Of a stretch of 64,000 bases of DNA, positions 1 to 64,000 are shown one piece after another. This stretch comes from Pelagibius sp. CAU 1746 (lineage in GTDB: Bacteria > Pseudomonadota > Alphaproteobacteria > Kiloniellales > Kiloniellaceae). The position numbers and the translations under genes were made by a program. The first letter of the stretch is position 1. Every line of letters starts with the position of its first letter. The notes beneath the pieces were generated by a model, which saw only the letters and a list, made by a program, of their open reading frames with translations, searched no databases and was not told the DNA's origin. The stretch covers positions 186,001 through 250,000 of the forward strand of contig NZ_JBDOQT010000001.1 in the NCBI RefSeq assembly GCF_039839785.1, read 5' to 3'.

Positions 1-35
1 CGGGGGGATATTCATCAGACTGCTGCAAGATTTAT

Positions 36-49
36 TTGATGCAGGTCAA
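36..49. promoter_or_regulatory. FNR/DNR-type box 1 (TTGAT-GCAG-GTCAA)
   Basis: A 5-4-5 inverted repeat matching the FNR/DNR/NnrR consensus TTGAT-N4-ATCAA with one deviation. It lies about 165 bp before the Crp/Fnr gene at 214 in a stretch far richer in A+T than the rest of the window. Both Crp/Fnr proteins encoded here have the recognition residues expected for this site. Box by inspection; function inferred. Confidence 0.6.
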
Positions 50-148
50 TTTTTGTAGAACCATTGCTGAAACAAGGATTTGCATATCTTTTTCCTATTT
101 GGGATTAAATTTCTCATACTGTGAAATTACTATTTTTGAATTGAAGAC

Positions 149-162
149 TTGATAAACGTCAA
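149..162. promoter_or_regulatory. FNR/DNR-type box 2 (TTGAT-AAAC-GTCAA)
   Basis: A second 5-4-5 inverted repeat of the same kind, centred 58 bp before the TTG start of the Crp/Fnr gene at 214. A start site about 41 bp downstream of the centre would leave a leader of under 20 bases, so activation from this box is geometrically possible; autoregulation is the simplest reading. Together with box 1 it accounts for most of the otherwise empty first 213 bases. Confidence 0.65.
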
Positions 163-213
163 AAACGAAGATTACCTTGCCACGGTGGGGATCAGGCGAG
201 TCGGAGAGTTTCC

Positions 214-912
214 TTGAGGTCGAACGATATACCCTTGGTGCGAGAGCTGGACCTCTTCGCCGAGATGGCAGAGGCCAACTTCGACGAACTGATGCAAGCG
301 GCCTTCCTGCAGCGCTTCCCGCCGCAAGTGCAACTCATCACCGAGGGCGAGCCCCCCGACTTTCTCTACATCATGGTCGAGGGCGGCGTGGAGCTCTTCG
401 CCTCCAGCAACGGACGCGAGACCTCCATCGAGATCACGCGCCCGGTCACGACCTTCATCCTCGCGGCGGTGCTGCGCGACGCGCCCTACCTGATGTCCGG
501 GCGCACGGTGGAAAGTTCCAAGATCCTGATGGTGCCATCGGAAAACGTGCGGGCGATTTTCGCCCGCGACCACGTTTTCGCCCGCGCCGTGGTGCGCGAG
601 CTGGCAACCCGCTACCGCGGCGTGGTCAAGTCCCTGAAGAACCACAAGCTGCGCAATGCAGTGGAACGTCTGGCCAACTACCTGCTGCGGGCCGAGGCCG
701 ATCAGGGCCGCGGCGGCATCGTGCAGTTGCCGATCGACAAGCGCACCCTGGCCGCCCTCCTGGGCATGACGCCGGAGAACCTGTCCCGCGCCTTCGCCAC
801 GCTGAAACCCTATGGCGTGGAAGTGAGCGGCCGCGAGATCCGGCTGACCGAGATCGGCGACCTGCAGACCCTGGCCAAGCCCAGCCCGCTGATCGACGAC
901 CCGACCACCTGA
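214..912 (+). CDS. Crp/Fnr-family transcriptional regulator
   Basis: A 232-residue regulator with an N-terminal cyclic-nucleotide-binding-type beta barrel (about residues 15-125), a dimer helix (about 120-150) and a C-terminal winged helix. The recognition helix carries E188-N-L-S191-R192, the E-x-x-S-R signature of FNR/DNR proteins that read TTGAT half-sites. I see no cysteine in the protein, so it cannot hold an FNR-type Fe-S cluster; a heme or other NO/redox sensor, or a partner signal, is more likely. The start is TTG at 214 with GGAG about 8 bases upstream. Two matching boxes lie in its own promoter region. The effector is unknown. Confidence 0.88.
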   Translation: MRSNDIPLVRELDLFAEMAEANFDELMQAAFLQRFPPQVQLITEGEPPDFLYIMVEGGVELFASSNGRETSIEITRPVTTFILAAVLRDAPYLMSGRTVESSKILMVPSENVRAIFARDHVFARAVVRELATRYRGVVKSLKNHKLRNAVERLANYLLRAEADQGRGGIVQLPIDKRTLAALLGMTPENLSRAFATLKPYGVEVSGREIRLTEIGDLQTLAKPSPLIDDPTT

Positions 913-945
913 CCACCTGACGACAGGGACGAAAGGACGACCCCC

Positions 946-3282
946 GTGCCCGACCAGCCGCTTGGCAGCCCCGACGATGCCGCCCTGCCGCCCGCGGCCG
1001 GCGGCCTGGTGAGCACGCCGCAACGCGGCGCCATTCCGGCGGAAGAGTTGGGCTCGGTGAGCCTGACGCCGGGCGGGGACTTCGTCGCCGGCAGCCACCA
1101 GACCTTTACCCTGGTCTACACCGCCGGCAAGTTCGGCATCGACGACTCCGGCTCGCTGCGCATCTGCTTCCGCTTCGCCAGCGACCAGACCCGCCCGCAG
1201 TTCGAGAATCCGCAAGGGCCGAACTACACCACCATCGTCGCCTCCAACTCCGCGGTGCTGCAATACCACTACGACCCCAAGGGCAACGTGCGACCCTGGG
1301 ACCGCACCCTCTATATAAAGGTGGTGCGCGGCTTCCTGCGCGAGGGCGACACCATCACGGTGACCTTCGGCGACCGCTCCCAGGGCTCGCCCGGCATGCG
1401 CCTGCAGACCTTCTGCGAGGACAGCTTCGAGTTCCACACCCTGGTCGACCCCATCGCCACCTACTGCTACCAGCCGCTGCCCGAGCAGCCGACGATCCGC
1501 ATCGTCCCCGGCGCGCCGGAAAGCTTCGTCGCCGTACTGCCGACGCTGAGACGCTGCGGAGAGCCCTTCGCGCTGAAGATCAAGGCCGAGGACCTCTGGG
1601 GCAACCCGACGGACAAATGCGACGCGGTGCTGCGCCTGGACAGCAACCTGCCGGTCGACGGCCTGCCGGAGACGCTGCGCCTGGCGCCCGGCGCCTTCGC
1701 CGCCACGGTGGAGGGCTTGAGTGTCGCAGCGCCCGGCGAGCTGCGCCTGCGCCTGCTGCACAAGGACGGCAGCCTGGCGGCGGAAGCCAATCCCCTACGG
1801 ATCGTCGAAGACGCAGCGCTGGTGCACTTCTGGGGCGACCTGCACGGCCAGTCCGAGGAGACCATCGGCACCGGCAGCGCCCGGCAGTACTTCGCCTTCG
1901 CCCGCGACCGCGCCTTCCTGGACGCCACCGGCCATCAGGGCAACGATTTCCAGATCACCACGCCTTTCTGGCGTGAGCTCGATGCCCTCTGCGCCGAGTT
2001 CGACCGGCCCGGCAGCTTCGTCACCGTTCCCGGCTACGAATGGTCCGGCAACACCGGCCTGGGCGGCGACCGCAACATCTACTTTCCCGAGGAGGGGCGC
2101 ACCCTGAGGCGCTCCTCCCACGCCCTGGTCGAGGACCGCTCCGACATCGCCAGCGACGCCAACAGCGCCGCCGAGCTGTTCCAGGCCCTGGCCGACAACG
2201 AGGAGTGGGACGTGGTCGGCTACGCCCACTGCGGCGGGCGCTACGCCGACGTGAAGATGGCGCACGACGGCCGCTTCGAGAAATCCATGGAGGTGCACAG
2301 CTCCTGGGGCAGCTTCGAATGGCTGGTGCAGGACGCCTTCGAGATGGGCTACCGCACCGGCATCGTCGCCAACTCCGACGGCCACAAGGGGCGTCCCGGC
2401 GCCAGCTATCCCGGCGCGTCGCTGTTCGGCGCCGTCGGCGGCCTGACCTGCTTCCTGACCGAGGAACTGAGCCGCGCGGCGATCCTCGACTGCCTGCGCA
2501 AGCGCCATCACTACGCCACCACCGGCGGCCACGGCGGCCGCCTTTTCATCGATGTGCGGGCGAGCCTGGGCGGTGAGGGCACCCTCTACCACGACGATCC
2601 GCGCCTCGGCCCCAGCGAAGGCCGGCCGGCGCGCGAGGCGATCATGGGCGACATCGTCCACCTGCCGGAAGGCGAGGTGGAATTGCGGGTGGACATCGCC
2701 GCCGCGGCGCCGATCGAGCGGGTCGACCTCTTCAACGGCCTGGAGCACCTGGAAACGCTGCGCCCCTACGGCGCCCAGGACCTGGGCGACCGCATCCGCG
2801 TCGTCTGGGAGGGCGCCGAGTACCGCGGCCGCTTCCGCCAGGTCATCTGGGACGGCCGCGCGCACCTCTCCGGCAACAGCATCGCCGCGGCCCGCCCTAT
2901 CAACTTCTTCAACCGCGACAAGACCCTGGACCAGATCTCGGAGACCGAGTTGGCCTGGCGGGCGCTGACCACCGGCAACATCGGCGGCTTCGACCTCTGG
3001 GTGGCCGATCCCTACGGCGGCACCCTGAAGATCGAGACGCCGCTGGTGAAGTGCGGCCTGCCGCTGGAGGAGATCGGCCTGGAGGATGAGGTCTTCGACG
3101 AAAGCGGGGTGCTGCCGCGCACCCTGAAGGTCTTCCGGCTGCCGGGCGAGAACCCGCACCGCAGGATGGCTTTCACGCGGCGCATCGAACTGCGCACCCA
3201 GGGCGACAACCCGATCTACATCCGGGTGACGCAGGAGGACGGCACGCTGGCCTGGACCAGTCCGATCTACCTCTACCGCTGA
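946..3282 (+). CDS. PHP-like / DUF3604-type putative metal-dependent hydrolase
   Basis: A 778-residue soluble protein with no signal peptide, starting at GTG 946, 33 bp after the Crp/Fnr gene and probably cotranscribed with it. The first 280 residues look like beta-sandwich modules. After that come histidine- and aspartate-rich motifs in the order seen in PHP/DUF3604 proteins: W-G-D-L-H-G-Q, G-H-Q-G-N-D-F, G-Y-E-W, Y-A-H-C-G-G and N-S-D-G-H-K-G-R. These could bind two or three metal ions. The usual D-L-H-x-H-T opening is altered to D-L-H-G-Q, so the metal site may differ from standard PHP phosphoesterases. The substrate is unknown. Confidence 0.7.
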   Translation: MPDQPLGSPDDAALPPAAGGLVSTPQRGAIPAEELGSVSLTPGGDFVAGSHQTFTLVYTAGKFGIDDSGSLRICFRFASDQTRPQFENPQGPNYTTIVASNSAVLQYHYDPKGNVRPWDRTLYIKVVRGFLREGDTITVTFGDRSQGSPGMRLQTFCEDSFEFHTLVDPIATYCYQPLPEQPTIRIVPGAPESFVAVLPTLRRCGEPFALKIKAEDLWGNPTDKCDAVLRLDSNLPVDGLPETLRLAPGAFAATVEGLSVAAPGELRLRLLHKDGSLAAEANPLRIVEDAALVHFWGDLHGQSEETIGTGSARQYFAFARDRAFLDATGHQGNDFQITTPFWRELDALCAEFDRPGSFVTVPGYEWSGNTGLGGDRNIYFPEEGRTLRRSSHALVEDRSDIASDANSAAELFQALADNEEWDVVGYAHCGGRYADVKMAHDGRFEKSMEVHSSWGSFEWLVQDAFEMGYRTGIVANSDGHKGRPGASYPGASLFGAVGGLTCFLTEELSRAAILDCLRKRHHYATTGGHGGRLFIDVRASLGGEGTLYHDDPRLGPSEGRPAREAIMGDIVHLPEGEVELRVDIAAAAPIERVDLFNGLEHLETLRPYGAQDLGDRIRVVWEGAEYRGRFRQVIWDGRAHLSGNSIAAARPINFFNRDKTLDQISETELAWRALTTGNIGGFDLWVADPYGGTLKIETPLVKCGLPLEEIGLEDEVFDESGVLPRTLKVFRLPGENPHRRMAFTRRIELRTQGDNPIYIRVTQEDGTLAWTSPIYLYR

Positions 3283-3307
3283 CTGCGGGCAACGCCGCAA
3301 GACGCGC

Positions 3308-3349
3308 TTGACCCACGTCAATGTGGTGGCCCGCCGGACCGCCTAACGT
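3308..3349 (+). promoter_or_regulatory. FNR/DNR-type box 3 with -10-like TAACGT before the 2-oxoacid dehydrogenase operon
   Basis: The box TTGAC-CCAC-GTCAA spans 3308-3321. A -10-like TAACGT sits at 3344-3349, placing the box centre close to -41.5 from a start near 3356. That is the classical class II activator position of FNR-family proteins. The first gene starts at 3392, giving a leader of about 36 bases. Sequence and spacing are visible; activation is inferred. Confidence 0.65.
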
Positions 3350-3391
3350 CATGCTGGGAACGAATCGCCGTCAACGAAAGGCGCCCGTGGC

Positions 3392-4462
3392 ATGCCGCAG
3401 GTTGCGTCCTTCAGCATCGACTATACCGGCTTCCTGGACGCGCAGGGCAAGGCTCTGGGCGCGCTGCCCGCCTTCGCCCGGAACGTCGAGACTCTGACCC
3501 GTCTCTACAAGGCCATGGTGCTGACCCGCAGCTTCGACGCCAAGGCGGTGTCGCTGCAGCGCACGGGGCGGCTCGGCACCTTCGCCTCCTCCCTGGGCCA
3601 GGAGGCGGTGGCCGTCGGCCTGGGCGATGCCCTGCGCCCGGAAGACGTCCTGCTGCCGTCCTTCCGCGAACAGGGCGCACAGTTCCTGCGCGGCGTCGCC
3701 ATGACCGACCTGCTGCTCTACTGGGGCGGCGACGAACGCGGCAGCGACTATGCCGGACCGCGCCAGGACTTTCCGATCTGCGTGCCGGTCGGAACGCAAG
3801 CGCCCCACGCCGCCGGCGTCGCGCTGGCCTTTAAGCTGCGCGGTGAGGCGCGGGTGGCGGCCTGCGTCTTCGGCGACGGCGCGACCTCGCGCGGCGACGT
3901 CTACGAGGCCATGAACTTCGCCGCCCTGCAGGCCTTGCCGCTGGTCTTCGTCATCAACAACAACCAGTGGGCCATTTCCGTGCCGCGCGCGCGGCAGACC
4001 GCGGCGGAAACCCTGGCGCAGAAAGCCGTCGCCGCCGGCATGCCCGGCGCACAGGTCGACGGCAACGACGTCATCGCCGTGCGCCATGTGGTGGGCGAGG
4101 CCGTCGAGCGGGCGCGCCGTGGCGGCGGGCCGGCGCTGGTCGAGGCCCTGACCTACCGCCTCAGCGACCACACCACGGCGGACGACGCCGGCCGCTACCG
4201 CGACGATGCCGAGGTCAGCGCACGCTGGAAGCAGGACCCCGTCGCCCGCCTGCGGACCTATCTCGGCGAGGCCGGCCACTGGACCAAGGCGGCGGAGGAG
4301 GCGCTGATCGAGGACTGCGCGGCGCAGGTCGCGGCGGCGGCGGAAGACTACCTCGCGACTCCCCCTCTGCCGCCGGCGGCCATGTTCGACCACCTCTACG
4401 CGGAGCTGCCGGCCGCCCTCCGGGCGCAGCGCGACGCAGCGGCGGAGAGTGAAGAAGGATGA
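3392..4462 (+). CDS. Thiamine-diphosphate-dependent 2-oxoacid dehydrogenase E1, alpha subunit
   Basis: A 356-residue E1 alpha subunit, which decarboxylates a 2-oxoacid with thiamine diphosphate. The ThDP/Mg motif is clear: G-D-G-A-T-S-R-G-D followed about 25 residues later by V-I-N-N-N-Q-W-A-I-S. It overlaps the E1 beta gene by the four bases ATGA, indicating translational coupling. The family covers pyruvate, acetoin and branched-chain 2-oxoacids. The leucine-type dehydrogenase at the operon end favours branched-chain substrates, and pseudomonads have a comparable E1a-E1b-E2 plus leucine dehydrogenase cluster annotated as pyruvate dehydrogenase-like, so the substrate stays open. A DNR-type box precedes the operon. 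Confidence 0.9.
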   Translation: MPQVASFSIDYTGFLDAQGKALGALPAFARNVETLTRLYKAMVLTRSFDAKAVSLQRTGRLGTFASSLGQEAVAVGLGDALRPEDVLLPSFREQGAQFLRGVAMTDLLLYWGGDERGSDYAGPRQDFPICVPVGTQAPHAAGVALAFKLRGEARVAACVFGDGATSRGDVYEAMNFAALQALPLVFVINNNQWAISVPRARQTAAETLAQKAVAAGMPGAQVDGNDVIAVRHVVGEAVERARRGGGPALVEALTYRLSDHTTADDAGRYRDDAEVSARWKQDPVARLRTYLGEAGHWTKAAEEALIEDCAAQVAAAAEDYLATPPLPPAAMFDHLYAELPAALRAQRDAAAESEEG

Positions 4463-5439
4463 GCGAACTGACTCTCGTCGAAGCCGTGCGCCTGGCTCTG
4501 GCCCGCGCCATGGGCGACGACGAGACGGTGCTGCTGCTGGGCGAGGACGTCGGCATCGACGGCGGCGTCTTCCGCGCCACCGAGGGGCTGCTCGCGCGCT
4601 TCGGCGCGGCGCGGGTGATCGACACGCCGCTGTCGGAGTCCCTCTTTACCGGCCTGGCCGTCGGGCTCGGCGCCCAGGGGTTCCGTCCGGTGATCGAGTA
4701 CCAGTTCATGGGCTTCATGTACCCGGCCATCGACCAGGTGCTGAACCACGCCGGGCGCCTGCGCAACCGCACCCGCGGACGCCTCTCCTGCCCCATGGTG
4801 ATCCGTGCGCCCTACGGCGGCGGCATCCACGCGCCGGAGCATCACTCGGAAAGCATGGAGGCCCTCTTTGCCCACATCCCCGGCATCCGCGTGGTGATCC
4901 CCTCCTCCCCGGCCAAGGCCTACGGCCTGCTGCTGGCCGCGATCCGCGATCCCGATCCGGTGGTTTTCCTGGAGCCCAAACGCATCTACCGGGCGACCAA
5001 GGAAGAGGTCTGCGACGACGGCAGCGCCCTGCCGCTCGACACCTGCTTTACCCTGCGCGAGGGCCGCGACGTGACCCTGGTCTCCTGGGGCGCCATGCTG
5101 CGGGAAACCCTGGCGGCGGCGGAGACCCTGGCCGCCGAGGGCAAGGAGGCCGAAGTGATCGACGTCGCCACCCTGAAGCCTTTGGACATGGACACCATCC
5201 TCGCCTCGGTGGCGCGCACGGGGCGCTGCGTCATCGTCCAGGAAGCACCCTTGAGCGGCGGGGTCGGCGCCGAGATCGCCGCCGGCCTGGCCGACCGCGG
5301 GCTGGTCGACCTGCTGGCGCCCGTCGGGCGCGTCGCCGGCTACGACACGGTGATGCCGCTGCCGCGCCTGGAAGCCCACTACATGCCCACGGAGCAGCGA
5401 ATCCTGCGCAAAGCGCGCGAGACGCTGGCCTACACATGA
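4459..5439 (+). CDS. 2-oxoacid dehydrogenase E1, beta subunit
   Basis: A 326-residue transketolase-like subunit, the usual length for E1 beta, pairing with the alpha subunit encoded immediately upstream. Family features include L-L-G-E-D-V-G near the N terminus, the F-M-G-F-M-Y-P segment around residue 80, H-H-S-E-S-M-E-A, and a C-terminal transketolase domain ending in P-L-P-R-L-E-A. Its start lies inside the stop region of E1 alpha and its stop overlaps the E2 start as ATGA, so all three subunits are coupled at translation. Confidence 0.92.
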   Translation: MSELTLVEAVRLALARAMGDDETVLLLGEDVGIDGGVFRATEGLLARFGAARVIDTPLSESLFTGLAVGLGAQGFRPVIEYQFMGFMYPAIDQVLNHAGRLRNRTRGRLSCPMVIRAPYGGGIHAPEHHSESMEALFAHIPGIRVVIPSSPAKAYGLLLAAIRDPDPVVFLEPKRIYRATKEEVCDDGSALPLDTCFTLREGRDVTLVSWGAMLRETLAAAETLAAEGKEAEVIDVATLKPLDMDTILASVARTGRCVIVQEAPLSGGVGAEIAAGLADRGLVDLLAPVGRVAGYDTVMPLPRLEAHYMPTEQRILRKARETLAYT

Positions 5440-6548
5440 CGACCTTCAAGCTGCCCGATCTCGGCGAAGGCCTGCAGGATGCGGAAATCGTCTCCTGGCA
5501 CGTCGGGCCCGGCGACCGTGTGGTGGCCGACCAGCCCCTGGTCTCGGTGGAGACCGACAAGGCGGTGGTGGAGATCCCCTCGCCCCAGTCCGGACGCATC
5601 GCCAAGACCTTCGGGGCGCCCGGCGACATCGTCGAGATCGGCGCGCCGCTGGTCGAGTTCGAGAGCGCGGCCGCCGAAGACAAGGGCACCGTGGTCGGCA
5701 GCATCGCGGCGGCGGAACAGCCGAAGGCCGCGCCCGGGAAAGCCGCCGCAGCCGAGACGGCGAAGACCGGCCCCGGTGTGAAGGCCGCCCCCGCCGTGCG
5801 CGCCCTGGCCAAGCGCCTGGGCGTCGACCTCTCCCACGTGGCGGCCAGCGGACCGGAGGGCGCGGTGCTGGCCAGCGACGTGGAGCGCGCCGCCGCCGCT
5901 ATTGGAGCGGCCGGACCGCCGGAACCGCTGCGCGGCGTGCGCCGGGCCATGGCGCTCAACATGGCCCGCGCCCATGCCGAGGTGGTGCCGGCCACGGTGA
6001 CGGAAGAGGCCGACATTCATGCCTGGGCGCAAGGCAGCGACGCCACGCTGCGCCTGGTGCGCGCCATCGTCGCCGGCTGCGCGGCCGAGCCGGCGCTGAA
6101 CGCCTGGTTCCTGGGTATGGAGACCGGGCGCCGCCTGCACGACAGGGTCGACCTGGGCATCGCCATGGACACCGAGGACGGCCTTTTCGTGCCGGTGCTG
6201 CGCGATGTCGGCGGGCGCACCACCGCCGACCTGCGCCAGGGCCTCGAGCGCATGAAGGCCGACGTGCGCGCGCGCCGCGTGCCGCCGAAGGAACTGCGCG
6301 GCCAGACCATCACCCTCTCCAACTTCGGCATGTTCGGCGGCCGCCACGCGGCCCTGGTGGTGCTGCCGCCCCAGGTGGCGATCCTCGGCGCCGGCCGCAT
6401 CGCCGAGCGCGCCGTGGCCTATGATGGCCGGCTCGCGGTGCGCCGCGTGCTGCCGCTGTCGCTCACCTTCGACCACCGCGCCGTGATGGGCGGCGAAGCC
6501 TCACGCTTCCTCGCCACCGCGGTGCGGGATCTCGAACAGCCGGAATGA
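5436..6548 (+). CDS. 2-oxoacid dehydrogenase E2, lipoyl acyltransferase
   Basis: A 370-residue acyltransferase. The start is ATG 5436, overlapping the E1 beta stop; the same frame is open further upstream but reads through the neighbouring gene without E2 homology. An N-terminal lipoyl domain carries the lipoylated K42 in S-V-E-T-D-K-A. An alanine/proline-rich linker follows, then an E1/E3-binding domain (about 118-155) and a catalytic core ending in F-D-H-R-A-V-M-G-G, the D-H-R-x-x-x-G active-site motif. It is a little shorter than typical E2 proteins because of one lipoyl domain and a short linker. No E3 (dihydrolipoamide dehydrogenase) gene is nearby, so E3 must come from elsewhere. Confidence 0.9.
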   Translation: MTTFKLPDLGEGLQDAEIVSWHVGPGDRVVADQPLVSVETDKAVVEIPSPQSGRIAKTFGAPGDIVEIGAPLVEFESAAAEDKGTVVGSIAAAEQPKAAPGKAAAAETAKTGPGVKAAPAVRALAKRLGVDLSHVAASGPEGAVLASDVERAAAAIGAAGPPEPLRGVRRAMALNMARAHAEVVPATVTEEADIHAWAQGSDATLRLVRAIVAGCAAEPALNAWFLGMETGRRLHDRVDLGIAMDTEDGLFVPVLRDVGGRTTADLRQGLERMKADVRARRVPPKELRGQTITLSNFGMFGGRHAALVVLPPQVAILGAGRIAERAVAYDGRLAVRRVLPLSLTFDHRAVMGGEASRFLATAVRDLEQPE

Positions 6549-6563
6549 CTTGAGGAACTGCCG

Positions 6564-7670
6564 ATGGAGGACGCTTTCCGCTTCTGCGACAATCTGGGCC
6601 CCGCCAAGGTCATCCACATCTACGAGACCCACAGCGGCCTCAACGCCATCCTGGTGGTCGACAACGTGGCGCGCGGCCCGGCCATCGGCGGCGTGCGCAT
6701 GGCCCCCGACGTCTCCACCGAGGAATGCTTCCGCCTGGCCCGCGCCATGACCTTCAAGAATGCCGCAGCGGACCTGCGCCACGGCGGCGGCAAGGCGGTG
6801 ATCGTCGGCGACCCCCGGATGCCGCCGGAAGGAAAGGCACGGCTGATCCGCGCCTTCGCCGCCGCCATCGCCGAGGTGAGCGACTATATCCCCGGACCGG
6901 ACATGGGCACCGACGAGACCTGCATGGCCTGGATCCACGACGAGATCGGCCGCTGCGTCGGCCTGCCTTCCGTCCTGGGCGGCATCCCCCTGGACGAGAT
7001 CGGCGCCACCGGCTTCGGCCTCAGCATCGCCGTCGACGTGGCGCGCGGCTTCTGCGACCTGGACCTGCAAGGCGCGCGCGTCGCGGTGCAGGGCTTCGGC
7101 TCCGTCGGCAGGCACGCCGCGCGCTTCCTGGCCGAGAAGGGGGCGGTTCTGGTGGCCGCTGCCGATTCCAAGGTGACGCTCGCCGATCCCGCGGGCCTCG
7201 ACATCGAGGCGCTGGCCGCACTCAAGGACTCCGGCAGGAACCTGGGCGACCACCCGGCCGGCGAAAAGCTGGACCGCGACGCCGTGGTCGGCGTCGACTG
7301 CGACATCTGGATTCCCGCCGCCCGCCCCGACGTCATCCGCGAGGACAATGTCGACCAGGTGAAAGCGAAGCTGGTGGTGGAAGGCGCCAACATTCCCGTC
7401 ACCGCGGAGGCCGAGGCGGCGCTGCACGACCGCGGCGTCCTCGTCATCCCGGACTTCATCGCCAACGCCGGCGGCGTCATCTGCGGCGCTGTCGAGTTTG
7501 CCGGCGGCGGCGAGCGCCAGGCCTTCGACGCCATCGAGGAGAAGGTACGCCGCAACACCCGCGCGGTGCTGGAGGCCAGCCGCGACGACAGAGTGGCGCC
7601 CCGCGCCGCCGCCGTCACCCTGGCCCGTCAGAGGGTCGAGGCCGCCACGGCCCTGCGCCGCTGGGCCTAG
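6564..7670 (+). CDS. Leucine/valine/phenylalanine-type (Glu/Leu/Phe/Val family) dehydrogenase
   Basis: A 368-residue NAD(P)-dependent amino-acid dehydrogenase that oxidatively deaminates an amino acid to the 2-oxoacid. The N-terminal substrate domain has G-G-G-K-A-V-I with catalytic K77 and the P-G-P-D-M-G-T-D-E segment. The C-terminal Rossmann domain opens with Q-G-F-G-S-V-G. It lies 15 bp after E2 with a weak TGAGGA ribosome site, so it belongs to the operon. Its product would be the substrate of the E1-E2 enzyme encoded before it, the logic of branched-chain amino acid oxidation. Leu versus Phe specificity cannot be read from the sequence alone. Confidence 0.88.
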   Translation: MEDAFRFCDNLGPAKVIHIYETHSGLNAILVVDNVARGPAIGGVRMAPDVSTEECFRLARAMTFKNAAADLRHGGGKAVIVGDPRMPPEGKARLIRAFAAAIAEVSDYIPGPDMGTDETCMAWIHDEIGRCVGLPSVLGGIPLDEIGATGFGLSIAVDVARGFCDLDLQGARVAVQGFGSVGRHAARFLAEKGAVLVAAADSKVTLADPAGLDIEALAALKDSGRNLGDHPAGEKLDRDAVVGVDCDIWIPAARPDVIREDNVDQVKAKLVVEGANIPVTAEAEAALHDRGVLVIPDFIANAGGVICGAVEFAGGGERQAFDAIEEKVRRNTRAVLEASRDDRVAPRAAAVTLARQRVEAATALRRWA

Positions 7671-7957
7671 AGACCGCGGGGATGCCCGGCAGCGCCGGCC
7701 CGCCGGTCCTGCGCGGCGCGGGCTTCTTCATAGACCCGCGCGACGATCTCGTTTCTCTCAAGGCCCAGACGCTTGAGGTCGGCGTCACTGAGCGACGACA
7801 GCCGGTCAATGGCGCGGCTGACGCTGCGCCAGAAGAAAACCGCGGCGACCCAGGCGCCCAGCGCCGCCCAGGCACGGGCCAGGAGGCCGCGCCCGGTGCC
7901 GCCGGCGGAGAGGGCGCCGGTCAGCGCCGCGTCCTGGCTTTTCGCATGAGAGGCCAT
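7667..7957 (-). CDS. DUF1127 domain protein
   Basis: A 96-residue protein with a central hydrophobic/aromatic stretch (A-W-V-A-A-V-F-F-W-R) and a C-terminal DUF1127 motif: L-S-S-L-S-D-A-D-L-K-R-L-G-L, then R-x-E-I. DUF1127 proteins are small, basic and common in alphaproteobacteria; some act in phosphate, carbon or RNA-linked regulation. It converges on the dehydrogenase gene with a four-base tail overlap, so the two could interfere at termination. The role here is unknown. Confidence 0.8.
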   Translation of the reverse strand: MASHAKSQDAALTGALSAGGTGRGLLARAWAALGAWVAAVFFWRSVSRAIDRLSSLSDADLKRLGLERNEIVARVYEEARAAQDRRAGAAGHPRGL

Positions 7958-8110
7958 CTTTCCTTCTCCCGGTCCCCGCGCGCCGCTGCGGATGCTCGAT
8001 ACCGGCGATCCGGCCGGCGCAGCGCGGGACCCTGGCTGCCGTCAAAGAAATTTCCCCCTCTGACTACTGGCCTGGGATGCAGATATCCAATATATTGATA
8101 GACCGTTATT

Positions 8111-8127
8111 CATATCGAACCGATATG
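8111..8127. promoter_or_regulatory. Perfect 7-3-7 palindrome over the LysR-gene leader
   Basis: The sequence CATATCG-AAC-CGATATG forms a perfect inverted repeat ending two bases before the ATG of the LysR gene at 8130. It occupies the place of the ribosome-binding site, so a protein bound here, or the hairpin in RNA, would block expression. It is a candidate autoregulatory site. Nearby AT-rich sequence (8090-8110) contains further partial repeats. Confidence 0.5.
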
Positions 8128-8129
8128 TC

Positions 8130-9056
8130 ATGGACCTGCGCCACCTGCGTTACTTCGTTGCCGTGGCCGAGGAAGGCCACGTCACCCGCGCCGCCGAGCG
8201 CCTGGGCATTCAGCAGCCGCCCCTGAGTCAGCAGATCAAGGCGCTGGAGGGGGAGCTGGAGGTGCAGCTCTTCCGCCGCAAGCCCCGCGGGGTGGAACTG
8301 ACGGAGGCCGGCGAAAGCCTGCTGGAAGACGCACGCCGCATCCTGGGAGAAGTCGAGGGCGCCCTGCTGCGGGCACGCCACACGGCGCGCGGCGAACTCG
8401 GCCGGCTGGCGGTGGGCTTCACCGCGTCTTCGCCCTTTCACCCCTTCGTGACGCGCCTGCTGCGCGATTTCCGCAGCCGCCATCCCCGGGTCATCATGAC
8501 CCTTGAGGAGATGGGATCCTCCGAGCTGGTCGAGGCGGTGCAGGCCGAACGCCTGGACGTGGCCTTCATCCGTCCGGCCATCCCGCCCGGCGAGGGCGTG
8601 ACGCTCCACGACCTGTTGGAAGAACCGATGGTGGCGGCGCTACCGGCAGATCATCGCCTGGCCACCGCCTCGCGCCGGCCGCTGCGCCTGGAGGCCCTGG
8701 CGGCCGAGCCCTTCATCCTCTACCGCCGCGCCTCCGGTCCCGGCCTCTACGACGCTATCGTCGGCGCCTGCCGCACCGCCGGCTTCACGCCGCGCACCGA
8801 GCAGGAAGCGCCGCGCATCACCGCAACCCTAAACCTGGTGGCGGCGGGCCTGGGCGTCACCCTAGTGCCGCGCTCGCTGTCCGGGCTGCAGCCGGAATCC
8901 ATCGTCTACCGCCCGCTCGGCGCGGTGCCGGGCCTGGCGGCGCCGATCCGCCTCGTCGCGCGCAAGACGGACCACTCGGCCGCCGCCCGGCGTTTCGTCG
9001 CGCTGGCCCAACAGGAGGCGCGGCGCCACAACAAGTCCCGCGCCGCGAAGAGCTAG
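8130..9056 (+). CDS. LysR-family transcriptional regulator
   Basis: A 308-residue LysR protein of normal length. The N-terminal winged helix (residues 1-60) is standard: L-R-H-L-R-Y-F-V-A-V-A-E, then Q-Q-P-P-L-S-Q-Q-I. The periplasmic-binding-like effector domain (about 90-295) resembles the BenM/CatR branch. No divergent target is adjacent: the convergent DUF1127 gene lies upstream and a DUF1932 dehydrogenase starts 126 bp downstream, which could be a target. The effector is unknown. Confidence 0.88.
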   Translation: MDLRHLRYFVAVAEEGHVTRAAERLGIQQPPLSQQIKALEGELEVQLFRRKPRGVELTEAGESLLEDARRILGEVEGALLRARHTARGELGRLAVGFTASSPFHPFVTRLLRDFRSRHPRVIMTLEEMGSSELVEAVQAERLDVAFIRPAIPPGEGVTLHDLLEEPMVAALPADHRLATASRRPLRLEALAAEPFILYRRASGPGLYDAIVGACRTAGFTPRTEQEAPRITATLNLVAAGLGVTLVPRSLSGLQPESIVYRPLGAVPGLAAPIRLVARKTDHSAAARRFVALAQQEARRHNKSRAAKS

Positions 9057-9182
9057 CGCCTGCACGAAGCGCCGCCGCACGCGTTTCTTATCGCCGCGGC
9101 ACAGAATTTCTAGGCAGGCGGCGACTGCCGGCTCGCCCGTCCTCCGGCGGCCCTATATCCTGGACTCATCCGGAGGAGCGAC

Positions 9183-10100
9183 ATGAGCGAGCAGCACGAC
9201 ACCGCGCCCAAGGCCCTGACCTTCATCGGCTTCGGCGAGGCCGGCCGGGCCATGGTGGCTGGCCTGCGCGAGGAAAACCCCACGCTGGAGATCCATCTCT
9301 GGGACATCCGTTTCAAGGACGACGACAGCACGGACATGCGCGCCACCGCCGCGGCCCTGAACGCGGTCTGCCACGACGACCTGGGCCCGGCCGTAGGCGC
9401 CGGCGAGATCGTGCTCTCCACCGTGGTCGCCAAGCAGGCGGTCGCCGTGGCCAAGGCCGCGGCGCCCAGCATGAAGCCCGGCCGGATCTACGTCGACCTC
9501 AACTCCGCGGCGCCGCGCACCAAGCTGGACGTCGCCGAAGCCCTGAAAGCCAGCGGCTGCAGCGTGCTTGACGGCGCCATCCTTTCACCCGTGCCCAAGC
9601 ACGGCCACAGGGTGCCGATCCTGCTCTGCGGCCCCGAGGCGGCGCGCGCCACGGCGAAGCTGGCGGCCCTCGGCTTCAATGTCGAAGACGGCGGCGCGAC
9701 CCTGGGCGCCGCTTCGGCCACCAAGATGCTGCGCTCCATCATGATCAAGGGCGTCGAGGCGCTGTTCCTGGAGTGCGTCGCGGCAGCCAGTCAGTTCGGC
9801 GCCTCCCAGCGGGTTCTGGAATCCCTGCAGCCGAGCCTGCCGGGCCTCGACTGGCCGGAGCGGGCGCGCTACCTCACATCGCGCAGCGCCCTGCACGGCA
9901 CGCGCCGCGCGGCGGAGATGACCGAAGCGGCGACCATGCTGCGCGATATGGGGATCGAGCCCATGATGGCCGAGGCCGCGGCCAGACGCATCGCCTGGGC
10001 TGCCGGACAGGGGCTGAAAGACGGCCTCGTCGACGACGCCTTCCCCACGGTCGAGGCCATGGAAAGGGCCTTTCCCCGCAAGGCCGCGCCGGACACCTGA
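9183..10100 (+). CDS. NAD(P)-binding dehydrogenase with DUF1932 C-terminal domain
   Basis: A 305-residue enzyme of the 3-hydroxyacid / 6-phosphogluconate dehydrogenase superfamily. A Rossmann motif G-F-G-E-A-G-R-A-M lies near residues 16-24, and a second conserved D-L-N-S-A-A-P near the middle matches the substrate-binding motif D-x-x-S-x-x-P of the family. The all-helical C-terminal half (about 190-265) corresponds to DUF1932. A strong GGAGGAG precedes the ATG at 9183. The likely reaction is reversible oxidation of a beta-hydroxyacid, substrate unknown. Confidence 0.82.
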   Translation: MSEQHDTAPKALTFIGFGEAGRAMVAGLREENPTLEIHLWDIRFKDDDSTDMRATAAALNAVCHDDLGPAVGAGEIVLSTVVAKQAVAVAKAAAPSMKPGRIYVDLNSAAPRTKLDVAEALKASGCSVLDGAILSPVPKHGHRVPILLCGPEAARATAKLAALGFNVEDGGATLGAASATKMLRSIMIKGVEALFLECVAAASQFGASQRVLESLQPSLPGLDWPERARYLTSRSALHGTRRAAEMTEAATMLRDMGIEPMMAEAAARRIAWAAGQGLKDGLVDDAFPTVEAMERAFPRKAAPDT

Positions 10101-10126
10101 ACCCGGCCCCGGCCAGGGCCCCAGCC

Positions 10127-10168
10127 AGGAACAGGCAGCCAGGAACAGGCAGCCAGGAACAGGCAGCC
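10127..10168 (+). repeat. 14-bp tandem repeat, three perfect copies
   Basis: Three exact head-to-tail copies of AGGAACAGGCAGCC (10127-10140, 10141-10154, 10155-10168), flanked by partial copies, lie in the gap between the DUF1932 dehydrogenase and the SDR gene. It has no dyad symmetry or spacer structure and is not a CRISPR. Copy number may vary between strains by slippage. Confidence 0.9.
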
Positions 10169-10270
10169 AGGGCGGGTTGTCTCGGGCATTCGGACGCCGC
10201 CTTCGCGAGTAACACCGATCCTCGCCACCGTGCCATAGTGATTCTTTCAAACAGACGGGGAGCCACAGCC

Positions 10271-10969
10271 ATGTCCAAGCGGGCTTTGATCGTTGGCGGC
10301 AGCGGCGGAATCGGCAGGGGCATCGCCGTCCGCCTCGCCGCCGATGGCTGGAACATCCTGGCCCATGGGCGCAAGGAAGACGCCCTGGCCGAGACTTTGG
10401 CGGCAGTAGCCGGAGCCGGAGGCTCGGGCGAGAGCTTCCAGGCGGAACTGACGGACCCCGTCCAGGTCGCCGCCCTGGCGGACTGGGCCGGGCGCGGCGG
10501 CCGCCTGGACGCGGTGGTTTGGACGGCGGCCGGCGGCCGCTCCGTGCCGACGGCGCCCGAGAGCTTCGAGGAGTGGGACCGCACCCTGGCGGGCATTCTC
10601 CATGCGCCCATGCGCCTGACGGCCCTGACCTTGCCGGCGGTACGCGCCGCCCAGGGCGCCTATCTCTATCTCTGCGGCATGTACGCCAAAATCGGGATGG
10701 CGAAGATGGCCGCCCACTGCGCGGGCCGGCACGGCCTGGAAGGCTTCGCCAAGGCGCTTTTCGAGGAGGTCCGCGAGGACGGCGTACGCGTGACCCTGCT
10801 GCACCCCGGCTTCGTCAATACCGCCATGACCAACCCGGAACGGCTGGATCCCGCAAAATGCGTTCAGGTCGAGGACATCGCCGAGATGGCGGCCCTGGCC
10901 GTCACCCTGCCGGCCAACGCCTGCGTCACCGAGATGTTGGTGCGCCCGCAGCGTTCGCCCTACCGCTAG
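10271..10969 (+). CDS. SDR-family protein with substituted catalytic residues
   Basis: A 232-residue short-chain dehydrogenase/reductase fold. The N-terminal cofactor motif is intact (G-G-S-G-G-I-G at residues 9-15). At the catalytic site the usual Y-x-x-x-K reads H149-C-A-G-R153, followed by the normal H-G-L-E-G-F. The position of the catalytic Ser, 13 residues before, is G136. Tyr, Lys and Ser are thus all replaced. The fold appears otherwise complete with no frameshift, so this is probably a diverged or non-catalytic nucleotide-binding protein and not a pseudogene. ATG 10271 is chosen because homology starts there; upstream in-frame sequence is the repeat region. Confidence 0.8.
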   Translation: MSKRALIVGGSGGIGRGIAVRLAADGWNILAHGRKEDALAETLAAVAGAGGSGESFQAELTDPVQVAALADWAGRGGRLDAVVWTAAGGRSVPTAPESFEEWDRTLAGILHAPMRLTALTLPAVRAAQGAYLYLCGMYAKIGMAKMAAHCAGRHGLEGFAKALFEEVREDGVRVTLLHPGFVNTAMTNPERLDPAKCVQVEDIAEMAALAVTLPANACVTEMLVRPQRSPYR

Positions 10970-11104
10970 AGCGGATCAGGGTCGGCCGGAATCGCCGAAG
11001 GCGATCCATCGGTCCTGTGAATCTGCTCTATACCTTATTGGATAGATCGGATTCACACGATCGGACGGGACCGCATTGCGTTTCCGTCTAATCGTGATCC
11101 GATC
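10968..11104. repeat. Pair of imperfect inverted repeats, intergenic repeat element
   Basis: Two adjacent dyads fill the gap after the SDR gene. The first runs from 10968 to 11029, with outer arms AGAGCGGATCAGG and CCTGTGAATCTGCTCT and an inner perfect ATCGCC-GAA-GGCGAT hairpin at 10991-11005. The second has arms at about 11045-11068 and 11084-11104. Elements of this look are scattered between genes in many Rhodospirillales-type genomes (from memory, not searched). It could also end transcription from the SDR gene. The remaining 110 bases up to the aldolase gene show nothing else. Confidence 0.6.
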
Positions 11105-11213
11105 CAGGCGGTCCGGTCCACGCAGCGAGAAAAAGGGAAAGGGTCCTTGCGGCCTCTCCCTTGAGTTCGCGAACAGAGCCTCCTGCCTGAGGGGAACATC
11201 CGTCCTTTGCGCA

Positions 11214-11990
11214 TCAGTCCTTGTAGGAGGGGTCGATGCGATCGAGCTTGCGGCGCAGCGCCGGCCACTCGACCTTGCCGATGGGACGATAGCCCTTTTC
11301 GGAGTTGTTGAACCTGTTGCGCTCGATGGTGGTGCGCTGCACCTCCTCGGGGATGGGGTTCAGCTCGGCGCCCGACTGCTGGAAGGCAAGCTGCATGTAG
11401 CAGGCGCGCTCGGCCCGGTACATCCACATGAAAGCTTCGCCCGTGCTGCGCCCGACGGTCAGGAGCCCGTGGTTGCGCAGGATCAGCACGTTGTTGTCGC
11501 CCAAGTCGCGCACGATGCTCTCGCGCTCGTCGAGGTCGGTGGCGATTCCTTGGTAGTCGTGATAGCCGGTCTGGGCGATCACCGCCATGGCGTGCTGGGT
11601 GATCGGCAGCAACCCGTCTTTCTGGGTCGCAACGCCGGTGCCGGCGCGGGTATGGGTGTGGATCACGCAGGCGACGTCCGGCCGCGCCATATGGATGGCG
11701 CCGTGGATGACGAAGCCCGCCGGATTGATGCTGTAGTCCGTCGGCGAGAGGATACCGCCCTCCTGATCCACCTTCACAAGGCTGGAGGCGGTGATCTCGT
11801 CGAACATCAGCCCGAAGGGGTTGATGAGAAAGTGATCCTCCGGCCCCGGCACCCGCGCCGAGAGGTGCGTGGCCAGCAGGTCCGACCAGCCGTAGTGGTC
11901 GACCAGGCGGAAGGCGGCGGCGAGGTCGACGCGCATCTCCCATTCCTCGGGCGGACAATCGATCTTGGGGGCTTCCTGCGGCATGGCCAT
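11214..11990 (-). CDS. Class II aldolase/adducin-family protein
   Basis: A protein of about 258 residues of the class II (zinc) aldolase/adducin family, which cleaves or decarboxylates phospho-sugars and sugar acids. The metal-binding H-T-H-T-R-A-G motif and the later L-R-N-H-G-L-L-T-V-G histidine are present. I chose the ATG at 11990 (M-A-M-P-Q-E), which has GAAGGA upstream; the frame is open 22 codons further but that part is low-complexity. It diverges from the tctC gene across 288 bases with two similar GCACA(C/T)..AAGTAAT direct repeats at about 12123-12157. The substrate is unknown. Confidence 0.8.
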   Translation of the reverse strand: MAMPQEAPKIDCPPEEWEMRVDLAAAFRLVDHYGWSDLLATHLSARVPGPEDHFLINPFGLMFDEITASSLVKVDQEGGILSPTDYSINPAGFVIHGAIHMARPDVACVIHTHTRAGTGVATQKDGLLPITQHAMAVIAQTGYHDYQGIATDLDERESIVRDLGDNNVLILRNHGLLTVGRSTGEAFMWMYRAERACYMQLAFQQSGAELNPIPEEVQRTTIERNRFNNSEKGYRPIGKVEWPALRRKLDRIDPSYKD

Positions 11991-12122
11991 GGGGAAGGGT
12001 CCTTCAGGCAAGGGTCGGCAAGCAAGAGGTCGGCAGGCAGGGGCCGGAAATCGCAAATGGCCGCGCTGCGCCGGCCATTAGAACTCAACCCGCCATGCCC
12101 CCGCCAGGGCCAGGAAGTCATT

Positions 12123-12157
12123 GCACACGAAAGTAATAGGCATCGCACATAAGTAAT
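12123..12157. promoter_or_regulatory. Direct repeat in the divergent aldolase/tctC spacer
   Basis: Two related blocks, CACACGAAAGTAAT (12124-12137) and GCACATAAGTAAT (12145-12157), are spaced by about two helical turns between the divergent class II aldolase and tctC genes. They could be an activator or repressor site. Evidence is only the repetition and the position. Confidence 0.3.
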
Positions 12158-12278
12158 CCCTGAGTGCTTGGCGCAAGGAACAGACCTCATTAAGGTGAGT
12201 TCAACCGGGCAGCACGCACCGGACAACTCAAGGCACGTCAACGCCTTTTGGGGCGGGATTCACTCGAGGGAGGACAAT

Positions 12279-13376
12279 ATGTCTGTTTTCAAGACCACCT
12301 GTGGGGTGGCATTCGGCCTCGCGGCCGCCGCAGCCGTTTCAACCCAGGCCTTTGCCGCCGGCGACGGACTCAACCTGGAGGGCAAGACGGTCGAATTCGT
12401 GATTCCCTTCTCGGAATCCGGCGGCTCCGCACGCTGGGCGAACTTCTACGCGCCGCTGCTCAGCGAGGCGCTGCCCGGCAATCCCACCGTCGTGGTGCGC
12501 TATCGCCCCGGTGCCGGCTCGACCAAGGGCGCCAACTGGTTCCAGGAGCAGGATACCGCCGACGGCACGCTGATCTTCGGCTCCTCCGGCTCGACCCAGT
12601 TCCCCTACCTGCTGGGCGACCCGCGCGTGCGCTACGAATACAACGACTGGCAGGTCGTGCTGGCCTCCGGCGTCGGCGGCGTCAGCTACCTGCCGCCCGA
12701 CATCGCCAAGCGCTTCGACGGCGACGCCGACGACCTGGGCGACATCGATTTCATCTGGGGCAGCCAGGGCGCCACGCGCCTGGATCTGGTCGCCAACCTG
12801 GCCTGGAAGATGCTGGGCATGAAGGTGGTGCCGGTCTTCGGCATCGAGGGCCGGGGCGACGGCCGCCTGATGTTCGAGCGCGGCGAAGCCAACATCGACT
12901 ACCAGACCTCGCCGGCCTATCTGCGCAGCGTCGTGCCGATGGTCGAGCAGGGCCTGGCCGTGCCGATGATGACCTGGGGCTCGCTGGACGACGACGGCAA
13001 CATCGTGCGTGATCCCACCTTCCCGGACATCCCGACCTTCAAGGAGGTCTGCGAGAAGACGGCGGCCTGCGAGACCAAGGGCGACGCCTGGGACGCCTGG
13101 AAGGCCTTCTTCATCGCCGGCTTCCCGGCCCAGAAGATGGTGTTCCTGCCCAAGACCGCCCCCAAGGAGGTTGTCGACGGCTATGAGGCCGCCTTCAAGA
13201 AGATCCTCGCCCGCTCTGACTTCCAGCAGATGGCTGAGAAGACCCTGGGCAAGGATCCGCAGATGACCGGCAAGGCTGCCAACAACGCGAAGAAGCTGGC
13301 AACCACTGTCCCACCTTCGGCCAAGCAGTTCGTGATCGACTGGCTGAAGGCGGACTACGACGTTTCGCTGCAGTAG
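12279..13376 (+). CDS. tctC: Tripartite tricarboxylate transporter (TTT) substrate-binding protein, Bug/TctC family
   Basis: A 365-residue exported binding protein with an N-terminal signal peptide of about 27 residues ending T-Q-A-F-A-A. The mature part begins with the Bug-family pattern V-E-F-V-I-P-F-S followed by a G-A-G-S-T-K-G segment. ATG 12279 is preceded by a strong GAGGGAGGAC. It delivers a carboxylate ligand to the TctA/TctB permease encoded 67 bp downstream. The nearby galBCD and tcuAB genes suggest a di- or tricarboxylate, but the ligand cannot be read from the sequence. Confidence 0.88.
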   Translation: MSVFKTTCGVAFGLAAAAAVSTQAFAAGDGLNLEGKTVEFVIPFSESGGSARWANFYAPLLSEALPGNPTVVVRYRPGAGSTKGANWFQEQDTADGTLIFGSSGSTQFPYLLGDPRVRYEYNDWQVVLASGVGGVSYLPPDIAKRFDGDADDLGDIDFIWGSQGATRLDLVANLAWKMLGMKVVPVFGIEGRGDGRLMFERGEANIDYQTSPAYLRSVVPMVEQGLAVPMMTWGSLDDDGNIVRDPTFPDIPTFKEVCEKTAACETKGDAWDAWKAFFIAGFPAQKMVFLPKTAPKEVVDGYEAAFKKILARSDFQQMAEKTLGKDPQMTGKAANNAKKLATTVPPSAKQFVIDWLKADYDVSLQ

Positions 13377-13392
13377 CCGCGGCATCGGCGAT

Positions 13393-13416
13393 CGGCCCCA
13401 CCCCCGGGTGGGGCCG
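13393..13416 (+). promoter_or_regulatory. Intercistronic stem-loop between tctC and tctA
   Basis: An 11-bp GC-only inverted repeat (CGGCCCCACCC / GGGTGGGGCCG) with a two-base centre and no following U-run. Such hairpins after binding-protein genes commonly shield the upstream mRNA and give more binding protein than permease. Role inferred. Confidence 0.65.
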
Positions 13417-13443
13417 GTGCGCCTCTTGCGTGAAGATTAATCC

Positions 13444-15459
13444 ATGGATCTGATCGGGACCGCACTGCCCGCCCTCGGCGAGGCGGTGACTCTTATTCTT
13501 CAACCCGAACAGCTGATGTTCCTGTTCATCGGCGTTCTCCTGGGCCTTTCGGTCGGGGTCTTCCCGGGTTTGGGCGGGATCGCCGGGCTGTCTCTGGTCC
13601 TGCCCTTCATCTTCGGCATGGATCCGGTGTCCGGCCTGGCGCTCATGGTCGGCCTCATCGCCGTGGTCCCCACCTCCGACACCTTCGCCTCGGTGCTGCT
13701 CGGCATCCCCGGCTCCACCGCGAGCCAGGCGACGGTGCTGGACGGCTTTCCGCTGTCCAAGAAGGGCGAAGCCGCGCGGGCGCTTTCCGCCGCCTTCGCC
13801 TCCTCGCTGTTCGGCGGCATCCTGGGCGCCTGCGTCCTGACGTTCTTCATCCTCATCGCCCGCCCCCTGATCCTCGCCTTCGGTCTGCCGGAGATGCTGA
13901 TGATCACCATCCTCGGCTTGTCGATGGTGGCGATCCTGGCCGGTCGCATCCCGCTGAAGGGCGTGGTCGCCGCGGGCCTGGGCCTGATGGTCGGCACCAT
14001 CGGCGAAGCGGCCGCCGGTGGCAGCCTGCGCATGGCGACCTACGACATCCCCTACCTGATCGACGGCTTCTCCCTGGTCATCGTCGGCCTGGGCATCTTC
14101 GCCATTCCCGAGATCGTCGCCCTGCTGCGCCAGGACCGCGCAATCTCCAAGACCGGCGGCCTGGGCAAGGGCTGGATCGACGGCGTGCGCGACTGGTGGC
14201 GCAACATCTGGCTGTCCATCCGCTGCTCCGCCATCGGCGTGCTGGTGGGGGTCATTCCGGGCCTCGGCGGCTCAGTCGTGGACTGGATCGCCTACGGTTT
14301 CACCGTGCAGTCGACGAAGGACAAGAGCCGCTTCGGCAAGGGCGAGATCCGCGGCGTCATCGGCCCCGAGTCCTCAAACAACGCCAAGGAAGGCGGTGGC
14401 CTGGTGCCGACGCTGATCTTCGGCATCCCCGGCTCGGGCAGCATGGCCGTCTTCCTGGGCGGCATCGCCCTGCTGGGTTACGATCCCGGCCCGCACATGG
14501 TGCGCCACAACCTGGACATCACCTATACGATCGTCTGGTCGCTGGCCATCGCCAACGTGCTGGGCGCCGGGCTGTGCATCGCGCTGTCCAACCAGATCGC
14601 CAAGCTGACGACCATCCGCTTCACTTTGGTCGCCCCCTTCCTCTTCATGGTCATTGCCTTCGCCGCCTTCCAGTCGCGCCAGTCGCTGGGCGACCTGGCG
14701 GCGCTGATGGCCATCGGCGTGCTGGGCATCTTCCTGCGCCGCTTCGAGTTTTCGCGCCCGGCCTTCCTGATCGGCTTCGTGCTCTCGGCCCAGGCCGAGG
14801 CCTTCTCCAACATGGCCAACCAGATTGCCGGCGCACGCTTCCGTCAGGGCTTCATGGACGGCCTGGAGTACGTCGCCTCGCCCATCGTGCTGGTGATTCT
14901 GCTGCTGATCGTCGTTTCGGTCATCATCGGCATCCGCCAGGGCAAGCACATCCTGGGGTCCGACACGCCGCCGACCGGCGGCAAGCGCGCACCGCTGGTC
15001 TTCTTGATCTGCATCCTCGGCTATCTGCTGGTCGCCTGGTTCGACGCCCTGGGCATCGGCCGGGTCGGCGACAAGATCTTCCCGGTGACGGTCGGCGCGG
15101 TGACCCTGGTCTGCGGCTTCGCATTGTTGATCCAGATGATGCGCGTCCCCGAGAACAACGCGATCTTCGCCGACTTCGAGCGCGGCGGCGAGGACGCCAG
15201 CGCGCCGCACGGCCTCTGGGCGACACTGGGCTGGTTCGCCTACCTGCTGGTGCTGTCCGGTCTCCTGGGCTTCATCCTGGCGGCGACGATCTTCTTCCTC
15301 ACCTTCCTGCGCGTCCGCGCGCAGGTGTCATGGCTGCGGACCGTCATCCTGACGGCCATCGCCATCGGCTTCATCTGCTTCCTGGCCGGCACCCTGGGCC
15401 GCGACTTTCCGCCGGGTCTGCTGCAGGAGTTCGTGCGCCTGCCCTGGCCGCTGACGTAA
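13444..15459 (+). CDS. tctA: TctA-TctB fusion permease of the TTT family
   Basis: A 671-residue membrane protein. Residues 1-500 are TctA, with many membrane segments and the family motifs V-G-V-F-P-G-L-G-G and, in the second repeat, V-I-P-G-L-G-G-S. TctA alone is about 500 residues. From about residue 515 a further region with four hydrophobic segments matches TctB, normally a separate protein of 150-160 residues. No separate tctB is present, so the fusion supplies both membrane subunits. It works with the upstream TctC as a cation-coupled secondary transporter. A clear terminator follows at 15482. Confidence 0.88.
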   Translation: MDLIGTALPALGEAVTLILQPEQLMFLFIGVLLGLSVGVFPGLGGIAGLSLVLPFIFGMDPVSGLALMVGLIAVVPTSDTFASVLLGIPGSTASQATVLDGFPLSKKGEAARALSAAFASSLFGGILGACVLTFFILIARPLILAFGLPEMLMITILGLSMVAILAGRIPLKGVVAAGLGLMVGTIGEAAAGGSLRMATYDIPYLIDGFSLVIVGLGIFAIPEIVALLRQDRAISKTGGLGKGWIDGVRDWWRNIWLSIRCSAIGVLVGVIPGLGGSVVDWIAYGFTVQSTKDKSRFGKGEIRGVIGPESSNNAKEGGGLVPTLIFGIPGSGSMAVFLGGIALLGYDPGPHMVRHNLDITYTIVWSLAIANVLGAGLCIALSNQIAKLTTIRFTLVAPFLFMVIAFAAFQSRQSLGDLAALMAIGVLGIFLRRFEFSRPAFLIGFVLSAQAEAFSNMANQIAGARFRQGFMDGLEYVASPIVLVILLLIVVSVIIGIRQGKHILGSDTPPTGGKRAPLVFLICILGYLLVAWFDALGIGRVGDKIFPVTVGAVTLVCGFALLIQMMRVPENNAIFADFERGGEDASAPHGLWATLGWFAYLLVLSGLLGFILAATIFFLTFLRVRAQVSWLRTVILTAIAIGFICFLAGTLGRDFPPGLLQEFVRLPWPLT

Positions 15460-15481
15460 GCGCCGCTGCAAGCAGAACAAC

Positions 15482-15526
15482 GAAACCCCCGGGCCGCCGC
15501 CTCAACGGCGCCCGGGGGCTTTCTTT
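15482..15526 (+). terminator. Rho-independent terminator after tctA
   Basis: A hairpin with arms at 15486-15498 and 15506-15518 (CCCCCGGG... / ...CCCGGGGG), followed by CTTTCTTT. A-rich sequence precedes it, so it may work in both directions between the convergent tctA and galD genes. Confidence 0.85.
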
Positions 15527-15544
15527 GCCGTCACTGACCGGAAA

Positions 15545-16657
15545 CTAGCCTGCGTCGCGGGCGAAGACCCGGCCCTCGAAGAGCTTGCGGGCGGTGCGCA
15601 GAAAAGCGGCGCGTTTGATCTGCGGCGGTGCGTTGCCCTCGTCGACCTCGACAATCACGTCGAGCGCGCCGCCGGGATGCTCGACCGCCAGCGTCTTCGA
15701 GGCGCCTTCGGGGATCGCGGCCACCTCCGATGCGGGCGAGCCGGGCAACAGACAGGCCGTGGCCACGCTGATGGCGCCGAAGACGCCGATGGTGGCGTGA
15801 CAGCGGTGCGGAATGAAGGTGCGGGTGGAAACGCAGCCGCCGTGGCGCGGCGCCGAGACCATGGTCATCTTGGGAACGGTCTGCTCGGCGACGTCGCCCA
15901 GGTTCATCAAGGGGCCGGCGGCCAGGCGAATCTCCTCCAGGCGCGCCTTGAGCTTGCCGTTGGCATCCAGCTCCTCGCGCGTCTCCTCGCCGCTGATTCC
16001 CATGTCGGAGGCCAGCATCACCACCACCGGCATGCCGTTGTCGATCAGCGTGACCCTCGCGCCCGCGACTTCGTCCACCGCGTTGCCGGTCGGCAGCAAG
16101 GCGCCGCAGGTGGAGCCGGCGGCGTCGGTGAAACTCAAGGGCACCGGCGCGGCGCTGCCCGGCACGCCGTCGATCTGAGCCTCGCCCCGGTAGCTCGGCT
16201 TGCCGCCGGGCGTGGCGATCTCGGCGACCGCGGTCTGGCCGCTGTTGGACAGGTAGATGGTGACGGGGGTGACCGGGTCGGCGGCGGGCACCAGCCCCTT
16301 CTCGATGGCGAAGTAGCCGACCCCGGCCAGGATGTTGCCGCAGTTCTGGCCGTAGCCGACGCGGGCCTCGTCAACGAAGACCTGGGCGAAGAGGTAATCG
16401 ACGTCGATGCCGGGGCGCGCCGAGCGCTGGACGATGGCGACCTTGCTGGTCAGGGGGTCGGCGCCGCCGATGCCGTCGATCTGGCGCGGGTCCGGCGACC
16501 CCATGACCGCCAGCAGCAGCGCGTCGCGTGCAGCCGGATCCTGCGGCAGATCGCCGGCCAGGAAATAGGCGCCCTTCGACGTGCCGCCGCGCATCAAGGT
16601 GCAAGGAACCCCGCGCAAGGCTTCAGCCCTCCGTCCTGCCGGCAGCGTAGTCCGCAT
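15545..16657 (-). CDS. galD: 4-oxalomesaconate tautomerase, PrpF family
   Basis: A 370-residue PrpF-family isomerase. Family hallmarks are M-R-G-G-T-S-K-G near the N terminus, [13 protein letters not shown] and G-A-L-L-P-T-G. In gallate and protocatechuate 4,5-cleavage pathways GalD converts the keto and enol forms of 4-oxalomesaconate. Its place after genes for the hydratase and aldolase of the same pathway supports that assignment over methylaconitate isomerase. The start overlaps the aldolase gene by 35 bases. A second PrpF-type gene lies at 24626. Confidence 0.85.
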
Positions 16658-17333
16658 AGTCGACGTACTTCAGACCCTTGTCCGCCAGGCGCGCGCGCAT
16701 CCCGTAGATATCGAGACTCAACTCGCCGGCCTTGAGCCGGGCGCGGGTGTCGTCCTCCTTTTCCTCGCGGGCGCGGGCCGCCGCCAGCACCACCTCGGCT
16801 TCCTCGCGTTTGACCACGCAGACACCGTCGTCGTCGGCGACGATCACATCGCCCGGCGCCACCGCGGCGCCCGCGCAGATGACAGGGACATTCACAGAGC
16901 CGAGAGTCTCCTTCACGGTGCCCTGGGCCGAGACCGCCTTCGACCACACCGGGAAACCCAGCTTCGTCAGGTCGGACGTATCGCGGGTGCCGGCGTCGAT
17001 GATCAAGGCACGCACCCTGCGCGCCAGCAGCGCCTGCCCCAGCAACTCGCCGAAAAAGCCCTGATCGCCGGGCGAGGTCGGCGCGGCGACAACGATGTCG
17101 CCTTCCTGGCATTGCTCCACGGCGACGTGGATCATCCAGTTGTCGGCAGGCGCCATGGAGGCGGTGACGGCACAGCCCGCCACCCGCGCGCCCGGATAGA
17201 TCGGGCGCATGTAGCTCTGCATCAGGCCCTTGCGGCCCTGGGCCTCGTGCACCGTAGCGACGCCGCAGGCCGCCAGGCCGTCGACGATGGCACGCTCGGC
17301 ACGCGGGCAGTTGGTGACGACAATGTTGCTCAT
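16623..17333 (-). CDS. galC: 4-carboxy-4-hydroxy-2-oxoadipate aldolase / oxaloacetate decarboxylase (RraA-like)
   Basis: A 236-residue RraA/HMG-CHA aldolase-family protein of the usual length. Conserved blocks include V-A-G-C-A-V-T near residue 52, I-D-A-G-T-R-D-T and the C-terminal D-D-D-G-V-C-V-V. GalC/LigK cleaves 4-carboxy-4-hydroxy-2-oxoadipate to pyruvate and oxaloacetate with a divalent metal. It is the middle gene of galB-galC-galD on the minus strand. The assignment rests on family and gene order. Confidence 0.88.
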
Positions 17334-17363
17334 CCTTCGTTCTCCCTCACAGCGCGCCGCCTC

Positions 17364-18095
17364 TCACAAGCCGTCGACCGTGCGCGGGAAGATCGACTGG
17401 AAAGCCTCGGCATACTTGGCCGGGCGGCCGCCAGCCTGGCCGCCGGAGTTGCGGCGGAACTGGTTGGCGCGGTTTGCGGCCACGTTGGTGTAATAGCTCC
17501 AGAGGTGCTCCTGGCCCTCCATGCACTGGATGGCTGCCCATTTCTGCTCCCAGACGTCGGTGATGTCGAGGATGGTATCCGGGCGCCAGTCGCATTGCTC
17601 GGTCTGGTGCGGTTCGAAGAGATAGAGCTGCGGCGCGCCCAGCACCTTCTCGCCCGGCTTGTGGCCCCAGGCCTGGGCCGTCGATCGGCACTCCAGCGTC
17701 ACCTGGGTGGCGTAGGGATGGTCGCCGTTGTAGGGGTCGGCCTTGGAATGACTCAGCAGGAAGGAAGGCTGCACCCGCCGCATGGTGTCGACCAGGCGCT
17801 CCTTGGCCTCGGGGCCGGCGACCAGCGGATAGTCGCCCAGGTCGAAGAACTCGATGTCGTGGGCGTTCAGCGCCTTGGCGGCGGCCTCGGCCTCCTTGCG
17901 GCGGGCGTCCTTCACCCGGTCCAGGGTCATGCCCGGCTGCTTCCACAGCTTGGCGGACTCGCCGCGCTCGCCAAAAGACAGGCATACGATGGTCACCGCA
18001 TCGCCCTTGGCCGCATGCAGGGCGATGGCCCCTCCCGCGCGCCATACGAAATCAGCGGCGTGCGCACTGACGACCAAAGCGGACTGCCCAGCCAT
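17364..18095 (-). CDS. galB: 4-oxalomesaconate hydratase, PIG-L deacetylase fold
   Basis: A 243-residue member of the PIG-L/LmbE zinc-hydrolase fold; GalB of pseudomonads uses this fold to hydrate 4-oxalomesaconate. The motif V-V-S-A-H-A-A-D-F replaces the usual A-H-P-D-D, as in GalB-type hydratases, with later S-H-S-K-A-D-P-Y-N and H-P-Y-A-T. The ATG at 18095 is chosen because AGGAGGAG lies just before it; an upstream in-frame start at 18146 lacks one. First gene of galB-C-D, divergent from the LysR gene at 18187. Confidence 0.85.
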   Translation of the reverse strand: MAGQSALVVSAHAADFVWRAGGAIALHAAKGDAVTIVCLSFGERGESAKLWKQPGMTLDRVKDARRKEAEAAAKALNAHDIEFFDLGDYPLVAGPEAKERLVDTMRRVQPSFLLSHSKADPYNGDHPYATQVTLECRSTAQAWGHKPGEKVLGAPQLYLFEPHQTEQCDWRPDTILDITDVWEQKWAAIQCMEGQEHLWSYYTNVAANRANQFRRNSGGQAGGRPAKYAEAFQSIFPRTVDGL

Positions 18096-18186
18096 TAACT
18101 CCTCCTGAAACGCAATTCCTGTGTCGCCGGGCAGTATTGCCGTCAACGCCTGTGTTGTATAAGAAATTCACTGATCGAAGCATTAC

Positions 18187-19455
18187 ATGTTGCTATTCAT
18201 GAGCGATCAAACAATCCGCGCGAACCGGCCGAACCTGCGTCATCTGCGGGCCTTCAGCCTGGCGGTGCGCGAAGGCAACATCAGCCGGGCGGCGGAAGTG
18301 GCGCGCGTCACGCAATCCGCCGTCAGCCAGGCCGTGGCCCGGATGGAGATCCATTACGGCTGCCGCCTGCTGGAGCGCGGCACCACCGGCGTCTACCCGA
18401 CCGACCTGGGCCGGGTGGCGGTGGAGCGCATCGACCGGGCACTGGAACGGCTGCGTTCGGCGACCCAGCGCGTCTGCGCCGCACGCGGGAGCGGCCGCGG
18501 CGGCGCCCTGCCCGACCGCATGCTGACCCTGTCGCAACTCGACGCCTTCGTGGCGACGGCGCGCGCCGGCGGCTTCAAGGCCGGCGCCAAGCGCCTGGGA
18601 ATTTCTCAACCTTCCGTGCACCGCGCCGTGCGGCAGTTGCAGGACGTGCTCGGCGTCGACCTGCTGGAGCAAACGAGCCTGGGCCTGGCACCGACCCGGG
18701 GCGGCGCCGATTTCGCCACCTCTGTCGGCCTGATCCTGAGGGAAATCGACCTGGTCGCCGACGACCTGGACGAAGCCCGCGGCCGGCACCAGGGCCGGGT
18801 CGCCATCGGCGCCCTGGCACTGGGCCGCACGGAGCTGGTGCCGCGGGCGGTCGCGCGCGCCAGCCGCGCCTTTCCCGATGCGAACTTCCTGATCCAGGAC
18901 GGCACCTACGATCAACTGCTGCACGGGTTGAGGGCCGGCGACCTGGATCTCGTGGTGAGCGCCGGACGCCCGCTGCCCACCGACGATGTGGTCGAAGACT
19001 TGCTGTTCGAGGACCGCTTGGCGGTCGTCGCCCGCGCCGATCATCCCCTGCTGGCCAAGGGCGTGACGTCGCTCGCGGACCTGGCGCGCTTCCCCTGGAT
19101 CTTGCCGCGCGAGGGGACACCGACGCGGCGGAGCTGCAACGCCTTGCTGGACCGGGCCGGCGCACAGCATGCACAAGGCCTGGTCGAAACCGGCTCGCAG
19201 GCCTCGGTGCGCGGCCTGCTGCTGGAGAGCGACCGCCTGACCGTGCTGTCGCGCCATCAGATCGCCCCGGAACTGGAGGCCGGGCTGCTGACGGCGGTCG
19301 ACCTCGAACTGCCCGAATTGCAGCGCACCATCGTGGCCACCCTGCGGCACGACTGGAAACCGACCCAGGTTCAGGCCGCCCTGCTGGCGGAGCTGAAGGC
19401 CATCACGCGGGAATGGAGCGCCGCCGACGCCGAGGCGCAGGCGGCTTCGGCTTAG
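18187..19455 (+). CDS. LysR-type regulator with two tandem HTH domains
   Basis: A 422-residue regulator, about 110 longer than a normal LysR protein because it carries two LysR-type winged helices. The first (about residues 16-75) contains S-R-A-A-E-V-A-R-V-T-Q-S-A-V-S-Q. The second (about 113-172) contains K-A-G-A-K-R-L-G-I-S-Q-P-S-V-H-R. A single effector-binding domain follows (about 190-400). It diverges from galBCD with a 91-base gap and is the obvious candidate regulator. The start may also be ATG 18199. It converges with the Ldh2 gene, overlapping it by four bases. Confidence 0.87.
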   Translation: MLLFMSDQTIRANRPNLRHLRAFSLAVREGNISRAAEVARVTQSAVSQAVARMEIHYGCRLLERGTTGVYPTDLGRVAVERIDRALERLRSATQRVCAARGSGRGGALPDRMLTLSQLDAFVATARAGGFKAGAKRLGISQPSVHRAVRQLQDVLGVDLLEQTSLGLAPTRGGADFATSVGLILREIDLVADDLDEARGRHQGRVAIGALALGRTELVPRAVARASRAFPDANFLIQDGTYDQLLHGLRAGDLDLVVSAGRPLPTDDVVEDLLFEDRLAVVARADHPLLAKGVTSLADLARFPWILPREGTPTRRSCNALLDRAGAQHAQGLVETGSQASVRGLLLESDRLTVLSRHQIAPELEAGLLTAVDLELPELQRTIVATLRHDWKPTQVQAALLAELKAITREWSAADAEAQAASA

Positions 19456-20525
19456 AGCGGATTCCCCGACGCCAGGGCCTCGATCTTGGCCAAGAGGCCG
19501 GCGGGCAGAACGATCCCCTTTTCCAAGGCCTCGGCGCGGCGCAGTTGCTCGCGCTCGCCGGGAATCTGCACCGGCTGCGCCGGATCGGCCGGCGGGGTCT
19601 CGCGGATCAGGCGGCGGAAGCGCTCCACCGCGGCCGCATACTGCTCGGCGCCGAGCAGGCGGGCGGGATCGAGCAACAGGAAGAAGTGGCCGGTCCCGCA
19701 GGCGCGCTCCGGATAATCGGTCCAGGGCGAGATATCGGTGAGGAAACGCGCGCCGGTCAGCACGCCGGAAAGCAGGTCGACCGCCTGGGACAATCCCGAA
19801 CCCTTGTGCCCGCCGAAGGGCAGGAGGAAGCCTTCCAGGGCCGCCACCGGGTCGCTGGTCGGCCGGCCGGCGGCATCCACCGCCCAGCCTTCGGGAATGG
19901 CGGTGCCTTCGTCGCGCGCCTTGCGAATCTTGCCGCGCGCCGCAACGCTCATCGCCATGTCGAGGATGAAGTGCGGCGCGCCATCGCCGGCCGAAGGGGG
20001 GCAGGGCGCGGCGATGCAGAGGGGGTTGTTGCCGAGGCGCGCTTCGCGCCCGCCCCAGGGCGCAATGGTGGTGGAGGCGTTGGTGCCGCAAAGCAGCACC
20101 AGTCCCTTCTCGCAGGCCTTCAGCGCATAGGGGGCCAGCGCGCCCAGGTGATTGGAGTTGCGGCAGCCGACATAGGCAAGCCCGCTTTCCGCCGCCATCT
20201 CGAAACCGGCGTCCAGCCCGGCCATGGCCACCGCCGGGCCGAGGCCATTACCCCCGTCGACCAGCGCCAGCGACGGCGTCTTGCGCTCCACCGTGATTTC
20301 GGCGTCGGCGGCGATGCCGCCCAGGCGCAGACGCTCGCTGTAGAGCAGGACGCGCAACACGCCATGGGTGCCGAGCCCCATGAGATCGCCTTCCACCAGG
20401 ATATCGGCGCTCAAGGCGGCGTGGCGTGGGGACGCTCCGGCGGCGGTCAGCGCCGCCTCGGCAAGGCGCAGCAGTTCTTCGCGCGCGACCGTCGCGGTGT
20501 CGTGCTTATCCCGTTCATCCGTCAT
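19452..20525 (-). CDS. Malate/L-lactate/ureidoglycolate dehydrogenase family (Ldh2) oxidoreductase
   Basis: A 357-residue Ldh2-family NAD(P)-dependent enzyme. Typical blocks are G-D-L-M-G-L-G-T-H-G with the catalytic-region histidine, N-S-N-H-L-G-A-L-A, and F-G-G-H-K-G-S-G-L near the cofactor site. Start ATG 20525 has GGAGG upstream. Family members reduce 2-oxoacids such as oxaloacetate, 2-oxoglutarate, delta1-piperideine-2-carboxylate or sulfolactate analogues. Here it follows the cupin gene by 29 bp on the same strand and probably handles a hydroxy- or keto-acid of this catabolic island. Confidence 0.85.
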   Translation of the reverse strand: MTDERDKHDTATVAREELLRLAEAALTAAGASPRHAALSADILVEGDLMGLGTHGVLRVLLYSERLRLGGIAADAEITVERKTPSLALVDGGNGLGPAVAMAGLDAGFEMAAESGLAYVGCRNSNHLGALAPYALKACEKGLVLLCGTNASTTIAPWGGREARLGNNPLCIAAPCPPSAGDGAPHFILDMAMSVAARGKIRKARDEGTAIPEGWAVDAAGRPTSDPVAALEGFLLPFGGHKGSGLSQAVDLLSGVLTGARFLTDISPWTDYPERACGTGHFFLLLDPARLLGAEQYAAAVERFRRLIRETPPADPAQPVQIPGEREQLRRAEALEKGIVLPAGLLAKIEALASGNPL

Positions 20526-20554
20526 TCTTCGGAACCTCCGGCCGGGGCGCAGAT

Positions 20555-20929
20555 CTAGCCGTCCTCCACCGCAAAGCCGCTGCCGGCTTCCCTGTAGGCC
20601 TTGCGCGGCGGCGCGAAAATGTCCATGACCACCATGCCCTCGTCGCCCGCGACCATGGTGTGCGGCAATCCACCCGGCGTGCGCCAGAAATCGCCCGGCT
20701 TCACCGCCACCTCTTCCTCGCCCTGAAAGCGCAGGCCGGAGCCGGAAAGACAGTGGCCCCACTGTTCCTCGGGGTGATGATGCAGCGTCCCCTTGGCACC
20801 CGCCGCGAAGCGGACGATGGAGATCTGTGCGTGCTCTCCGGAAAAGACCGTCGTGGTGATGCCGGGGGCGAGTTCGCGGTGAACCCCGCCATCGGACTTG
20901 TCGATGTTGAAGAAAAGCTGTTCCTGCAT
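20555..20929 (-). CDS. Small single-domain cupin
   Basis: A 124-residue cupin barrel. The metal-binding motifs are G-T-L-H-H-H-P-E-E-Q-W-G-H and, after about 25 residues, P-G-G-L-P-H-T. Three histidines and a glutamate could hold Fe, Mn or Zn. It sits between tcuB (155 bp upstream on the same strand) and the Ldh2 gene. It may be an isomerase, dioxygenase or sensor; the substrate is unknown. Confidence 0.8.
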   Translation of the reverse strand: MQEQLFFNIDKSDGGVHRELAPGITTTVFSGEHAQISIVRFAAGAKGTLHHHPEEQWGHCLSGSGLRFQGEEEVAVKPGDFWRTPGGLPHTMVAGDEGMVVMDIFAPPRKAYREAGSGFAVEDG

Positions 20930-21084
20930 GTTGCCTTACCCTCCCCGTGATCCGCAGTGCCGTATTGTCCGGCTTAACGGAAGAATCTAACGCCGGCTTT
21001 CCCGCCTGTCATGCCGCCCCTGGGATCGGGGCCGGACACCCGCCGGCGGCCGGACCAATGGCCCTGAGCGGTCACCGGGGAGGC

Positions 21085-22206
21085 TCAGGACTTCGCAGCA
21101 CGCTGCTGCGCCTCACGGGCCAGCGCCGCCAGGCGGTAGAAGCCGTGCACCATTTTGGAGTACGGCGTCAGCAGGAAAAAAGCGAGCACGGACCCCAGGT
21201 GCAGCGCCAGCAGCCAGGGAACGGCTGTAGTGCTATTGGCCGCGTAGAGCACCAGGCCCGAGAGGCTGACGAAGAACAGCAGCAGCACGAAGGCCATCTC
21301 GCCGCCCCAGACGCCCGGCGCACCCAGCGCGCGCGCGCCCCGGGTCTTTAGCATGGCGAGGCGCAGGGTGCCGAGGCACAACAGGATACCGCCGGAAAGG
21401 CCGAACAGCTTGGGCAGGCTGAAGAGGCCGTAAGGCGCCGGCATGTCGAAGAGGTAGTGCATCAGCGTCGCGACGCTGGTCGCGGCGAAGCACAGCAGGA
21501 AGCCGTAGAGCGTCGCCTGGTGGGCGAAACGCCGCTCGTTGGAATAGCGGTCGCCCTTCTCGAAATTACAGCCCTGCCCCTGGCCGCCGTCGAGGTTGCG
21601 CAGCACCGCCGCGTCCTTGAAGGCCGCCGCCAGGTGACGGCCGCGCAACGGCGCTCCGCCGACCTCGCGCCAATAGCGCCGCAAGCCCACCGCCAGCGCG
21701 GCCAGCGGCAGCAGGAAGGCCGGCAGGAAGATCGCGACCATGGCGTTGTGCGACAGGAAGGCATAGAAGCCCTGCCCCGCCTCCGGGCGCAGCGCCTGGA
21801 TGAGCAGCAGCAGGACGGCGAAGCCGGCGACCAGCGCCGCCGCGACCGCCACGCCGTGGCGGTGGAAGACGCGGCCCAGGGCCGCGGGCCAGGCGCTGCG
21901 CGTCCAGCTATCCTGGCGCACCGCCGCCAGGGCAGCGGGCACGTTGAGATCGAACTCGTGCGGCGCGGAATACTGGCAGGAGTAGTAGCAGCCCCGGCAG
22001 TTGTGGCAGAGGTTGGCGAGCTGGATCATGTCGCCGTCGGCGAAGGCCTTCTGCCGCGTCATCGCCGGGAAGACCGCGCAGAAGCCCTCGCAGTAGCGGC
22101 AGGCATTGCAGATCTCAATCTGGCGGCGCGCCTCGGCGATGGCGGCCTCGCCTTCCGCGTCGCCGGCGAACTGCAGGAGCGAAGGAGTCGTGGCCTCAGA
22201 GGACAT
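21085..22206 (-). CDS. tcuB: Tricarballylate utilization protein B (4Fe-4S membrane protein)
   Basis: A 373-residue membrane protein. The N-terminal third carries two 4Fe-4S motifs: C-N-A-C-R-Y-C-E-G-F-C (about residues 33-43) and C-H-N-C-R-G-C-Y-Y-S-C (about 68-78). About six membrane segments follow, with histidines that may bind heme. TcuB re-oxidises the flavin of TcuA and passes electrons to the quinone pool. A GGAGG precedes ATG 22206; the tcuA stop overlaps by 11 bases. Length and order match tcuAB/citAB loci. Confidence 0.9.
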   Translation of the reverse strand: MSSEATTPSLLQFAGDAEGEAAIAEARRQIEICNACRYCEGFCAVFPAMTRQKAFADGDMIQLANLCHNCRGCYYSCQYSAPHEFDLNVPAALAAVRQDSWTRSAWPAALGRVFHRHGVAVAAALVAGFAVLLLLIQALRPEAGQGFYAFLSHNAMVAIFLPAFLLPLAALAVGLRRYWREVGGAPLRGRHLAAAFKDAAVLRNLDGGQGQGCNFEKGDRYSNERRFAHQATLYGFLLCFAATSVATLMHYLFDMPAPYGLFSLPKLFGLSGGILLCLGTLRLAMLKTRGARALGAPGVWGGEMAFVLLLFFVSLSGLVLYAANSTTAVPWLLALHLGSVLAFFLLTPYSKMVHGFYRLAALAREAQQRAAKS

Positions 22207-23608
22207 GGTCAGCCGCCTCCCTGCCGGCGATGCGCCCGAAGACGGTGCCGATGGTCATGCCGAAACCGGCGAGATAGCCCTCGCCCAGCACGTTGCCCGC
22301 CATGATCTCGCCGGCCGCCCAGATATTGGCGTAGCGGCCGTCCCCAACGCCTTCGGGCGCTGTGACCCGCGCGGTCTCGTCGACCTTCAGGCCCAGGTAG
22401 GTAAAAGTGACGCCGGGGCGCAGCAGGTAGCCGTAGTAGGGCGGCGTATCGAGGGGACGCGCCCAGTTGGTCTTCTCCGGCGCAACCCCTTCGGTCGCCA
22501 GCCCGTCCAGCTCGGTCGGATGAAAGACGCCCTCCCGGCAGGCCTTGTTGAAATCCTCGACCGTCTGCTTCAGCGCCGGCACCGGCAGGCCCAGGCGCCG
22601 GGCCAAGCCCTCAATCGTTTCCGCCTTTTCCGGCGGGAAGACCGTGGGCATGAAGAGATCGATGCTCTTGTGGTCGATGATCGCGTAGGCCATCTGGTCG
22701 GGTTGCGCCGCCACCAGCCGCCCCCAGATGGCATAGCGCTTCGGCCAGACGTCCTCGCCTTCATCGTAGAAGCGCCGGCCGTCCTTGTTCACGACGATGG
22801 AGAAGGGCACGCAGTCGATGCGCGTGGCGATGCCGCCGTCGTACTTCGGCGCGCGGCCGTCGATGGCGACGGCGTGGCACTGGGTCGGATCGCCGATGCT
22901 CTCCGCGCCCTGGTCCAGCAGGTCCTTCAGCACCACGCCCCTGTTGTAGGGCGTGCCGCGGATCAGGAAGTTGCGCGCCGAGGGCCCCCAGGCGCGCGCC
23001 AGCCAGTCGATGTCGGCCTGGAAGCCGCCGGCGGCCAACACCGCGGCCTTGCCCGCGATCCGCAACGTCTCGCCGCCCAGTTCGACCTCCACATGGGTGA
23101 AGCGGCCGTCCTCGATCCCGACGTGGACGACCTGCGCCTCGTAGACGGCGCGCACGCCCAAGTCCTCCGCCGTGTTGTAGTAGGCGTTGACCAGGGCCTT
23201 GCCGCCGCCCAGGAAGAAGGCGTTGGTCCGCGACAGGGAGAGCGTGCCGGACAGCGAAGGCTGGAAGCGCACGCCGTGAGCCTCCATCCAGGGCAGGCAG
23301 GCTTCGGACTCGCGGATGGCCAGGCGGGCGAGGCCCTCGTCGGTCTTGCCCTTGGTCACCACCAGAAGATCCCGGAAGTATTCTTCTTCCTCGTAGGCCT
23401 CGGTCAGCACAGAGAGTGGATCGCGATGCATGCAGCGGAAGTTGCGGGTGTGGCGGCTGTTGCCGCCGCGGTAGGGCTTCGGCGCGCCTTCGAGGATCAG
23501 CACGGAAGCGCCCTTCTCCGCCGCCGTGATGGCGGCGCAGAGCGCCGCGTTGCCGCCGCCCACCACCACCACGTCCCAGGTGGTCTCGACCAGGGATCTG
23601 TCGGCCAT
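22196..23608 (-). CDS. tcuA: FAD-dependent tricarballylate dehydrogenase
   Basis: A roughly 470-residue flavoprotein of the fumarate reductase/succinate dehydrogenase-like family. The N-terminal dinucleotide motif is V-V-V-V-G-G-G-N-A-A, then A-A-E-K-G-A-S-V-L-I-L-E. TcuA oxidises tricarballylate to cis-aconitate, with TcuB as electron acceptor. A flavoprotein acting on a related tricarboxylate is possible. I place the start at ATG 23608 (M-A-D-R-S-L); two further in-frame starts upstream (23620, 23674) add only low-complexity residues. Confidence 0.88.
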   Translation of the reverse strand: MADRSLVETTWDVVVVGGGNAALCAAITAAEKGASVLILEGAPKPYRGGNSRHTRNFRCMHRDPLSVLTEAYEEEEYFRDLLVVTKGKTDEGLARLAIRESEACLPWMEAHGVRFQPSLSGTLSLSRTNAFFLGGGKALVNAYYNTAEDLGVRAVYEAQVVHVGIEDGRFTHVEVELGGETLRIAGKAAVLAAGGFQADIDWLARAWGPSARNFLIRGTPYNRGVVLKDLLDQGAESIGDPTQCHAVAIDGRAPKYDGGIATRIDCVPFSIVVNKDGRRFYDEGEDVWPKRYAIWGRLVAAQPDQMAYAIIDHKSIDLFMPTVFPPEKAETIEGLARRLGLPVPALKQTVEDFNKACREGVFHPTELDGLATEGVAPEKTNWARPLDTPPYYGYLLRPGVTFTYLGLKVDETARVTAPEGVGDGRYANIWAAGEIMAGNVLGEGYLAGFGMTIGTVFGRIAGREAADHVL

Positions 23609-23668
23609 TTCACTAGGCATCGGGCTGGCCTGCGCCCCCATCGCCGGCGGCAGTCGCGACGGCGGCGC

Positions 23669-23680
23669 CAACAATTGTTG
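23669..23680. promoter_or_regulatory. Perfect 12-bp palindrome before tcuA
   Basis: CAACAATTGTTG is a perfect dyad located 61-72 bases before the preferred tcuA start. It could be an operator for the GntR protein encoded next door or another regulator. It differs from the TTGTATAC-type sites found at the GntR and PrpF genes. Confidence 0.35.
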
Positions 23681-23681
23681 C

Positions 23682-23782
23682 GGTCACCCTCGGGCTTGAC
23701 CCGAGGGTCCAGGGCAACCGCTCGAGCACTTGCCCCTGGATCCCCGCTCGCGCTCGCTGCCGCTCGCTTGGCCGGGATGACG
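23682..23782. repeat. Dispersed palindromic intergenic repeat
   Basis: A 101-bp element: GGTCACCCTCGGG with the complementary CCCGAGGGTCC close by, then CCCTGGATCCCCG and a closing GCCGGGATGACG. This bears the marks of the GTCA-to-TGAC palindromic repeat spread between genes in many alphaproteobacteria (from memory, not searched). It fills most of the 225-base gap between tcuA and the GntR gene and could form RNA hairpins that separate their expression. Confidence 0.7.
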
Positions 23783-23833
23783 GCCTGAGTGGGCGGCAGG
23801 GATCTGCGCAGGTACTAGGCAGCATGGAGAAAA

Positions 23834-24523
23834 TCACGGCACCGCCTGCACGACGGCGCGCAGCTGGCGCAGGCGGGCGCGGTGCGCCGCCTCGATATGC
23901 CGGCGCATGACCTCTTCGGCCTTGGCGGCGTCACGGGCGCGCAGGGCGTCCAGAACCTCCGCATGCTCGGCCACGGCCTCGCGCACGCGGTCCGATTCGG
24001 AAAGCGTCGAGCGCCCGAGGATCAGCAGCGTCTTTTCCAGGCTGTTCACCGACCGGGTCAGGTATCGGTTGCGGGCCGCGTCGAGCAGCGTGCGGTGGAA
24101 CTGCTTGTTGAGCGCGTAGCTCTTGAGGCCGTCGCCCTCGGCGGCGCGCAGCTCCCCGTTCAGAGTTTCCAGCTCGGCGATCTCGACATCGGAGGCGGCG
24201 CGGGCCGCCAGCCGCGCGGCGGTGCCTTCCAGCACCGCGCGCATCTCGTAGAGCTCCATCACCTCGGCATAGTCGAGGGTGCGGATGGCGGCGCCGACCC
24301 TCGGCACGTGGACGACCAAGCCGTCGGCCTCCAACTGCCGGATGGCGTCGCGCACCGGCGTGCGGCTGATGCCCAGGCGGTTGGCCAGTTCGACCTCGCG
24401 CAGCCGGGTGCCCGGCAGCAAGGTGCCGGAGGCGATCTCGTCCAGCAGCCGCTGGTAGGCGGTCTTGCCCTGCAGCGCCTCGGGCGCGGGGACGGCGGTC
24501 TTTTGGGCGCGCGGCACGGCCAC
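23834..24523 (-). CDS. GntR-family (FadR/FCD subfamily) transcriptional regulator
   Basis: A 229-residue regulator with an N-terminal winged helix (about 20-85; R-L-G-I-S-R-T-P-V-R-D-A-I) and a helical FCD effector domain (about 95-220). The FCD metal-site residues look present: a conserved D, an H in F-H-R-T-L-L-D, and H in E-H-A-E-V and H-I-E-A-A-H. FCD proteins usually bind small carboxylates through a metal. A site of the form TTGTATTC-N2-TTGTATAC lies 20 bp before its start and an almost identical one lies before the PrpF gene, implying autoregulation plus control of that gene. Confidence 0.9.
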   Translation of the reverse strand: MAVPRAQKTAVPAPEALQGKTAYQRLLDEIASGTLLPGTRLREVELANRLGISRTPVRDAIRQLEADGLVVHVPRVGAAIRTLDYAEVMELYEMRAVLEGTAARLAARAASDVEIAELETLNGELRAAEGDGLKSYALNKQFHRTLLDAARNRYLTRSVNSLEKTLLILGRSTLSESDRVREAVAEHAEVLDALRARDAAKAEEVMRRHIEAAHRARLRQLRAVVQAVP

Positions 24524-24542
24524 CTCTATCTCTCCCGCTTAT

Positions 24543-24562
24543 TTGTATTCTTTTGTATACAA
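24543..24562. promoter_or_regulatory. GntR-type operator: TTGTATTC-TT-TTGTATACAA
   Basis: A direct repeat of TTGTAT units whose second unit is the perfect palindrome TTGTATACAA (24553-24562), located immediately before the GntR gene. The 18-base core matches the site at 25784-25801 at all but the two spacer bases. TTGTATAC-type half-sites are typical of FCD GntR regulators. Confidence 0.75.
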
Positions 24563-24625
24563 TATTATTCGATGCGGCTCAAGCCATCCAAGACCTTGAA
24601 GCACGTGACTTTTCCCGGAACCCGC

Positions 24626-25714
24626 TCAGCCCGCCCAGACGGCGCCGGGCACATAGATCTCGCCGCGGGCCAGCAGCCGCGCCGTCCGCAGCAGCCCGGC
24701 CGAGCGCAGCTCGAAGGCTTCCCCTTTCATCTCGTAGTCGACGGTGACGTCGATCCGGCCGGAGGCGTGCTCGATGGTGACCACCGCCGGCTGCCCTTCC
24801 GCCGGCTCGGCCAGGCCCTCGGCCACGGTGCCGGGGGTCAGCGCGCAGGAGGCCAGGCACTGGGAGCCGGTCACCGCCATGCTGGGGTGGCAGTTCCAGG
24901 GCATGAAGTAGCGCGCCGAGACAGTGCCGCCCTCGCGCGCCTTGGAGAGGATGCCGAATTTCGGGGTCACCGACTTGGAGACGTCGCCCAAGCCCATCAT
25001 CTCTCCGGCCTTACGGCGGATCGGCTCCATGCGCGCGTAGAAATCCTTGTTGGCGTCCAGTTCCTCGCGGGTCTCATAGCCGGTGAGGCCGAAGTCCGCG
25101 GCCCGCGCGATAACCATGGGCATGGCAACGTCCATGCAGGTCACCTCGATGCCGTCGATCTCCTGGCGCAACTTGCCGGTGGGCAGCAAGGCACCGCAAC
25201 TGGAGCCCACCACATCCATGAAGTTCAGCAGCACCGGGGCCGCGGTGCCGGGCACACCGTCGATCGCCGCCTCACCTTCGTATACCACCTTGCCGCCGGG
25301 CGTCTGGACCACGGCTTCGACCAGGGCGCCGGTATTGACGGCGTGGATGCGGATGCGGGTCTCGCCGTCGGCGGGCGCGAAGAGGCCCAGCTCGATTGAG
25401 GCCGGCCCGACGCCGGAGAGCATGTTCCCGCAGGTCGGCTTGTAATCGACCAGGCGCTCCTCCACCGCCACCTGACCGAAGAAGTAGTCGATGTCGGCGT
25501 CCTCGCGCTCGGAGCGGCTCAGCATGACGACCTTGGTGGTCACCGCGGCGCCGCCGCCGATGCCATCGATGTTCAACGGGTGGCCGGCGCCCACGGCGGC
25601 GATCAGCACCTGGGAGAGGGTATCGAGATCCTCCGGCAGGTCGGCGCGCTTGAAATAGGGGCCACGCGAGGTGCCGCCGCGCATGAAGAGGAACGGGATG
25701 GCCGTTTGGGTCAT
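24626..25714 (-). CDS. PrpF-family isomerase (second paralogue in the window)
   Basis: A roughly 362-residue PrpF-fold protein with F-M-R-G-G-T-S-R-G-P-Y-F, I-D-G-I-G-G-G, C-G-N-M-L-S-G and G-A-L-L-P-T-G, similar in architecture to the GalD encoded at 15545. The start is ATG 25714 (M-T-Q-T-A-I). PrpF proteins isomerise 2-methylaconitate, aconitate or 4-oxalomesaconate-type compounds. Because TcuA yields cis-aconitate, an aconitate isomerase role is plausible here. It follows gltS on the same strand but has its own GntR-type site and so is probably a separate unit. Confidence 0.82.
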   Translation of the reverse strand: MTQTAIPFLFMRGGTSRGPYFKRADLPEDLDTLSQVLIAAVGAGHPLNIDGIGGGAAVTTKVVMLSRSEREDADIDYFFGQVAVEERLVDYKPTCGNMLSGVGPASIELGLFAPADGETRIRIHAVNTGALVEAVVQTPGGKVVYEGEAAIDGVPGTAAPVLLNFMDVVGSSCGALLPTGKLRQEIDGIEVTCMDVAMPMVIARAADFGLTGYETREELDANKDFYARMEPIRRKAGEMMGLGDVSKSVTPKFGILSKAREGGTVSARYFMPWNCHPSMAVTGSQCLASCALTPGTVAEGLAEPAEGQPAVVTIEHASGRIDVTVDYEMKGEAFELRSAGLLRTARLLARGEIYVPGAVWAG

Positions 25715-25783
25715 AAAGCGAAGTTTCCCTTGGAGAGCCCAGAAACCGCCGGCATCCGGGGCCGGCGCCAAGCATCAGTAACG

Positions 25784-25801
25784 GTATACAAGCGAATACA
25801 A
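25784..25801. promoter_or_regulatory. GntR-type operator before the PrpF gene: TTGTATTC-GC-TTGTATAC (minus strand)
   Basis: Read on the minus strand this is the same 18-base arrangement as the site before the GntR gene, differing only at the two spacer bases. It lies 70-87 bases before the PrpF start. The shared site links this gene to the GntR protein encoded downstream. Confidence 0.75.
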
Positions 25802-25827
25802 TAGCTTCCGTCAAGGCGGGAGGCCGC

Positions 25828-27039
25828 TCAGAAGCCCTGCATGAACTCCATGCCGAGGAAGGCCTTGATAACGAGCGCGTTCAAGAGGTCGAGGAAGAAG
25901 GCGCCGACAAGGGGCACCACCAGAAAAGCTTTCGGAGAGGGGCCGTATTTCTCGGTCACGGCGTTCATATTGGCGATGCCGACCGGCGTCGCGCCCATAC
26001 CCAGTCCGGAGAAGCCTGCGGCGACGACGGCAGCATCGTAGGTCCCGCCCATCGCCCGGAAGACGATGAAGACGGCAAAGAGGGTGATGACCGCCATTTG
26101 GGCGAAGAGCGCCAGCAGGATCGGCCCCATCGCCCCGGCCAGAACCCAGAGCTGCATGCTCATCAGGCTCATGGCCAGGAAGAGCTGCAAGCTCAGCTCG
26201 GAGGCGCGTTCGCGCGTCACCGGGTCGAGCCTGATCTCCAGCAGGTCGGCACCGTTGACGAGAACGATGCCCACCAGCATGGCGGTCAGGAAACCCGGCA
26301 GGGTGACGCCGTGCGAAAAGAGGAACTGGTTCACCAAGTCGCCCGCCTCCACGCAGACGGCGAGCAGCAGCAGCATGCCCAGAGTCGAGGAGATCGGCGG
26401 CAGGCCCCGCGCCACCGCAGGTTCGGCCGTCGCGGCCGCGCCGCCCTCGGACTCCTTCCGGCAGACCGCCTGCAAACCGTTCCGCTTAATCAGCCGCTCG
26501 GCGATGGGGCCGCCGAGGAGGCCGCCGGCAATCAGACCGAAAGTGGCGAAGGCGATGCCGATTTCCCGGGCACCCTGCAATCCCGCCTCCTCCGCCACGG
26601 CGCCCCAGGCGATCGCGGTGCCGTGCCCGCCGGCCAGGGAGACGCTGCCGCCGAAGAGGCCGTAGCCGGGATGCTCATCGAAGGCCAGGGCGAGCAGGAC
26701 ACCGGTGGCGTTTTGCAGAATCAGCAGGACGGCGGCTGCAACCAGCAGCACGACCAGCGCCGAGCCGCCCTGTTTCAGGAGGCTCAGCCGCGCCGAGAGG
26801 CCGATGGTGGAGAAGAACACCAGCAGCAGCAGGTCGCGCAGGCGGGTATCGAAATGAATGGTGACGTCAAAGACGTAGTAGATGGCCGCGACCGCCAGGC
26901 TGCACAGCAGCCCCCCGGTGACGGCGACCGGAATACTGTAACGCTCCAGGAAGGCGACCTTCCGGTTGATGAAGGTACCGGCAAACCAGACGGCGACTGC
27001 CAGAACGACAATGTTCGCACCGCCGACCGTATAGTCCAT
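25828..27039 (-). CDS. gltS: Sodium/glutamate symporter, GltS family
   Basis: A 403-residue membrane protein with about ten to twelve hydrophobic segments and family motifs in two inverted halves: S-L-A-G-G-H-G-T-A-I-A-W-G in the first half and G-A-T-P-V-G-I-A-N-M in the second. GltS imports glutamate with sodium; related dicarboxylates are possible substrates in this catabolic region. It lies between the enolase-superfamily gene (82 bp upstream on the same strand) and the PrpF gene. Confidence 0.88.
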   Translation of the reverse strand: MDYTVGGANIVVLAVAVWFAGTFINRKVAFLERYSIPVAVTGGLLCSLAVAAIYYVFDVTIHFDTRLRDLLLLVFFSTIGLSARLSLLKQGGSALVVLLVAAAVLLILQNATGVLLALAFDEHPGYGLFGGSVSLAGGHGTAIAWGAVAEEAGLQGAREIGIAFATFGLIAGGLLGGPIAERLIKRNGLQAVCRKESEGGAAATAEPAVARGLPPISSTLGMLLLLAVCVEAGDLVNQFLFSHGVTLPGFLTAMLVGIVLVNGADLLEIRLDPVTRERASELSLQLFLAMSLMSMQLWVLAGAMGPILLALFAQMAVITLFAVFIVFRAMGGTYDAAVVAAGFSGLGMGATPVGIANMNAVTEKYGPSPKAFLVVPLVGAFFLDLLNALVIKAFLGMEFMQGF

Positions 27040-27120
27040 TCCGCCCTGCTCCGAGCGCCTCCAGGAGCGACCACAATGCAGCAGACGTCATTGCCGCACC
27101 AGCATCTTCCGCCGCCGCGC

Positions 27121-28209
27121 TCAGGCGCGGGGCGCCGCGAAGCGATGCCTCTGCAAGCAGCGCAACCGCAACCTTTGGCGATCGATCTCCGGCCACCAGC
27201 CGGCAGGGAGAACGATCTCGCCGGCCGTAAAGGGCAGCGGCTCGGCCAGCAGGCGGGCCTCCGGGCGGATCTTCAGAAAGCCGTTGAACTCGCCGGCCTT
27301 GCCGATCAGGCCGTCGGCGACGCGCGCCTCCATCCAGCAATCGATCTCGGCGCCCAGCCCGTCGCCCGCAACGGCGGCCAGCCCCTTGGCCTGGAGATAA
27401 CCGATCGCCTGCTCCAAAGCGGCCAGGGAGCCGAAACGTTTCAGCTTCACCTTACAGAAACCGATACCCTCGATGGCGGCGGCGCGGTCAATGTCGGTCA
27501 GGGAGCGGATCGACTCATCCAGCATCAGCGGCACGCGCGACACGGCGGCCACTGCCGCGTTCGCTTGCCAATCCCCGGCGGCGCAAGGCTGCTCGAAGAG
27601 TTCCACGCCCTCCGGATCGATGGCGGCGGCGAAGCAGCAGCCCGCCGCGCGGCTGTAGGCTCCCTTGGCGTCGATGCGCAGCGTCGCCCGCCCGGCGAGT
27701 TCCTCCTGTATCCAGATCAGCCGCCTGATGTCCTCCGCCAGGTTCCTGCCGACCTCTATCTTGAAAGTGCGGAAGCCCTGCGCCAGCCGCTGCTCCACTT
27801 CCTCCGCGATGGCGCCGCGCCCGGTGGCGTCGAAAGCCGCGGGCAGCCGAAAGCGCCGCTCGCGCCTGTTGACCAGCCGTTCGGCGCCTTCGAGCATTTC
27901 GATGGCGGTGACCAGGGCCGTGGCCGCGGCCCTGCTTTCCCCGGCACGGGCGAGGATACGCTTCTTGGCCTGCCCCGTTTCCATCCCGGCCACCTGTTCG
28001 GCCAGGTCCCGCGCGAAGGCCCAGCCGCCCTCGCGCGTCTCGGCGCTGGAGCCCGGCAGGATATGCTGCTCGCCCCAGCCAACCGCTCCGTCCTCGTCGC
28101 GGACTTCCACCAGCAGCGGCTCCAGGCTTTCAAAGGTGCCGCAAGGCAAACAACAAGGCGCCGTCAAGGGCAGGTCGACGCGATGGAGAGTGACTTCACG
28201 CAGGCGCAT
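27121..28209 (-). CDS. Enolase-superfamily enzyme (mandelate racemase / muconate lactonizing branch)
   Basis: A 362-residue enolase-superfamily protein with an N-terminal capping domain and a C-terminal barrel. The metal ligands are clear: D180 (R-I-D-A-K-G), E206 (F-E-Q-P) and D231 (L-D-E-S-I). The C-terminal base lysine sits in K-V-K-L-K-R (253-257). The first base motif, usually K-x-K in this branch, reads K150-I-E152, so one lysine is replaced by Glu. That points to altered chemistry such as a dehydratase, epimerase or ammonia-lyase-like reaction. ATG 28209 follows AAGGGGGGC. It neighbours gltS; the substrate is unknown. Confidence 0.8.
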   Translation of the reverse strand: MRLREVTLHRVDLPLTAPCCLPCGTFESLEPLLVEVRDEDGAVGWGEQHILPGSSAETREGGWAFARDLAEQVAGMETGQAKKRILARAGESRAAATALVTAIEMLEGAERLVNRRERRFRLPAAFDATGRGAIAEEVEQRLAQGFRTFKIEVGRNLAEDIRRLIWIQEELAGRATLRIDAKGAYSRAAGCCFAAAIDPEGVELFEQPCAAGDWQANAAVAAVSRVPLMLDESIRSLTDIDRAAAIEGIGFCKVKLKRFGSLAALEQAIGYLQAKGLAAVAGDGLGAEIDCWMEARVADGLIGKAGEFNGFLKIRPEARLLAEPLPFTAGEIVLPAGWWPEIDRQRLRLRCLQRHRFAAPRA

Positions 28210-28346
28210 TGCGATGCCCCCCTTGCAAGGCCGCGGTTCCGGCCGAGGCACCGCCGCCCGGGAGCGAACTTCTTGCCGGAGCGGGGCCTGCTTCGACTCG
28301 CCCCCTTGGCTGCTTGGTCCGCGGCTTGAGCCACGCCTCGCGGGCG

Positions 28347-29576
28347 TCAATCGGCGAGATGGATCCGGCCATAGCGGAAGGCAAAGAGCACGAAGGCGGC
28401 GATCCAGACAAGACCGGAGGCCCAGAGCAGGGACACATAGGCCGCATCGGCCAGAGGCGCGGCCGTCCGCAAAGCCGCCGAAGCCGCGACCCCCAGATAG
28501 ATCGTCATGGTCCAGCGATCCGCCGTCAAGGCCCGGCCGCTGTGCCCAAGAGTCGCGCGGGTCATCACCGCGACGGTCATGCCGCCGATGGCTCCCGCGG
28601 TCAGCGCGTGGACCCCCGCGCTTGCCGGCAGAGCCCCGGGCAGCAGGACGCCCAGACCGAGCAAGCCGAAGCCCAGGGGCAGCCATGCAAATCCCAGATG
28701 CAGGCTCCAGACCAGCGGTTCCGCCAGCGTCGCCTGCCCCCGCCAGCGCGCCAGGCGAACCAGATTCATGATGCCGGCGGCGAGCAACGCTGCGCCGGTC
28801 AGCGGAAGGTCCGGCGAAAGAATCCACAGGCCGAGCCCCGCCGCGGTGATCAGCAGACAGAACCGGTCGACGCGCCCGAAGCCGGCGGGCAGCGCCGCCG
28901 CGCCCCGCGCCACGAGCCAGTTGCGGGTAAAGCCGGGAATGACCCGCCCGCCGATCAGGCTGATGAGCATCACCACCACGCCGATGCCCATCCGCTCGCC
29001 CGGGGGCCCCGTCTCCGCCAGACCGGCGGCCTGCAGGTGCGTCAGGAGGTTGGCGGCGAAGAGCAGAAGCAGCGCCAGCGGCATGGGCAGGTTGCGCCAG
29101 TTGCGCCCTGCCAGTATCTCTCGCAAGGCAACGGCAAGAAGCCCGGCCAAAAAGGCGAGGTCGATGGCGGCGGCGGCCAGCGGCCCGGTGAGCGCCGAGC
29201 CGGCGACGGCAAGGCGGCCGGCGATCCAGGCGCAGAACAGCAACGCCAGAGGCAGGCCCCGCAGCATCGGGCGTCCGGTCCAGTTGGGGATCGCGGTCAG
29301 GAGGAACCCGGCGATCACCGCGCCGGCGTAGCCGAAAATCATCTCATGAGCGTGCCAGGCGGTATAGCCGAAGGCGGTCGGCAGCGGAACGCTGCCCCAG
29401 AAGACGAAGAGCCACAACGCCACCGCCGCCGCGGCCCAGACGCCCGCGGCAAAGAAAAAGGCCCGGAACCCGGCGCGCAACAGCGCCGTTCCCGCTTCGG
29501 CAGAGGCGCTTGCGCCCGCTTCGTCTCCCTTCGACATGCCCCTTCCCCCGGCCGGTTCCGCCTCGCCGCGCGCCAT
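28347..29576 (-). CDS. nnrS: NnrS-family membrane protein
   Basis: A 409-residue protein with about twelve membrane segments. The N-terminal half shows the NnrS pattern W-H-A-H-E-M-I-F-G-Y and G-F-L-L-T-A-I-P-N-W-T-G; a later block carries V-H-A-L-T-A-G-A-I-G-G-M and T-R-A-T-L-G-H-S-G-R. NnrS is a heme- and copper-containing membrane protein that protects against nitrosative stress during denitrification. Its ATG overlaps the stop of the CbiX-type gene as TGATG, making it the last gene of the nir operon; an in-frame ATG at 29537 is an alternative start. Confidence 0.92.
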   Translation of the reverse strand: MARGEAEPAGGRGMSKGDEAGASASAEAGTALLRAGFRAFFFAAGVWAAAAVALWLFVFWGSVPLPTAFGYTAWHAHEMIFGYAGAVIAGFLLTAIPNWTGRPMLRGLPLALLFCAWIAGRLAVAGSALTGPLAAAAIDLAFLAGLLAVALREILAGRNWRNLPMPLALLLLFAANLLTHLQAAGLAETGPPGERMGIGVVVMLISLIGGRVIPGFTRNWLVARGAAALPAGFGRVDRFCLLITAAGLGLWILSPDLPLTGAALLAAGIMNLVRLARWRGQATLAEPLVWSLHLGFAWLPLGFGLLGLGVLLPGALPASAGVHALTAGAIGGMTVAVMTRATLGHSGRALTADRWTMTIYLGVAASAALRTAAPLADAAYVSLLWASGLVWIAAFVLFAFRYGRIHLAD

Positions 29577-30307
29577 CAGGCCGCGCGCCGTTTGGCCCGC
29601 GCCGCCAGCGCCGCGGCGACGATCGCCGCGACCCCGTCATGATGGCCGACGGCGTCGAGCTGCAGACCGTCGAAACCGGCGGCGGCGAGAGCCCGCGGGA
29701 CGTCGTCCTCGACATGCCCGGCGCGCCCGGCGAAGAACGGCAGGCAGACCGCAGGGCCATCGATCCGCGCCGCCTCCTCAAGGTAGGGCGCCTGGTCGAG
29801 AAAGCCGGGCCGCACGGCGCGGAACACCCCCGCCCCGGCAATGACGCGCAGTGCCGCGGCAACCGCCTCGCGCGGGGCGGAGTCGCCCGGCGAGCCATGA
29901 GCGGCCAACAGCAGGGTGGTCCGCCCGGGAGACAGCCCGGCGGCCCGCGCGGCCTGCGAGGCATAGTCCAGGCAGAGCCGGTGCAGTGCCGGATCGAGGC
30001 CCAGCGGCCGCAGGGTCTCGAAGGGTTCGCCACAGACCCGGCCGACGCGCTGCGGCAGCTTCACTCGGACGAACCAGCCGTCCGACATGAAGACCGGAAA
30101 GATCAGCGGCGGCGCGGACGGCAGGGCGGCCAGCGCCGCCTCCAGCGCGCCGGGCGCGGCCAAGGTCGCGCCACCGACCGTGACGCCGGGCAGCAGAGAT
30201 GCCACCCGTTGCGCCAGCGCCCCTATCGTCCGCTCCGGCCCGGCCGGCGCCGAGGGCGACCCATGGGCGACCAGCAGGGCGCTCCGCCGCTCAGTGGCTG
30301 GTGCCAT
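29576..30307 (-). CDS. CbiX-type class II chelatase, probable siroheme/d1-heme pathway
   Basis: A 243-residue protein built from two chelatase-like halves (long CbiX form). Both halves start with the metal-site motif A-H-G-S-P. In the N-terminal half the second metal histidine is lost (P-V-F-M-S-D-G-W-F-V); in the C-terminal half it is kept (A-G-R-A-G-H-V-E-D-D-V-P). So the C-terminal half is probably the active site. Heme d1 is built from siroheme, and this gene lies between nirN and nnrS, so a sirohydrochlorin ferrochelatase role fits. Start ATG 30307 overlaps nirN by 17 bases. Confidence 0.78.
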   Translation of the reverse strand: MAPATERRSALLVAHGSPSAPAGPERTIGALAQRVASLLPGVTVGGATLAAPGALEAALAALPSAPPLIFPVFMSDGWFVRVKLPQRVGRVCGEPFETLRPLGLDPALHRLCLDYASQAARAAGLSPGRTTLLLAAHGSPGDSAPREAVAAALRVIAGAGVFRAVRPGFLDQAPYLEEAARIDGPAVCLPFFAGRAGHVEDDVPRALAAAGFDGLQLDAVGHHDGVAAIVAAALAARAKRRAA

Positions 30308-31859
30308 CCGAGAAAGTGATCTTGTTCCAGACATTGTACTTCCCAGAGGGCTTGCGCATCGGCAGGCGTTTCACCTCTTCCAGCGTCGCGGCGTCATAGA
30401 CGATGACCGCACCCTCGTCCTCCCAGACGCTGACCAAGGCGTGACGGCCGTCGCGGTCGAACTCAACGTGCGCGACGGTGGCGCCGGATACGGGGCGCAG
30501 CGTCCTCACGATCTTCAGGCTCTGCTTGTCGATGACGTGCATGACGTCGCGGTTGGGCCCGAAGAAGACGTCGGACCAGACGTAGGGCGAATTCTCGTGG
30601 CTGCGCAGAAAGAAGCCGGGGCCCAGCGTCTCGATGGTGTCGACCACACCCCAGCTTTCGATATCGATGACGGTCAGGCGCGGCTCCTTCAGGTGCGGAG
30701 TCGCCATGACCCGGTGCCCGTCACGCAGCCAGGAGATGCCGGAGCCCAAGTGCGGCAGGCCCGGCAAGGGCAGCTCGGCGATCTCGCGCCCCACCGTCAG
30801 GTTGACGACGACGCCGCGCGCGCCGTCGCGCGAGGCGCCGATGAGGTTGCGGTAGTCGGGCGTGAAGAAGAAGTCGTCGATGGGTTCCGACACCTCGATG
30901 CGGCGCAGGGCGAAGAGGCCCTCGGAGGTCGGCAGCGCCTCGACCATGCCCTTCTCGTAGCTGTGGACGTAGCCTTCGTAGACGGCAGCCGCCTTGGGAT
31001 CGGTGGAGATCTCCCAAACCTCCGGTGCGTCCTTCAGGGCGAGGATGAAACTGTCGCGTTGCGGCGCCTGATAGACCGCCGAAACCCGCGAAGTCGTGCC
31101 GTCCTTGGCCGCCACGTCGAAGATCCGCTCGACCGCGAGGTCACGGGTCGAAAGGATCGTCAGAGTGCGCGGCAGGTAGTTGGCGACCGCCAGGTGCAGG
31201 CCGTCCTTTGAAATCGCGATGTTGCGGCTGTTGAGCCCGGCGCGCACCCGGCCGACTTCCGCCAGGCTCCAGAGGTCGTACTTCTGGACCCAGCCGTCGC
31301 GCGACATGATGAAGACGAAACGGCCGTCGGGCGTGAACTTGGGTCCGCCATGAACGGCAAAGGGCGTCGCAAAGCGGTCCATCACCGTGAAGCCATCGCC
31401 GTCCAGCACGCTGACGTGATGGTCGCCCGTCTCCACCACCAGGAAGAGGTTCAGGGGGTCGGCTTGGAAGACCGGGGCCTCGGCCGGCGAGTAATCCGGA
31501 ACGAAGCTGCGGCTGGCCGCGATCTGTTCCGTCCTCCAGACAGGCACCTCGGCCAGCGGAACCCGCACGAAGGCGGCCAGGGCGGCGATCTCCTCCTCGG
31601 AGAGCTGGCCGGCGAAGGCCGGCATCTGCGTCGCGGCCCGGCCTTCGGCGATGGTCGAGGTGAGCTTGGCGCCGCGCAGGCGCGACAGCGACTCCGGGAT
31701 CAAGGCCGGGCCGGTGCCGCCCAGCCGGTCGGCGCCGTGGCAAGCCGCGCAGTGTTCTTCATACAGCGCCGGGCCCGAAGGCTCGGCGGCCGCAGCAGCG
31801 GCCAATGCGCAGCCGAGAGCCGCTGCGAGCAGGCTAGAGGAAGCGATGCGCCGGATCAT
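30291..31859 (-). CDS. nirN: NirN, c-type cytochrome with d1-type propeller, heme d1 maturation
   Basis: A 522-residue exported protein: signal peptide (1-25), a cytochrome c domain with C37-A-A-C40-H41, then an eight-bladed propeller of the cytochrome d1 type. It parallels NirS but is shorter and more diverged, which is typical of NirN, the periplasmic enzyme that oxidises dihydro-heme d1 in the last step of cofactor synthesis before transfer to NirS. It overlaps nirJ by 26 bases. NirF at 34987 is the heme-c-free relative. Confidence 0.9.
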
Positions 31860-33042
31860 GGCTCTTCCCGCGGAAAGGTGTGACGGTCAGCCGCTGCTCG
31901 GACTCGACGCCGATCTCCGCGTCGGCCATGTAGCAGGCGGGATCCTCGGCCCAGGGATCGCCGGTGAGCTGCAGCGCCCGGATGCGGGTGTTGCCGCCGC
32001 AGACGTCCTGGTAGGCGCAGGCCCCGCAGCGCCCCTTGAGCGGGCGCGGACGCCGGCGGAGTTGCGCCAGCATGGGATCGCTTCCGGTCCACAGCTCGGA
32101 GAACTTGTGCTGCTTCACGTTGCCGATGGTGTAGTCCGACCAGTAGGTGTCGGGATGGACTCTGCCCTGCGGGTCGATATTGGCCACGCCGACGCCCGAG
32201 GAATTGCCGCCCCAGGCCGCCAGATGGGCGCGCAGGTGGGCGACCTTGTCGGCCGGGAACCGCCGCGCCGCCCACTGCAGGAAGTAGACGGCGTCGGCGT
32301 CGTTGTTGCCGGTCACGATCTCCAGCGGATCGCCGGCCTCGGCCGCCGTCCAGGCCCGCTCGATCAGCAGGTCCATGGCGTCGCGCGAGCGCCGCCAGCT
32401 CGCGTCGGCGCCGCGGTGCTTGTCGCCGCGGCCGGCATAGACCAGGTGCGAGAGATAGAACTTGTCGACCCCCTCGGCCTCGGTGAGGTCCAGCAGATCG
32501 GGCAGCTGGGCGCCATTGTCCTCGGTCAATGTGAAGCGCAGGCCGACCTTCACACCGCGTTCCTTGCAGGCGCGCACGCCGGCGAGGCCTTGCTCGAAGG
32601 CGCCCTCCTGGCCGCGGAACCAGTCGTTGGTGGCGCCGATGCCGTCGAGGCTGATGCCGACGTAGTCGAAACCGATCTCGGCGACGCGGTCGGCGGCTTC
32701 CCCGACGATGCGGGTGCCGTTGCTGGAAAGCGCCAGGTAGAGCTTCATCTCACGCGCCCGCGCCGCGATCTCGAAGAGATCCTTGCGGTCCAGCGGTTCG
32801 CCGCCGGAGAGGATCAGCGCCGGAATGCCGAAGGCGCCGAGATCTTCCAGCACGCCCATGGCCTGCTCATGGCTGAGCTCGCCCGGAAAGTCGACGTCGG
32901 CGGAGACGGAATAGCAGTGGCGGCAGCGCAGGTTGCAGCGCCGGGTCAGATTCCAGATCACCACCGGCTTGACCGCGCCCTTGCGGCGGCGCGGCGGCGT
33001 CGGCACCACGAGCTGGCGCATGTAGTGGGACAGACGGAACAT
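31834..33042 (-). CDS. nirJ: NirJ, radical SAM enzyme of heme d1 synthesis
   Basis: A 402-residue radical SAM protein with the cluster motif C36-N-L-R-C40-R-H-C43 and a C-terminal SPASM-like cysteine set ([15 protein letters not shown]). NirJ removes the propionate side chains of didecarboxysiroheme to form the keto groups of heme d1. ATG 33042 shares its first base with the nirH stop (TGATG), fixing the start. Confidence 0.94.
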
Positions 33043-33533
33043 CAGGCCTTCCCTTGCCGGCCGATCCTGAGGCCGGTCTTCTTGAGTATCCGGGTCGAAT
33101 AGAGAATGTCGCTTTGCCGGCAGGCCGCGCCGAGCAGGGCGGCGATCCGTCCGCGCTTCTCCTCGACCTCCTCGCGGCTTCTGCCGTGGACCATGGCGAA
33201 GAGGTTGTAGGGCCACTGCGGCAGGGCGCGGGGCCGCAGGTAGCAGTGAGAGACGAAGTCGAGATTTCCGACCTCTGCGCCGAGCTCGCTGGCGGCGGGA
33301 TCCTCGACGTCCCAGACCGACATGCCGTTGGCCACCATGCCCAGGGCATAGTGATTGGGCGCGATGCCGATACGGCGGACGACGCCGCGCGCCTGCAGGG
33401 CCGCCAGGCGGTCGATGACCTCGCGCTCCTCGAGCCCGAGCCCGGCCGCAACTTCGGCGTAGGGCGCCGGCGACAGCGGCAGGCCCGCCTGGGTCGCCTC
33501 GATGATCCGGCGTTCGGTCGCGTCGAGAGTCAT
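33042..33533 (-). CDS. nirH: NirH, siroheme decarboxylase subunit (AsnC-like)
   Basis: A 163-residue Lrp/AsnC-fold protein with an N-terminal winged helix ([12 protein letters not shown]) and a RAM-like C-terminal half containing V-S-H-C-Y-L-R-P and [10 protein letters not shown]. These histidines are in the region of the decarboxylase active site described for this family. NirD, L, G and H together convert siroheme to 12,18-didecarboxysiroheme. It overlaps nirG as ATGA. Confidence 0.88.
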
Positions 33534-33994
33534 GCCGTCACCCTGAATCCGATGAAGAACTCTTCCAGCTTGGGAAAGCGCAGCACCTCCAGGCCGGTGG
33601 CCTCCTCAATCGCCTGTGCCGCCGCCTCAATCTGCTCCGGCCGCTCCGTGGCCAGCACGAACCACATGTTGAGGGAATGCTGGCGTTCGTAGTTGTGGGC
33701 GACCTCGGCAAAGGCGTTGACCTGTTCGGCGACCGCATCGAAGCGATCCCGCGGCACCGCCATGGCGCAGAGGCAGAAGGCCCCTCCCATGGCGGCGGCA
33801 TCGATGAAGGGGCCGAAGCGGGTGATCGCGCCGCGCCGGCGCAGGTTCCCCAGCCGCGAAATCAGCTCTTCCTCCCCCAGGCCCAGCCGCGCCGCGGCTT
33901 CGGCGAAGGGCCGCGGCGACAGGGGGAAGCCCTCCTGCAGGTCGTTGATGATGCGGCGGTCCACCGCGTCGGGGCGATAGAGCGGACGTGTCAT
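33530..33994 (-). CDS. nirG: NirG-type siroheme decarboxylase subunit (AsnC-like)
   Basis: A 154-residue AsnC-fold protein, separate from the NirDL fusion, beginning M-T-R-P-L-Y. The winged helix has [11 protein letters not shown] and the RAM-like half has [14 protein letters not shown]. The histidine pattern resembles the NirD/NirG half of the decarboxylase heterodimer, in contrast to the L/H half. It is joined by ATGA overlaps to both neighbours. Confidence 0.83.
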
Positions 33995-34983
33995 GCCGCC
34001 GCTCCGGCCGAGGGCGCCACCATGGCGCCGGTCTGCTTGAAACAGCGCAGGCTGAAGAGCACCTCGTGCGGCACTCCGGCCAGGCCGGTCTCCTCGCAGG
34101 CGCGGTCGAGGACGGCGATGGCTTCCTGCCGCGAGCGCGCATGGATCATGCAGTAGAGGGTGTAGGGCCAAACCCGGCCGGCCGGGCGGCGCTGATAGCA
34201 CAGCGTCACCCCCGGCACCGCAGCCAGCATCGGACCGATCCGTTCGGCCTCTTCGGGCGGCAGGTCCCACACCACCATGGCGTTGGAGCGCCAGCCGAGC
34301 GCCCGGTGACGCAAGATCACGCCGATGCGGGAGAGGACGCCCGCCGCCGCCAGCGCGGCAATGCGCGCCAGCACCTCTTCCTCCGGCCGGTCCAGGTCGC
34401 GCGCCAAGGCGGCGAAGGGGCAAGCCACGATGGGCAGGCCGCTGGACAGTCCCTGCATGATCTCCCTGTCGCCCGGCAGCAGCACGCCCGCGTCGACGTC
34501 CTCGCGCGCCGGCGGCAGGCGCCCCGGCCCGTCGAGCGCGAAGGCGAGGCTGATATTGAAGGGACGCACCAGCGGCAGATCCAGCACCTCCAGACCGGTG
34601 CGGCGATGAATGCGGGCCAGCGTCGACTCCACGTGGTCGCGGTCCGGCCCGGTCGCCACGAACCAAATGTTCCAGTCGTTCTCCCGCAGGTAGGAGTGGT
34701 TCACGCCCGGCTCCGCCCCGATGATCTCCGCGATCTCGTCGATGCGGAATTCCGGGGCCGCCACCGCCGCCAGCGTGCTGGCCCCGGCGGTATTGGGCCG
34801 GCAGGTCGCGCCGATGCGGCTGATCGCCCCCGCCTCCGAGAGCCGGCGCAAGCGACCCAGCACCTCCTCCTCCGGTATTTCCAGACGGCGCCCGATTTCG
34901 GCGAAGGGGCGCGGGATCAAGGGAAAGTCCCTCTGCCAGCCGTCAAGCAGCGCACGGTCGAGGGCGTCGAGTATCGGGCTCAT
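33991..34983 (-). CDS. nirDL: NirD-NirL fusion, siroheme decarboxylase
   Basis: A 330-residue protein made of two AsnC-like units in one chain. The first half (about 1-155) is NirD-like (F-P-L-I-P-R-P-F-A-E-I; N-H-S-Y-L-R-E-N-D-W-N). The second half (about 165-325) is NirL-like (L-P-I-V-A-C-P-F-A; C-Y-Q-R-R-P, W-P-Y-T-L-Y-C-M-I-H). Fused NirDL proteins are known in other denitrifiers and carry out both decarboxylations. Here it coexists with separate NirG and NirH. Confidence 0.9.
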   Translation of the reverse strand: MSPILDALDRALLDGWQRDFPLIPRPFAEIGRRLEIPEEEVLGRLRRLSEAGAISRIGATCRPNTAGASTLAAVAAPEFRIDEIAEIIGAEPGVNHSYLRENDWNIWFVATGPDRDHVESTLARIHRRTGLEVLDLPLVRPFNISLAFALDGPGRLPPAREDVDAGVLLPGDREIMQGLSSGLPIVACPFAALARDLDRPEEEVLARIAALAAAGVLSRIGVILRHRALGWRSNAMVVWDLPPEEAERIGPMLAAVPGVTLCYQRRPAGRVWPYTLYCMIHARSRQEAIAVLDRACEETGLAGVPHEVLFSLRCFKQTGAMVAPSAGAAA

Positions 34984-34986
34984 GGC

Positions 34987-36156
34987 CTAAAGCCCTGTCC
35001 GATGGGCGCGCGCGGTGAAGAAGATGCCCGAAGGCGATTCGGCGGCGACCTCGCCCAGTTTCTCGAAACTGCGCGTGTCGTAGATGTCGATCCTGCCGGC
35101 GTCGCGCACCGAGACCCAGACCTCGTGCCCGCGTGGCGTGAACTCCATATGCAGAACCGCCGGTCCCGGGGTCAGCCGATGAATGACCTCGCCGGAGGGC
35201 GTGTCGATCACCTCCACGGTATCGTTGAGGGGATGGGCGAAGTTCACCCAGACCTGCTGCCCGTCCGGCCGCGCGACGGCGAAGACCGGCTGGCCGTGAA
35301 CCTTGGTGCGGCCGACCTCCTTCAGGCTGCGCGAGTCGATCCAGAGCACCTCGTGCCGGCCGACCGCAGGCAGCACGAAGCGTTCGCCCGCCAGAGCCCA
35401 GCCTTCGAGATGCGGCATCTTGTATACCGGCAGGGGATCCTCGCCGCGGCCGTAGCCGGCGAGAATGCGCCGCGGGACCGGCGGCTGCTGCCAGAGATCG
35501 AGGGCCGTCAGACCGTCCTCGCCGAACAGCCCGGCGATGTAGCGCCGCCCATCGGCGGTGATGAGCGCGTCGTAGGGATTACGGCCGATCCCCTCGACGC
35601 GGGTAATTGCCGGCGGGGTCGTCGCCGCCTCACCGCCGGAAAAGTCGGCGATCCAGGTCTCGCCCGCATCCCAGAGGGTGAAGACGAAGCGCCGGCCGGG
35701 CGCATCCACCAGCCCGATGGTTTTCGAGCCGGTCGGGATATCCGCCACCATGTCCAAAGTGGCAGCGTCGAAAACCCGCACCCCGCCCGGTTCGTAGTTC
35801 GACACCGCGACCAGGCGGCCGTCGTCGGAGATCGCTCCGCCGATGGCATTGCCCGACTGCAGCACCCGGGCGGCCAAGCTCTGGGTCAGGATGTCGACCT
35901 TGCTGAGGCCGCCGTCGCGGCCGAAGACGTAGGCGTAGCGCTCGTCCGGCGAGAAAACGACGGAAGCGTGCGACAGGTCGCCCAGCCCTTCCACGCGGCC
36001 GATGGCCGCACGGTCCGATTGGTCGACGACGAGCAGCGATCCGCTCGCCCGCTCCACCACCACGCCCAGATCGCCGGTGGCGCGCAGCGTGTCGGCCTGC
36101 GCCGCCCAAGGCAGCAGCGCCGAAACCAGGCAAAGAGCGGCCGTTAAGCGGATCAT
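34987..36156 (-). CDS. nirF: NirF, d1-type propeller protein of heme d1 synthesis
   Basis: A 389-residue protein with a signal peptide (about 1-21, ending A-A-Q-A-D) and a propeller like the d1 domain of NirS but without a cytochrome c domain. NirF binds a late heme d1 intermediate in the periplasm and is needed for its maturation with NirN. ATG 36156 overlaps the nirC stop as ATGA; an in-frame codon 12 residues upstream lies inside nirC and is unlikely to be the start. Confidence 0.92.
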   Translation of the reverse strand: MIRLTAALCLVSALLPWAAQADTLRATGDLGVVVERASGSLLVVDQSDRAAIGRVEGLGDLSHASVVFSPDERYAYVFGRDGGLSKVDILTQSLAARVLQSGNAIGGAISDDGRLVAVSNYEPGGVRVFDAATLDMVADIPTGSKTIGLVDAPGRRFVFTLWDAGETWIADFSGGEAATTPPAITRVEGIGRNPYDALITADGRRYIAGLFGEDGLTALDLWQQPPVPRRILAGYGRGEDPLPVYKMPHLEGWALAGERFVLPAVGRHEVLWIDSRSLKEVGRTKVHGQPVFAVARPDGQQVWVNFAHPLNDTVEVIDTPSGEVIHRLTPGPAVLHMEFTPRGHEVWVSVRDAGRIDIYDTRSFEKLGEVAAESPSGIFFTARAHRTGL

Positions 36157-36473
36157 CTGACGCCTCCATTCAGCAGGTAGTTGGCGATCCAACGTGCTTC
36201 CTCTTCACTGAGAAGAGGGCGCCAGGGCGGCATCGGCGTGCCCGGCACTCCGTCCAGGACGATGGCGGTCAAAGTTTCCACCGGCTTGCCCGCGAGGCTT
36301 TCCGGCCGCAGGTCCGAGCCGAGCCCGCCCTTCAGCGTCAGGCCGTGGCAGGAGCCGCAATCCTGCAGCACCAGGCGTTCCAGCTCCGCCGCCCGGCCGG
36401 GTGCGAGCTCCGCCGCCGTGGCCGGTCCCGCGGCGAGACCGAAGGCCAGCAGGAGCGGCAAGGCCTCACGCAT
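36153..36473 (-). CDS. nirC: NirC, small periplasmic cytochrome c
   Basis: A 106-residue exported monoheme cytochrome. A signal peptide runs to about residue 20 (G-P-A-T-A-A-E), the heme site is C39-G-S-C42-H43, and a methionine in G-T-P-M-P-P-W is the likely second ligand. In other cd1 systems NirC feeds electrons to NirS or takes part in d1 synthesis. It overlaps nirE by eight bases. Confidence 0.88.
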   Translation of the reverse strand: MREALPLLLAFGLAAGPATAAELAPGRAAELERLVLQDCGSCHGLTLKGGLGSDLRPESLAGKPVETLTAIVLDGVPGTPMPPWRPLLSEEEARWIANYLLNGGVR

Positions 36474-37257
36474 AGGCCGCGCCCTTCCGCGGCCTGCTGG
36501 CGAGCAAGGTCACGATCGCCTCGGGGCGGCTGCGGTAGAGAGACACCACTTCGCCGATCACGAAGAGGACCGGCCCGCGCAGCGACGCCCGCGCCGCATC
36601 CCCGGCGATCTCTCCGAGGCTGGAAACCAGCCGCCGTTCGTGGGGTGTCGTCGCGCCGGCGACCGCCATGACCGGGTGCGCGGCGGGCAAGCCCTCGCCG
36701 AGCAGCCGCCCGGCGATCTCGGCAATGGCGCCGGCCCCCATGTAGACGACGAGGGTGGTCTGCGGGTCCGCGAGCCCCGCCCAGTCGAGGTCGAGCGGGC
36801 GATCCTCGCGGCAGTGTCCGGTGACGTAGCGGACGCCGCTTGCCAAGCCGCGGTGCGTCAAGGGGACCGCGGTCGCCGCCGCCGCGCCCTGGGCCGCGGT
36901 GATGCCCGGCACGATTTCGAAGGGAATGCCGGCAGCCCTCAGGGCCGCCGCCTCTTCGGAGCCGCGGCCGAAGACCATCGGGTCGCCGCCTTTCAGGCGC
37001 ACGACCGTCAGACCCTCGGAGGCCAATTCGATCAGGATTTGATTGATCCGCTCCTGGGGCACCGGATGGGACTTCGGCGCCTTGCCCACCGGAACGAGAC
37101 GCGCCAGCGGCGGCGACAGCTCCAGCACTTCCTCCGACACCAAGCGGTCGTAGACCACGGCCTGCGCCTGGCAGAGGATGCGCGCCGCCTTCAGAGTCAG
37201 CAGCTCCGGGTCGCCCGGCCCGGCGCCCACGAGAAACACCTGACCCGGCTTCCTCAT
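36466..37257 (-). CDS. nirE: Uroporphyrinogen-III C-methyltransferase NirE
   Basis: A 263-residue SAM-dependent methyltransferase with family motifs V-G-A-G-P-G-D-P-E-L-L-T, V-V-R-L-K-G-G-D-P-M-V-F-G-R-G and the P-G-I-T-A-A segment. It makes precorrin-2, the entry to siroheme and so to heme d1. ATG 37257 is preceded by AGGAGG. It is the second gene of the operon after nirS and an intervening hairpin. No CysG-type dehydrogenase domain is present, so the oxidation step needs a gene elsewhere. Confidence 0.93.
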   Translation of the reverse strand: MRKPGQVFLVGAGPGDPELLTLKAARILCQAQAVVYDRLVSEEVLELSPPLARLVPVGKAPKSHPVPQERINQILIELASEGLTVVRLKGGDPMVFGRGSEEAAALRAAGIPFEIVPGITAAQGAAAATAVPLTHRGLASGVRYVTGHCREDRPLDLDWAGLADPQTTLVVYMGAGAIAEIAGRLLGEGLPAAHPVMAVAGATTPHERRLVSSLGEIAGDAARASLRGPVLFVIGEVVSLYRSRPEAIVTLLASRPRKGAAYA

Positions 37258-37299
37258 CGCCTCCTCCCTACCTAGGTCCCATGACAACCGCCTTGAAGG

Positions 37300-37327
37300 G
37301 GGGCGGCCATGCCTGAATGGCCGCCCC
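37300..37327. promoter_or_regulatory. Strong stem-loop between nirS and nirE
   Basis: An 11-bp perfect inverted repeat (GGGGCGGCCAT / ATGGCCGCCCC) with a six-base loop, 15 bases after the nirS stop on the minus strand. No U-run follows on the minus strand, so partial termination or protection of nirS mRNA is more likely than full termination. This would allow more NirS than cofactor-synthesis proteins. Confidence 0.75.
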
Positions 37328-37341
37328 TCCAGGGAGGCAGG

Positions 37342-41287
<3,946 letters not shown>

Positions 41288-41298
41288 CCAAGGCTGTC

Positions 41299-41312
41299 TT
41301 GACTATGGTCAA
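41299..41312. promoter_or_regulatory. FNR/DNR-type box 5 before apbE (TTGAC-TATG-GTCAA)
   Basis: A perfect 5-4-5 dyad 11 bp after the nirI stop. A start site 41 bp from the centre would leave a leader of about 23 bases before the GTG at 41370. apbE and the cytochrome gene thus seem to have their own regulated promoter in addition to read-through from nirI. Confidence 0.75.
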
Positions 41313-41369
41313 GGTGACAGTCAGCCTGAGCCGCCAGAGTTTCCACGCCAACAAGGACCGATCACCGCC

Positions 41370-42317
41370 GTGCCACCTGTGTCGAACCGAAGCCTGAGCC
41401 GGCGCCGCTTCCTGGCCATCTCGGCCGCTGCAGCAGCCTTGCCGGCCGCCGCGCGCGCCGCCCGGCCGGTCGCGCGCTGGCGCGGTGCGGCCTTGGGCGC
41501 CCAGGCCTCGATGACCCTCGTCGGGGTGCACGATGCCGAGGCGGGACAGGTCTTCGGCGCGGTCCAGGAGGAAATCGAGCGCATGGAAGGCCTCTTCAGC
41601 CTCTACCGCCCAGATTCCCTGCTGACCCGCTTGAACGCCGAGGGCCGGCTGACGGCGCCGCCCGAGGAGTTCCTCGAACTGCTCGAACTGTCGGGCCGGC
41701 TGCAGCGGGCAACCGGCGGCGCCTTCGACCCGACGATTCAGCCGCTGTGGCTGCTGCACGCCACCGCCGCGGCGGAGAACCGCCGCCCGGCGGCCGGCGA
41801 TCTCGCCCAGGCCCGCGCCCGCTGCGGCTGGCAACATCTCGAGATTTCACCGGGCGCGCTGCGCTTCACCCGGCCGGGCATGGCCCTGACCTTCAACGGA
41901 ATCGCCCAGGGATACGTGGCCGACCGCGTCGCGGCGCTGCTGCGCAGTTTCGGACTGCGGGACGTGCTGGTCGACATGGGCGAGATCGCGGCGCGGGGCC
42001 GGCGGCCGGACGGCAGTCCCTGGCGGGCCGGCATCAGCTTGCCCGGAGGCCGCATCGTCCGCGAGGTACGCCTGAGCGAACGCTGCCTGGCCACCTCCGC
42101 GCCGCTCGGTACCTTCCTCGACCCTGCGGGGCGCATCGGACACATTCTCGATCCGCGCAGCGGCGAACCCGGAGGGCGCTGGCGGCTGGTCGCCGTCTCC
42201 GCGGAGCGGGCCGCGCTCGCCGACGGTCTGTCGACCGCCTGCTGCCTGCTTTCCCGGGAAGCCATCGCCGCGGCGCTGGCCGCGCAGCCCGGCAGCTCAC
42301 TCGAAGCTCTTCACTAA
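41370..42317 (+). CDS. apbE: FAD:protein FMN transferase, ApbE family (NirX/NosX type)
   Basis: A 315-residue exported ApbE protein. The N terminus S-R-R-R-F-L-A-I-S-A-A is a twin-arginine signal. The core has the family blocks E-I-E-R-M-E-G-L-F-S-L-Y, F-N-G-I-A-Q-G-Y-V-A-D and L-V-D-M-G-E-I. ApbE covalently attaches FMN to Ser/Thr of target proteins; NirI encoded just upstream is the expected client. The start is GTG 41370 with a weak ribosome site. NirX/NosX are the names used in denitrification loci. Confidence 0.9.
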   Translation: MPPVSNRSLSRRRFLAISAAAAALPAAARAARPVARWRGAALGAQASMTLVGVHDAEAGQVFGAVQEEIERMEGLFSLYRPDSLLTRLNAEGRLTAPPEEFLELLELSGRLQRATGGAFDPTIQPLWLLHATAAAENRRPAAGDLAQARARCGWQHLEISPGALRFTRPGMALTFNGIAQGYVADRVAALLRSFGLRDVLVDMGEIAARGRRPDGSPWRAGISLPGGRIVREVRLSERCLATSAPLGTFLDPAGRIGHILDPRSGEPGGRWRLVAVSAERAALADGLSTACCLLSREAIAAALAAQPGSSLEALH

Positions 42318-42344
42318 TCGGACTCAATTCAAGGAGAACATACT

Positions 42345-42728
42345 ATGCGGAGACTGAAGATTACCGTCCTTGCCACCGCCCTCGCCTGTTTCGCCACTCC
42401 GGCCCTGGCCGACGGCGACGCGGAGAAGGGCGAAAAAGTCTTCAGGAAGTGCAAGGCCTGCCATGCGGTCGGCGAAGACGCCAAGAACAAGGTCGGCCCG
42501 CAGCTCAACGGCATCGTCGGCGCGACCGTCGGCATGGTCGAGGATTTCAAGTATTCCGACGCCTTCAAGGAGAAGTCGGCCGAGGGCATGGTGTGGTCCG
42601 AAGACAACCTCGATGCCTATCTGAAGAAGCCCAAGGACCTGATCCCCGGCACCAAGATGACCTTCGCCGGCCTGCGCAAGGACGACGAGCGCGAGGACGT
42701 CATCGCCTATCTCAAGCAGTTCGAATAG
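42345..42728 (+). CDS. Periplasmic class I cytochrome c (c2/c550 type)
   Basis: A 127-residue exported cytochrome with signal peptide (1-22, ending P-A-L-A-D), heme site C-K-A-C-H at about residues 36-40 and a C-terminal G-T-K-M methionine as likely ligand. The fold region matches the c2/c550 type. A good AAGGAG precedes the ATG, 27 bp after apbE. Such cytochromes carry electrons from the bc1 complex to NirS, a natural role here. It may also serve the CuA-type reductase encoded at 50207. Confidence 0.88.
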   Translation: MRRLKITVLATALACFATPALADGDAEKGEKVFRKCKACHAVGEDAKNKVGPQLNGIVGATVGMVEDFKYSDAFKEKSAEGMVWSEDNLDAYLKKPKDLIPGTKMTFAGLRKDDEREDVIAYLKQFE

Positions 42729-42771
42729 GGGTCACTCGAAAAGGACGTAGAGGGCACCGCCGGCGCGGGGG

Positions 42772-43362
42772 CTAGACGGCCAGCGCCCGGGCCAGGTGGT
42801 CGGACAGATCGAACTCGGCCGCGACCCGGGCGCGGCCCTCTGCGGACATCTTGCGGGCGGTCTTGGTGACGATCCCGGCAATCTGTCCGGCGTCGCGCCC
42901 TTCGGCGAAGTCCGCGAAGTACCAGCGCAGAAAGACGAGGCAGATGACATCTTCCAGCATCTGCACCTCCGCGTCTTGCTTCAGCCTTTCCTTACGCAGC
43001 ATCGCGGCGACCCGCCGGCAGTCGTCCGCCGCATAGCCGGCCTGCGCCATCAGCCCGGCCACCCGCTCGGCATGAAAGGCCGCCTGGGCCTTGCGCCAGG
43101 CGAGATAGCCGACGCGGCCCTCGGGATGCGAAGCGCGCGGCATCTTCCAACGCTCGATATGCTGGCCACGGGCAGCGATCTGCAGCAGCTCCGACGCCTG
43201 CGGACAGACCCGCGACAGCTCCGACGACATGCGTTGCCCGTAAAGCAAGGCGGCAGGCCCCTTCTGCGCGCCCTCGCCTTCCGCCGTCGGGTCGGCCGCG
43301 TTGGCGGCGTCGATCGCGGAGAGCACCGCTTCCAGGCGCGCGCTCACTGGGCGCGGCTCCAA
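42772..43362 (-). CDS. DUF4202 domain protein
   Basis: A 196-residue soluble protein of DUF4202, with A-I-D-A-A-N-A-x-D near the N terminus, H-I-E-R-W-K-M-P-R and M-L-E-D-V-I-C-L-V-F-L. DUF4202 genes tend to lie near sulfur or nitrogen respiration genes, but no function is established. It overlaps the end of the DNR-type regulator gene by 19 bases and is probably cotranscribed with it. The many conserved His, Asp and Glu suggest a metal site, perhaps HD-like. Confidence 0.75.
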   Translation of the reverse strand: MEPRPVSARLEAVLSAIDAANAADPTAEGEGAQKGPAALLYGQRMSSELSRVCPQASELLQIAARGQHIERWKMPRASHPEGRVGYLAWRKAQAAFHAERVAGLMAQAGYAADDCRRVAAMLRKERLKQDAEVQMLEDVICLVFLRWYFADFAEGRDAGQIAGIVTKTARKMSAEGRARVAAEFDLSDHLARALAV

Positions 43363-44051
43363 GCCATTGCAGGGTCCTCGACCACATAGGCGCGCAGCGC
43401 CGCCACGTCTGCGATGGCCGCGTGATTCTGGTTGACGGTGACCCCGACCTCCTTCAAGCGCGCAAAGGAGCGGGAGAGGCTCTCGGGCTTCATGCCCAGG
43501 CGGCCCGCGATCAGCACCTTGTCATAAGGCAAGGTAACGGCGCAGCCGCCTTCCTCGACGGGACAGAGCTCGAGCAGGAACTCGGCCACCCGCTGAGCGC
43601 CGGTGTGCGCCTTCAACTGCTCGACCTGGGCCACGAGAGCATGCAGGTGCTGGAAGGTCGAGGCGAGCATCGCCGTGCAAAGTTCCGGATGAGGCTTCAT
43701 GAGCTCCAGGATCAAGCCGGCATTCACCGGCATGGCCCGGCAGTCCGTTACAGCCTCGGCGCCGACCGGATAGACGTCGTGCCGAAAGGCCGCGGCCTCC
43801 CCGAAACTCTGGCCCTTGGTGAAGACGCCGACCACGGCCTCCGCACCGTTCTGCGAAATACGAAAGAGCTTCACCCAGCCTTCGAGCACGATATAGACGT
43901 GCTCCGCGGGCTCGCCCTGCAAGAAGATCGTCGCGCCCCGTGCGAAGGTGCGGATCTCGGTCTGGGAAAGAATGGTGTCAAGGAGCTGGTCGGGCACACT
44001 GGCCAGAAGCATCGACTCCTTGGCGATACGCCAGTCCTCGTTAGGTCGCAT
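43344..44051 (-). CDS. dnr: Crp/Fnr-family regulator, DNR/NnrR type
   Basis: A 235-residue regulator with sensor barrel, dimer helix and C-terminal winged helix. The recognition helix has E190-S-L-S193-R194, predicted to bind TTGAT/C-type half-sites like the boxes found here. There is no N-terminal four-cysteine FNR cluster (its cysteines are near 104, 125, 163 and 170). DNR-type proteins sense NO through heme. Placement between the nir and NO reductase blocks supports this assignment. It is clearly different from the Crp/Fnr protein at 214. Confidence 0.88.
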   Translation of the reverse strand: MRPNEDWRIAKESMLLASVPDQLLDTILSQTEIRTFARGATIFLQGEPAEHVYIVLEGWVKLFRISQNGAEAVVGVFTKGQSFGEAAAFRHDVYPVGAEAVTDCRAMPVNAGLILELMKPHPELCTAMLASTFQHLHALVAQVEQLKAHTGAQRVAEFLLELCPVEEGGCAVTLPYDKVLIAGRLGMKPESLSRSFARLKEVGVTVNQNHAAIADVAALRAYVVEDPAMAWSRAQ

Positions 44052-44116
44052 GGCCTATCCCCCTCGTTCTCGCGGCAAGAGGTACCCCGTTTATTGCGCC
44101 GCGGCATTGAGGTGAA

Positions 44117-44130
44117 TCAACACCAGTCAA
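44117..44130. promoter_or_regulatory. Degenerate FNR/DNR-type box before dnr (TTGAC-TGGT-GTTGA on minus)
   Basis: Read on the minus strand, one arm is perfect and the other has two mismatches. It is 66-79 bases upstream of dnr in the 168-base gap after the hemerythrin gene. It could give weak autoregulation. I see nothing else in this gap. Confidence 0.35.
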
Positions 44131-44219
44131 GCGTGCTCGGCAAGGCGCGACATTCAACCAGTTGGATTCGCTCGAAGAATTCGTGAAAGGCGAAGAGGCA
44201 GGCCCGGCAGAGGGAACCT

Positions 44220-44627
44220 CTAGGCCTGCGGATGCGGGCCCAGGGCGCGGTGAAGCCGCGAATCGTGGACCCGGAAGTGCTCGGAAAACCAGGCCTCCAG
44301 CGTGGCCACGAGGCGGTCGATCGAAGCCTCGGGCGTGACCGCCGCGTCATCCATGAGATCGCGCAGGGCGTCCAGCAGCCGTTCGTGGTCGGCCTTGTGC
44401 TCTGAAAACGCGTCGTAGCGCGCCTCGCGCATCTGCCGCTCCTCCAACGCGAAGTGCGCCGAGATGGCGCGCAGCAGGTCGCCGAAGCCGCGCTCGACGT
44501 CGGCCTCCGGACGGCGCTCCAGGATCGCGCCGGCCGTGCGGTTCACCAGGTCGATGAGCTGGCGGTGCTCATGGTCCACCGCCGGATCGCCGACACTGTA
44601 CTCGGGCTTCCATTCGATCGGAGCCAT
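44220..44627 (-). CDS. Bacteriohemerythrin
   Basis: A 135-residue hemerythrin with the di-iron ligands in order: H19 or H21 (D-H-E-H), H58-x3-E62 (H-F-A-L-E), H77-x3-H81 (H-K-A-D-H) and H117-x4-D122 (H-F-R-V-H-D). Start ATG 44627 has GGAGG upstream. Bacteriohemerythrins bind O2 and can bind NO; as last gene of the NO reductase block it may buffer NO or O2 or help with iron repair. It follows the exported unknown by 17 bp. Confidence 0.92.
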   Translation of the reverse strand: MAPIEWKPEYSVGDPAVDHEHRQLIDLVNRTAGAILERRPEADVERGFGDLLRAISAHFALEERQMREARYDAFSEHKADHERLLDALRDLMDDAAVTPEASIDRLVATLEAWFSEHFRVHDSRLHRALGPHPQA

Positions 44628-44644
44628 GGCGGCCTCCCGTCGGC

Positions 44645-45145
44645 TCACTTGAACACAAAGCCGCCCGTTTCCGGGCGGAAATCGATGACGAAACTCTGGG
44701 CCGGAGCCAGCGTCACCTGCGTCGCGGCGGCGTAGTCGAAGTCTTTCGTTGCCGGGTTGTCGCGCAAGCGCACGGCGATGTCGTGCCGCCCCGCCGGCAA
44801 GGGGAAGCGCCGGTAGATGCGCGAGGGGCCGCTGCCGGCGATACCGCGCGCCGGCAGTTCCTCGGCCAGAACCGTGGCGCCGTCGATGTCCAGTTCGACG
44901 TAGACCGGCGGCCGGCGGCGGTCGCAGACCTTGGAGAGACGCATGTTGGGCGGCAGCTCCGCCAGCTCCTCCGGCGTCCGATCGCGGCAGTTACGCTCGC
45001 CGCTGTGGGTGAAGCTGACCCGCAGCAAGGCCGTCCCGGCGGGAAGGCTCTGCCAAGCGGGCGCCGCCGAGAGCACGGCGACGCCGAGCGACAACGCCAG
45101 CATGGTCATTCCCCCCAGCAGCAGATGATGCAAACGGCCCTTCAT
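44645..45145 (-). CDS. Exported/anchored protein of unknown function in the NO reductase block
   Basis: A 166-residue protein with an N-terminal membrane segment (about 9-28) serving as signal or anchor, followed by a beta-rich periplasmic domain. It has two cysteines spaced about 21 residues apart (R-N-C-R-D; K-V-C-D-R-R-R). I do not recognise the family. It overlaps the cytochrome b fusion gene by four bases, so it is translationally tied to it and may be a periplasmic partner of that protein. Confidence 0.7.
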   Translation of the reverse strand: MKGRLHHLLLGGMTMLALSLGVAVLSAAPAWQSLPAGTALLRVSFTHSGERNCRDRTPEELAELPPNMRLSKVCDRRRPPVYVELDIDGATVLAEELPARGIAGSGPSRIYRRFPLPAGRHDIAVRLRDNPATKDFDYAAATQVTLAPAQSFVIDFRPETGGFVFK

Positions 45146-46725
45146 TCGGCGAACTCCCGCTGGCTGCCTGCCGCACTTCTCGCCGCCTCGTCCCGGCTCA
45201 GCGGACGCACCTTGTCATAGGACGGCTGCTCGGCGAGTTGCGCGGCGAAGGCGGCGGCCTCCCGCCGCAGCCTGGCCCCTTCGCTGGGCCCGGCCCAAAT
45301 CACTTGCAGGCGTTCGCGCGGCACCCGCTCGCGCAGGAAGGGGTCGCGCTGGCGGGCGATGCGCTGGCGCATCCATTCGCCGCCCAAGCGGTTCCAGCAT
45401 TCGCGTTCCGCGCAGCCGGCGATACATACGCCGTCGGCGAGACCGCGGCTGACAATGAAATCCAGCAGCGAGGGCGGCGCCATGGCGACGCAAGGCAGGA
45501 CGATGCGGCCTGCCTCGGGCCGTCCGCCGGCGCCGTGGGCGCAGGCCAGGGTGAGAACGCGTCCCGGCCCCGACAGGCCGGCCGCCGCCTCGATCGCCTG
45601 CGCGCGCAGCTCGGCCAGGGAAAACGCCGGAAGGTCGATGCCTGTGATCAGGTCGCCCGAGCGGCGGAACGGAGTCGAGGAAGGACAGGCCCCCATGCAG
45701 ATGCCGCAGGCCACGCAGCGCTCCGCATTGACTTCCACCTCCAGCGGAAAGGGCGCGCCGTCGCTGCGCGGCACCAGGGTAATCGCCGAGTAGGGACAGT
45801 CGGCGACGCATCGTGCGCAGCCGTTGCAGTGATCCAGTGTCACCGCGGCAGCCGGCGCCTCGCGACGCGGAGGCAACCATGGCAGGCCGACCAGCACCAG
45901 AGTGAAAATCAGGGCCCCGGTCCAGATGACGCCCGCCGGCACCAATTCTATGACCGGATAGAGGCCGAGCAGGAACCAGTCGATGCCGACGCGGGCGGGC
46001 ACCGTCGCCAGGTCGGCGGGCGCCTGGGACGTCGCCGGCACCATAAACGACGCCGCGACGAGCGCGCCCAAGGTCAGCACGGAGAGACCGCGCGGCGGCT
46101 TGGTGCGGGCCTGGCTGATGCGCTGGATATGGATCCACATGACGAGCAGAAGCAGCAGCGGAATGGCGATGTGCAGGAACACCATCAGCGTGAAGAAGCG
46201 GCTGGAGAGGCTGTCCGGCGTCAGGAAATTGCGCGCGATGGGCTCGGCGAAGACCGGCAGGGCATCCAGCAGTTCGGTGGTTGTCAGGGCCACGTACTGC
46301 GCCAACTCGTCCCACACCAGCCAATAGCCGGTAATGCCCGAAAGATAGACGAACCACAGCACCGGCACACCGGTGATCCAGGAAAACCAGCGCCGCCCCC
46401 GATAGCGGTCGAAAACGAACTCGCGCAGCAGGTGGAGCAGCATTACCACGACCATGAGGTCCGAGGCGTAGCGGTGCAGGCTGCGGGCGACCCCGGCATG
46501 GAACCAGTGGTCTTCGGTCAGCCATTGCACCGAAGTATAGGCATCCACCACGCCGGTATCGAAGAAAATGAAGAGATAGATCCCCGTGCCCGCGACGATC
46601 CAGAACAGGAACCATCCCAACGACCCGAGGCTGGACAGCGGATTCCAATCGGGCCCGAACAACCGGTCGAGGCCGCGTTCGACCCGGTCGAAGCCGCGGC
46701 GCAGCGCGAAACGAAGTCCCGCCAT
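45142..46725 (-). CDS. Cytochrome b (N-terminal) - 2x[4Fe-4S] ferredoxin - MvhD/FlpD-like fusion
   Basis: A 527-residue membrane redox protein in three parts. Residues 1-210 are the N-terminal half of bc1-type cytochrome b with both heme ligand pairs, H84/H98 and H185/H199, each 14 apart. After two further membrane segments (about 213-285) come two 4Fe-4S motifs, C300-N-G-C-A-R-C-V-A-D-C-P and C337-V-A-C-G-I-C-M-G-A-C-P. Residues about 388-460 (L-P-C-V-A-M; I-A-G-C-A-E-R-E-C-W) resemble the MvhD/FlpD domain of hydrogenase/heterodisulfide reductase complexes. No Rieske or cytochrome c1 gene is adjacent. It may move electrons between quinone and a soluble carrier. It shares one base with SCO (TAATG). 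Confidence 0.82.
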   Translation of the reverse strand: MAGLRFALRRGFDRVERGLDRLFGPDWNPLSSLGSLGWFLFWIVAGTGIYLFIFFDTGVVDAYTSVQWLTEDHWFHAGVARSLHRYASDLMVVVMLLHLLREFVFDRYRGRRWFSWITGVPVLWFVYLSGITGYWLVWDELAQYVALTTTELLDALPVFAEPIARNFLTPDSLSSRFFTLMVFLHIAIPLLLLLVMWIHIQRISQARTKPPRGLSVLTLGALVAASFMVPATSQAPADLATVPARVGIDWFLLGLYPVIELVPAGVIWTGALIFTLVLVGLPWLPPRREAPAAAVTLDHCNGCARCVADCPYSAITLVPRSDGAPFPLEVEVNAERCVACGICMGACPSSTPFRRSGDLITGIDLPAFSLAELRAQAIEAAAGLSGPGRVLTLACAHGAGGRPEAGRIVLPCVAMAPPSLLDFIVSRGLADGVCIAGCAERECWNRLGGEWMRQRIARQRDPFLRERVPRERLQVIWAGPSEGARLRREAAAFAAQLAEQPSYDKVRPLSRDEAARSAAGSQREFAE

Positions 46726-47576
46726 TATGTCGCGCGCCCCGACTTGGCGAAGCGGCGATTGCCCAGCCAGAGGCGCAGGATAACGATGCCGGTGATCAGT
46801 AGCGACAGACCGCCGAAGAAGATGCCGAAAAAGATACCGTAGTCGAAGCGGTAGGCCCCGGTCAGCGGATTGTAGACCGTGCAGAGGAAGGCGACCCGGT
46901 CCCAGAGGTCGTCCGGTGCCAGGGACCGGGTGACTCTGCCCAGCACCAGGTCTTTCAAAGGTTCCATGAGCACCGGCAGCGGGAAGGTCTCGCCATAGAC
47001 CTGCCGGTAGACCCGTCCCTCGGCGTCCAGGATCGAGGTTTGGGTCACGTGATCGAAGCCGCCGGCCGCCGCCCGCCAGCTAAAGCCCAGCTCCGCCAGC
47101 AGCTCTTCCGTCGTATCGCTGTCGGCGCTGGCAAGGTGCCAGTCTTCGATGCCCTCCAGGCGGTGGGTGTTGGCGAAGGCGGCGAGCTGCGCCGGACGGT
47201 CCCGGCCGGCATCGAAGCCAAAGGTCAGAACCGCAAAGCTCCGCGGCCCCAGCGCCCGGCGCGCTTCGACGACGGCATCGCGCAGATGGTCGGTGGTGAT
47301 CGGGCAGACCGTACTGCAGCTCGTGAAGACCAGGGAGATCACGAGAGGCCGCCCGCGCAGCTCCGCCAGTGCCAGAGGCAAGCCATCTTGGTCGGTCAGC
47401 ACATGCTCCCCGACGCTGCCGCCAATCGCGGCCTGGCTGCGCTCGTAAGCGGCGCGCGCGTCCAGCTTGGGCTCGGCCGCGGGCGCCGGGGCCGCAGCGG
47501 CGAGGAACCAGACAGTCCCCGCCGCCGCCGCCAGCAAGACGCCCCCTCTCGACCGTCCCCCGTTCAGAAGGCCCAT
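46725..47576 (-). CDS. SCO1/SenC-type copper chaperone with C-terminal membrane helix
   Basis: A 283-residue protein with a signal peptide (about 12-34), a thioredoxin-like domain carrying the copper motif C-S-T-V-C in F-T-S-C-S-T-V-C-P, and the ligand histidine in G-F-D-H-V-T-Q-T. A C-terminal hydrophobic helix (about 244-268, rich in F-F-G-I) is unusual; most SCO proteins are anchored only at the N terminus. It probably builds the CuA site of the subunit II encoded at 50207. It overlaps the ctaB gene by 13 bases. Confidence 0.88.
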   Translation of the reverse strand: MGLLNGGRSRGGVLLAAAAGTVWFLAAAAPAPAAEPKLDARAAYERSQAAIGGSVGEHVLTDQDGLPLALAELRGRPLVISLVFTSCSTVCPITTDHLRDAVVEARRALGPRSFAVLTFGFDAGRDRPAQLAAFANTHRLEGIEDWHLASADSDTTEELLAELGFSWRAAAGGFDHVTQTSILDAEGRVYRQVYGETFPLPVLMEPLKDLVLGRVTRSLAPDDLWDRVAFLCTVYNPLTGAYRFDYGIFFGIFFGGLSLLITGIVILRLWLGNRRFAKSGRAT

Positions 47577-48445
47577 CGGACGCCCTCGTCCAGGATCACA
47601 CCTAGAGCGAGCAGGGCAAACTGCAGCAGCGAGGCGCGGAAGGTCGCCATCGCCAGGTGGCGGTCCGGCCGGCGCATCAGACGCCAGCTCGCCCGCAGGA
47701 AAGGCAGCCCGCCGGCCGCGGCGAAGAGCCCGTAGACCGGCCCCATGCCGAGCAAGAGCGGCAGGAAGGACAAGGCCACCAGCGCCGCCACATGGCTGAA
47801 GATGGTCGGCCCCCAGAACCCCGGCTCGGTGACCACCGGCAGCATCGGCACCCGGGCGTCGCGGTAATCTTCGCTCCGGGCGGCCGCGAGACTCCAGAAA
47901 TGCGGCGGGGTCCAGAGGAAGAGAACGGTCGCCAGAACCACCGGTATCGGGCCGATCACCGGCTCCGTCGGCGCCGCCGCCGCAGCGGCTCCGGCGAGCA
48001 CGGCGAAACTGCCCGCGGCCCCGCCGATCACCACGTTCCACACGGTGCGCTTCTTCAGCCACACGGTGTAGACGAGGCCGTAGGTCGCGGCGCCCGAGAA
48101 CACCAGAACGCTGGCCAGGGTACCGCCCACCGAGTAGGCCATGAGCAGCGAGGCGGCCAGCAGAGCGGTGAAGGTGACCGGCCAGATCGCCCCCGCCTTC
48201 AGCGTTCCCTTGGCGAAGGGGCGGTTGCGGGTGCGCCTCATGAAGCGGTCGCTGTCGCGCTCGAGGTACTGGTTGAAGGCTCCCGCCGCGCCGGAGGCTC
48301 CCAGCACCGCGACGGCGAAGACCATGGCCTCCAGCGGACCCAAGGCCGGGCCGCCGGTCAGGATTCCGATCAGCGCCGCCAGGGCCACGAAAGAACCGAT
48401 CCGCAGTTTGAGGATCGAAACGGTCATCCTGAGCGCAACGATCAT
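47564..48445 (-). CDS. ctaB: Protoheme IX farnesyltransferase (heme O synthase)
   Basis: A 293-residue UbiA-family prenyltransferase with about nine membrane segments. The prenyl-diphosphate sites are N-Q-Y-L-E-R-D-S-D-R-F-M-R-R-T-R-N-R-P and the second-loop sequence Y-R-D-A-R-V-P-M-L-P; W-T-P-P-H-F-W is the CtaB signature. It makes heme O from heme B. Its location in a nitric-oxide-reductase-type operon suggests that the oxidoreductase contains heme O or a derivative. No ctaA (heme A synthase) is in the window. Confidence 0.92.
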   Translation of the reverse strand: MIVALRMTVSILKLRIGSFVALAALIGILTGGPALGPLEAMVFAVAVLGASGAAGAFNQYLERDSDRFMRRTRNRPFAKGTLKAGAIWPVTFTALLAASLLMAYSVGGTLASVLVFSGAATYGLVYTVWLKKRTVWNVVIGGAAGSFAVLAGAAAAAAPTEPVIGPIPVVLATVLFLWTPPHFWSLAAARSEDYRDARVPMLPVVTEPGFWGPTIFSHVAALVALSFLPLLLGMGPVYGLFAAAGGLPFLRASWRLMRRPDRHLAMATFRASLLQFALLALGVILDEGVRWAF

Positions 48446-48464
48446 GGCAGGGCTCTCCCTTGTC

Positions 48465-50195
48465 TCAGTGGAACAGCCAAAGCTCGGACAGATACTTCCA
48501 GTTCACGAAGTAGTAGAGCACGAAGGCGGTGAAGAAGATGGCGACGAGGATGATCGTGCCAGGCAGCTTCAACGTGCCTTCACTGCCGTACTGCGATACC
48601 GCTTCGCGTCCCTTGTCGTGCAGCGGGAAGACGAGCTTGGCCCCCGGACGGTCGAGCCGCGGCCCCGCGAGGATCGAAGCGACGACCACAACGATGAAGA
48701 TGATTCCGCCGACGGCGGCCAGGATCGCCGAGATTCCGTTCAGCCCCATCATCAGATAGGCCCCCGGCGCGAATTCGAAGGCATGGGCCGCGTCGGTCAG
48801 GGCCATGTCCCAATGGCGGCGCGCGACGCCCAGCGTTCCCGCCCCCATCATGAAGAGCGAAATACCGCCGGCGCCGAGACCGAAGAGGTAGGGCTGCCAG
48901 CGCGCCAGCCCCGGCCATATGATGTCGCGCTGAAAGATCAGGGGCACCACCAGATAGGTCATCGCCATGAAGGCCAGCGTCGTGCCGGCGACCACCGTGC
49001 CGTGGAAATGTCCGGGGACGTAGATGGTGTTGTGCATCAGCACGTTGAGCTGTTCGGTGCCCAGCACGACACCGGAGATTCCGCCGATGAAGCCGAACAT
49101 CACCAGCGAGAGGAACATGCCGGAAAAGGCCGGATTGCCCCAGGGCGCCTTGGTCAGCCATTCGAAGGCGCCGCGCGTGAAGCCGTTGCGGCGCTGCGCC
49201 GCCTCGATCGATCCGGGCACCGTCAGGCCGTGGACCATTGATCCCATGACCGCCAGATACATCATGTAGCTGGTGTTGACGATCTTCCATGTGGAGCTCA
49301 TGCCCGGCTCGGCCAGCAGATGGTGGGCGGAGGCGAGCTGCAGGAAGAGAATGTACATGAAGAAGGCCATGCGGCTGACCTTCTCCGACAGCGGCCGCGC
49401 GCCGACGACCAGGGCGCCGATGGCGTACCAGATGGCAACATGAGCCGAGACGTTGATCTGCTGCGAAGAGTGCCCCATGCCCCACCACACGACCTTGTAC
49501 ATCAGCGAATCGATCTCGGAGACCAGACCGACCGACCACAGCCAGGTGGGGATCAGGATGATGGCGCCCGAGGCCAGGGTGAAGACCGCGATGATGCCGG
49601 CCGTGATCGCGCCGAAGGTGACCAGCGGCACCGAACCGTCATAGGTCCGCTCGGCCTTCGCCACCACCAAGGTTCCGAAGAACACCATGACGCCGATCAG
49701 CGCCCCCACCGCGAAGATGATCAGCGATAGATAGAACCACTGCGATGCCATCATCGGCGGATAGGAGGTGAACATGACGGAGGAGTCGCCGCGCAGCACC
49801 GCGTAGTTCGCCATGACCGCGCCGACGATCATCAAGATGAAGGAAAGCCAGGCGAAACGCGGCGTGGCGAGCCGCGCCCCCAGCAGCACGGCGGAAGCGA
49901 AGTAGAGCACCGCGATCTCGAAGAAGATGATCCAGAACAGCAGCACGTTGGCGCCGTGTCCGGTCAGCACGAGATAGAAGAGTTCCGCCGGCAGCAGTTG
50001 GACCGCCGGCCAGCGCGTCAGGGCCACCAGAAGGCCCATCAGCCCGCCCAGCGCCAGGAAGACCACCGCCGCCACCGCGTTCACGCGGATCAGCAGTTCT
50101 GCGTTACGTTCGACCCTCAGGCCCGTGAAGCGGCAGGTGCGATAATTGGCTTCAACGCCGGGGGCCGCGAAGGCGCCTTCTTCAATCGTGGTCAT
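48465..50195 (-). CDS. Heme-copper superfamily subunit I lacking the cross-linked Tyr; probable eNOR/sNOR-type nitric oxide reductase
   Basis: A 576-residue protein with about twelve to fourteen membrane segments. Metal ligands are conserved: H80 and H398 for the low-spin heme, H396 for the high-spin heme (V-P-G-H-F-H), and H242, H291 and H292 for CuB. At the H-P-E-V-Y position of oxidases the sequence reads H242-S-S-Q-Q246, so the active-site Tyr is Gln. Oxygen reductases of the A and B type need that Tyr, while nitric oxide reductases lack it. Denitrification context, a DNR-type box before the operon and absence of norCB in the window all support NO reduction. It follows subunit II by 11 bp. 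Confidence 0.83.
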   Translation of the reverse strand: MTTIEEGAFAAPGVEANYRTCRFTGLRVERNAELLIRVNAVAAVVFLALGGLMGLLVALTRWPAVQLLPAELFYLVLTGHGANVLLFWIIFFEIAVLYFASAVLLGARLATPRFAWLSFILMIVGAVMANYAVLRGDSSVMFTSYPPMMASQWFYLSLIIFAVGALIGVMVFFGTLVVAKAERTYDGSVPLVTFGAITAGIIAVFTLASGAIILIPTWLWSVGLVSEIDSLMYKVVWWGMGHSSQQINVSAHVAIWYAIGALVVGARPLSEKVSRMAFFMYILFLQLASAHHLLAEPGMSSTWKIVNTSYMMYLAVMGSMVHGLTVPGSIEAAQRRNGFTRGAFEWLTKAPWGNPAFSGMFLSLVMFGFIGGISGVVLGTEQLNVLMHNTIYVPGHFHGTVVAGTTLAFMAMTYLVVPLIFQRDIIWPGLARWQPYLFGLGAGGISLFMMGAGTLGVARRHWDMALTDAAHAFEFAPGAYLMMGLNGISAILAAVGGIIFIVVVVASILAGPRLDRPGAKLVFPLHDKGREAVSQYGSEGTLKLPGTIILVAIFFTAFVLYYFVNWKYLSELWLFH

Positions 50196-50206
50196 GCCCT
50201 TACCCC

Positions 50207-50761
50207 TTACTCGACGACGCGGATGCGCCCTGTCATCGTGTGATGACCGATGCCGCAGAATTCGTTGCAGATGATGCCGAAGACGCCGCTGTCAGTCGGC
50301 GTCAGCGTCAAGACGTGCTCGTAGCCCGGATGGACCGAGATATTGATGTTGGTCGGCTGCAGGGAGAAGCCGTGCTGCCAGTCCGCCGACGACAGGTGAA
50401 TGCGGTAGCTCTGTCCCTTCTGCAGCTCCAGAATCGGCCAGAACTCCCACAGGCGGGCAACGATGTAGGCATCGCCGCCGGCCGGCGGGCGCACCACCGG
50501 CACACCCTCTTCCTCCAGCGGCTGGCCGTCCGCTCCGACGGCCTGATACTCCTCGGCAAAGGCTTCAACCTTCTCCACATAACTTTCCGGCCGGATACGG
50601 TAGGTCTCGGTCGAGAGGTTCTGCTCGCCGATGAAATGCCAGGCGATCATGAAGAAGAACATGAAGAGGCCCCAGAGGAAGGCGATGATGATCCAGCCCA
50701 GCTCGGTGCCGTGGATCGGTTCCTTCCACCAGAGGCGGTTTGTCGGTGGGGTAACGGCCAT
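50207..50761 (-). CDS. Subunit II with CuA centre of the NO reductase-like complex
   Basis: A 184-residue protein with one membrane anchor (about 21-43) and a cupredoxin domain. The CuA ligands are complete: H130 (D-W-Q-H-G-F), C165, E167 (backbone), C169, H173 and M176 in C-N-E-F-C-G-I-G-H-H-T-M. An acidic, proline-containing insert sits at about 75-95. CuA takes electrons from a soluble cytochrome c or cupredoxin; the class I cytochrome c at 42345 is a candidate. NorCB enzymes use a cytochrome c subunit instead, so this is not the classical cNOR. Confidence 0.9.
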   Translation of the reverse strand: MAVTPPTNRLWWKEPIHGTELGWIIIAFLWGLFMFFFMIAWHFIGEQNLSTETYRIRPESYVEKVEAFAEEYQAVGADGQPLEEEGVPVVRPPAGGDAYIVARLWEFWPILELQKGQSYRIHLSSADWQHGFSLQPTNINISVHPGYEHVLTLTPTDSGVFGIICNEFCGIGHHTMTGRIRVVE

Positions 50762-50788
50762 GATGCTGCCTCGCGAAAAGAAATGCCG

Positions 50789-50971
50789 CTAGTTGGCTAT
50801 GGGGACGGAAGCCACCTCCATCACGCCCCAGACGATGTAGAGGACAGCGGGGATCGTGACGCCGAGGAAGAGCAGGAGGAAAGGGTTGTCGAGAACGCGT
50901 TGCATGACCGGCACCGGCTCCTGTTTCGCCGTCTCGCCGCCACCCGTTTCCGCTGTGTCGCTGTCGTTCAT
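50789..50971 (-). CDS. Small single-span membrane protein, first gene of the NO reductase block
   Basis: A 60-residue protein: a polar N-terminal half with glycines and glutamates, then one membrane helix (about 28-52; F-L-L-L-F-L-G-V). ATG 50971 is chosen because GGGGGG is at the right distance; an ATG six bases upstream would abut it. Small accessory subunits are usual in heme-copper complexes. It lies 27 bp before subunit II. Confidence 0.72.
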   Translation of the reverse strand: MNDSDTAETGGGETAKQEPVPVMQRVLDNPFLLLFLGVTIPAVLYIVWGVMEVASVPIAN

Positions 50972-51153
50972 TCTCATCCCCCCTCAGGATCAGTGTCAGG
51001 ACAGCCGCCCCCTCCGGCGAAGCGGCCGCCACGCAGCAGGCACAGGCCGCGGCGGCTACACCCGCGTCAGCGGGCGTCACGACGGGCGCCTGCAGGAGTC
51101 CGGCGTGCGATTCCAACCGCCTCTCCATTCAGGCAGGTTTCGGCCGCTTGTAA

Positions 51154-51167
51154 TTGACTTTGGTCAA
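51154..51167. promoter_or_regulatory. FNR/DNR-type box 6 before the NO reductase block (TTGAC-TTTG-GTCAA)
   Basis: A perfect 5-4-5 dyad in the gap between the putA end and the small membrane protein gene. It lies 183-196 bp before the first start codon, so a start site about 41 bp from the centre (near 51119 on the minus strand) would leave a long leader of nearly 150 bases. I see no convincing gene in that leader. Confidence 0.72.
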
Positions 51168-51228
51168 GCGCCGGACTCCGAAAGCGGCAACTTCGCCACT
51201 CCGCCGGCATCGTGGGTGCGGGGAAAGA

Positions 51229-51257
51229 CCCGGCGCCGGCAGCCTGCCGGCGCCGGG
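51229..51257 (-). terminator. Hairpin terminator after putA
   Basis: A 13-bp perfect stem (CCCGGCGCCGGCA / TGCCGGCGCCGGG) with a three-base loop, six bases after the putA stop. On the minus strand GTCTTTCCCC follows, a weak T-stretch. It would isolate putA from the divergently placed NO reductase promoter. Confidence 0.75.
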
Positions 51258-51262
51258 CCCGG

Positions 51263-54200
51263 TCAGGGAGTCATGCCGCCGGCGAGAAGCGCGGCGTTGC
51301 CGCCCGACGCGGTGGTGTCGACGCAGAGATGGCGTTCGAAGAGAGCATGGGCGGTATCGGGCCGGCCGGTGACCAGCGGTACGATCGGCCCTTCGCGTTC
51401 CGCCAGAGCCAGCGCGTAGCTGCGGGCCGAGGCTTCGTCGCCCCACCAGACGACGGCGCCGAAGGGCGGCAGCTTGGCAAGACTCTCGGGCGCCAGCCGC
51501 CCCGCCACCGCCACGGCCCGGCCACCGAGCAGCTCGATCGCCGCGACCTGGTCGCGCGCGGCCGCCGCGCCCGGCCCGAGGCAGAGTACGGGCGGGCGAG
51601 GATAGGCGAACAGCCGGTTCAACTCGCCGGTGGGGCCCGGCAGGAGCCGCGACCAGACCGCCGCCTGTTCCTGCGGCGCCGTCAGCGCCGAGGCAACCCG
51701 TGCAGGGTCGGCGGGCAGGTCCTTTTCGAAGTCGTGCCTTACCGCCGGCCGGCGCGTGAAGCGCGGCAGGTAGTTCGGGCCGCCGGCCTTGGGCCCGGTG
51801 CCGGAAAGCCCCTCGCCGCCGAAAGGCTGGGACCCGACGATGGCGCCGATCTGATTGCGGTTGGCGTAGATGTTTCCGGCGAGCACCGTGTCGGCGATCT
51901 TCTGGACCCGGTCGTCGATACGCGTGTGCAGGCCGAAGGTCAGGCCATAGCCGGTCGCGTTGACCGCCGCGATGACCCGGTCGAGTTCCCGCGCTTTGAA
52001 GCTCGCCAGATGCAGCACCGGGCCGAAGACCTCGCGCTCCAGATCGCCGATCCCCTCGACCGCGATCAGCGCCGGCGCCACGAAATGCCCCTGCGCCGGC
52101 GCCTCGAGACGGTGGATCAGGCGGCCCTCCGCCTCGGCCTCAGCGACATAGGTTGAAATATCGGCCTGCGCCGCCGCCGTGATGACCGGCCCGACATCGG
52201 TGGAGAGCCGCCAGGGATCTCCCAATTCCAGCTCCCGCATCGCGCCGACGAGCATGTCGCGCAGGCTATCGGCGGTATCCTCCTGGACGTAGAGGCAGCG
52301 CAGCGCCGAGCAGCGCTGGCCGGCGGACTGAAAGGCGGAGGCCACGATGTCGCGCACCGCCTGCTCGGGCAGCGACGTGCTGTCGACGATCATGGCGTTG
52401 AGCCCGCCGGTCTCGGCGATCAGCGGCGTGCCGGGTTCGAGGTGTTGAGCGAGACTGCGCTGGATGGTCCGCGCGGTCGCGGTGGAGCCGGTGAAGGCCA
52501 CGCCGTTCACCCGGGGATCGGCGGTGAGCGCCGCGCCCACCACTCCGCCCCTGCCGGGAAGAAACTGCAGCGCCGATCGTGGAACCCCGGCCTCGTGCAG
52601 CCGCCGGACGCCCCAGGCGGCGATGGCCGGCGTCGCCTCCGCGGGCTTGGCCAGTACGCCGTTGCCGGCGGCCAGCGCGGCGGCGATCTGTCCGCTGAAG
52701 ATGGCCAACGGGAAGTTCCAGGGACTGATGCAGGTGAAGACTCCGCGCGGCGGTCCCGCCAGGTTCTCGGCCTCGCCGGCGTAGTAGCGCAGGAAATCGA
52801 CCGCTTCCCGCAGCTCCGCCACCGCATCGGCCAGCGTCTTGCCGGCCTCGCTCGCCAGCAGCGCGAAGATCTCGCCGAAGTCGCGTTCGTAGAGGTCCGA
52901 GGCGCGGCGCAGGACGGCGGCACGTTCGGCCGCCGGCGCATCCCACGGCCGCGCCGACGCCAAGGCCGTCGCCACATCCGCTTCACTGGCCCTGACGACC
53001 TCGCCGATGACCGCGCCGGTGGCGGGGTTGCGGGCGGCCTCCACCTCTCCGCCCTTCACGGGGCCGGCGAGCAGCGGTTCGACGCGCCAAGGCGCGAGGG
53101 GCCGGCGCGCCGCCTCGATCCGCGCCAGTTCCGTAACGTCGAAGAGGTCGAAGCCGCGCGCGTTCAGTCGCTCGGGCGCGAAGATCTCCGGTCCGGTCCT
53201 GACCACCGGCTCGAAGCGGCCCGGCGCGCCCTGCAGCGCCTCGAAGGGGCAGGCCGCCACCGCGCGGGCCGGCACGTTTTGGTCGACGATCTGGTTCACG
53301 AAGGAGGAGTTGGCGCCGTTCTCCAGAAGCCGGCGCACCAGGTAGGCGAGCAGGTCGCGGTGGGCGCCGACCGGCGCGTAGATGCGGCAGCGCGTGCCTT
53401 CCTCGGCATGAACGATATCGTGCAGCGCCTCGCCCATGCCGTGCAGGCGTTGAAATTCGAAGGCGGAGGTATCCCGGCCCTTCGCCATTTCGAGGATCGC
53501 GGCCACGGTGTGGGCGTTGTGGGTGGCGAATTGCGGATAGAGGCGGTCGGTGAGCTTCAACAGCTTGCGCGCGTTGCCCAGGTAGCTGACGTCGGTGGCG
53601 GCCTTGCGGGTGAAGACCGGGAAGTCCGCCAGCCCCTCGACCTGGGCGTGCTTGATCTCCGTGTCCCAATAGGCCCCCTTCACCAGCCGCACCATGAGGC
53701 GCCGGTCGTGACGCTGGGCCATGTCGTAGAGGCCGTCGATCACGTCCGGCGCACGGCGGCCGTAAGCCTGGACCACGACGCCGAAGCCGTCCCAGCCGGC
53801 GAGCGCGGGATCGGCCAGCACCGCCTCGATCACCTTCAGCGACAGGCCCAGGCGGTCGGCCTCCTCGGCGTCGATGTTGAGGCCCATGCCCGCCTGCGCG
53901 GCCTTGCGCGCGAGGTCGCGGACCACCGGCACCAGCTCGTCCATGATCCTGGCGGTCTTGGCCACCTCGTAGCGCGGATGCAGCGCCGAGAGCTTGACCG
54001 AGATGCCCGGATTGGCCGCGATCTCCGAAGCGGCGCAGGCGCCGGAGATGGCGGAGATGGCCTCCGAGTAGGCCTGGGCGTAGCGCGCCGCGTCACCCCG
54101 CGTCATCGCGGCCTCGCCCAGCATGTCGTAGGAATAGGTGAAGCCTTTTTCTTCCTTGCCCTGCGCGCGCGTCATCGCCGCTTCTATGTCCTGGCCCAGC

Positions 54201-54703
54201 ACGAACTGGCGGCCCATCTCGCGCATCGCCTGGCCGACGGCGGTGCGGATGACGGGTTCGCCGAGACGCCGGATCATGCCGCGCAGGGTGCCTGCGATGC
54301 CCGGCCGGTCGGTCTCCAGCACCTTGCCGGTCAGCAGCAGCCCCCAGGTGGAGGCGTTGACCAACGGCGAGGAGGAATGACCGATGTGGCGGCTCCAGTC
54401 CGAAGGGGCGATCTTGTCCTCGATCAGGGCGTCGATGGTCTCGGCATCGGGAACGCGCAGCAGCGCCTCGGCCAGGCACATGAGGGCCACGCCCTCGTCG
54501 GTCGACAACCCGTACTCGGCGAGGAAGACATCCATCAGGCCCGGGCGCGCCCGAGTGCGGATCCGCTCCACCAGCGCGGCGGCGCGGTCGACGATCGTCG
54601 CACGCGCGCCGCTATCTAGGGCCGCCTCCTCGGTCAAGACCTGCAAGACGTCGGCCTCGTCGCGCCGCTTGTTTGCATCCCATCTCGGATCGAGGTCAAT
54701 CAT
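51263..54703 (-). CDS. putA: Bifunctional proline dehydrogenase / delta1-pyrroline-5-carboxylate dehydrogenase
   Basis: A 1146-residue PutA oxidising proline to glutamate. Proline dehydrogenase covers about residues 80-470 (V-K-L-S-A-L-H-P-R-Y; V-V-Q-A-Y-G-R-R-A; R-L-V-K-G-A-Y-W-D). The aldehyde dehydrogenase domain covers about 560-1010 with catalytic Cys in S-A-G-Q-R-C-S-A-L-R and F-T-G-S-T-A-T-A at the NAD site. A C-terminal ALDH-like tail follows. It lacks the N-terminal ribbon-helix-helix of E. coli PutA, so it does not bind DNA itself; the divergent Lrp-type gene fills that role. Confidence 0.97.
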   Translation of the reverse strand: MIDLDPRWDANKRRDEADVLQVLTEEAALDSGARATIVDRAAALVERIRTRARPGLMDVFLAEYGLSTDEGVALMCLAEALLRVPDAETIDALIEDKIAPSDWSRHIGHSSSPLVNASTWGLLLTGKVLETDRPGIAGTLRGMIRRLGEPVIRTAVGQAMREMGRQFVLGQDIEAAMTRAQGKEEKGFTYSYDMLGEAAMTRGDAARYAQAYSEAISAISGACAASEIAANPGISVKLSALHPRYEVAKTARIMDELVPVVRDLARKAAQAGMGLNIDAEEADRLGLSLKVIEAVLADPALAGWDGFGVVVQAYGRRAPDVIDGLYDMAQRHDRRLMVRLVKGAYWDTEIKHAQVEGLADFPVFTRKAATDVSYLGNARKLLKLTDRLYPQFATHNAHTVAAILEMAKGRDTSAFEFQRLHGMGEALHDIVHAEEGTRCRIYAPVGAHRDLLAYLVRRLLENGANSSFVNQIVDQNVPARAVAACPFEALQGAPGRFEPVVRTGPEIFAPERLNARGFDLFDVTELARIEAARRPLAPWRVEPLLAGPVKGGEVEAARNPATGAVIGEVVRASEADVATALASARPWDAPAAERAAVLRRASDLYERDFGEIFALLASEAGKTLADAVAELREAVDFLRYYAGEAENLAGPPRGVFTCISPWNFPLAIFSGQIAAALAAGNGVLAKPAEATPAIAAWGVRRLHEAGVPRSALQFLPGRGGVVGAALTADPRVNGVAFTGSTATARTIQRSLAQHLEPGTPLIAETGGLNAMIVDSTSLPEQAVRDIVASAFQSAGQRCSALRCLYVQEDTADSLRDMLVGAMRELELGDPWRLSTDVGPVITAAAQADISTYVAEAEAEGRLIHRLEAPAQGHFVAPALIAVEGIGDLEREVFGPVLHLASFKARELDRVIAAVNATGYGLTFGLHTRIDDRVQKIADTVLAGNIYANRNQIGAIVGSQPFGGEGLSGTGPKAGGPNYLPRFTRRPAVRHDFEKDLPADPARVASALTAPQEQAAVWSRLLPGPTGELNRLFAYPRPPVLCLGPGAAAARDQVAAIELLGGRAVAVAGRLAPESLAKLPPFGAVVWWGDEASARSYALALAEREGPIVPLVTGRPDTAHALFERHLCVDTTASGGNAALLAGGMTP

Positions 54704-54842
54704 CTTCGCCCGCCCCGTTTTCGGCCTATCGGCCCAAGTTTGGTCAGCCCATATTAGAGAGCACTAACCATTCCTTTTGCCTGAATATTCTTATAAACTA
54801 GGTAATTCGTCTAATTTTTGATCATATAACAGGCAAATAACA

Positions 54843-55319
54843 TTGACGGACACCGCCCCGCCCAGGCTCGACCGGATCGACCGCGCCATCCTCAACGAGT
54901 TGGCGCGAAACGCGCGAATCTCAATGATCGATCTCGGCCAGAAAGTCGGCCTGTCGAAAACCCCGGTCACTGCCCGCGTGAAGCGCCTGGAGGCGGAGGG
55001 CGTGATCACCGGCTACCGCGCCGAGTTTTCGGCCGGGCGCCTGGGCCTGGAACACGTGGCCTTTCTGGAGGTGCGCCTGGCCGATACCCGCGAGAAGGCG
55101 CTGCAGGCCTTCAACGCGGCGGTTCGGCAGATCGCAGAGGTGGAGGAATGCCACATGATCGCCGGCGGCTTCGACTATCTCGTGAAGGTGCGCACCCGCG
55201 ATATTGGCGACTACCGCCGGGTGCTGAGCGAGAGCATCTCGCGCCTGCCCCACGTCGCCTCCACCTCCACCTTCGTTTCGATGGAAAGCGTGCGCGACCG
55301 CGGCGTCACGCAGATCTGA
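54843..55319 (+). CDS. putR: Lrp/AsnC-family regulator of putA (PutR type)
   Basis: A 158-residue Lrp-type protein: winged helix (about 9-60, with A-R-I-S-M-I-D-L-G and L-S-K-T-P-V-T-A-R-V) and a RAM effector domain (about 70-150, with M-I-A-G-G-F-D-Y-L-V-K-V). It diverges from putA across 139 AT-rich bases, the usual arrangement of proline-responsive PutR activators in alphaproteobacteria. The start appears to be TTG 54843 with a weak AGGC upstream. Confidence 0.87.
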   Translation: MTDTAPPRLDRIDRAILNELARNARISMIDLGQKVGLSKTPVTARVKRLEAEGVITGYRAEFSAGRLGLEHVAFLEVRLADTREKALQAFNAAVRQIAEVEECHMIAGGFDYLVKVRTRDIGDYRRVLSESISRLPHVASTSTFVSMESVRDRGVTQI

Positions 55320-55361
55320 GCGCCCCTGGGCGAAACAGGCCGTCCGGACCGGCGTTCAGAT

Positions 55362-56324
55362 TCAGATATTGTGGCAGGCGGCGAGGCGGTCGCCGGCGAA
55401 GGGCCGCAGCGGCGGCCGGTCGTCCCGGCAGCGCTCCGAGGCGATGGGGCAGCGTCCATAGAAGGGGCAGCCGGCCAGTTGCTCAAAGCGGCTCGGCGGC
55501 TCGCTCTTCTCAAGGCCGCCCTTGATGCGCTGAGACGGATCCAGCTTTGGCACCGAGGCGATCAGCAGCTTCGTGTAGGGATGCAGCGGCTCGGCGAAGA
55601 GATCCTTGCTCTGGGCGATCTCGACCAGGTGCCCCATGTACATCACCGCGACGCGGTCGCTGACCTGGCCGACCACACCGAGGTCGTGAGAGATGAAGAG
55701 CATGGTCAGGCCCATCCTCTCCTTCAGGTCGGCCAGAAGGTTCAGCACCTGCGCCTGCACCGAAACGTCGAGGGCCGAGACCGGCTCGTCGGCGATGATC
55801 AGATCCGGCGGCGGAAGAATGGCCCGGGCGATCCCCACGCGCTGCCGCTGGCCGCCGCTCAGTTCATGCGGGAAGCGCGACGCGAAGGAAGGGTCCAGCC
55901 CCACCTGCGTCAAGGCCTCGGCAACAAGCTCGCGGCGCTCGCTGCGGTTTTTGAAGACTCCGTGGATGTCCCCCGTCTCGGCGACCGAATCTCCGACGCT
56001 GCGGCGCGGATTCAGGGAGGCAAAGGGGTCTTGAAAGACCATCCTGATCTTCAGGCGCAGCGCCCGCAGCGTACGGCTTCCCTCAGTCAGGATATCGCGT
56101 CCCTTCAGAAGGACGGAGCCGCTCTGCGCGGTTTCCAGGCGCAGGATACTGCGGCCGACCGTCGTCTTGCCGCAGCCCGTCTCGCCGACGATGCCGAGCA
56201 CCTCGCCCGGATAGACCGAAAAGGATACGTCGTCGACCGCCCTGATGCGGTACTTCGTACCGGCCCGCTTGGCGGTGAAGGAGGTGATCAGGTTACGAAC
56301 TTCGAGAATGGCATCCTGTGCCAT
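55362..56324 (-). CDS. dppF: Dipeptide/oligopeptide ABC transporter ATP-binding protein, DppF/OppF type
   Basis: A 320-residue ATPase: Walker A G-E-T-G-C-G-K-T-T (about 47-55), the signature L-S-G-G-Q-R-Q-R, Walker B L-I-I-A-D-E-P-V-S-A-L-D and a switch H in F-I-S-H-D. The C-terminal oligopeptide-ABC cysteine region (C-P-F-Y-G-R-C-P; C-H-N-I) is typical. It is the last gene of the transporter operon; its ATG shares a base with the upstream dppD stop (TGATG). Confidence 0.93.
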   Translation of the reverse strand: MAQDAILEVRNLITSFTAKRAGTKYRIRAVDDVSFSVYPGEVLGIVGETGCGKTTVGRSILRLETAQSGSVLLKGRDILTEGSRTLRALRLKIRMVFQDPFASLNPRRSVGDSVAETGDIHGVFKNRSERRELVAEALTQVGLDPSFASRFPHELSGGQRQRVGIARAILPPPDLIIADEPVSALDVSVQAQVLNLLADLKERMGLTMLFISHDLGVVGQVSDRVAVMYMGHLVEIAQSKDLFAEPLHPYTKLLIASVPKLDPSQRIKGGLEKSEPPSRFEQLAGCPFYGRCPIASERCRDDRPPLRPFAGDRLAACHNI

Positions 56325-57295
56325 CACGCACCTCCCTCGAGAAGCGGGAAATGGCAGAGCGCCCAGTGACCGGACGCGACGTCGGCCTGCGGCACCCGGC
56401 CCTGCCGGCAGTCGCCGCGCGCATAGGAGCATCTTGGCGCGAAGGCGCAGCCGTCCTTGATCTCGCCGGGTTTGGGCGCCTGACCGGGAATGGTCAGCAG
56501 CCTGTCGTGCCCGGCCCCAGGATCGGGAACGCAGGACATCAAACCATGGGTGTAAGGGTGAACGGGGTTCTGGAACAGTATATGGACGGCGCCCGTCTCG
56601 ACGATCCGGCCGGCATACATGACCGCGACGCGGTCGGCCAACTGGGCCACGACGCCCAGGTCGTGCGTTATGAAGAGGACCGCCATGTCGAGTTCGTCGC
56701 AAAGCTCCCGCAGCAGGCTCAGGATCTGCAGCTGAACCGTCACGTCCAAGGCGGTGGTCGGCTCGTCGGCAATCAGCACCTGGGGGCGGCAGGCCAAGGC
56801 GATGGCGATCATGACGCGCTGGCGCATGCCCCCCGACAACTCATGAGGATAGGCGTTGAGCTGCAGCGCGGCATCCGGAATCCGCACCAGATCGAGCAGT
56901 TCCCTGGCCCGGTCGCGCAGCTCGCGGCCGCTCGTCCGGTCATGCACCCGGATCGCTTCCTCGATCTGCTCGCCGATGCGGAGCACCGGGTTGAGCGAGG
57001 TCATCGGCTCCTGAAAGATCATCGCCACGCCGCCGCAGCCGGCCTCGACGCGGCGATGCGGCGGCATCGCCGTAATATCGACGCCGTCGAGTTCGATACG
57101 GCCCGCCGAAACCTGCACCTGCGGCTGTGGCAGCAGGCCCATCACCGCCAGCGAGGTCATGCTCTTGCCGCAGCCCGACTCGCCGACGAGGCCCAGCACC
57201 TCTCCGCGGTCGATGTCGAAGGAAATCGACGACACGATCGGCAGGCTTGCCCCGGCGGTCTGGAGCGAAATGACGAGATCGCGGACTTTCAACAT
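56324..57295 (-). CDS. dppD: Dipeptide/oligopeptide ABC transporter ATP-binding protein, DppD/OppD type
   Basis: A 323-residue ATPase with Walker [10 protein letters not shown] (about 39-47), the signature L-S-G-G-M-R-Q-R, Walker [12 protein letters not shown] and F-I-T-H-D. The C-terminal oligopeptide-ABC region has cysteines in G-C-A-F-A-P-R-C. It starts three bases after dppC stops and pairs with DppF in the nucleotide-binding heterodimer. Confidence 0.93.
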
Positions 57296-57298
57296 GTC

Positions 57299-58162
57299 TT
57301 ACTTCCTCTGCCTGTTCCCCAACACTTCGCGGAAGCGGGGGTCCAGTCTGTCTCGCAACACGTCACCGACCAGGTTCAGGGAAAAGGCCGTCAGGACAAT
57401 CATCATGCCGGGGAAGAACAGGAGCCACGGCGCTCGGGTGATATAGATGCGCGATTCCGCCAGCATGTTCCCCCAACTGGGAATCTCCGGCGGCGCGCCC
57501 AACCCAAGAAAATCCAGAGCAGCGGCCCCGAGCTGGGCGAAGGCGAACACGAAGCTCGCCTGCACGAGCAGCGGCGACACCATGTTCGGCAGGATATGCT
57601 TGCCGATGAGCCACAGCGTCCCCGACCCCATGCTGCGGGCCGCCTCGACATAGGTCTCCTCACGCAGACGCAGCGTCACGCCATAGGTGATTCGGGCCGT
57701 GGTCGTCAGATAGATGACGCCGATGGCGATGATGGCGTTGGCCACGCTTTGCCCCAGGATCACGATCAGGCCGAGGGCGAGCAGCAGCGAGGGAAAGGCC
57801 ATCATGACATCGACGACGCGCATCAGCACCCGCCCCAGCTTCGGGAACAGCGCCGAGACGATGCCGATGGGCACGCCCGTCACCAAGGCGAAGGCGACGA
57901 CCCCGACCCCGATGAGCAAGGCCAGACGGGACCCGTGTATCACGCGGCTGAGGGTGTCACGCCCGAAATGGTCGGTGCCGAACCAATGAGTCCAGTTCGG
58001 CGGACTGAGGCGATTGATGGGCTCGATATCGGCGGGGCCGAAAGGCGCGATGTACTCGGCCAGGAGCGCCAGCACGATGACGACCGCCAGCAGCACCAGG
58101 CCGCCGAGGGCCAGGGGCCGCGCGAGAAACGGCGACAGCCAAGAATGGATATGCTCTTTCAC
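57299..58162 (-). CDS. dppC: ABC transporter permease, DppC/OppC type
   Basis: A 287-residue permease with an N-terminal membrane helix, the OppC N-terminal segment W-F-G-T-D-H-F-G-R-D and the binding-protein-dependent inner-membrane motif E-A-A-R-S-M-G (coupling helix, about 170-176). The start is GTG 58162, overlapping the dppB stop as GTGA. It is the second permease of the complex. Confidence 0.93.
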   Translation of the reverse strand: MKEHIHSWLSPFLARPLALGGLVLLAVVIVLALLAEYIAPFGPADIEPINRLSPPNWTHWFGTDHFGRDTLSRVIHGSRLALLIGVGVVAFALVTGVPIGIVSALFPKLGRVLMRVVDVMMAFPSLLLALGLIVILGQSVANAIIAIGVIYLTTTARITYGVTLRLREETYVEAARSMGSGTLWLIGKHILPNMVSPLLVQASFVFAFAQLGAAALDFLGLGAPPEIPSWGNMLAESRIYITRAPWLLFFPGMMIVLTAFSLNLVGDVLRDRLDPRFREVLGNRQRK

Positions 58163-59106
58163 TCGAGTTCCACCCGTGGGTCGAGGTAGCGATAGGAAAT
58201 GTCCACCAGCAGATTGATGATCAGATAGAGCGAGACGATCACCAGGATGACGCCCTGGATCACCGGATAGTCGCGGCGCAGGATCGACTGCACGACCATC
58301 CGCCCGACGCCCGGCAGGGCGAAGACGGTCTCGGTCACGACGGCTTCGGAGATCAGGGCCGCCAGGGTGAACCCGAAAGCCGAGACCACGGCCAGCAGCG
58401 AATTGCGCAGGATATGCCGGACGACCACGCGCTGCGGGCTGATCCCCTTGGCGCGGGCGGTGCGGATGTAGTCTTCGCGTGCGACGTCCAGCATGCTGGC
58501 GCGGGTCAGGCGCAGGATGAGGGCCGCATTGGGCGCCGCCAGCGTCAAGCTGGGCAGCAGCAGGTAGCGCAGGTTGGCCAGCCCGCCCTCTTCGAAGATC
58601 GAAGGATAGCCCGAACTGGGCAGCCAGCCCAGCCAGGCGGCGAAGATCAGGATGAAGTAGAGGCCGACCCAGAACGTCGGGATCGAGGCCATGAACATCG
58701 CCATCCCCGACAGGCCCTGGTCGATCCAGGTCCCCTGGCGCATCGCGGCCAGAACACCGACGGGAACGCCGATCAGGATGATCCACACCATGGTGATGCC
58801 GGCCAGCAGCAGACTGGTCTCGGCGCCGTCCAGGATGACGGTCGTCACCGGGGCCTGAAAGAAGATCGAGGTGCCGAAATCGCCCCGCAGCACGTTGCTG
58901 ACCCAGTTGACGTACTGGACCAGCAACGACTGGTCGAGGCCGAGGCGGGTACGCAGTGCCTCGACCTGATCGGGCGTCGCCTCATCGCCCAGCAACACAT
59001 AGATCGGGTCGCCGGGAATAAGGTGGATGAAGAGAAAGATGATAACCGACGCGGCCAACAGTGTGGCAGCGGCCGCGCCGGTTCTCTTCAGGACATAAAG
59101 CCACAT
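58159..59106 (-). CDS. dppB: ABC transporter permease, DppB/OppB type
   Basis: A 315-residue permease starting M-W-L-Y-V-L-K-R. It has the OppB/DppB N-terminal pattern F-L-F-I-H-L-I-P-G-D-P-I-Y, six hydrophobic segments and the coupling motif Y-I-R-T-A-R-A-K-G. It follows the binding-protein gene by 26 bp. Confidence 0.93.
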   Translation of the reverse strand: MWLYVLKRTGAAAATLLAASVIIFLFIHLIPGDPIYVLLGDEATPDQVEALRTRLGLDQSLLVQYVNWVSNVLRGDFGTSIFFQAPVTTVILDGAETSLLLAGITMVWIILIGVPVGVLAAMRQGTWIDQGLSGMAMFMASIPTFWVGLYFILIFAAWLGWLPSSGYPSIFEEGGLANLRYLLLPSLTLAAPNAALILRLTRASMLDVAREDYIRTARAKGISPQRVVVRHILRNSLLAVVSAFGFTLAALISEAVVTETVFALPGVGRMVVQSILRRDYPVIQGVILVIVSLYLIINLLVDISYRYLDPRVELE

Positions 59107-59132
59107 TTTCGGAGGTCAATCCCAGCGAGCAT

Positions 59133-60680
59133 TCACTTGGAAACGCCCCAGAAGTGCGGCCAGATCAAGGTGCTGTCGCCGATACCCTTCAGGCCCGGCG
59201 AGGCGATGTTGTAGGAGTAGACATCGCCCACCTTCATGGTCGGCACCTGCTCGTAGATGAGGGCCTGCAGCTTCGACCAGGCCTCGCGGCGCGCGTTCAG
59301 GTCGGAAGTGCCGGTGAACTGAGCCTTGAGGCTGGTCTTCTCGTCGGTGACCCACCATCCGGGATAGCTGTCGTTCAGGGCCGTCAGCAGGATCGGGTCG
59401 GGAATGTTGCCGTGGTGAGTGACGAACATGTCCCACTGGTCCGGCTGCGCCCGCTTCTTCAGCAGCGTGGCCCAGTCGACCACCACCATCTGCACGTTGA
59501 TGCCGGCGTCCGCCAACTGACGGGTGAACACCGTGGCCTGATCGAAGTGCGTCTTGTAGTTGGTCGAAACGAGGAGCTTGATCGGAGTACCGTCGTAGCC
59601 CGCCTCTTCGGCCATCTTCTTGGCTTTCTCCGGATCGCCCTCGCTGTAGGCCTCGGCGCCCGATTCGGAATACCAGATGTTGCCCTTGGGGAAGAAGGAG
59701 CCGTTGGCATCCCAGAGCTCTTCCTGGCCGACCGACACGCGCAGCGCCTCTTCCTTGTTGAGCGCGGTCTGAATCGCCCGGCGCAGCAGGTGGTTGTCCT
59801 TCAGCAGGCCTTGCTTCGAATTCATGAAGACGAGACCGAAGATCGGCGCGCCGCTAAGGTGGATCCGCACCGAAGAGTCGTTCTTGAGGGTCTCGTAGAG
59901 GTCCCCCGAGATGAACTCTGCATAGTCGTAGTCGCCCGCCTGGATACCGCTGACACGGGTCCCGACGTCCGGCACCGGAATGAAGCGCACGGCATCGACC
60001 TCGGCGACGCGCGCTCCGGCATAACCGTCAGCCGGCGACTCGAGCCCCTTGTAGTCGTCGTACTTGACCAGCTCGACATAGCGGTTGGCGCGCCATTCCT
60101 TGAAGCGGAAAGGACCGGTGCCGATGTAGTTCTCGGGCGCGATCGGGTTGCCCCCGGCGGCCGAGACGATGTCGGCCGGATAAATCACCGGTCCGCCGTT
60201 CGGGAAGGCCATCATGCTCTTCCAGGCGCCGTTGGGCTCGGAGAGCTTGAGCGTGACTTCGTACTTCCCGCTGGCCTCGACCGAGACCGCGTTGGCCATG
60301 AGCAGCTTTCCGCGCGCACCGTGCTCGCCCCAGCGCTTGAGCGACGCCACGACATCCTCTGCGGTCAGTTCCTTGCCGTTGTGGAACGTCACGCCCTGGC
60401 GCAGGGAAATGATGATGGTGCGATCGCCGTCTTCCAGCTTCTCGCCACTGGCCAGGAGCGGCTGCGGCTCGAACTTCGAGTCGAAGGCGTAGAGCGTCTC
60501 GAACATGTGCTGGCCGATGGTCGCGGCGATGGTGGCCGTGCCAACGTGCACATCCAGGCTGGGCGGCTCGCCAATGGTCGCATAGCGCAGCGTCCCCGCG
60601 GCCATAGCCTGCGAGGACACCACTACCGACAGCGCCGCGAAAGCCGCGCCGCGAAGCAAATTTCTGAATCGTCTTAGCAT
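59133..60680 (-). CDS. dppA: ABC transporter substrate-binding protein, family 5 (DppA/OppA type)
   Basis: A 515-residue exported binding protein with signal peptide (1-28, ending S-Q-A-M-A-A-G) and the family 5 opening T-L-R-Y-A-T-I-G-E-P-P-S-L-D, then the G-V-T-F-H-N-G-K-x-L-T-A-E-D-V signature. Family 5 proteins bind peptides, but also nickel, sugars or opines, so the ligand is unknown. Divergent PLP enzymes for D- or hydroxy-amino acids hint at a related compound. The start at ATG 60680 matches the signal peptide. Confidence 0.92.
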   Translation of the reverse strand: MLRRFRNLLRGAAFAALSVVVSSQAMAAGTLRYATIGEPPSLDVHVGTATIAATIGQHMFETLYAFDSKFEPQPLLASGEKLEDGDRTIIISLRQGVTFHNGKELTAEDVVASLKRWGEHGARGKLLMANAVSVEASGKYEVTLKLSEPNGAWKSMMAFPNGGPVIYPADIVSAAGGNPIAPENYIGTGPFRFKEWRANRYVELVKYDDYKGLESPADGYAGARVAEVDAVRFIPVPDVGTRVSGIQAGDYDYAEFISGDLYETLKNDSSVRIHLSGAPIFGLVFMNSKQGLLKDNHLLRRAIQTALNKEEALRVSVGQEELWDANGSFFPKGNIWYSESGAEAYSEGDPEKAKKMAEEAGYDGTPIKLLVSTNYKTHFDQATVFTRQLADAGINVQMVVVDWATLLKKRAQPDQWDMFVTHHGNIPDPILLTALNDSYPGWWVTDEKTSLKAQFTGTSDLNARREAWSKLQALIYEQVPTMKVGDVYSYNIASPGLKGIGDSTLIWPHFWGVSK

Positions 60681-60781
60681 GTTTTCTGCCTTTCCCGGTT
60701 CTTCGATCCCGATTCGGACCCTTCTATTCTTCTTCGGCGCCGCACGCTCGGCCAGCAATTCGCACGGCGCCCTTAGCACTC

Positions 60782-61564
60782 CTACCAACAAGTATATCCG
60801 CCGTCTATGACCAGGGAAGCCCCGGTCATGTAGCGCGAGGCGTCGCTGGCCAGGTACACGGCCAGAGGCCCGAGATCTTCGGGGGCCCCCAGCTCGCCCA
60901 GAGGAATGTTGCTGACGTAGGACTCGATGATTTCCGGGTGCTTCTCGGCCCAGGCCTTGTTTGGCTCGGTCGCAAAGATTCCCGGACAGATGGCATTGAC
61001 GGTGATGCGATGCGGCGCCCAGTCGACCGCCAGGCTGCGCGTCAGTTGGATAATCCCGGCCTTGGCCGTCTCATAATGCCGCCCGGCGATATTCCGCCCC
61101 GCAATCACGCCGTTGATCGACGAGATGTTGATGACCCGCCCCCCCCGGCCTCTTTCAATCATCGCACCGCCGATCACCTTACAGCACACGAAGGCGCTCG
61201 TCAGGTTGAGATCGATCAGTTCCTGCCATTGCGCCAGAGACTGCTGCTCGACCGGCACGTTGCTCCGGCGGCCGCCGACGTTGTTAATCAGGATGTCGAA
61301 GGGGCCGGCGTCGCGGAGCGCCTTCTCGCAGGCGTCCTGGCAGGCCTGAGGGTCGCCGATATCCGCGGGAAAGGTCCAGGCTTGTCTGCCAAGAGCGCGA
61401 ATTTCCTCAGCGACACTCTTTAGGCTGACCGCATCGCGCGCCGCAAGGGCCACGTCGGCTCCCGCTTCGGCGATGGCCAGGGCCATCTCCCGGCCCAGCC
61501 CCCGGCTTCCGCCCGTGATGAAGAGCTTCTTCCCTTCAAGACGGAAGCATTCTGCCAATCCCAA
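60782..61564 (-). CDS. SDR-family oxidoreductase (gluconate 5-dehydrogenase-like)
   Basis: A 260-residue classical SDR enzyme. The cofactor motif is T-G-G-S-R-G-L-G (17-24), followed by N-N-V-G-G; catalytic residues are S149, Y164 and K168 in Y-E-T-A-K. The C terminus has the common G-G-Y-T motif. It is the first gene of the minus-strand run that continues into the Dpp operon 102 bp downstream, so it may process the imported compound. Substrate not known. Confidence 0.88.
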   Translation of the reverse strand: MGLAECFRLEGKKLFITGGSRGLGREMALAIAEAGADVALAARDAVSLKSVAEEIRALGRQAWTFPADIGDPQACQDACEKALRDAGPFDILINNVGGRRSNVPVEQQSLAQWQELIDLNLTSAFVCCKVIGGAMIERGRGGRVINISSINGVIAGRNIAGRHYETAKAGIIQLTRSLAVDWAPHRITVNAICPGIFATEPNKAWAEKHPEIIESYVSNIPLGELGAPEDLGPLAVYLASDASRYMTGASLVIDGGYTCW

Positions 61565-61692
61565 TGCGACTCTCCCCTGCCGGGCAACGATAACGCCGTC
61601 CGATTTCTATTTTTTTCGTTCAACGCCCTTTTGAGCAACACGACGCTACGCCGAACAGCCCTTCGGGGCGAATGCCTTATATTGATTGCCTG

Positions 61693-61707
61693 ATGCAAAG
61701 ATTGCAT
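61693..61707. promoter_or_regulatory. Inverted repeat ATGCAA-AGA-TTGCAT in the divergent promoter region
   Basis: A perfect 6-3-6 dyad in the 330-base spacer between the divergent SDR/Dpp operon and the PLP-enzyme genes. It resembles LacI- or GntR-type operators in form. No regulator gene is adjacent within the window. The rest of the spacer shows no coding sequence. Confidence 0.5.
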
Positions 61708-61894
61708 AAGGCCCTTGAAGTCAGGTGAGGCAATATCCGGACACCCCGCCCGTTGCGGCGCCCAAGGAGTAAGCCGCCCCCGGCGAAGAAAGGGCGCGAT
61801 CCTTGCCCCGGCGTCATGCTTCGGCGGAAAACCCGTCAATCCAACCGGCACTGCCGCTTGCGCGGCCGCCAGCCACACATAAGGAACACCCCTG

Positions 61895-63019
61895 ATGACC
61901 ACTTGCCCCGCGGCCAGAATCGGCGACAGATGGGAAGACATCGACACGCCCGCGTTGGTCGTTGAGCTCGACATTCTGGAAGAAAACCTGCGGCGCATGG
62001 CCGCCTTCGCGAAAGACAAGGGCATCCGGCTGCGGCCCCACGCGAAGTCGCACAAATGCCCGGCGATCGCGCGCAAGCAGGTCGAACTCGGCGCCGTTGG
62101 CGTCTGCTGCCAGAAGGTCACAGAGGCGGAATCGCTGGCCGAAGGCGGCATCACTGACATTCTGATTACCAATCAGATCGTTGGGGAGCGTAAACTCAAC
62201 CGCCTGGTGGCTCTCGCCCGGCGCATCAAGGTCGCGGTCTGCGCCGATCACTCGGACAATCTGCGCGAGCTCGACGCCGCCGCCCGGAATTTCGACACCA
62301 CCCTTTCGGTGCTGGTGGAGATCGACGTCGGCTCCCACCGCTGCGGCGTTCAGCCGGGAGAGCCCGCGGTGGCCCTCGCGCGGGAGATCGCCGCGGCGAA
62401 AAACCTGCGCTTCGGCGGCATCCAGGCCTATCACGGCCGCGCCCAGCACCAGCGGACCTACGAAGAGCGGCAGCAGACGATCGAAGCCGCCTCGGCCCTT
62501 GTCGAGCAGACCTGCGCCTTGCTGGCCGCGGAAGGCCTGGAGTGCGACATCATCGGCGGCGCGGGCACGGGGACCTATCCCTTCGAAACGGCCAGCGGCG
62601 TCTACAACGAGCTGCAGGTCGGATCCTACGTCTTCCTGGACCGCGACTATTCCCTGAACCTGGATGCGGAAGGCCGCCAGGCGGATGATTTCACCCAAAG
62701 CCTTTTCATCAAGTCGACGGTGCTGAGCACGCCGGAGCCCGATCGCGCCGTGACCGACGCCGGCCTGAAGGCCTACACCACGGACGCGGGGCTTCCGGGC
62801 GTCCATGCCATGCCGGGCGCCGAAGTTCTGGCGGCCGCCGACGAGCACTGCAACATCCGCTTTCACGGGCCGCACCAGCGCCCGCAACTGGGCGAGACGG
62901 TCATGCTGATCCCGGGCCACTGCGATCCCGCGGTCAACCTGCATGACTGGATCATCGGGCTGCGCAACGGCCGGGTCGAATCCATTTGGCCGGTCGCGGC
63001 GAGAGGCGCGGTACTGTAA
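61895..63019 (+). CDS. DSD1/D-threonine aldolase-type PLP enzyme (fold type III)
   Basis: A 374-residue enzyme with an alanine-racemase-type barrel and a C-terminal metal-binding domain. PLP lysine is K51 in R-P-H-A-K-S-H-K. The metal site H-x-C appears in P-G-H-C-D-P-A-V-N-L-H-D-W near the C terminus. Family members are D-threonine aldolases, 3-hydroxyaspartate aldolases (BhcC) and D-serine dehydratases. None of the other bhc genes is in the window, so D-threonine or a similar 3-hydroxy-D-amino acid is more likely. It is followed by a related PLP enzyme 67 bp downstream. Confidence 0.87.
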   Translation: MTTCPAARIGDRWEDIDTPALVVELDILEENLRRMAAFAKDKGIRLRPHAKSHKCPAIARKQVELGAVGVCCQKVTEAESLAEGGITDILITNQIVGERKLNRLVALARRIKVAVCADHSDNLRELDAAARNFDTTLSVLVEIDVGSHRCGVQPGEPAVALAREIAAAKNLRFGGIQAYHGRAQHQRTYEERQQTIEAASALVEQTCALLAAEGLECDIIGGAGTGTYPFETASGVYNELQVGSYVFLDRDYSLNLDAEGRQADDFTQSLFIKSTVLSTPEPDRAVTDAGLKAYTTDAGLPGVHAMPGAEVLAAADEHCNIRFHGPHQRPQLGETVMLIPGHCDPAVNLHDWIIGLRNGRVESIWPVAARGAVL

Positions 63020-63086
63020 GCATCCCCCAGCGCGCCGGGCGGAGGACTCCCCCGGCGCCCCCGCCCGAACAACAGGAAAAGCCGCC

Positions 63087-64000
63087 ATGGCCGAAGACTG
63101 CCTCGACAACCTGCTTCTGGACGACACGCTCAAAGGCGTTCCCGGCGGCCAGCCCCCCTTCCGCATCGCGGATGCCGGCGGCCTGGGCTGGAACCTGCTC
63201 GCCGAAGACCTGCCGCTTCCCGTCGCGGTCCTGAAGGAATCGGCCATCGAGCACAACAGCGCGTGGATGAAGGCGTTCCTGGCGGCCAGCGGTGTCCTCT
63301 TGGCCCCCCATGGCAAGACCACCATGAGTCCTCAGCTGTTCCATCGCCAGCTGCGCGACGGCGCCTGGGGCATCACCCTGGCGACCATCCAGCAGGTCCA
63401 GGCGGCGCGGCGCTTCGGCATCGGACGGATCCTTCTCGCCAACCAGTTGGTCGGAAAGCAGGCAATCCGCTACGTCCTGGACGAACTGGAGAAGGATCCG
63501 GACTTCGACTTCTATTGCCTGGTGGATTCGGTGGAGGGCGTCGAGTCGCTCGCCCGGGCGGCGCGCGAACGCGGCCTCTCCCGCCCCCTCCAGGTGCTGA
63601 TCGAAGGCGGACTCCAAGGCGCCCGGACCGGCTGCCGCGACCTGGACGAGGCCCTGGCCGTATCGCGCGCCGTGGGCGCTCACGCCCCGCTGCTCGCCCT
63701 GCGCGGCGTCGAGGGCTTCGAAGGGATCATCGCCGACCCGGACCCTGTGGCGGCGGCGAAGCGCGTCGCCGCTTTCCTGCGCTTCCTGGGCGACATCGCC
63801 AAGCGCTGCGAGGCGGAGGGCCTCCTGGCCCCGGGCCCGGTGATCCTGACCGCCGGGGGTTCCGCCTTCTACGACATCGTCGCCGAGATCTTCAACGAAC
63901 TGGAGTTCGACCGCGAAAAGTACGTCGTGATCCGCTCGGGCTGCTATCTCACCCACGATTCGATCATGTACGACAACTTCGCCCGGCAGATGCACGAACG
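63087..64000 (+). CDS. D-amino-acid deaminase / D-serine dehydratase-like PLP enzyme, 3' end outside window
   Basis: An open frame from ATG 63087 that runs off the window after about 304 residues. It has an alanine-racemase-type barrel with PLP lysine K77 in A-P-H-G-K-T-T-M-S-P, then A-N-Q-L-V-G and L-I-E-G-G-L-Q-G-A-R-T-G. The type is the amino-acid deaminase relatives of D-threonine aldolase, expected at about 400 residues. A strand-opposite open frame overlaps it but has no family features. It probably forms an operon with the DSD1-type gene upstream. Confidence 0.82.
   Translation, partial: MAEDCLDNLLLDDTLKGVPGGQPPFRIADAGGLGWNLLAEDLPLPVAVLKESAIEHNSAWMKAFLAASGVLLAPHGKTTMSPQLFHRQLRDGAWGITLATIQQVQAARRFGIGRILLANQLVGKQAIRYVLDELEKDPDFDFYCLVDSVEGVESLARAARERGLSRPLQVLIEGGLQGARTGCRDLDEALAVSRAVGAHAPLLALRGVEGFEGIIADPDPVAAAKRVAAFLRFLGDIAKRCEAEGLLAPGPVILTAGGSAFYDIVAEIFNELEFDREKYVVIRSGCYLTHDSIMYDNFARQMHE

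Follow-up and report, generated by a model that had tools for sequence, protein, structure and literature searches.

An eight-gene cassette near nirS

Eight minus-strand genes, with short or negative intergenic gaps, form a cassette at positions 44220-50977 of the window, the whole stretch of 64,000 nucleotides of Pelagibius sp. CAU 1746 DNA analysed here. An earlier note on this DNA had described eight genes with named domains; all the open reading frames were recovered, and a Pfam profile search returned the domains as stated. Its gene coordinates were right overall and needed small shifts: the first gene may start at 50977, 50971 being its second Met, and the SCO gene most likely starts at 47576 (Table 1). 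The cassette partners were found together again in dozens of further genomes, i.e. beyond chance. Counts of distinct rows or loci are recounts after removal of seven loci present twice.

Table 1. Predicted features of the cassette and its surroundings, in window positions
Feature	Position	Strand	Basis or remark
Small protein, one hydrophobic stretch, 62 aa, cassette gene 1	50789..50977	-	no match among Pfam and NCBIfam profiles
eNOR subunit II, CuA cupredoxin	50207..50761	-	COX2 PF00116, barely above cut-off
eNOR subunit I, heme-copper catalytic subunit, Gln246 at Tyr position	48465..50195	-	COX1 5e-60
Heme O synthase, CtaB/CyoE type	47564..48445	-	UbiA PF01040
SCO copper chaperone	46725..47576	-	SCO1-SenC PF02630
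Cytochrome b - 2[4Fe-4S] ferredoxin - FlpD/MvhD fusion	45142..46725	-	Cytochrome_B + Fer4 + FlpD
Beta-sandwich protein, exported or anchored, function unknown	44645..45145	-	no match among Pfam and NCBIfam profiles
Bacteriohemerythrin	44220..44648	-	PF01814; TIGR02481 above cut-off
FNR/DNR-type box TTGACTTTGGTCAA	51154-51167	.	177 bp from first ATG
Crp/Fnr-family regulator	43344..44051	-	cNMP_binding + HTH_Crp_2
DUF4202 protein, downstream of regulator	42772..43362	-	PF13875
c550-type cytochrome	42345..42728	+	NF043008 127 bits, below 240-bit cut-off
ApbE-like protein	41370..42317	+	NF007774 81 bits, below cut-off
NosR/NirI-like membrane protein	39227..41287	+	NF046105 610 bits (cut-off 1000); Fer4_5
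nirS, cytochrome cd1 nitrite reductase	37342..39282	-	Cytochrom_D1 2e-150
nnrS and heme d1 genes nirN, nirJ, nirDL, nirF, nirC, nirE, plus CbiX-like ORF	28347..37287	-	NirJ TIGR04051 above cut-off; NnrS, Cytochrom_D1, NirDL-HTH, TP_methylase; nirC by position

Q26, D30 and W50 of the first-gene product are invariant among 113 distinct rows, as are C61, C65 and H150 of SCO (113 distinct rows; numbering of the 257-aa stretch used). Subunit II has all the CuA ligands that had been claimed for it: all 118 distinct rows keep H130, C165, C169, H173 and M176, and 117 of them keep E167. A plasmid homologue of the heme O synthase is annotated as heme o synthase.

The DNR-type box proposed earlier was found and is conserved: of 111 distinct stretches upstream of the cassette, 72 contain TTGA[CT]N4[AG]TCAA, compared with 3/2220 shuffles and 6/111 random places. 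The Crp/Fnr-family regulator encoded nearby is a candidate reader of this box. The nirS neighbourhood was likewise as described, with nirS and heme d1 genes at 30291-39282; the window's NirS is 50% identical to the annotated nirS product of Thermus TF24. Between these genes and the cassette, the ApbE-like gene sits in what we take to be the nirX position, and the c550-type cytochrome may serve as an electron donor.

Active site and family of subunit I

Where oxygen reductases have HPEVY, subunit I has HSSQQ (H242-S-S-Q-Q246). In the alignment, the Tyr position is occupied by Gln in 37/37 eNOR rows and by Tyr in 8/8 A- and B-type rows; no variation was seen across 20 aligned rows at H80, H242, H291, H292, H396, H398 or Q246. 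The motif and the full set of metal histidines had thus been read correctly in the earlier note. Q246 lies four residues after the CuB His, the place of the B-type Tyr. Six positions ahead of the HH pair, at a place that we take to mark C-type (cbb3) enzymes, subunit I has L285, whereas the cbb3 of the same genome has Y; the helix-VII position therefore supplies no Tyr from another helix. The cassette also differs from cNOR and qNOR, whose reaction it would share: subunit I lacks HLWVEG at the CuB/FeB His, and the complex has a CuA subunit in place of the heme c of NorC or a fused cytochrome c-like domain.

A tree was calculated with A-, B- and C-type oxidases, cNOR/qNOR and Gln-variants as references. 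Subunit I fell together with the Gln-variants of Thermus and Thermomicrobium and apart from cNOR/qNOR and the A, B and C types; the branch with eNOR on one side had support of 91/89, under the program's strict mark, and the neighbouring branches are long. Judged by its Gln and by its place among these references, subunit I is assigned to eNOR, in agreement with the NO reductase type proposed earlier.

The eNOR family reportedly goes back to Hemp and Gennis (2008) and Murali et al. (2024), as named in citing papers. According to the literature, Gln at the cross-linked Tyr position is the diagnostic residue of eNOR (PMC8756737), the family is counted among the biochemically characterised Nor families and as a B-family relative (PMC11388526), and a conserved proton channel has been proposed for it (PMC8756737, PMC8114936). 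The cassette shares with these descriptions the Gln for Tyr, the CuA cupredoxin gene immediately upstream of subunit I, and the B-family kinship. Ba3 oxygen reductases are its best solved structural relatives and have the CuA subunit II and the His ligands as well, but their Tyr aligns with Gln246 and they form a separate clade. Members of the family are frequently annotated as cytochrome oxidase, the very mislabelling that had been expected here: a Defluviimonas plasmid copy, 87% identical, carries the label 'cbb3-type cytochrome c oxidase subunit I'. The cassette thus belongs to a known, often mislabelled NO reductase family. Compared with the Thermus and Thermomicrobium eNOR stretches, in which SCO, hemerythrin, the cytochrome b fusion and the exported protein were not found, it adds all four. 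Among the papers listed for eNOR plus hemerythrin, the titles pointed to nothing related.

In the mechanism that we propose, electrons would enter at CuA of subunit II and pass to the low-spin heme, and 2 NO would be converted to N2O at the heme-CuB site, with Gln246 standing where oxygen reductases have their cross-linked Tyr. The heme would come from heme O synthase and the copper for CuA from SCO.

The cytochrome b fusion and its exported partner

The fusion is a single 527-aa protein whose FlpD domain matches MvhD. Four His and ten Cys are invariant in 98 distinct rows and two further Cys are present in 97 and 96, so that four heme ligands and twelve Fe-S cysteines are kept, together with a modified quinol-site motif. 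The four heme b His are those of cytochrome b of bc1/b6f, with D-W at the E-W of PEWY, and the feature shared with MvhD/HdrA is the FlpD domain; unlike in these systems, all parts lie in one polypeptide, and unlike bc1/b6f the operon has no Rieske or c1 gene. When 105 residues from the cytochrome b part were run by phmmer against the PDB, no match came up, and our literature search found nothing joining cytochrome b, FlpD, 4Fe-4S and denitrification. Structures were predicted for the fusion and for the exported protein. The latter is a predicted beta-sandwich (pLDDT 95.2), for which fold searches brought up only beta-sandwiches of a general kind, with a lowest Foldseek E of 1.6e-3 and a highest Z of 9.1 across 93 residues; its C53 and C74 are each present in 95 of 96 distinct rows.

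The fusion was present in 21 of 318 searched genomes. Twenty of these are eNOR genomes, and in the remaining one the contig ends where eNOR would start. In proteobacteria the fusion usually accompanies eNOR and appears to be dedicated to it. That the fusion belongs to nirS and not to eNOR was also considered: G075, G286 and G364, three alphaproteobacterial genomes in which nirS was not matched, have eNOR with the fusion adjacent (loci L035, L036 and L033, respectively), and nirS is therefore not required. In several genomes of other classes, the fusion lies away from eNOR and often beside nirS; given these, the fusion may also share a role with nirS.

The fusion would be an electron-transfer arm or a maturation reductase for eNOR, and together with the exported partner it may feed or mature the enzyme. 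That both proteins are maturation factors, providing reductant for CuA/SCO or heme d1 assembly, and not turnover donors, has somewhat less than an even chance. NosR/NirI is thought to act in a comparable role. The two genes directly follow SCO, the partner keeps its Cys pair, and the copies beside nirS fit as well. However, a thiol reductant would not require all that the fusion has, namely a pair of transmembrane hemes, three predicted Fe-S centres and an altered quinol motif, and neither protein was found in the Thermus/Thermomicrobium stretches, though CuA needs maturing there too. A more specific scheme for electron transfer is doubtful: a modified Qo site would take up electrons from quinol and pass one to the periplasmic partner and the CuA of eNOR, while the second would reach cytosolic Fe-S carriers by way of the b hemes. 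If true, NO reduction would drive the reduction of a cytosolic acceptor or, in reverse, a cytosolic reductant would supply eNOR, bypassing the bc1 complex; either way, proteobacterial eNOR would gain a third, dedicated arm. The link of eNOR to this uncharacterised transmembrane Fe-S/cytochrome b protein provides a testable candidate for its feeding or maturation.

Probable NO removal and other NO reductases

Very probably, the operon encodes an eNOR-family NO reductase that removes the NO made by NirS. In Pelagibius sp. CAU 1746, an FNR/DNR regulator would switch on the operon together with nirS, and the co-induced eNOR would therefore remove this NO.

Among 385 alphaproteobacterial genomes, eNOR was found in 23, 20 of which have nirS. 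Four weak matches of 27-30% identity, in G479, G644, G675 and G688, were not taken as eNOR in this study. In the same 385 genomes, nirS was detected in 7 of the 362 without detected eNOR. The association is strong (Fisher p 1.4e-23, window genome left out), although the p-value overstates independence because the species are related. The three eNOR genomes without nirS all have nirK, which was counted in eNOR genomes only, so that 23/23 have a nitrite reductase gene of either kind. Of the 27 nirS genomes, 16 have eNOR and no cNOR/qNOR match; since these class-wide counts rest on scoring no more than the 2-3 best candidates of each genome, nirS or c/qNOR may have been missed in some. Surveys using norB alone would class these 16 as incomplete denitrifiers and misjudge N2O sources.

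The claim that the cassette stands in place of norCB held in part. A whole-genome search with PF00115 (genome 98.6% complete) returned four heme-copper oxidases, namely aa3, cbb3, eNOR and qNOR, with no cNorB among them. The qNOR, however, looks intact (793 aa, C1:2260365-2262743), has the HLWVEG motif and a fused cytochrome c-like domain, and is encoded near nosR-nosZ-nosD. eNOR is therefore not the sole NO reductase of this genome and need not be the main one. It is nevertheless unlikely that eNOR serves NO detoxification or tolerance while qNOR carries the denitrification flux. The position of qNOR near nosRZD, the hemerythrin and NnrS close to eNOR, and the detoxification role suggested for zetaproteobacterial eNOR (PMC8114936) would fit such a division of labour, but it is eNOR that lies near nirS and has the box, which was not found in 440 bases around the qNOR start with one mismatch allowed, and the 16 nirS genomes without a c/qNOR match have eNOR.

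A Tyr-less, B-type-derived oxygen reductase for low O2, with NO reduction as a secondary activity, is very improbable: heme-copper enzymes can have both activities, the closest solved relatives are the Thermus ba3 oxygen reductases, and the genome's aa3 and cbb3 leave room for a third oxidase, but neither Q246 nor L285 offers a Tyr, every alphaproteobacterial eNOR genome has nirS or nirK, and the promoter box is of the denitrification type.

The catalytic and CuA subunits

The operon in the window is an eNOR operon of known family, encoding a heme-copper NO reductase with Gln at the position of the cross-linked Tyr of oxygen reductases. The earlier note had read it in this way, against the name that automatic annotation would probably give it, and was correct; its eight co-directional genes are laid out as it described.

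Features of the window and of comparison loci (L, fetched loci; G, genomes; C, contigs)
Feature	Position	Strand	Remarks
eNOR operon	44220-50977	minus	5' to 3': 62-aa small protein, CuA subunit II, heme-copper subunit I, heme O synthase, SCO, fusion, exported unknown, hemerythrin
Fusion	45142-46725	minus	527-aa cytochrome b/2[4Fe-4S] ferredoxin/FlpD protein
Exported protein	44645-45145	minus	directly after fusion
FNR/DNR-type box	51154-51167		TTGACTTTGGTCAA
Crp/Fnr regulator			after hemerythrin gene, in operon direction
DUF4202 gene	42772-43362		follows and overlaps regulator gene
c550-type cytochrome, ApbE-like and NosR/NirI-like genes		plus	beyond DUF4202 gene; all three below their NCBIfam cut-offs
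nirS, nirE, nirC, nirF, nirDL, nirJ, nirN, nnrS		minus	beyond NosR/NirI-like gene
qNOR-like protein of G059	L108:1441-3807; G059 C19:56245-58554
Heme-copper-like proteins without CuB HH pair	L086:1127-2557; L099:15942-17327; L105:11490-12866		459-477 aa

In subunit I, H80, H242, H291, H292, H396, H398 and Q246 were invariant across 20 aligned rows, so that the heme and CuB histidines are kept and Gln occupies the Tyr position, as had been claimed. A wider alignment had Q in 37/37 eNOR rows where the A- and B-type rows have Y (8/8). The closest solved proteins in a profile search were Thermus ba3 oxidases, whose Tyr aligned with Q246. A Tyr supplied from another helix would have spoken for an oxygen reductase, but what we take to be the Tyr position of cbb3 oxidases is L285 in subunit I, and thus no Tyr comes from there. 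The CuA ligands of subunit II, also said to be complete, were invariant in 118 distinct rows except for E167 (117). The eNOR of Thermus thermophilus TF24 (plasmid pTF24b, L197, near nirS) carries Lys in place of the low-spin heme ligand H398.

The proposed phylogeny was calculated from 53 rows (IQ-TREE, LG+C20; the partial row L053 was left out). The 36 eNOR rows, among them subunit I, Thermus TF24 and Thermomicrobium roseum, were held together by a branch with support 91/89, and the A, B and cNOR or qNOR (c/qNOR) rows were each set apart at 100/99 or more. This placement fits the published relationship of eNOR to B-family reductases (PMC11388526). The three proteins without the HH pair grouped with eNOR (99/95) on long branches that the program flagged as unsafe.

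Nitrite reductase and other NO reductases

A PF00115 search of the genome (98.6% complete) returned four heme-copper proteins: an aa3 type with HPEVY, a cbb3 type, the eNOR and a 793-aa protein. As the latter has a NorB cytochrome c-like domain and HLWVEG, its sequence identifies it as a qNOR. The operon had been proposed to stand in place of norCB; cNorB is indeed absent from these four, but eNOR, judged from sequence, is not the sole NO reductase. Near the qNOR lie NosZ (TIGR04244, 1132 bits, cut-off 625), NosD (470 bits, cut-off 300) and NosR (825 bits, below the 1000-bit cut-off). No TTGA-N6-TCAA site, with one mismatch allowed, was found in 440 bases around the qNOR start, whereas a box of this type directly precedes the nosR frame.

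The nirS neighborhood described in the earlier note is present. Cytochrom_D1 (Pfam) was matched by NirS, NirN and NirF, NirJ scored above its NCBIfam cut-off, and NnrS, NirDL-HTH and TP_methylase were further Pfam matches; the names nirI, nirX and nirC are presumed from position and homology. For 385 alphaproteobacterial genomes drawn evenly, scoring was confined to the two or three best candidates in each; eNOR occurred in 23 (13 families), nirS in 27 and c/qNOR in 30. Both eNOR and nirS were present in 20 genomes, and nirS without eNOR in seven (Fisher p 1.2e-24; 1.4e-23 when the window genome is excluded; kinship of species makes both too optimistic). The three eNOR genomes without nirS, all of one family, were examined for nirK and had it above cut-off. 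Four of the 20 matched c/qNOR profiles (G000, G059, G184, G370), leaving 16 of the 27 nirS genomes with eNOR and no c/qNOR match among the candidates scored; of the seven without eNOR, five had such a match and two had none. Across the phylum (52 eNOR genomes, the 23 plus 29 others), nirS was found in 44, and a qNOR query matched nine, one only by a weak N-terminal piece.

In the qNOR-like protein of G059, an eNOR/nirS alphaproteobacterium, SHNF stands at the HH of others and LQV at the LEV of qNOR. A published account (PMC3413370) gives metal-ligand His to Asn and nearby Glu to Gln as marks of putative NO dismutases; by its sequence, this protein is a possible Nod. G181 and G276 are other c/qNOR-profile matches in the same genome family.

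The upstream box

The DNR-type box reported earlier was confirmed, and its pattern recurs. TTGA[CT]N4[AG]TCAA was present in 72/111 distinct stretches upstream of the cassette, compared with 3/2220 mononucleotide shuffles and 6/111 random places in the same loci; loci were left out if their upstream sequence was too short or their first gene could not be recognized. When seven loci were counted twice, the values were 77/118, 0/2360 and 3/118, respectively. A related site, TTGATTCACCTCAA, precedes the Crp/Fnr regulator gene. Relatives of DUF4202 occur in some eNOR stretches (L038, L121, L141, L143, L151, L173).

The partner module and its distribution

The dedicated partner module, fusion plus exported protein, may be the new part. 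We make no claim that it is absent from print, Murali et al. 2024 lying outside the literature covered.

In the fusion, H84, H98, H185, H199, D249, W250 and ten Cys were invariant in 98 distinct rows, with C438 kept in 97 and C443 in 96. D249-W250 aligned with E-W of PEWY in Azospirillum cytochrome b, the P being lost; the C-terminal domain matched MvhD, and the predicted structure was good (pLDDT 87.5). Together, these features make plausible a transmembrane electron path that links a quinol site with Fe-S centers in the cytosol; its direction, partner and purpose we infer. The exported protein was modeled confidently (pLDDT 95.2) as a beta sandwich preceded by one N-terminal helix, and its fold matches were generic; C53 and C74 were each kept in 95/96 distinct rows. 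Subunit II, SCO and the fusion are its possible docking partners.

Among 318 alphaproteobacterial genomes searched, 21 had the fusion, 20 of them eNOR genomes. In the remaining one, G276, nirS, exported protein, fusion and SCO share a contig that breaks off within SCO, before the expected place of eNOR. The other three of the 23 eNOR genomes (G359, G364, G370) have the fusion in their fetched loci and were presumably not drawn into this search. In other classes, where it was not beside eNOR or the locus was unfetched, the fusion was found in 17/18 eNOR genomes (absent from G441), followed by the exported protein in 11/11 such loci examined, with nirS in the same short stretch in 6/11 and SCO in 4/11. 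The eNOR stretches of Thermus and Thermomicrobium yielded no fusion. Fusion copies also lie near the HH-less proteins of L086 and L105.

Loci were fetched from the draw (22), from further named GTDB genomes (80, the closest of at least 556 confirmed matches, seven repeating the draw) and from other proteobacteria (20), and those with enough flank were counted. Both module genes stood beside subunit I in 18/18 draw loci, 52/52 named loci from these closest 80 and 10/17 loci of other proteobacteria; hemerythrin was in the cassette in 15/18, 50/52 and 0/17, respectively. The cassette can be plasmid-borne, since a 165-kb Defluviimonas plasmid (L195, NZ_CP156080.1) carries it whole, with genes for ParB and AAA-ATPase about 10 kb away. 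In L159, a contig assigned to a Saprospiraceae bin, a proteobacterial-looking eNOR, 70% identical, probably reflects mis-binning or recent transfer.
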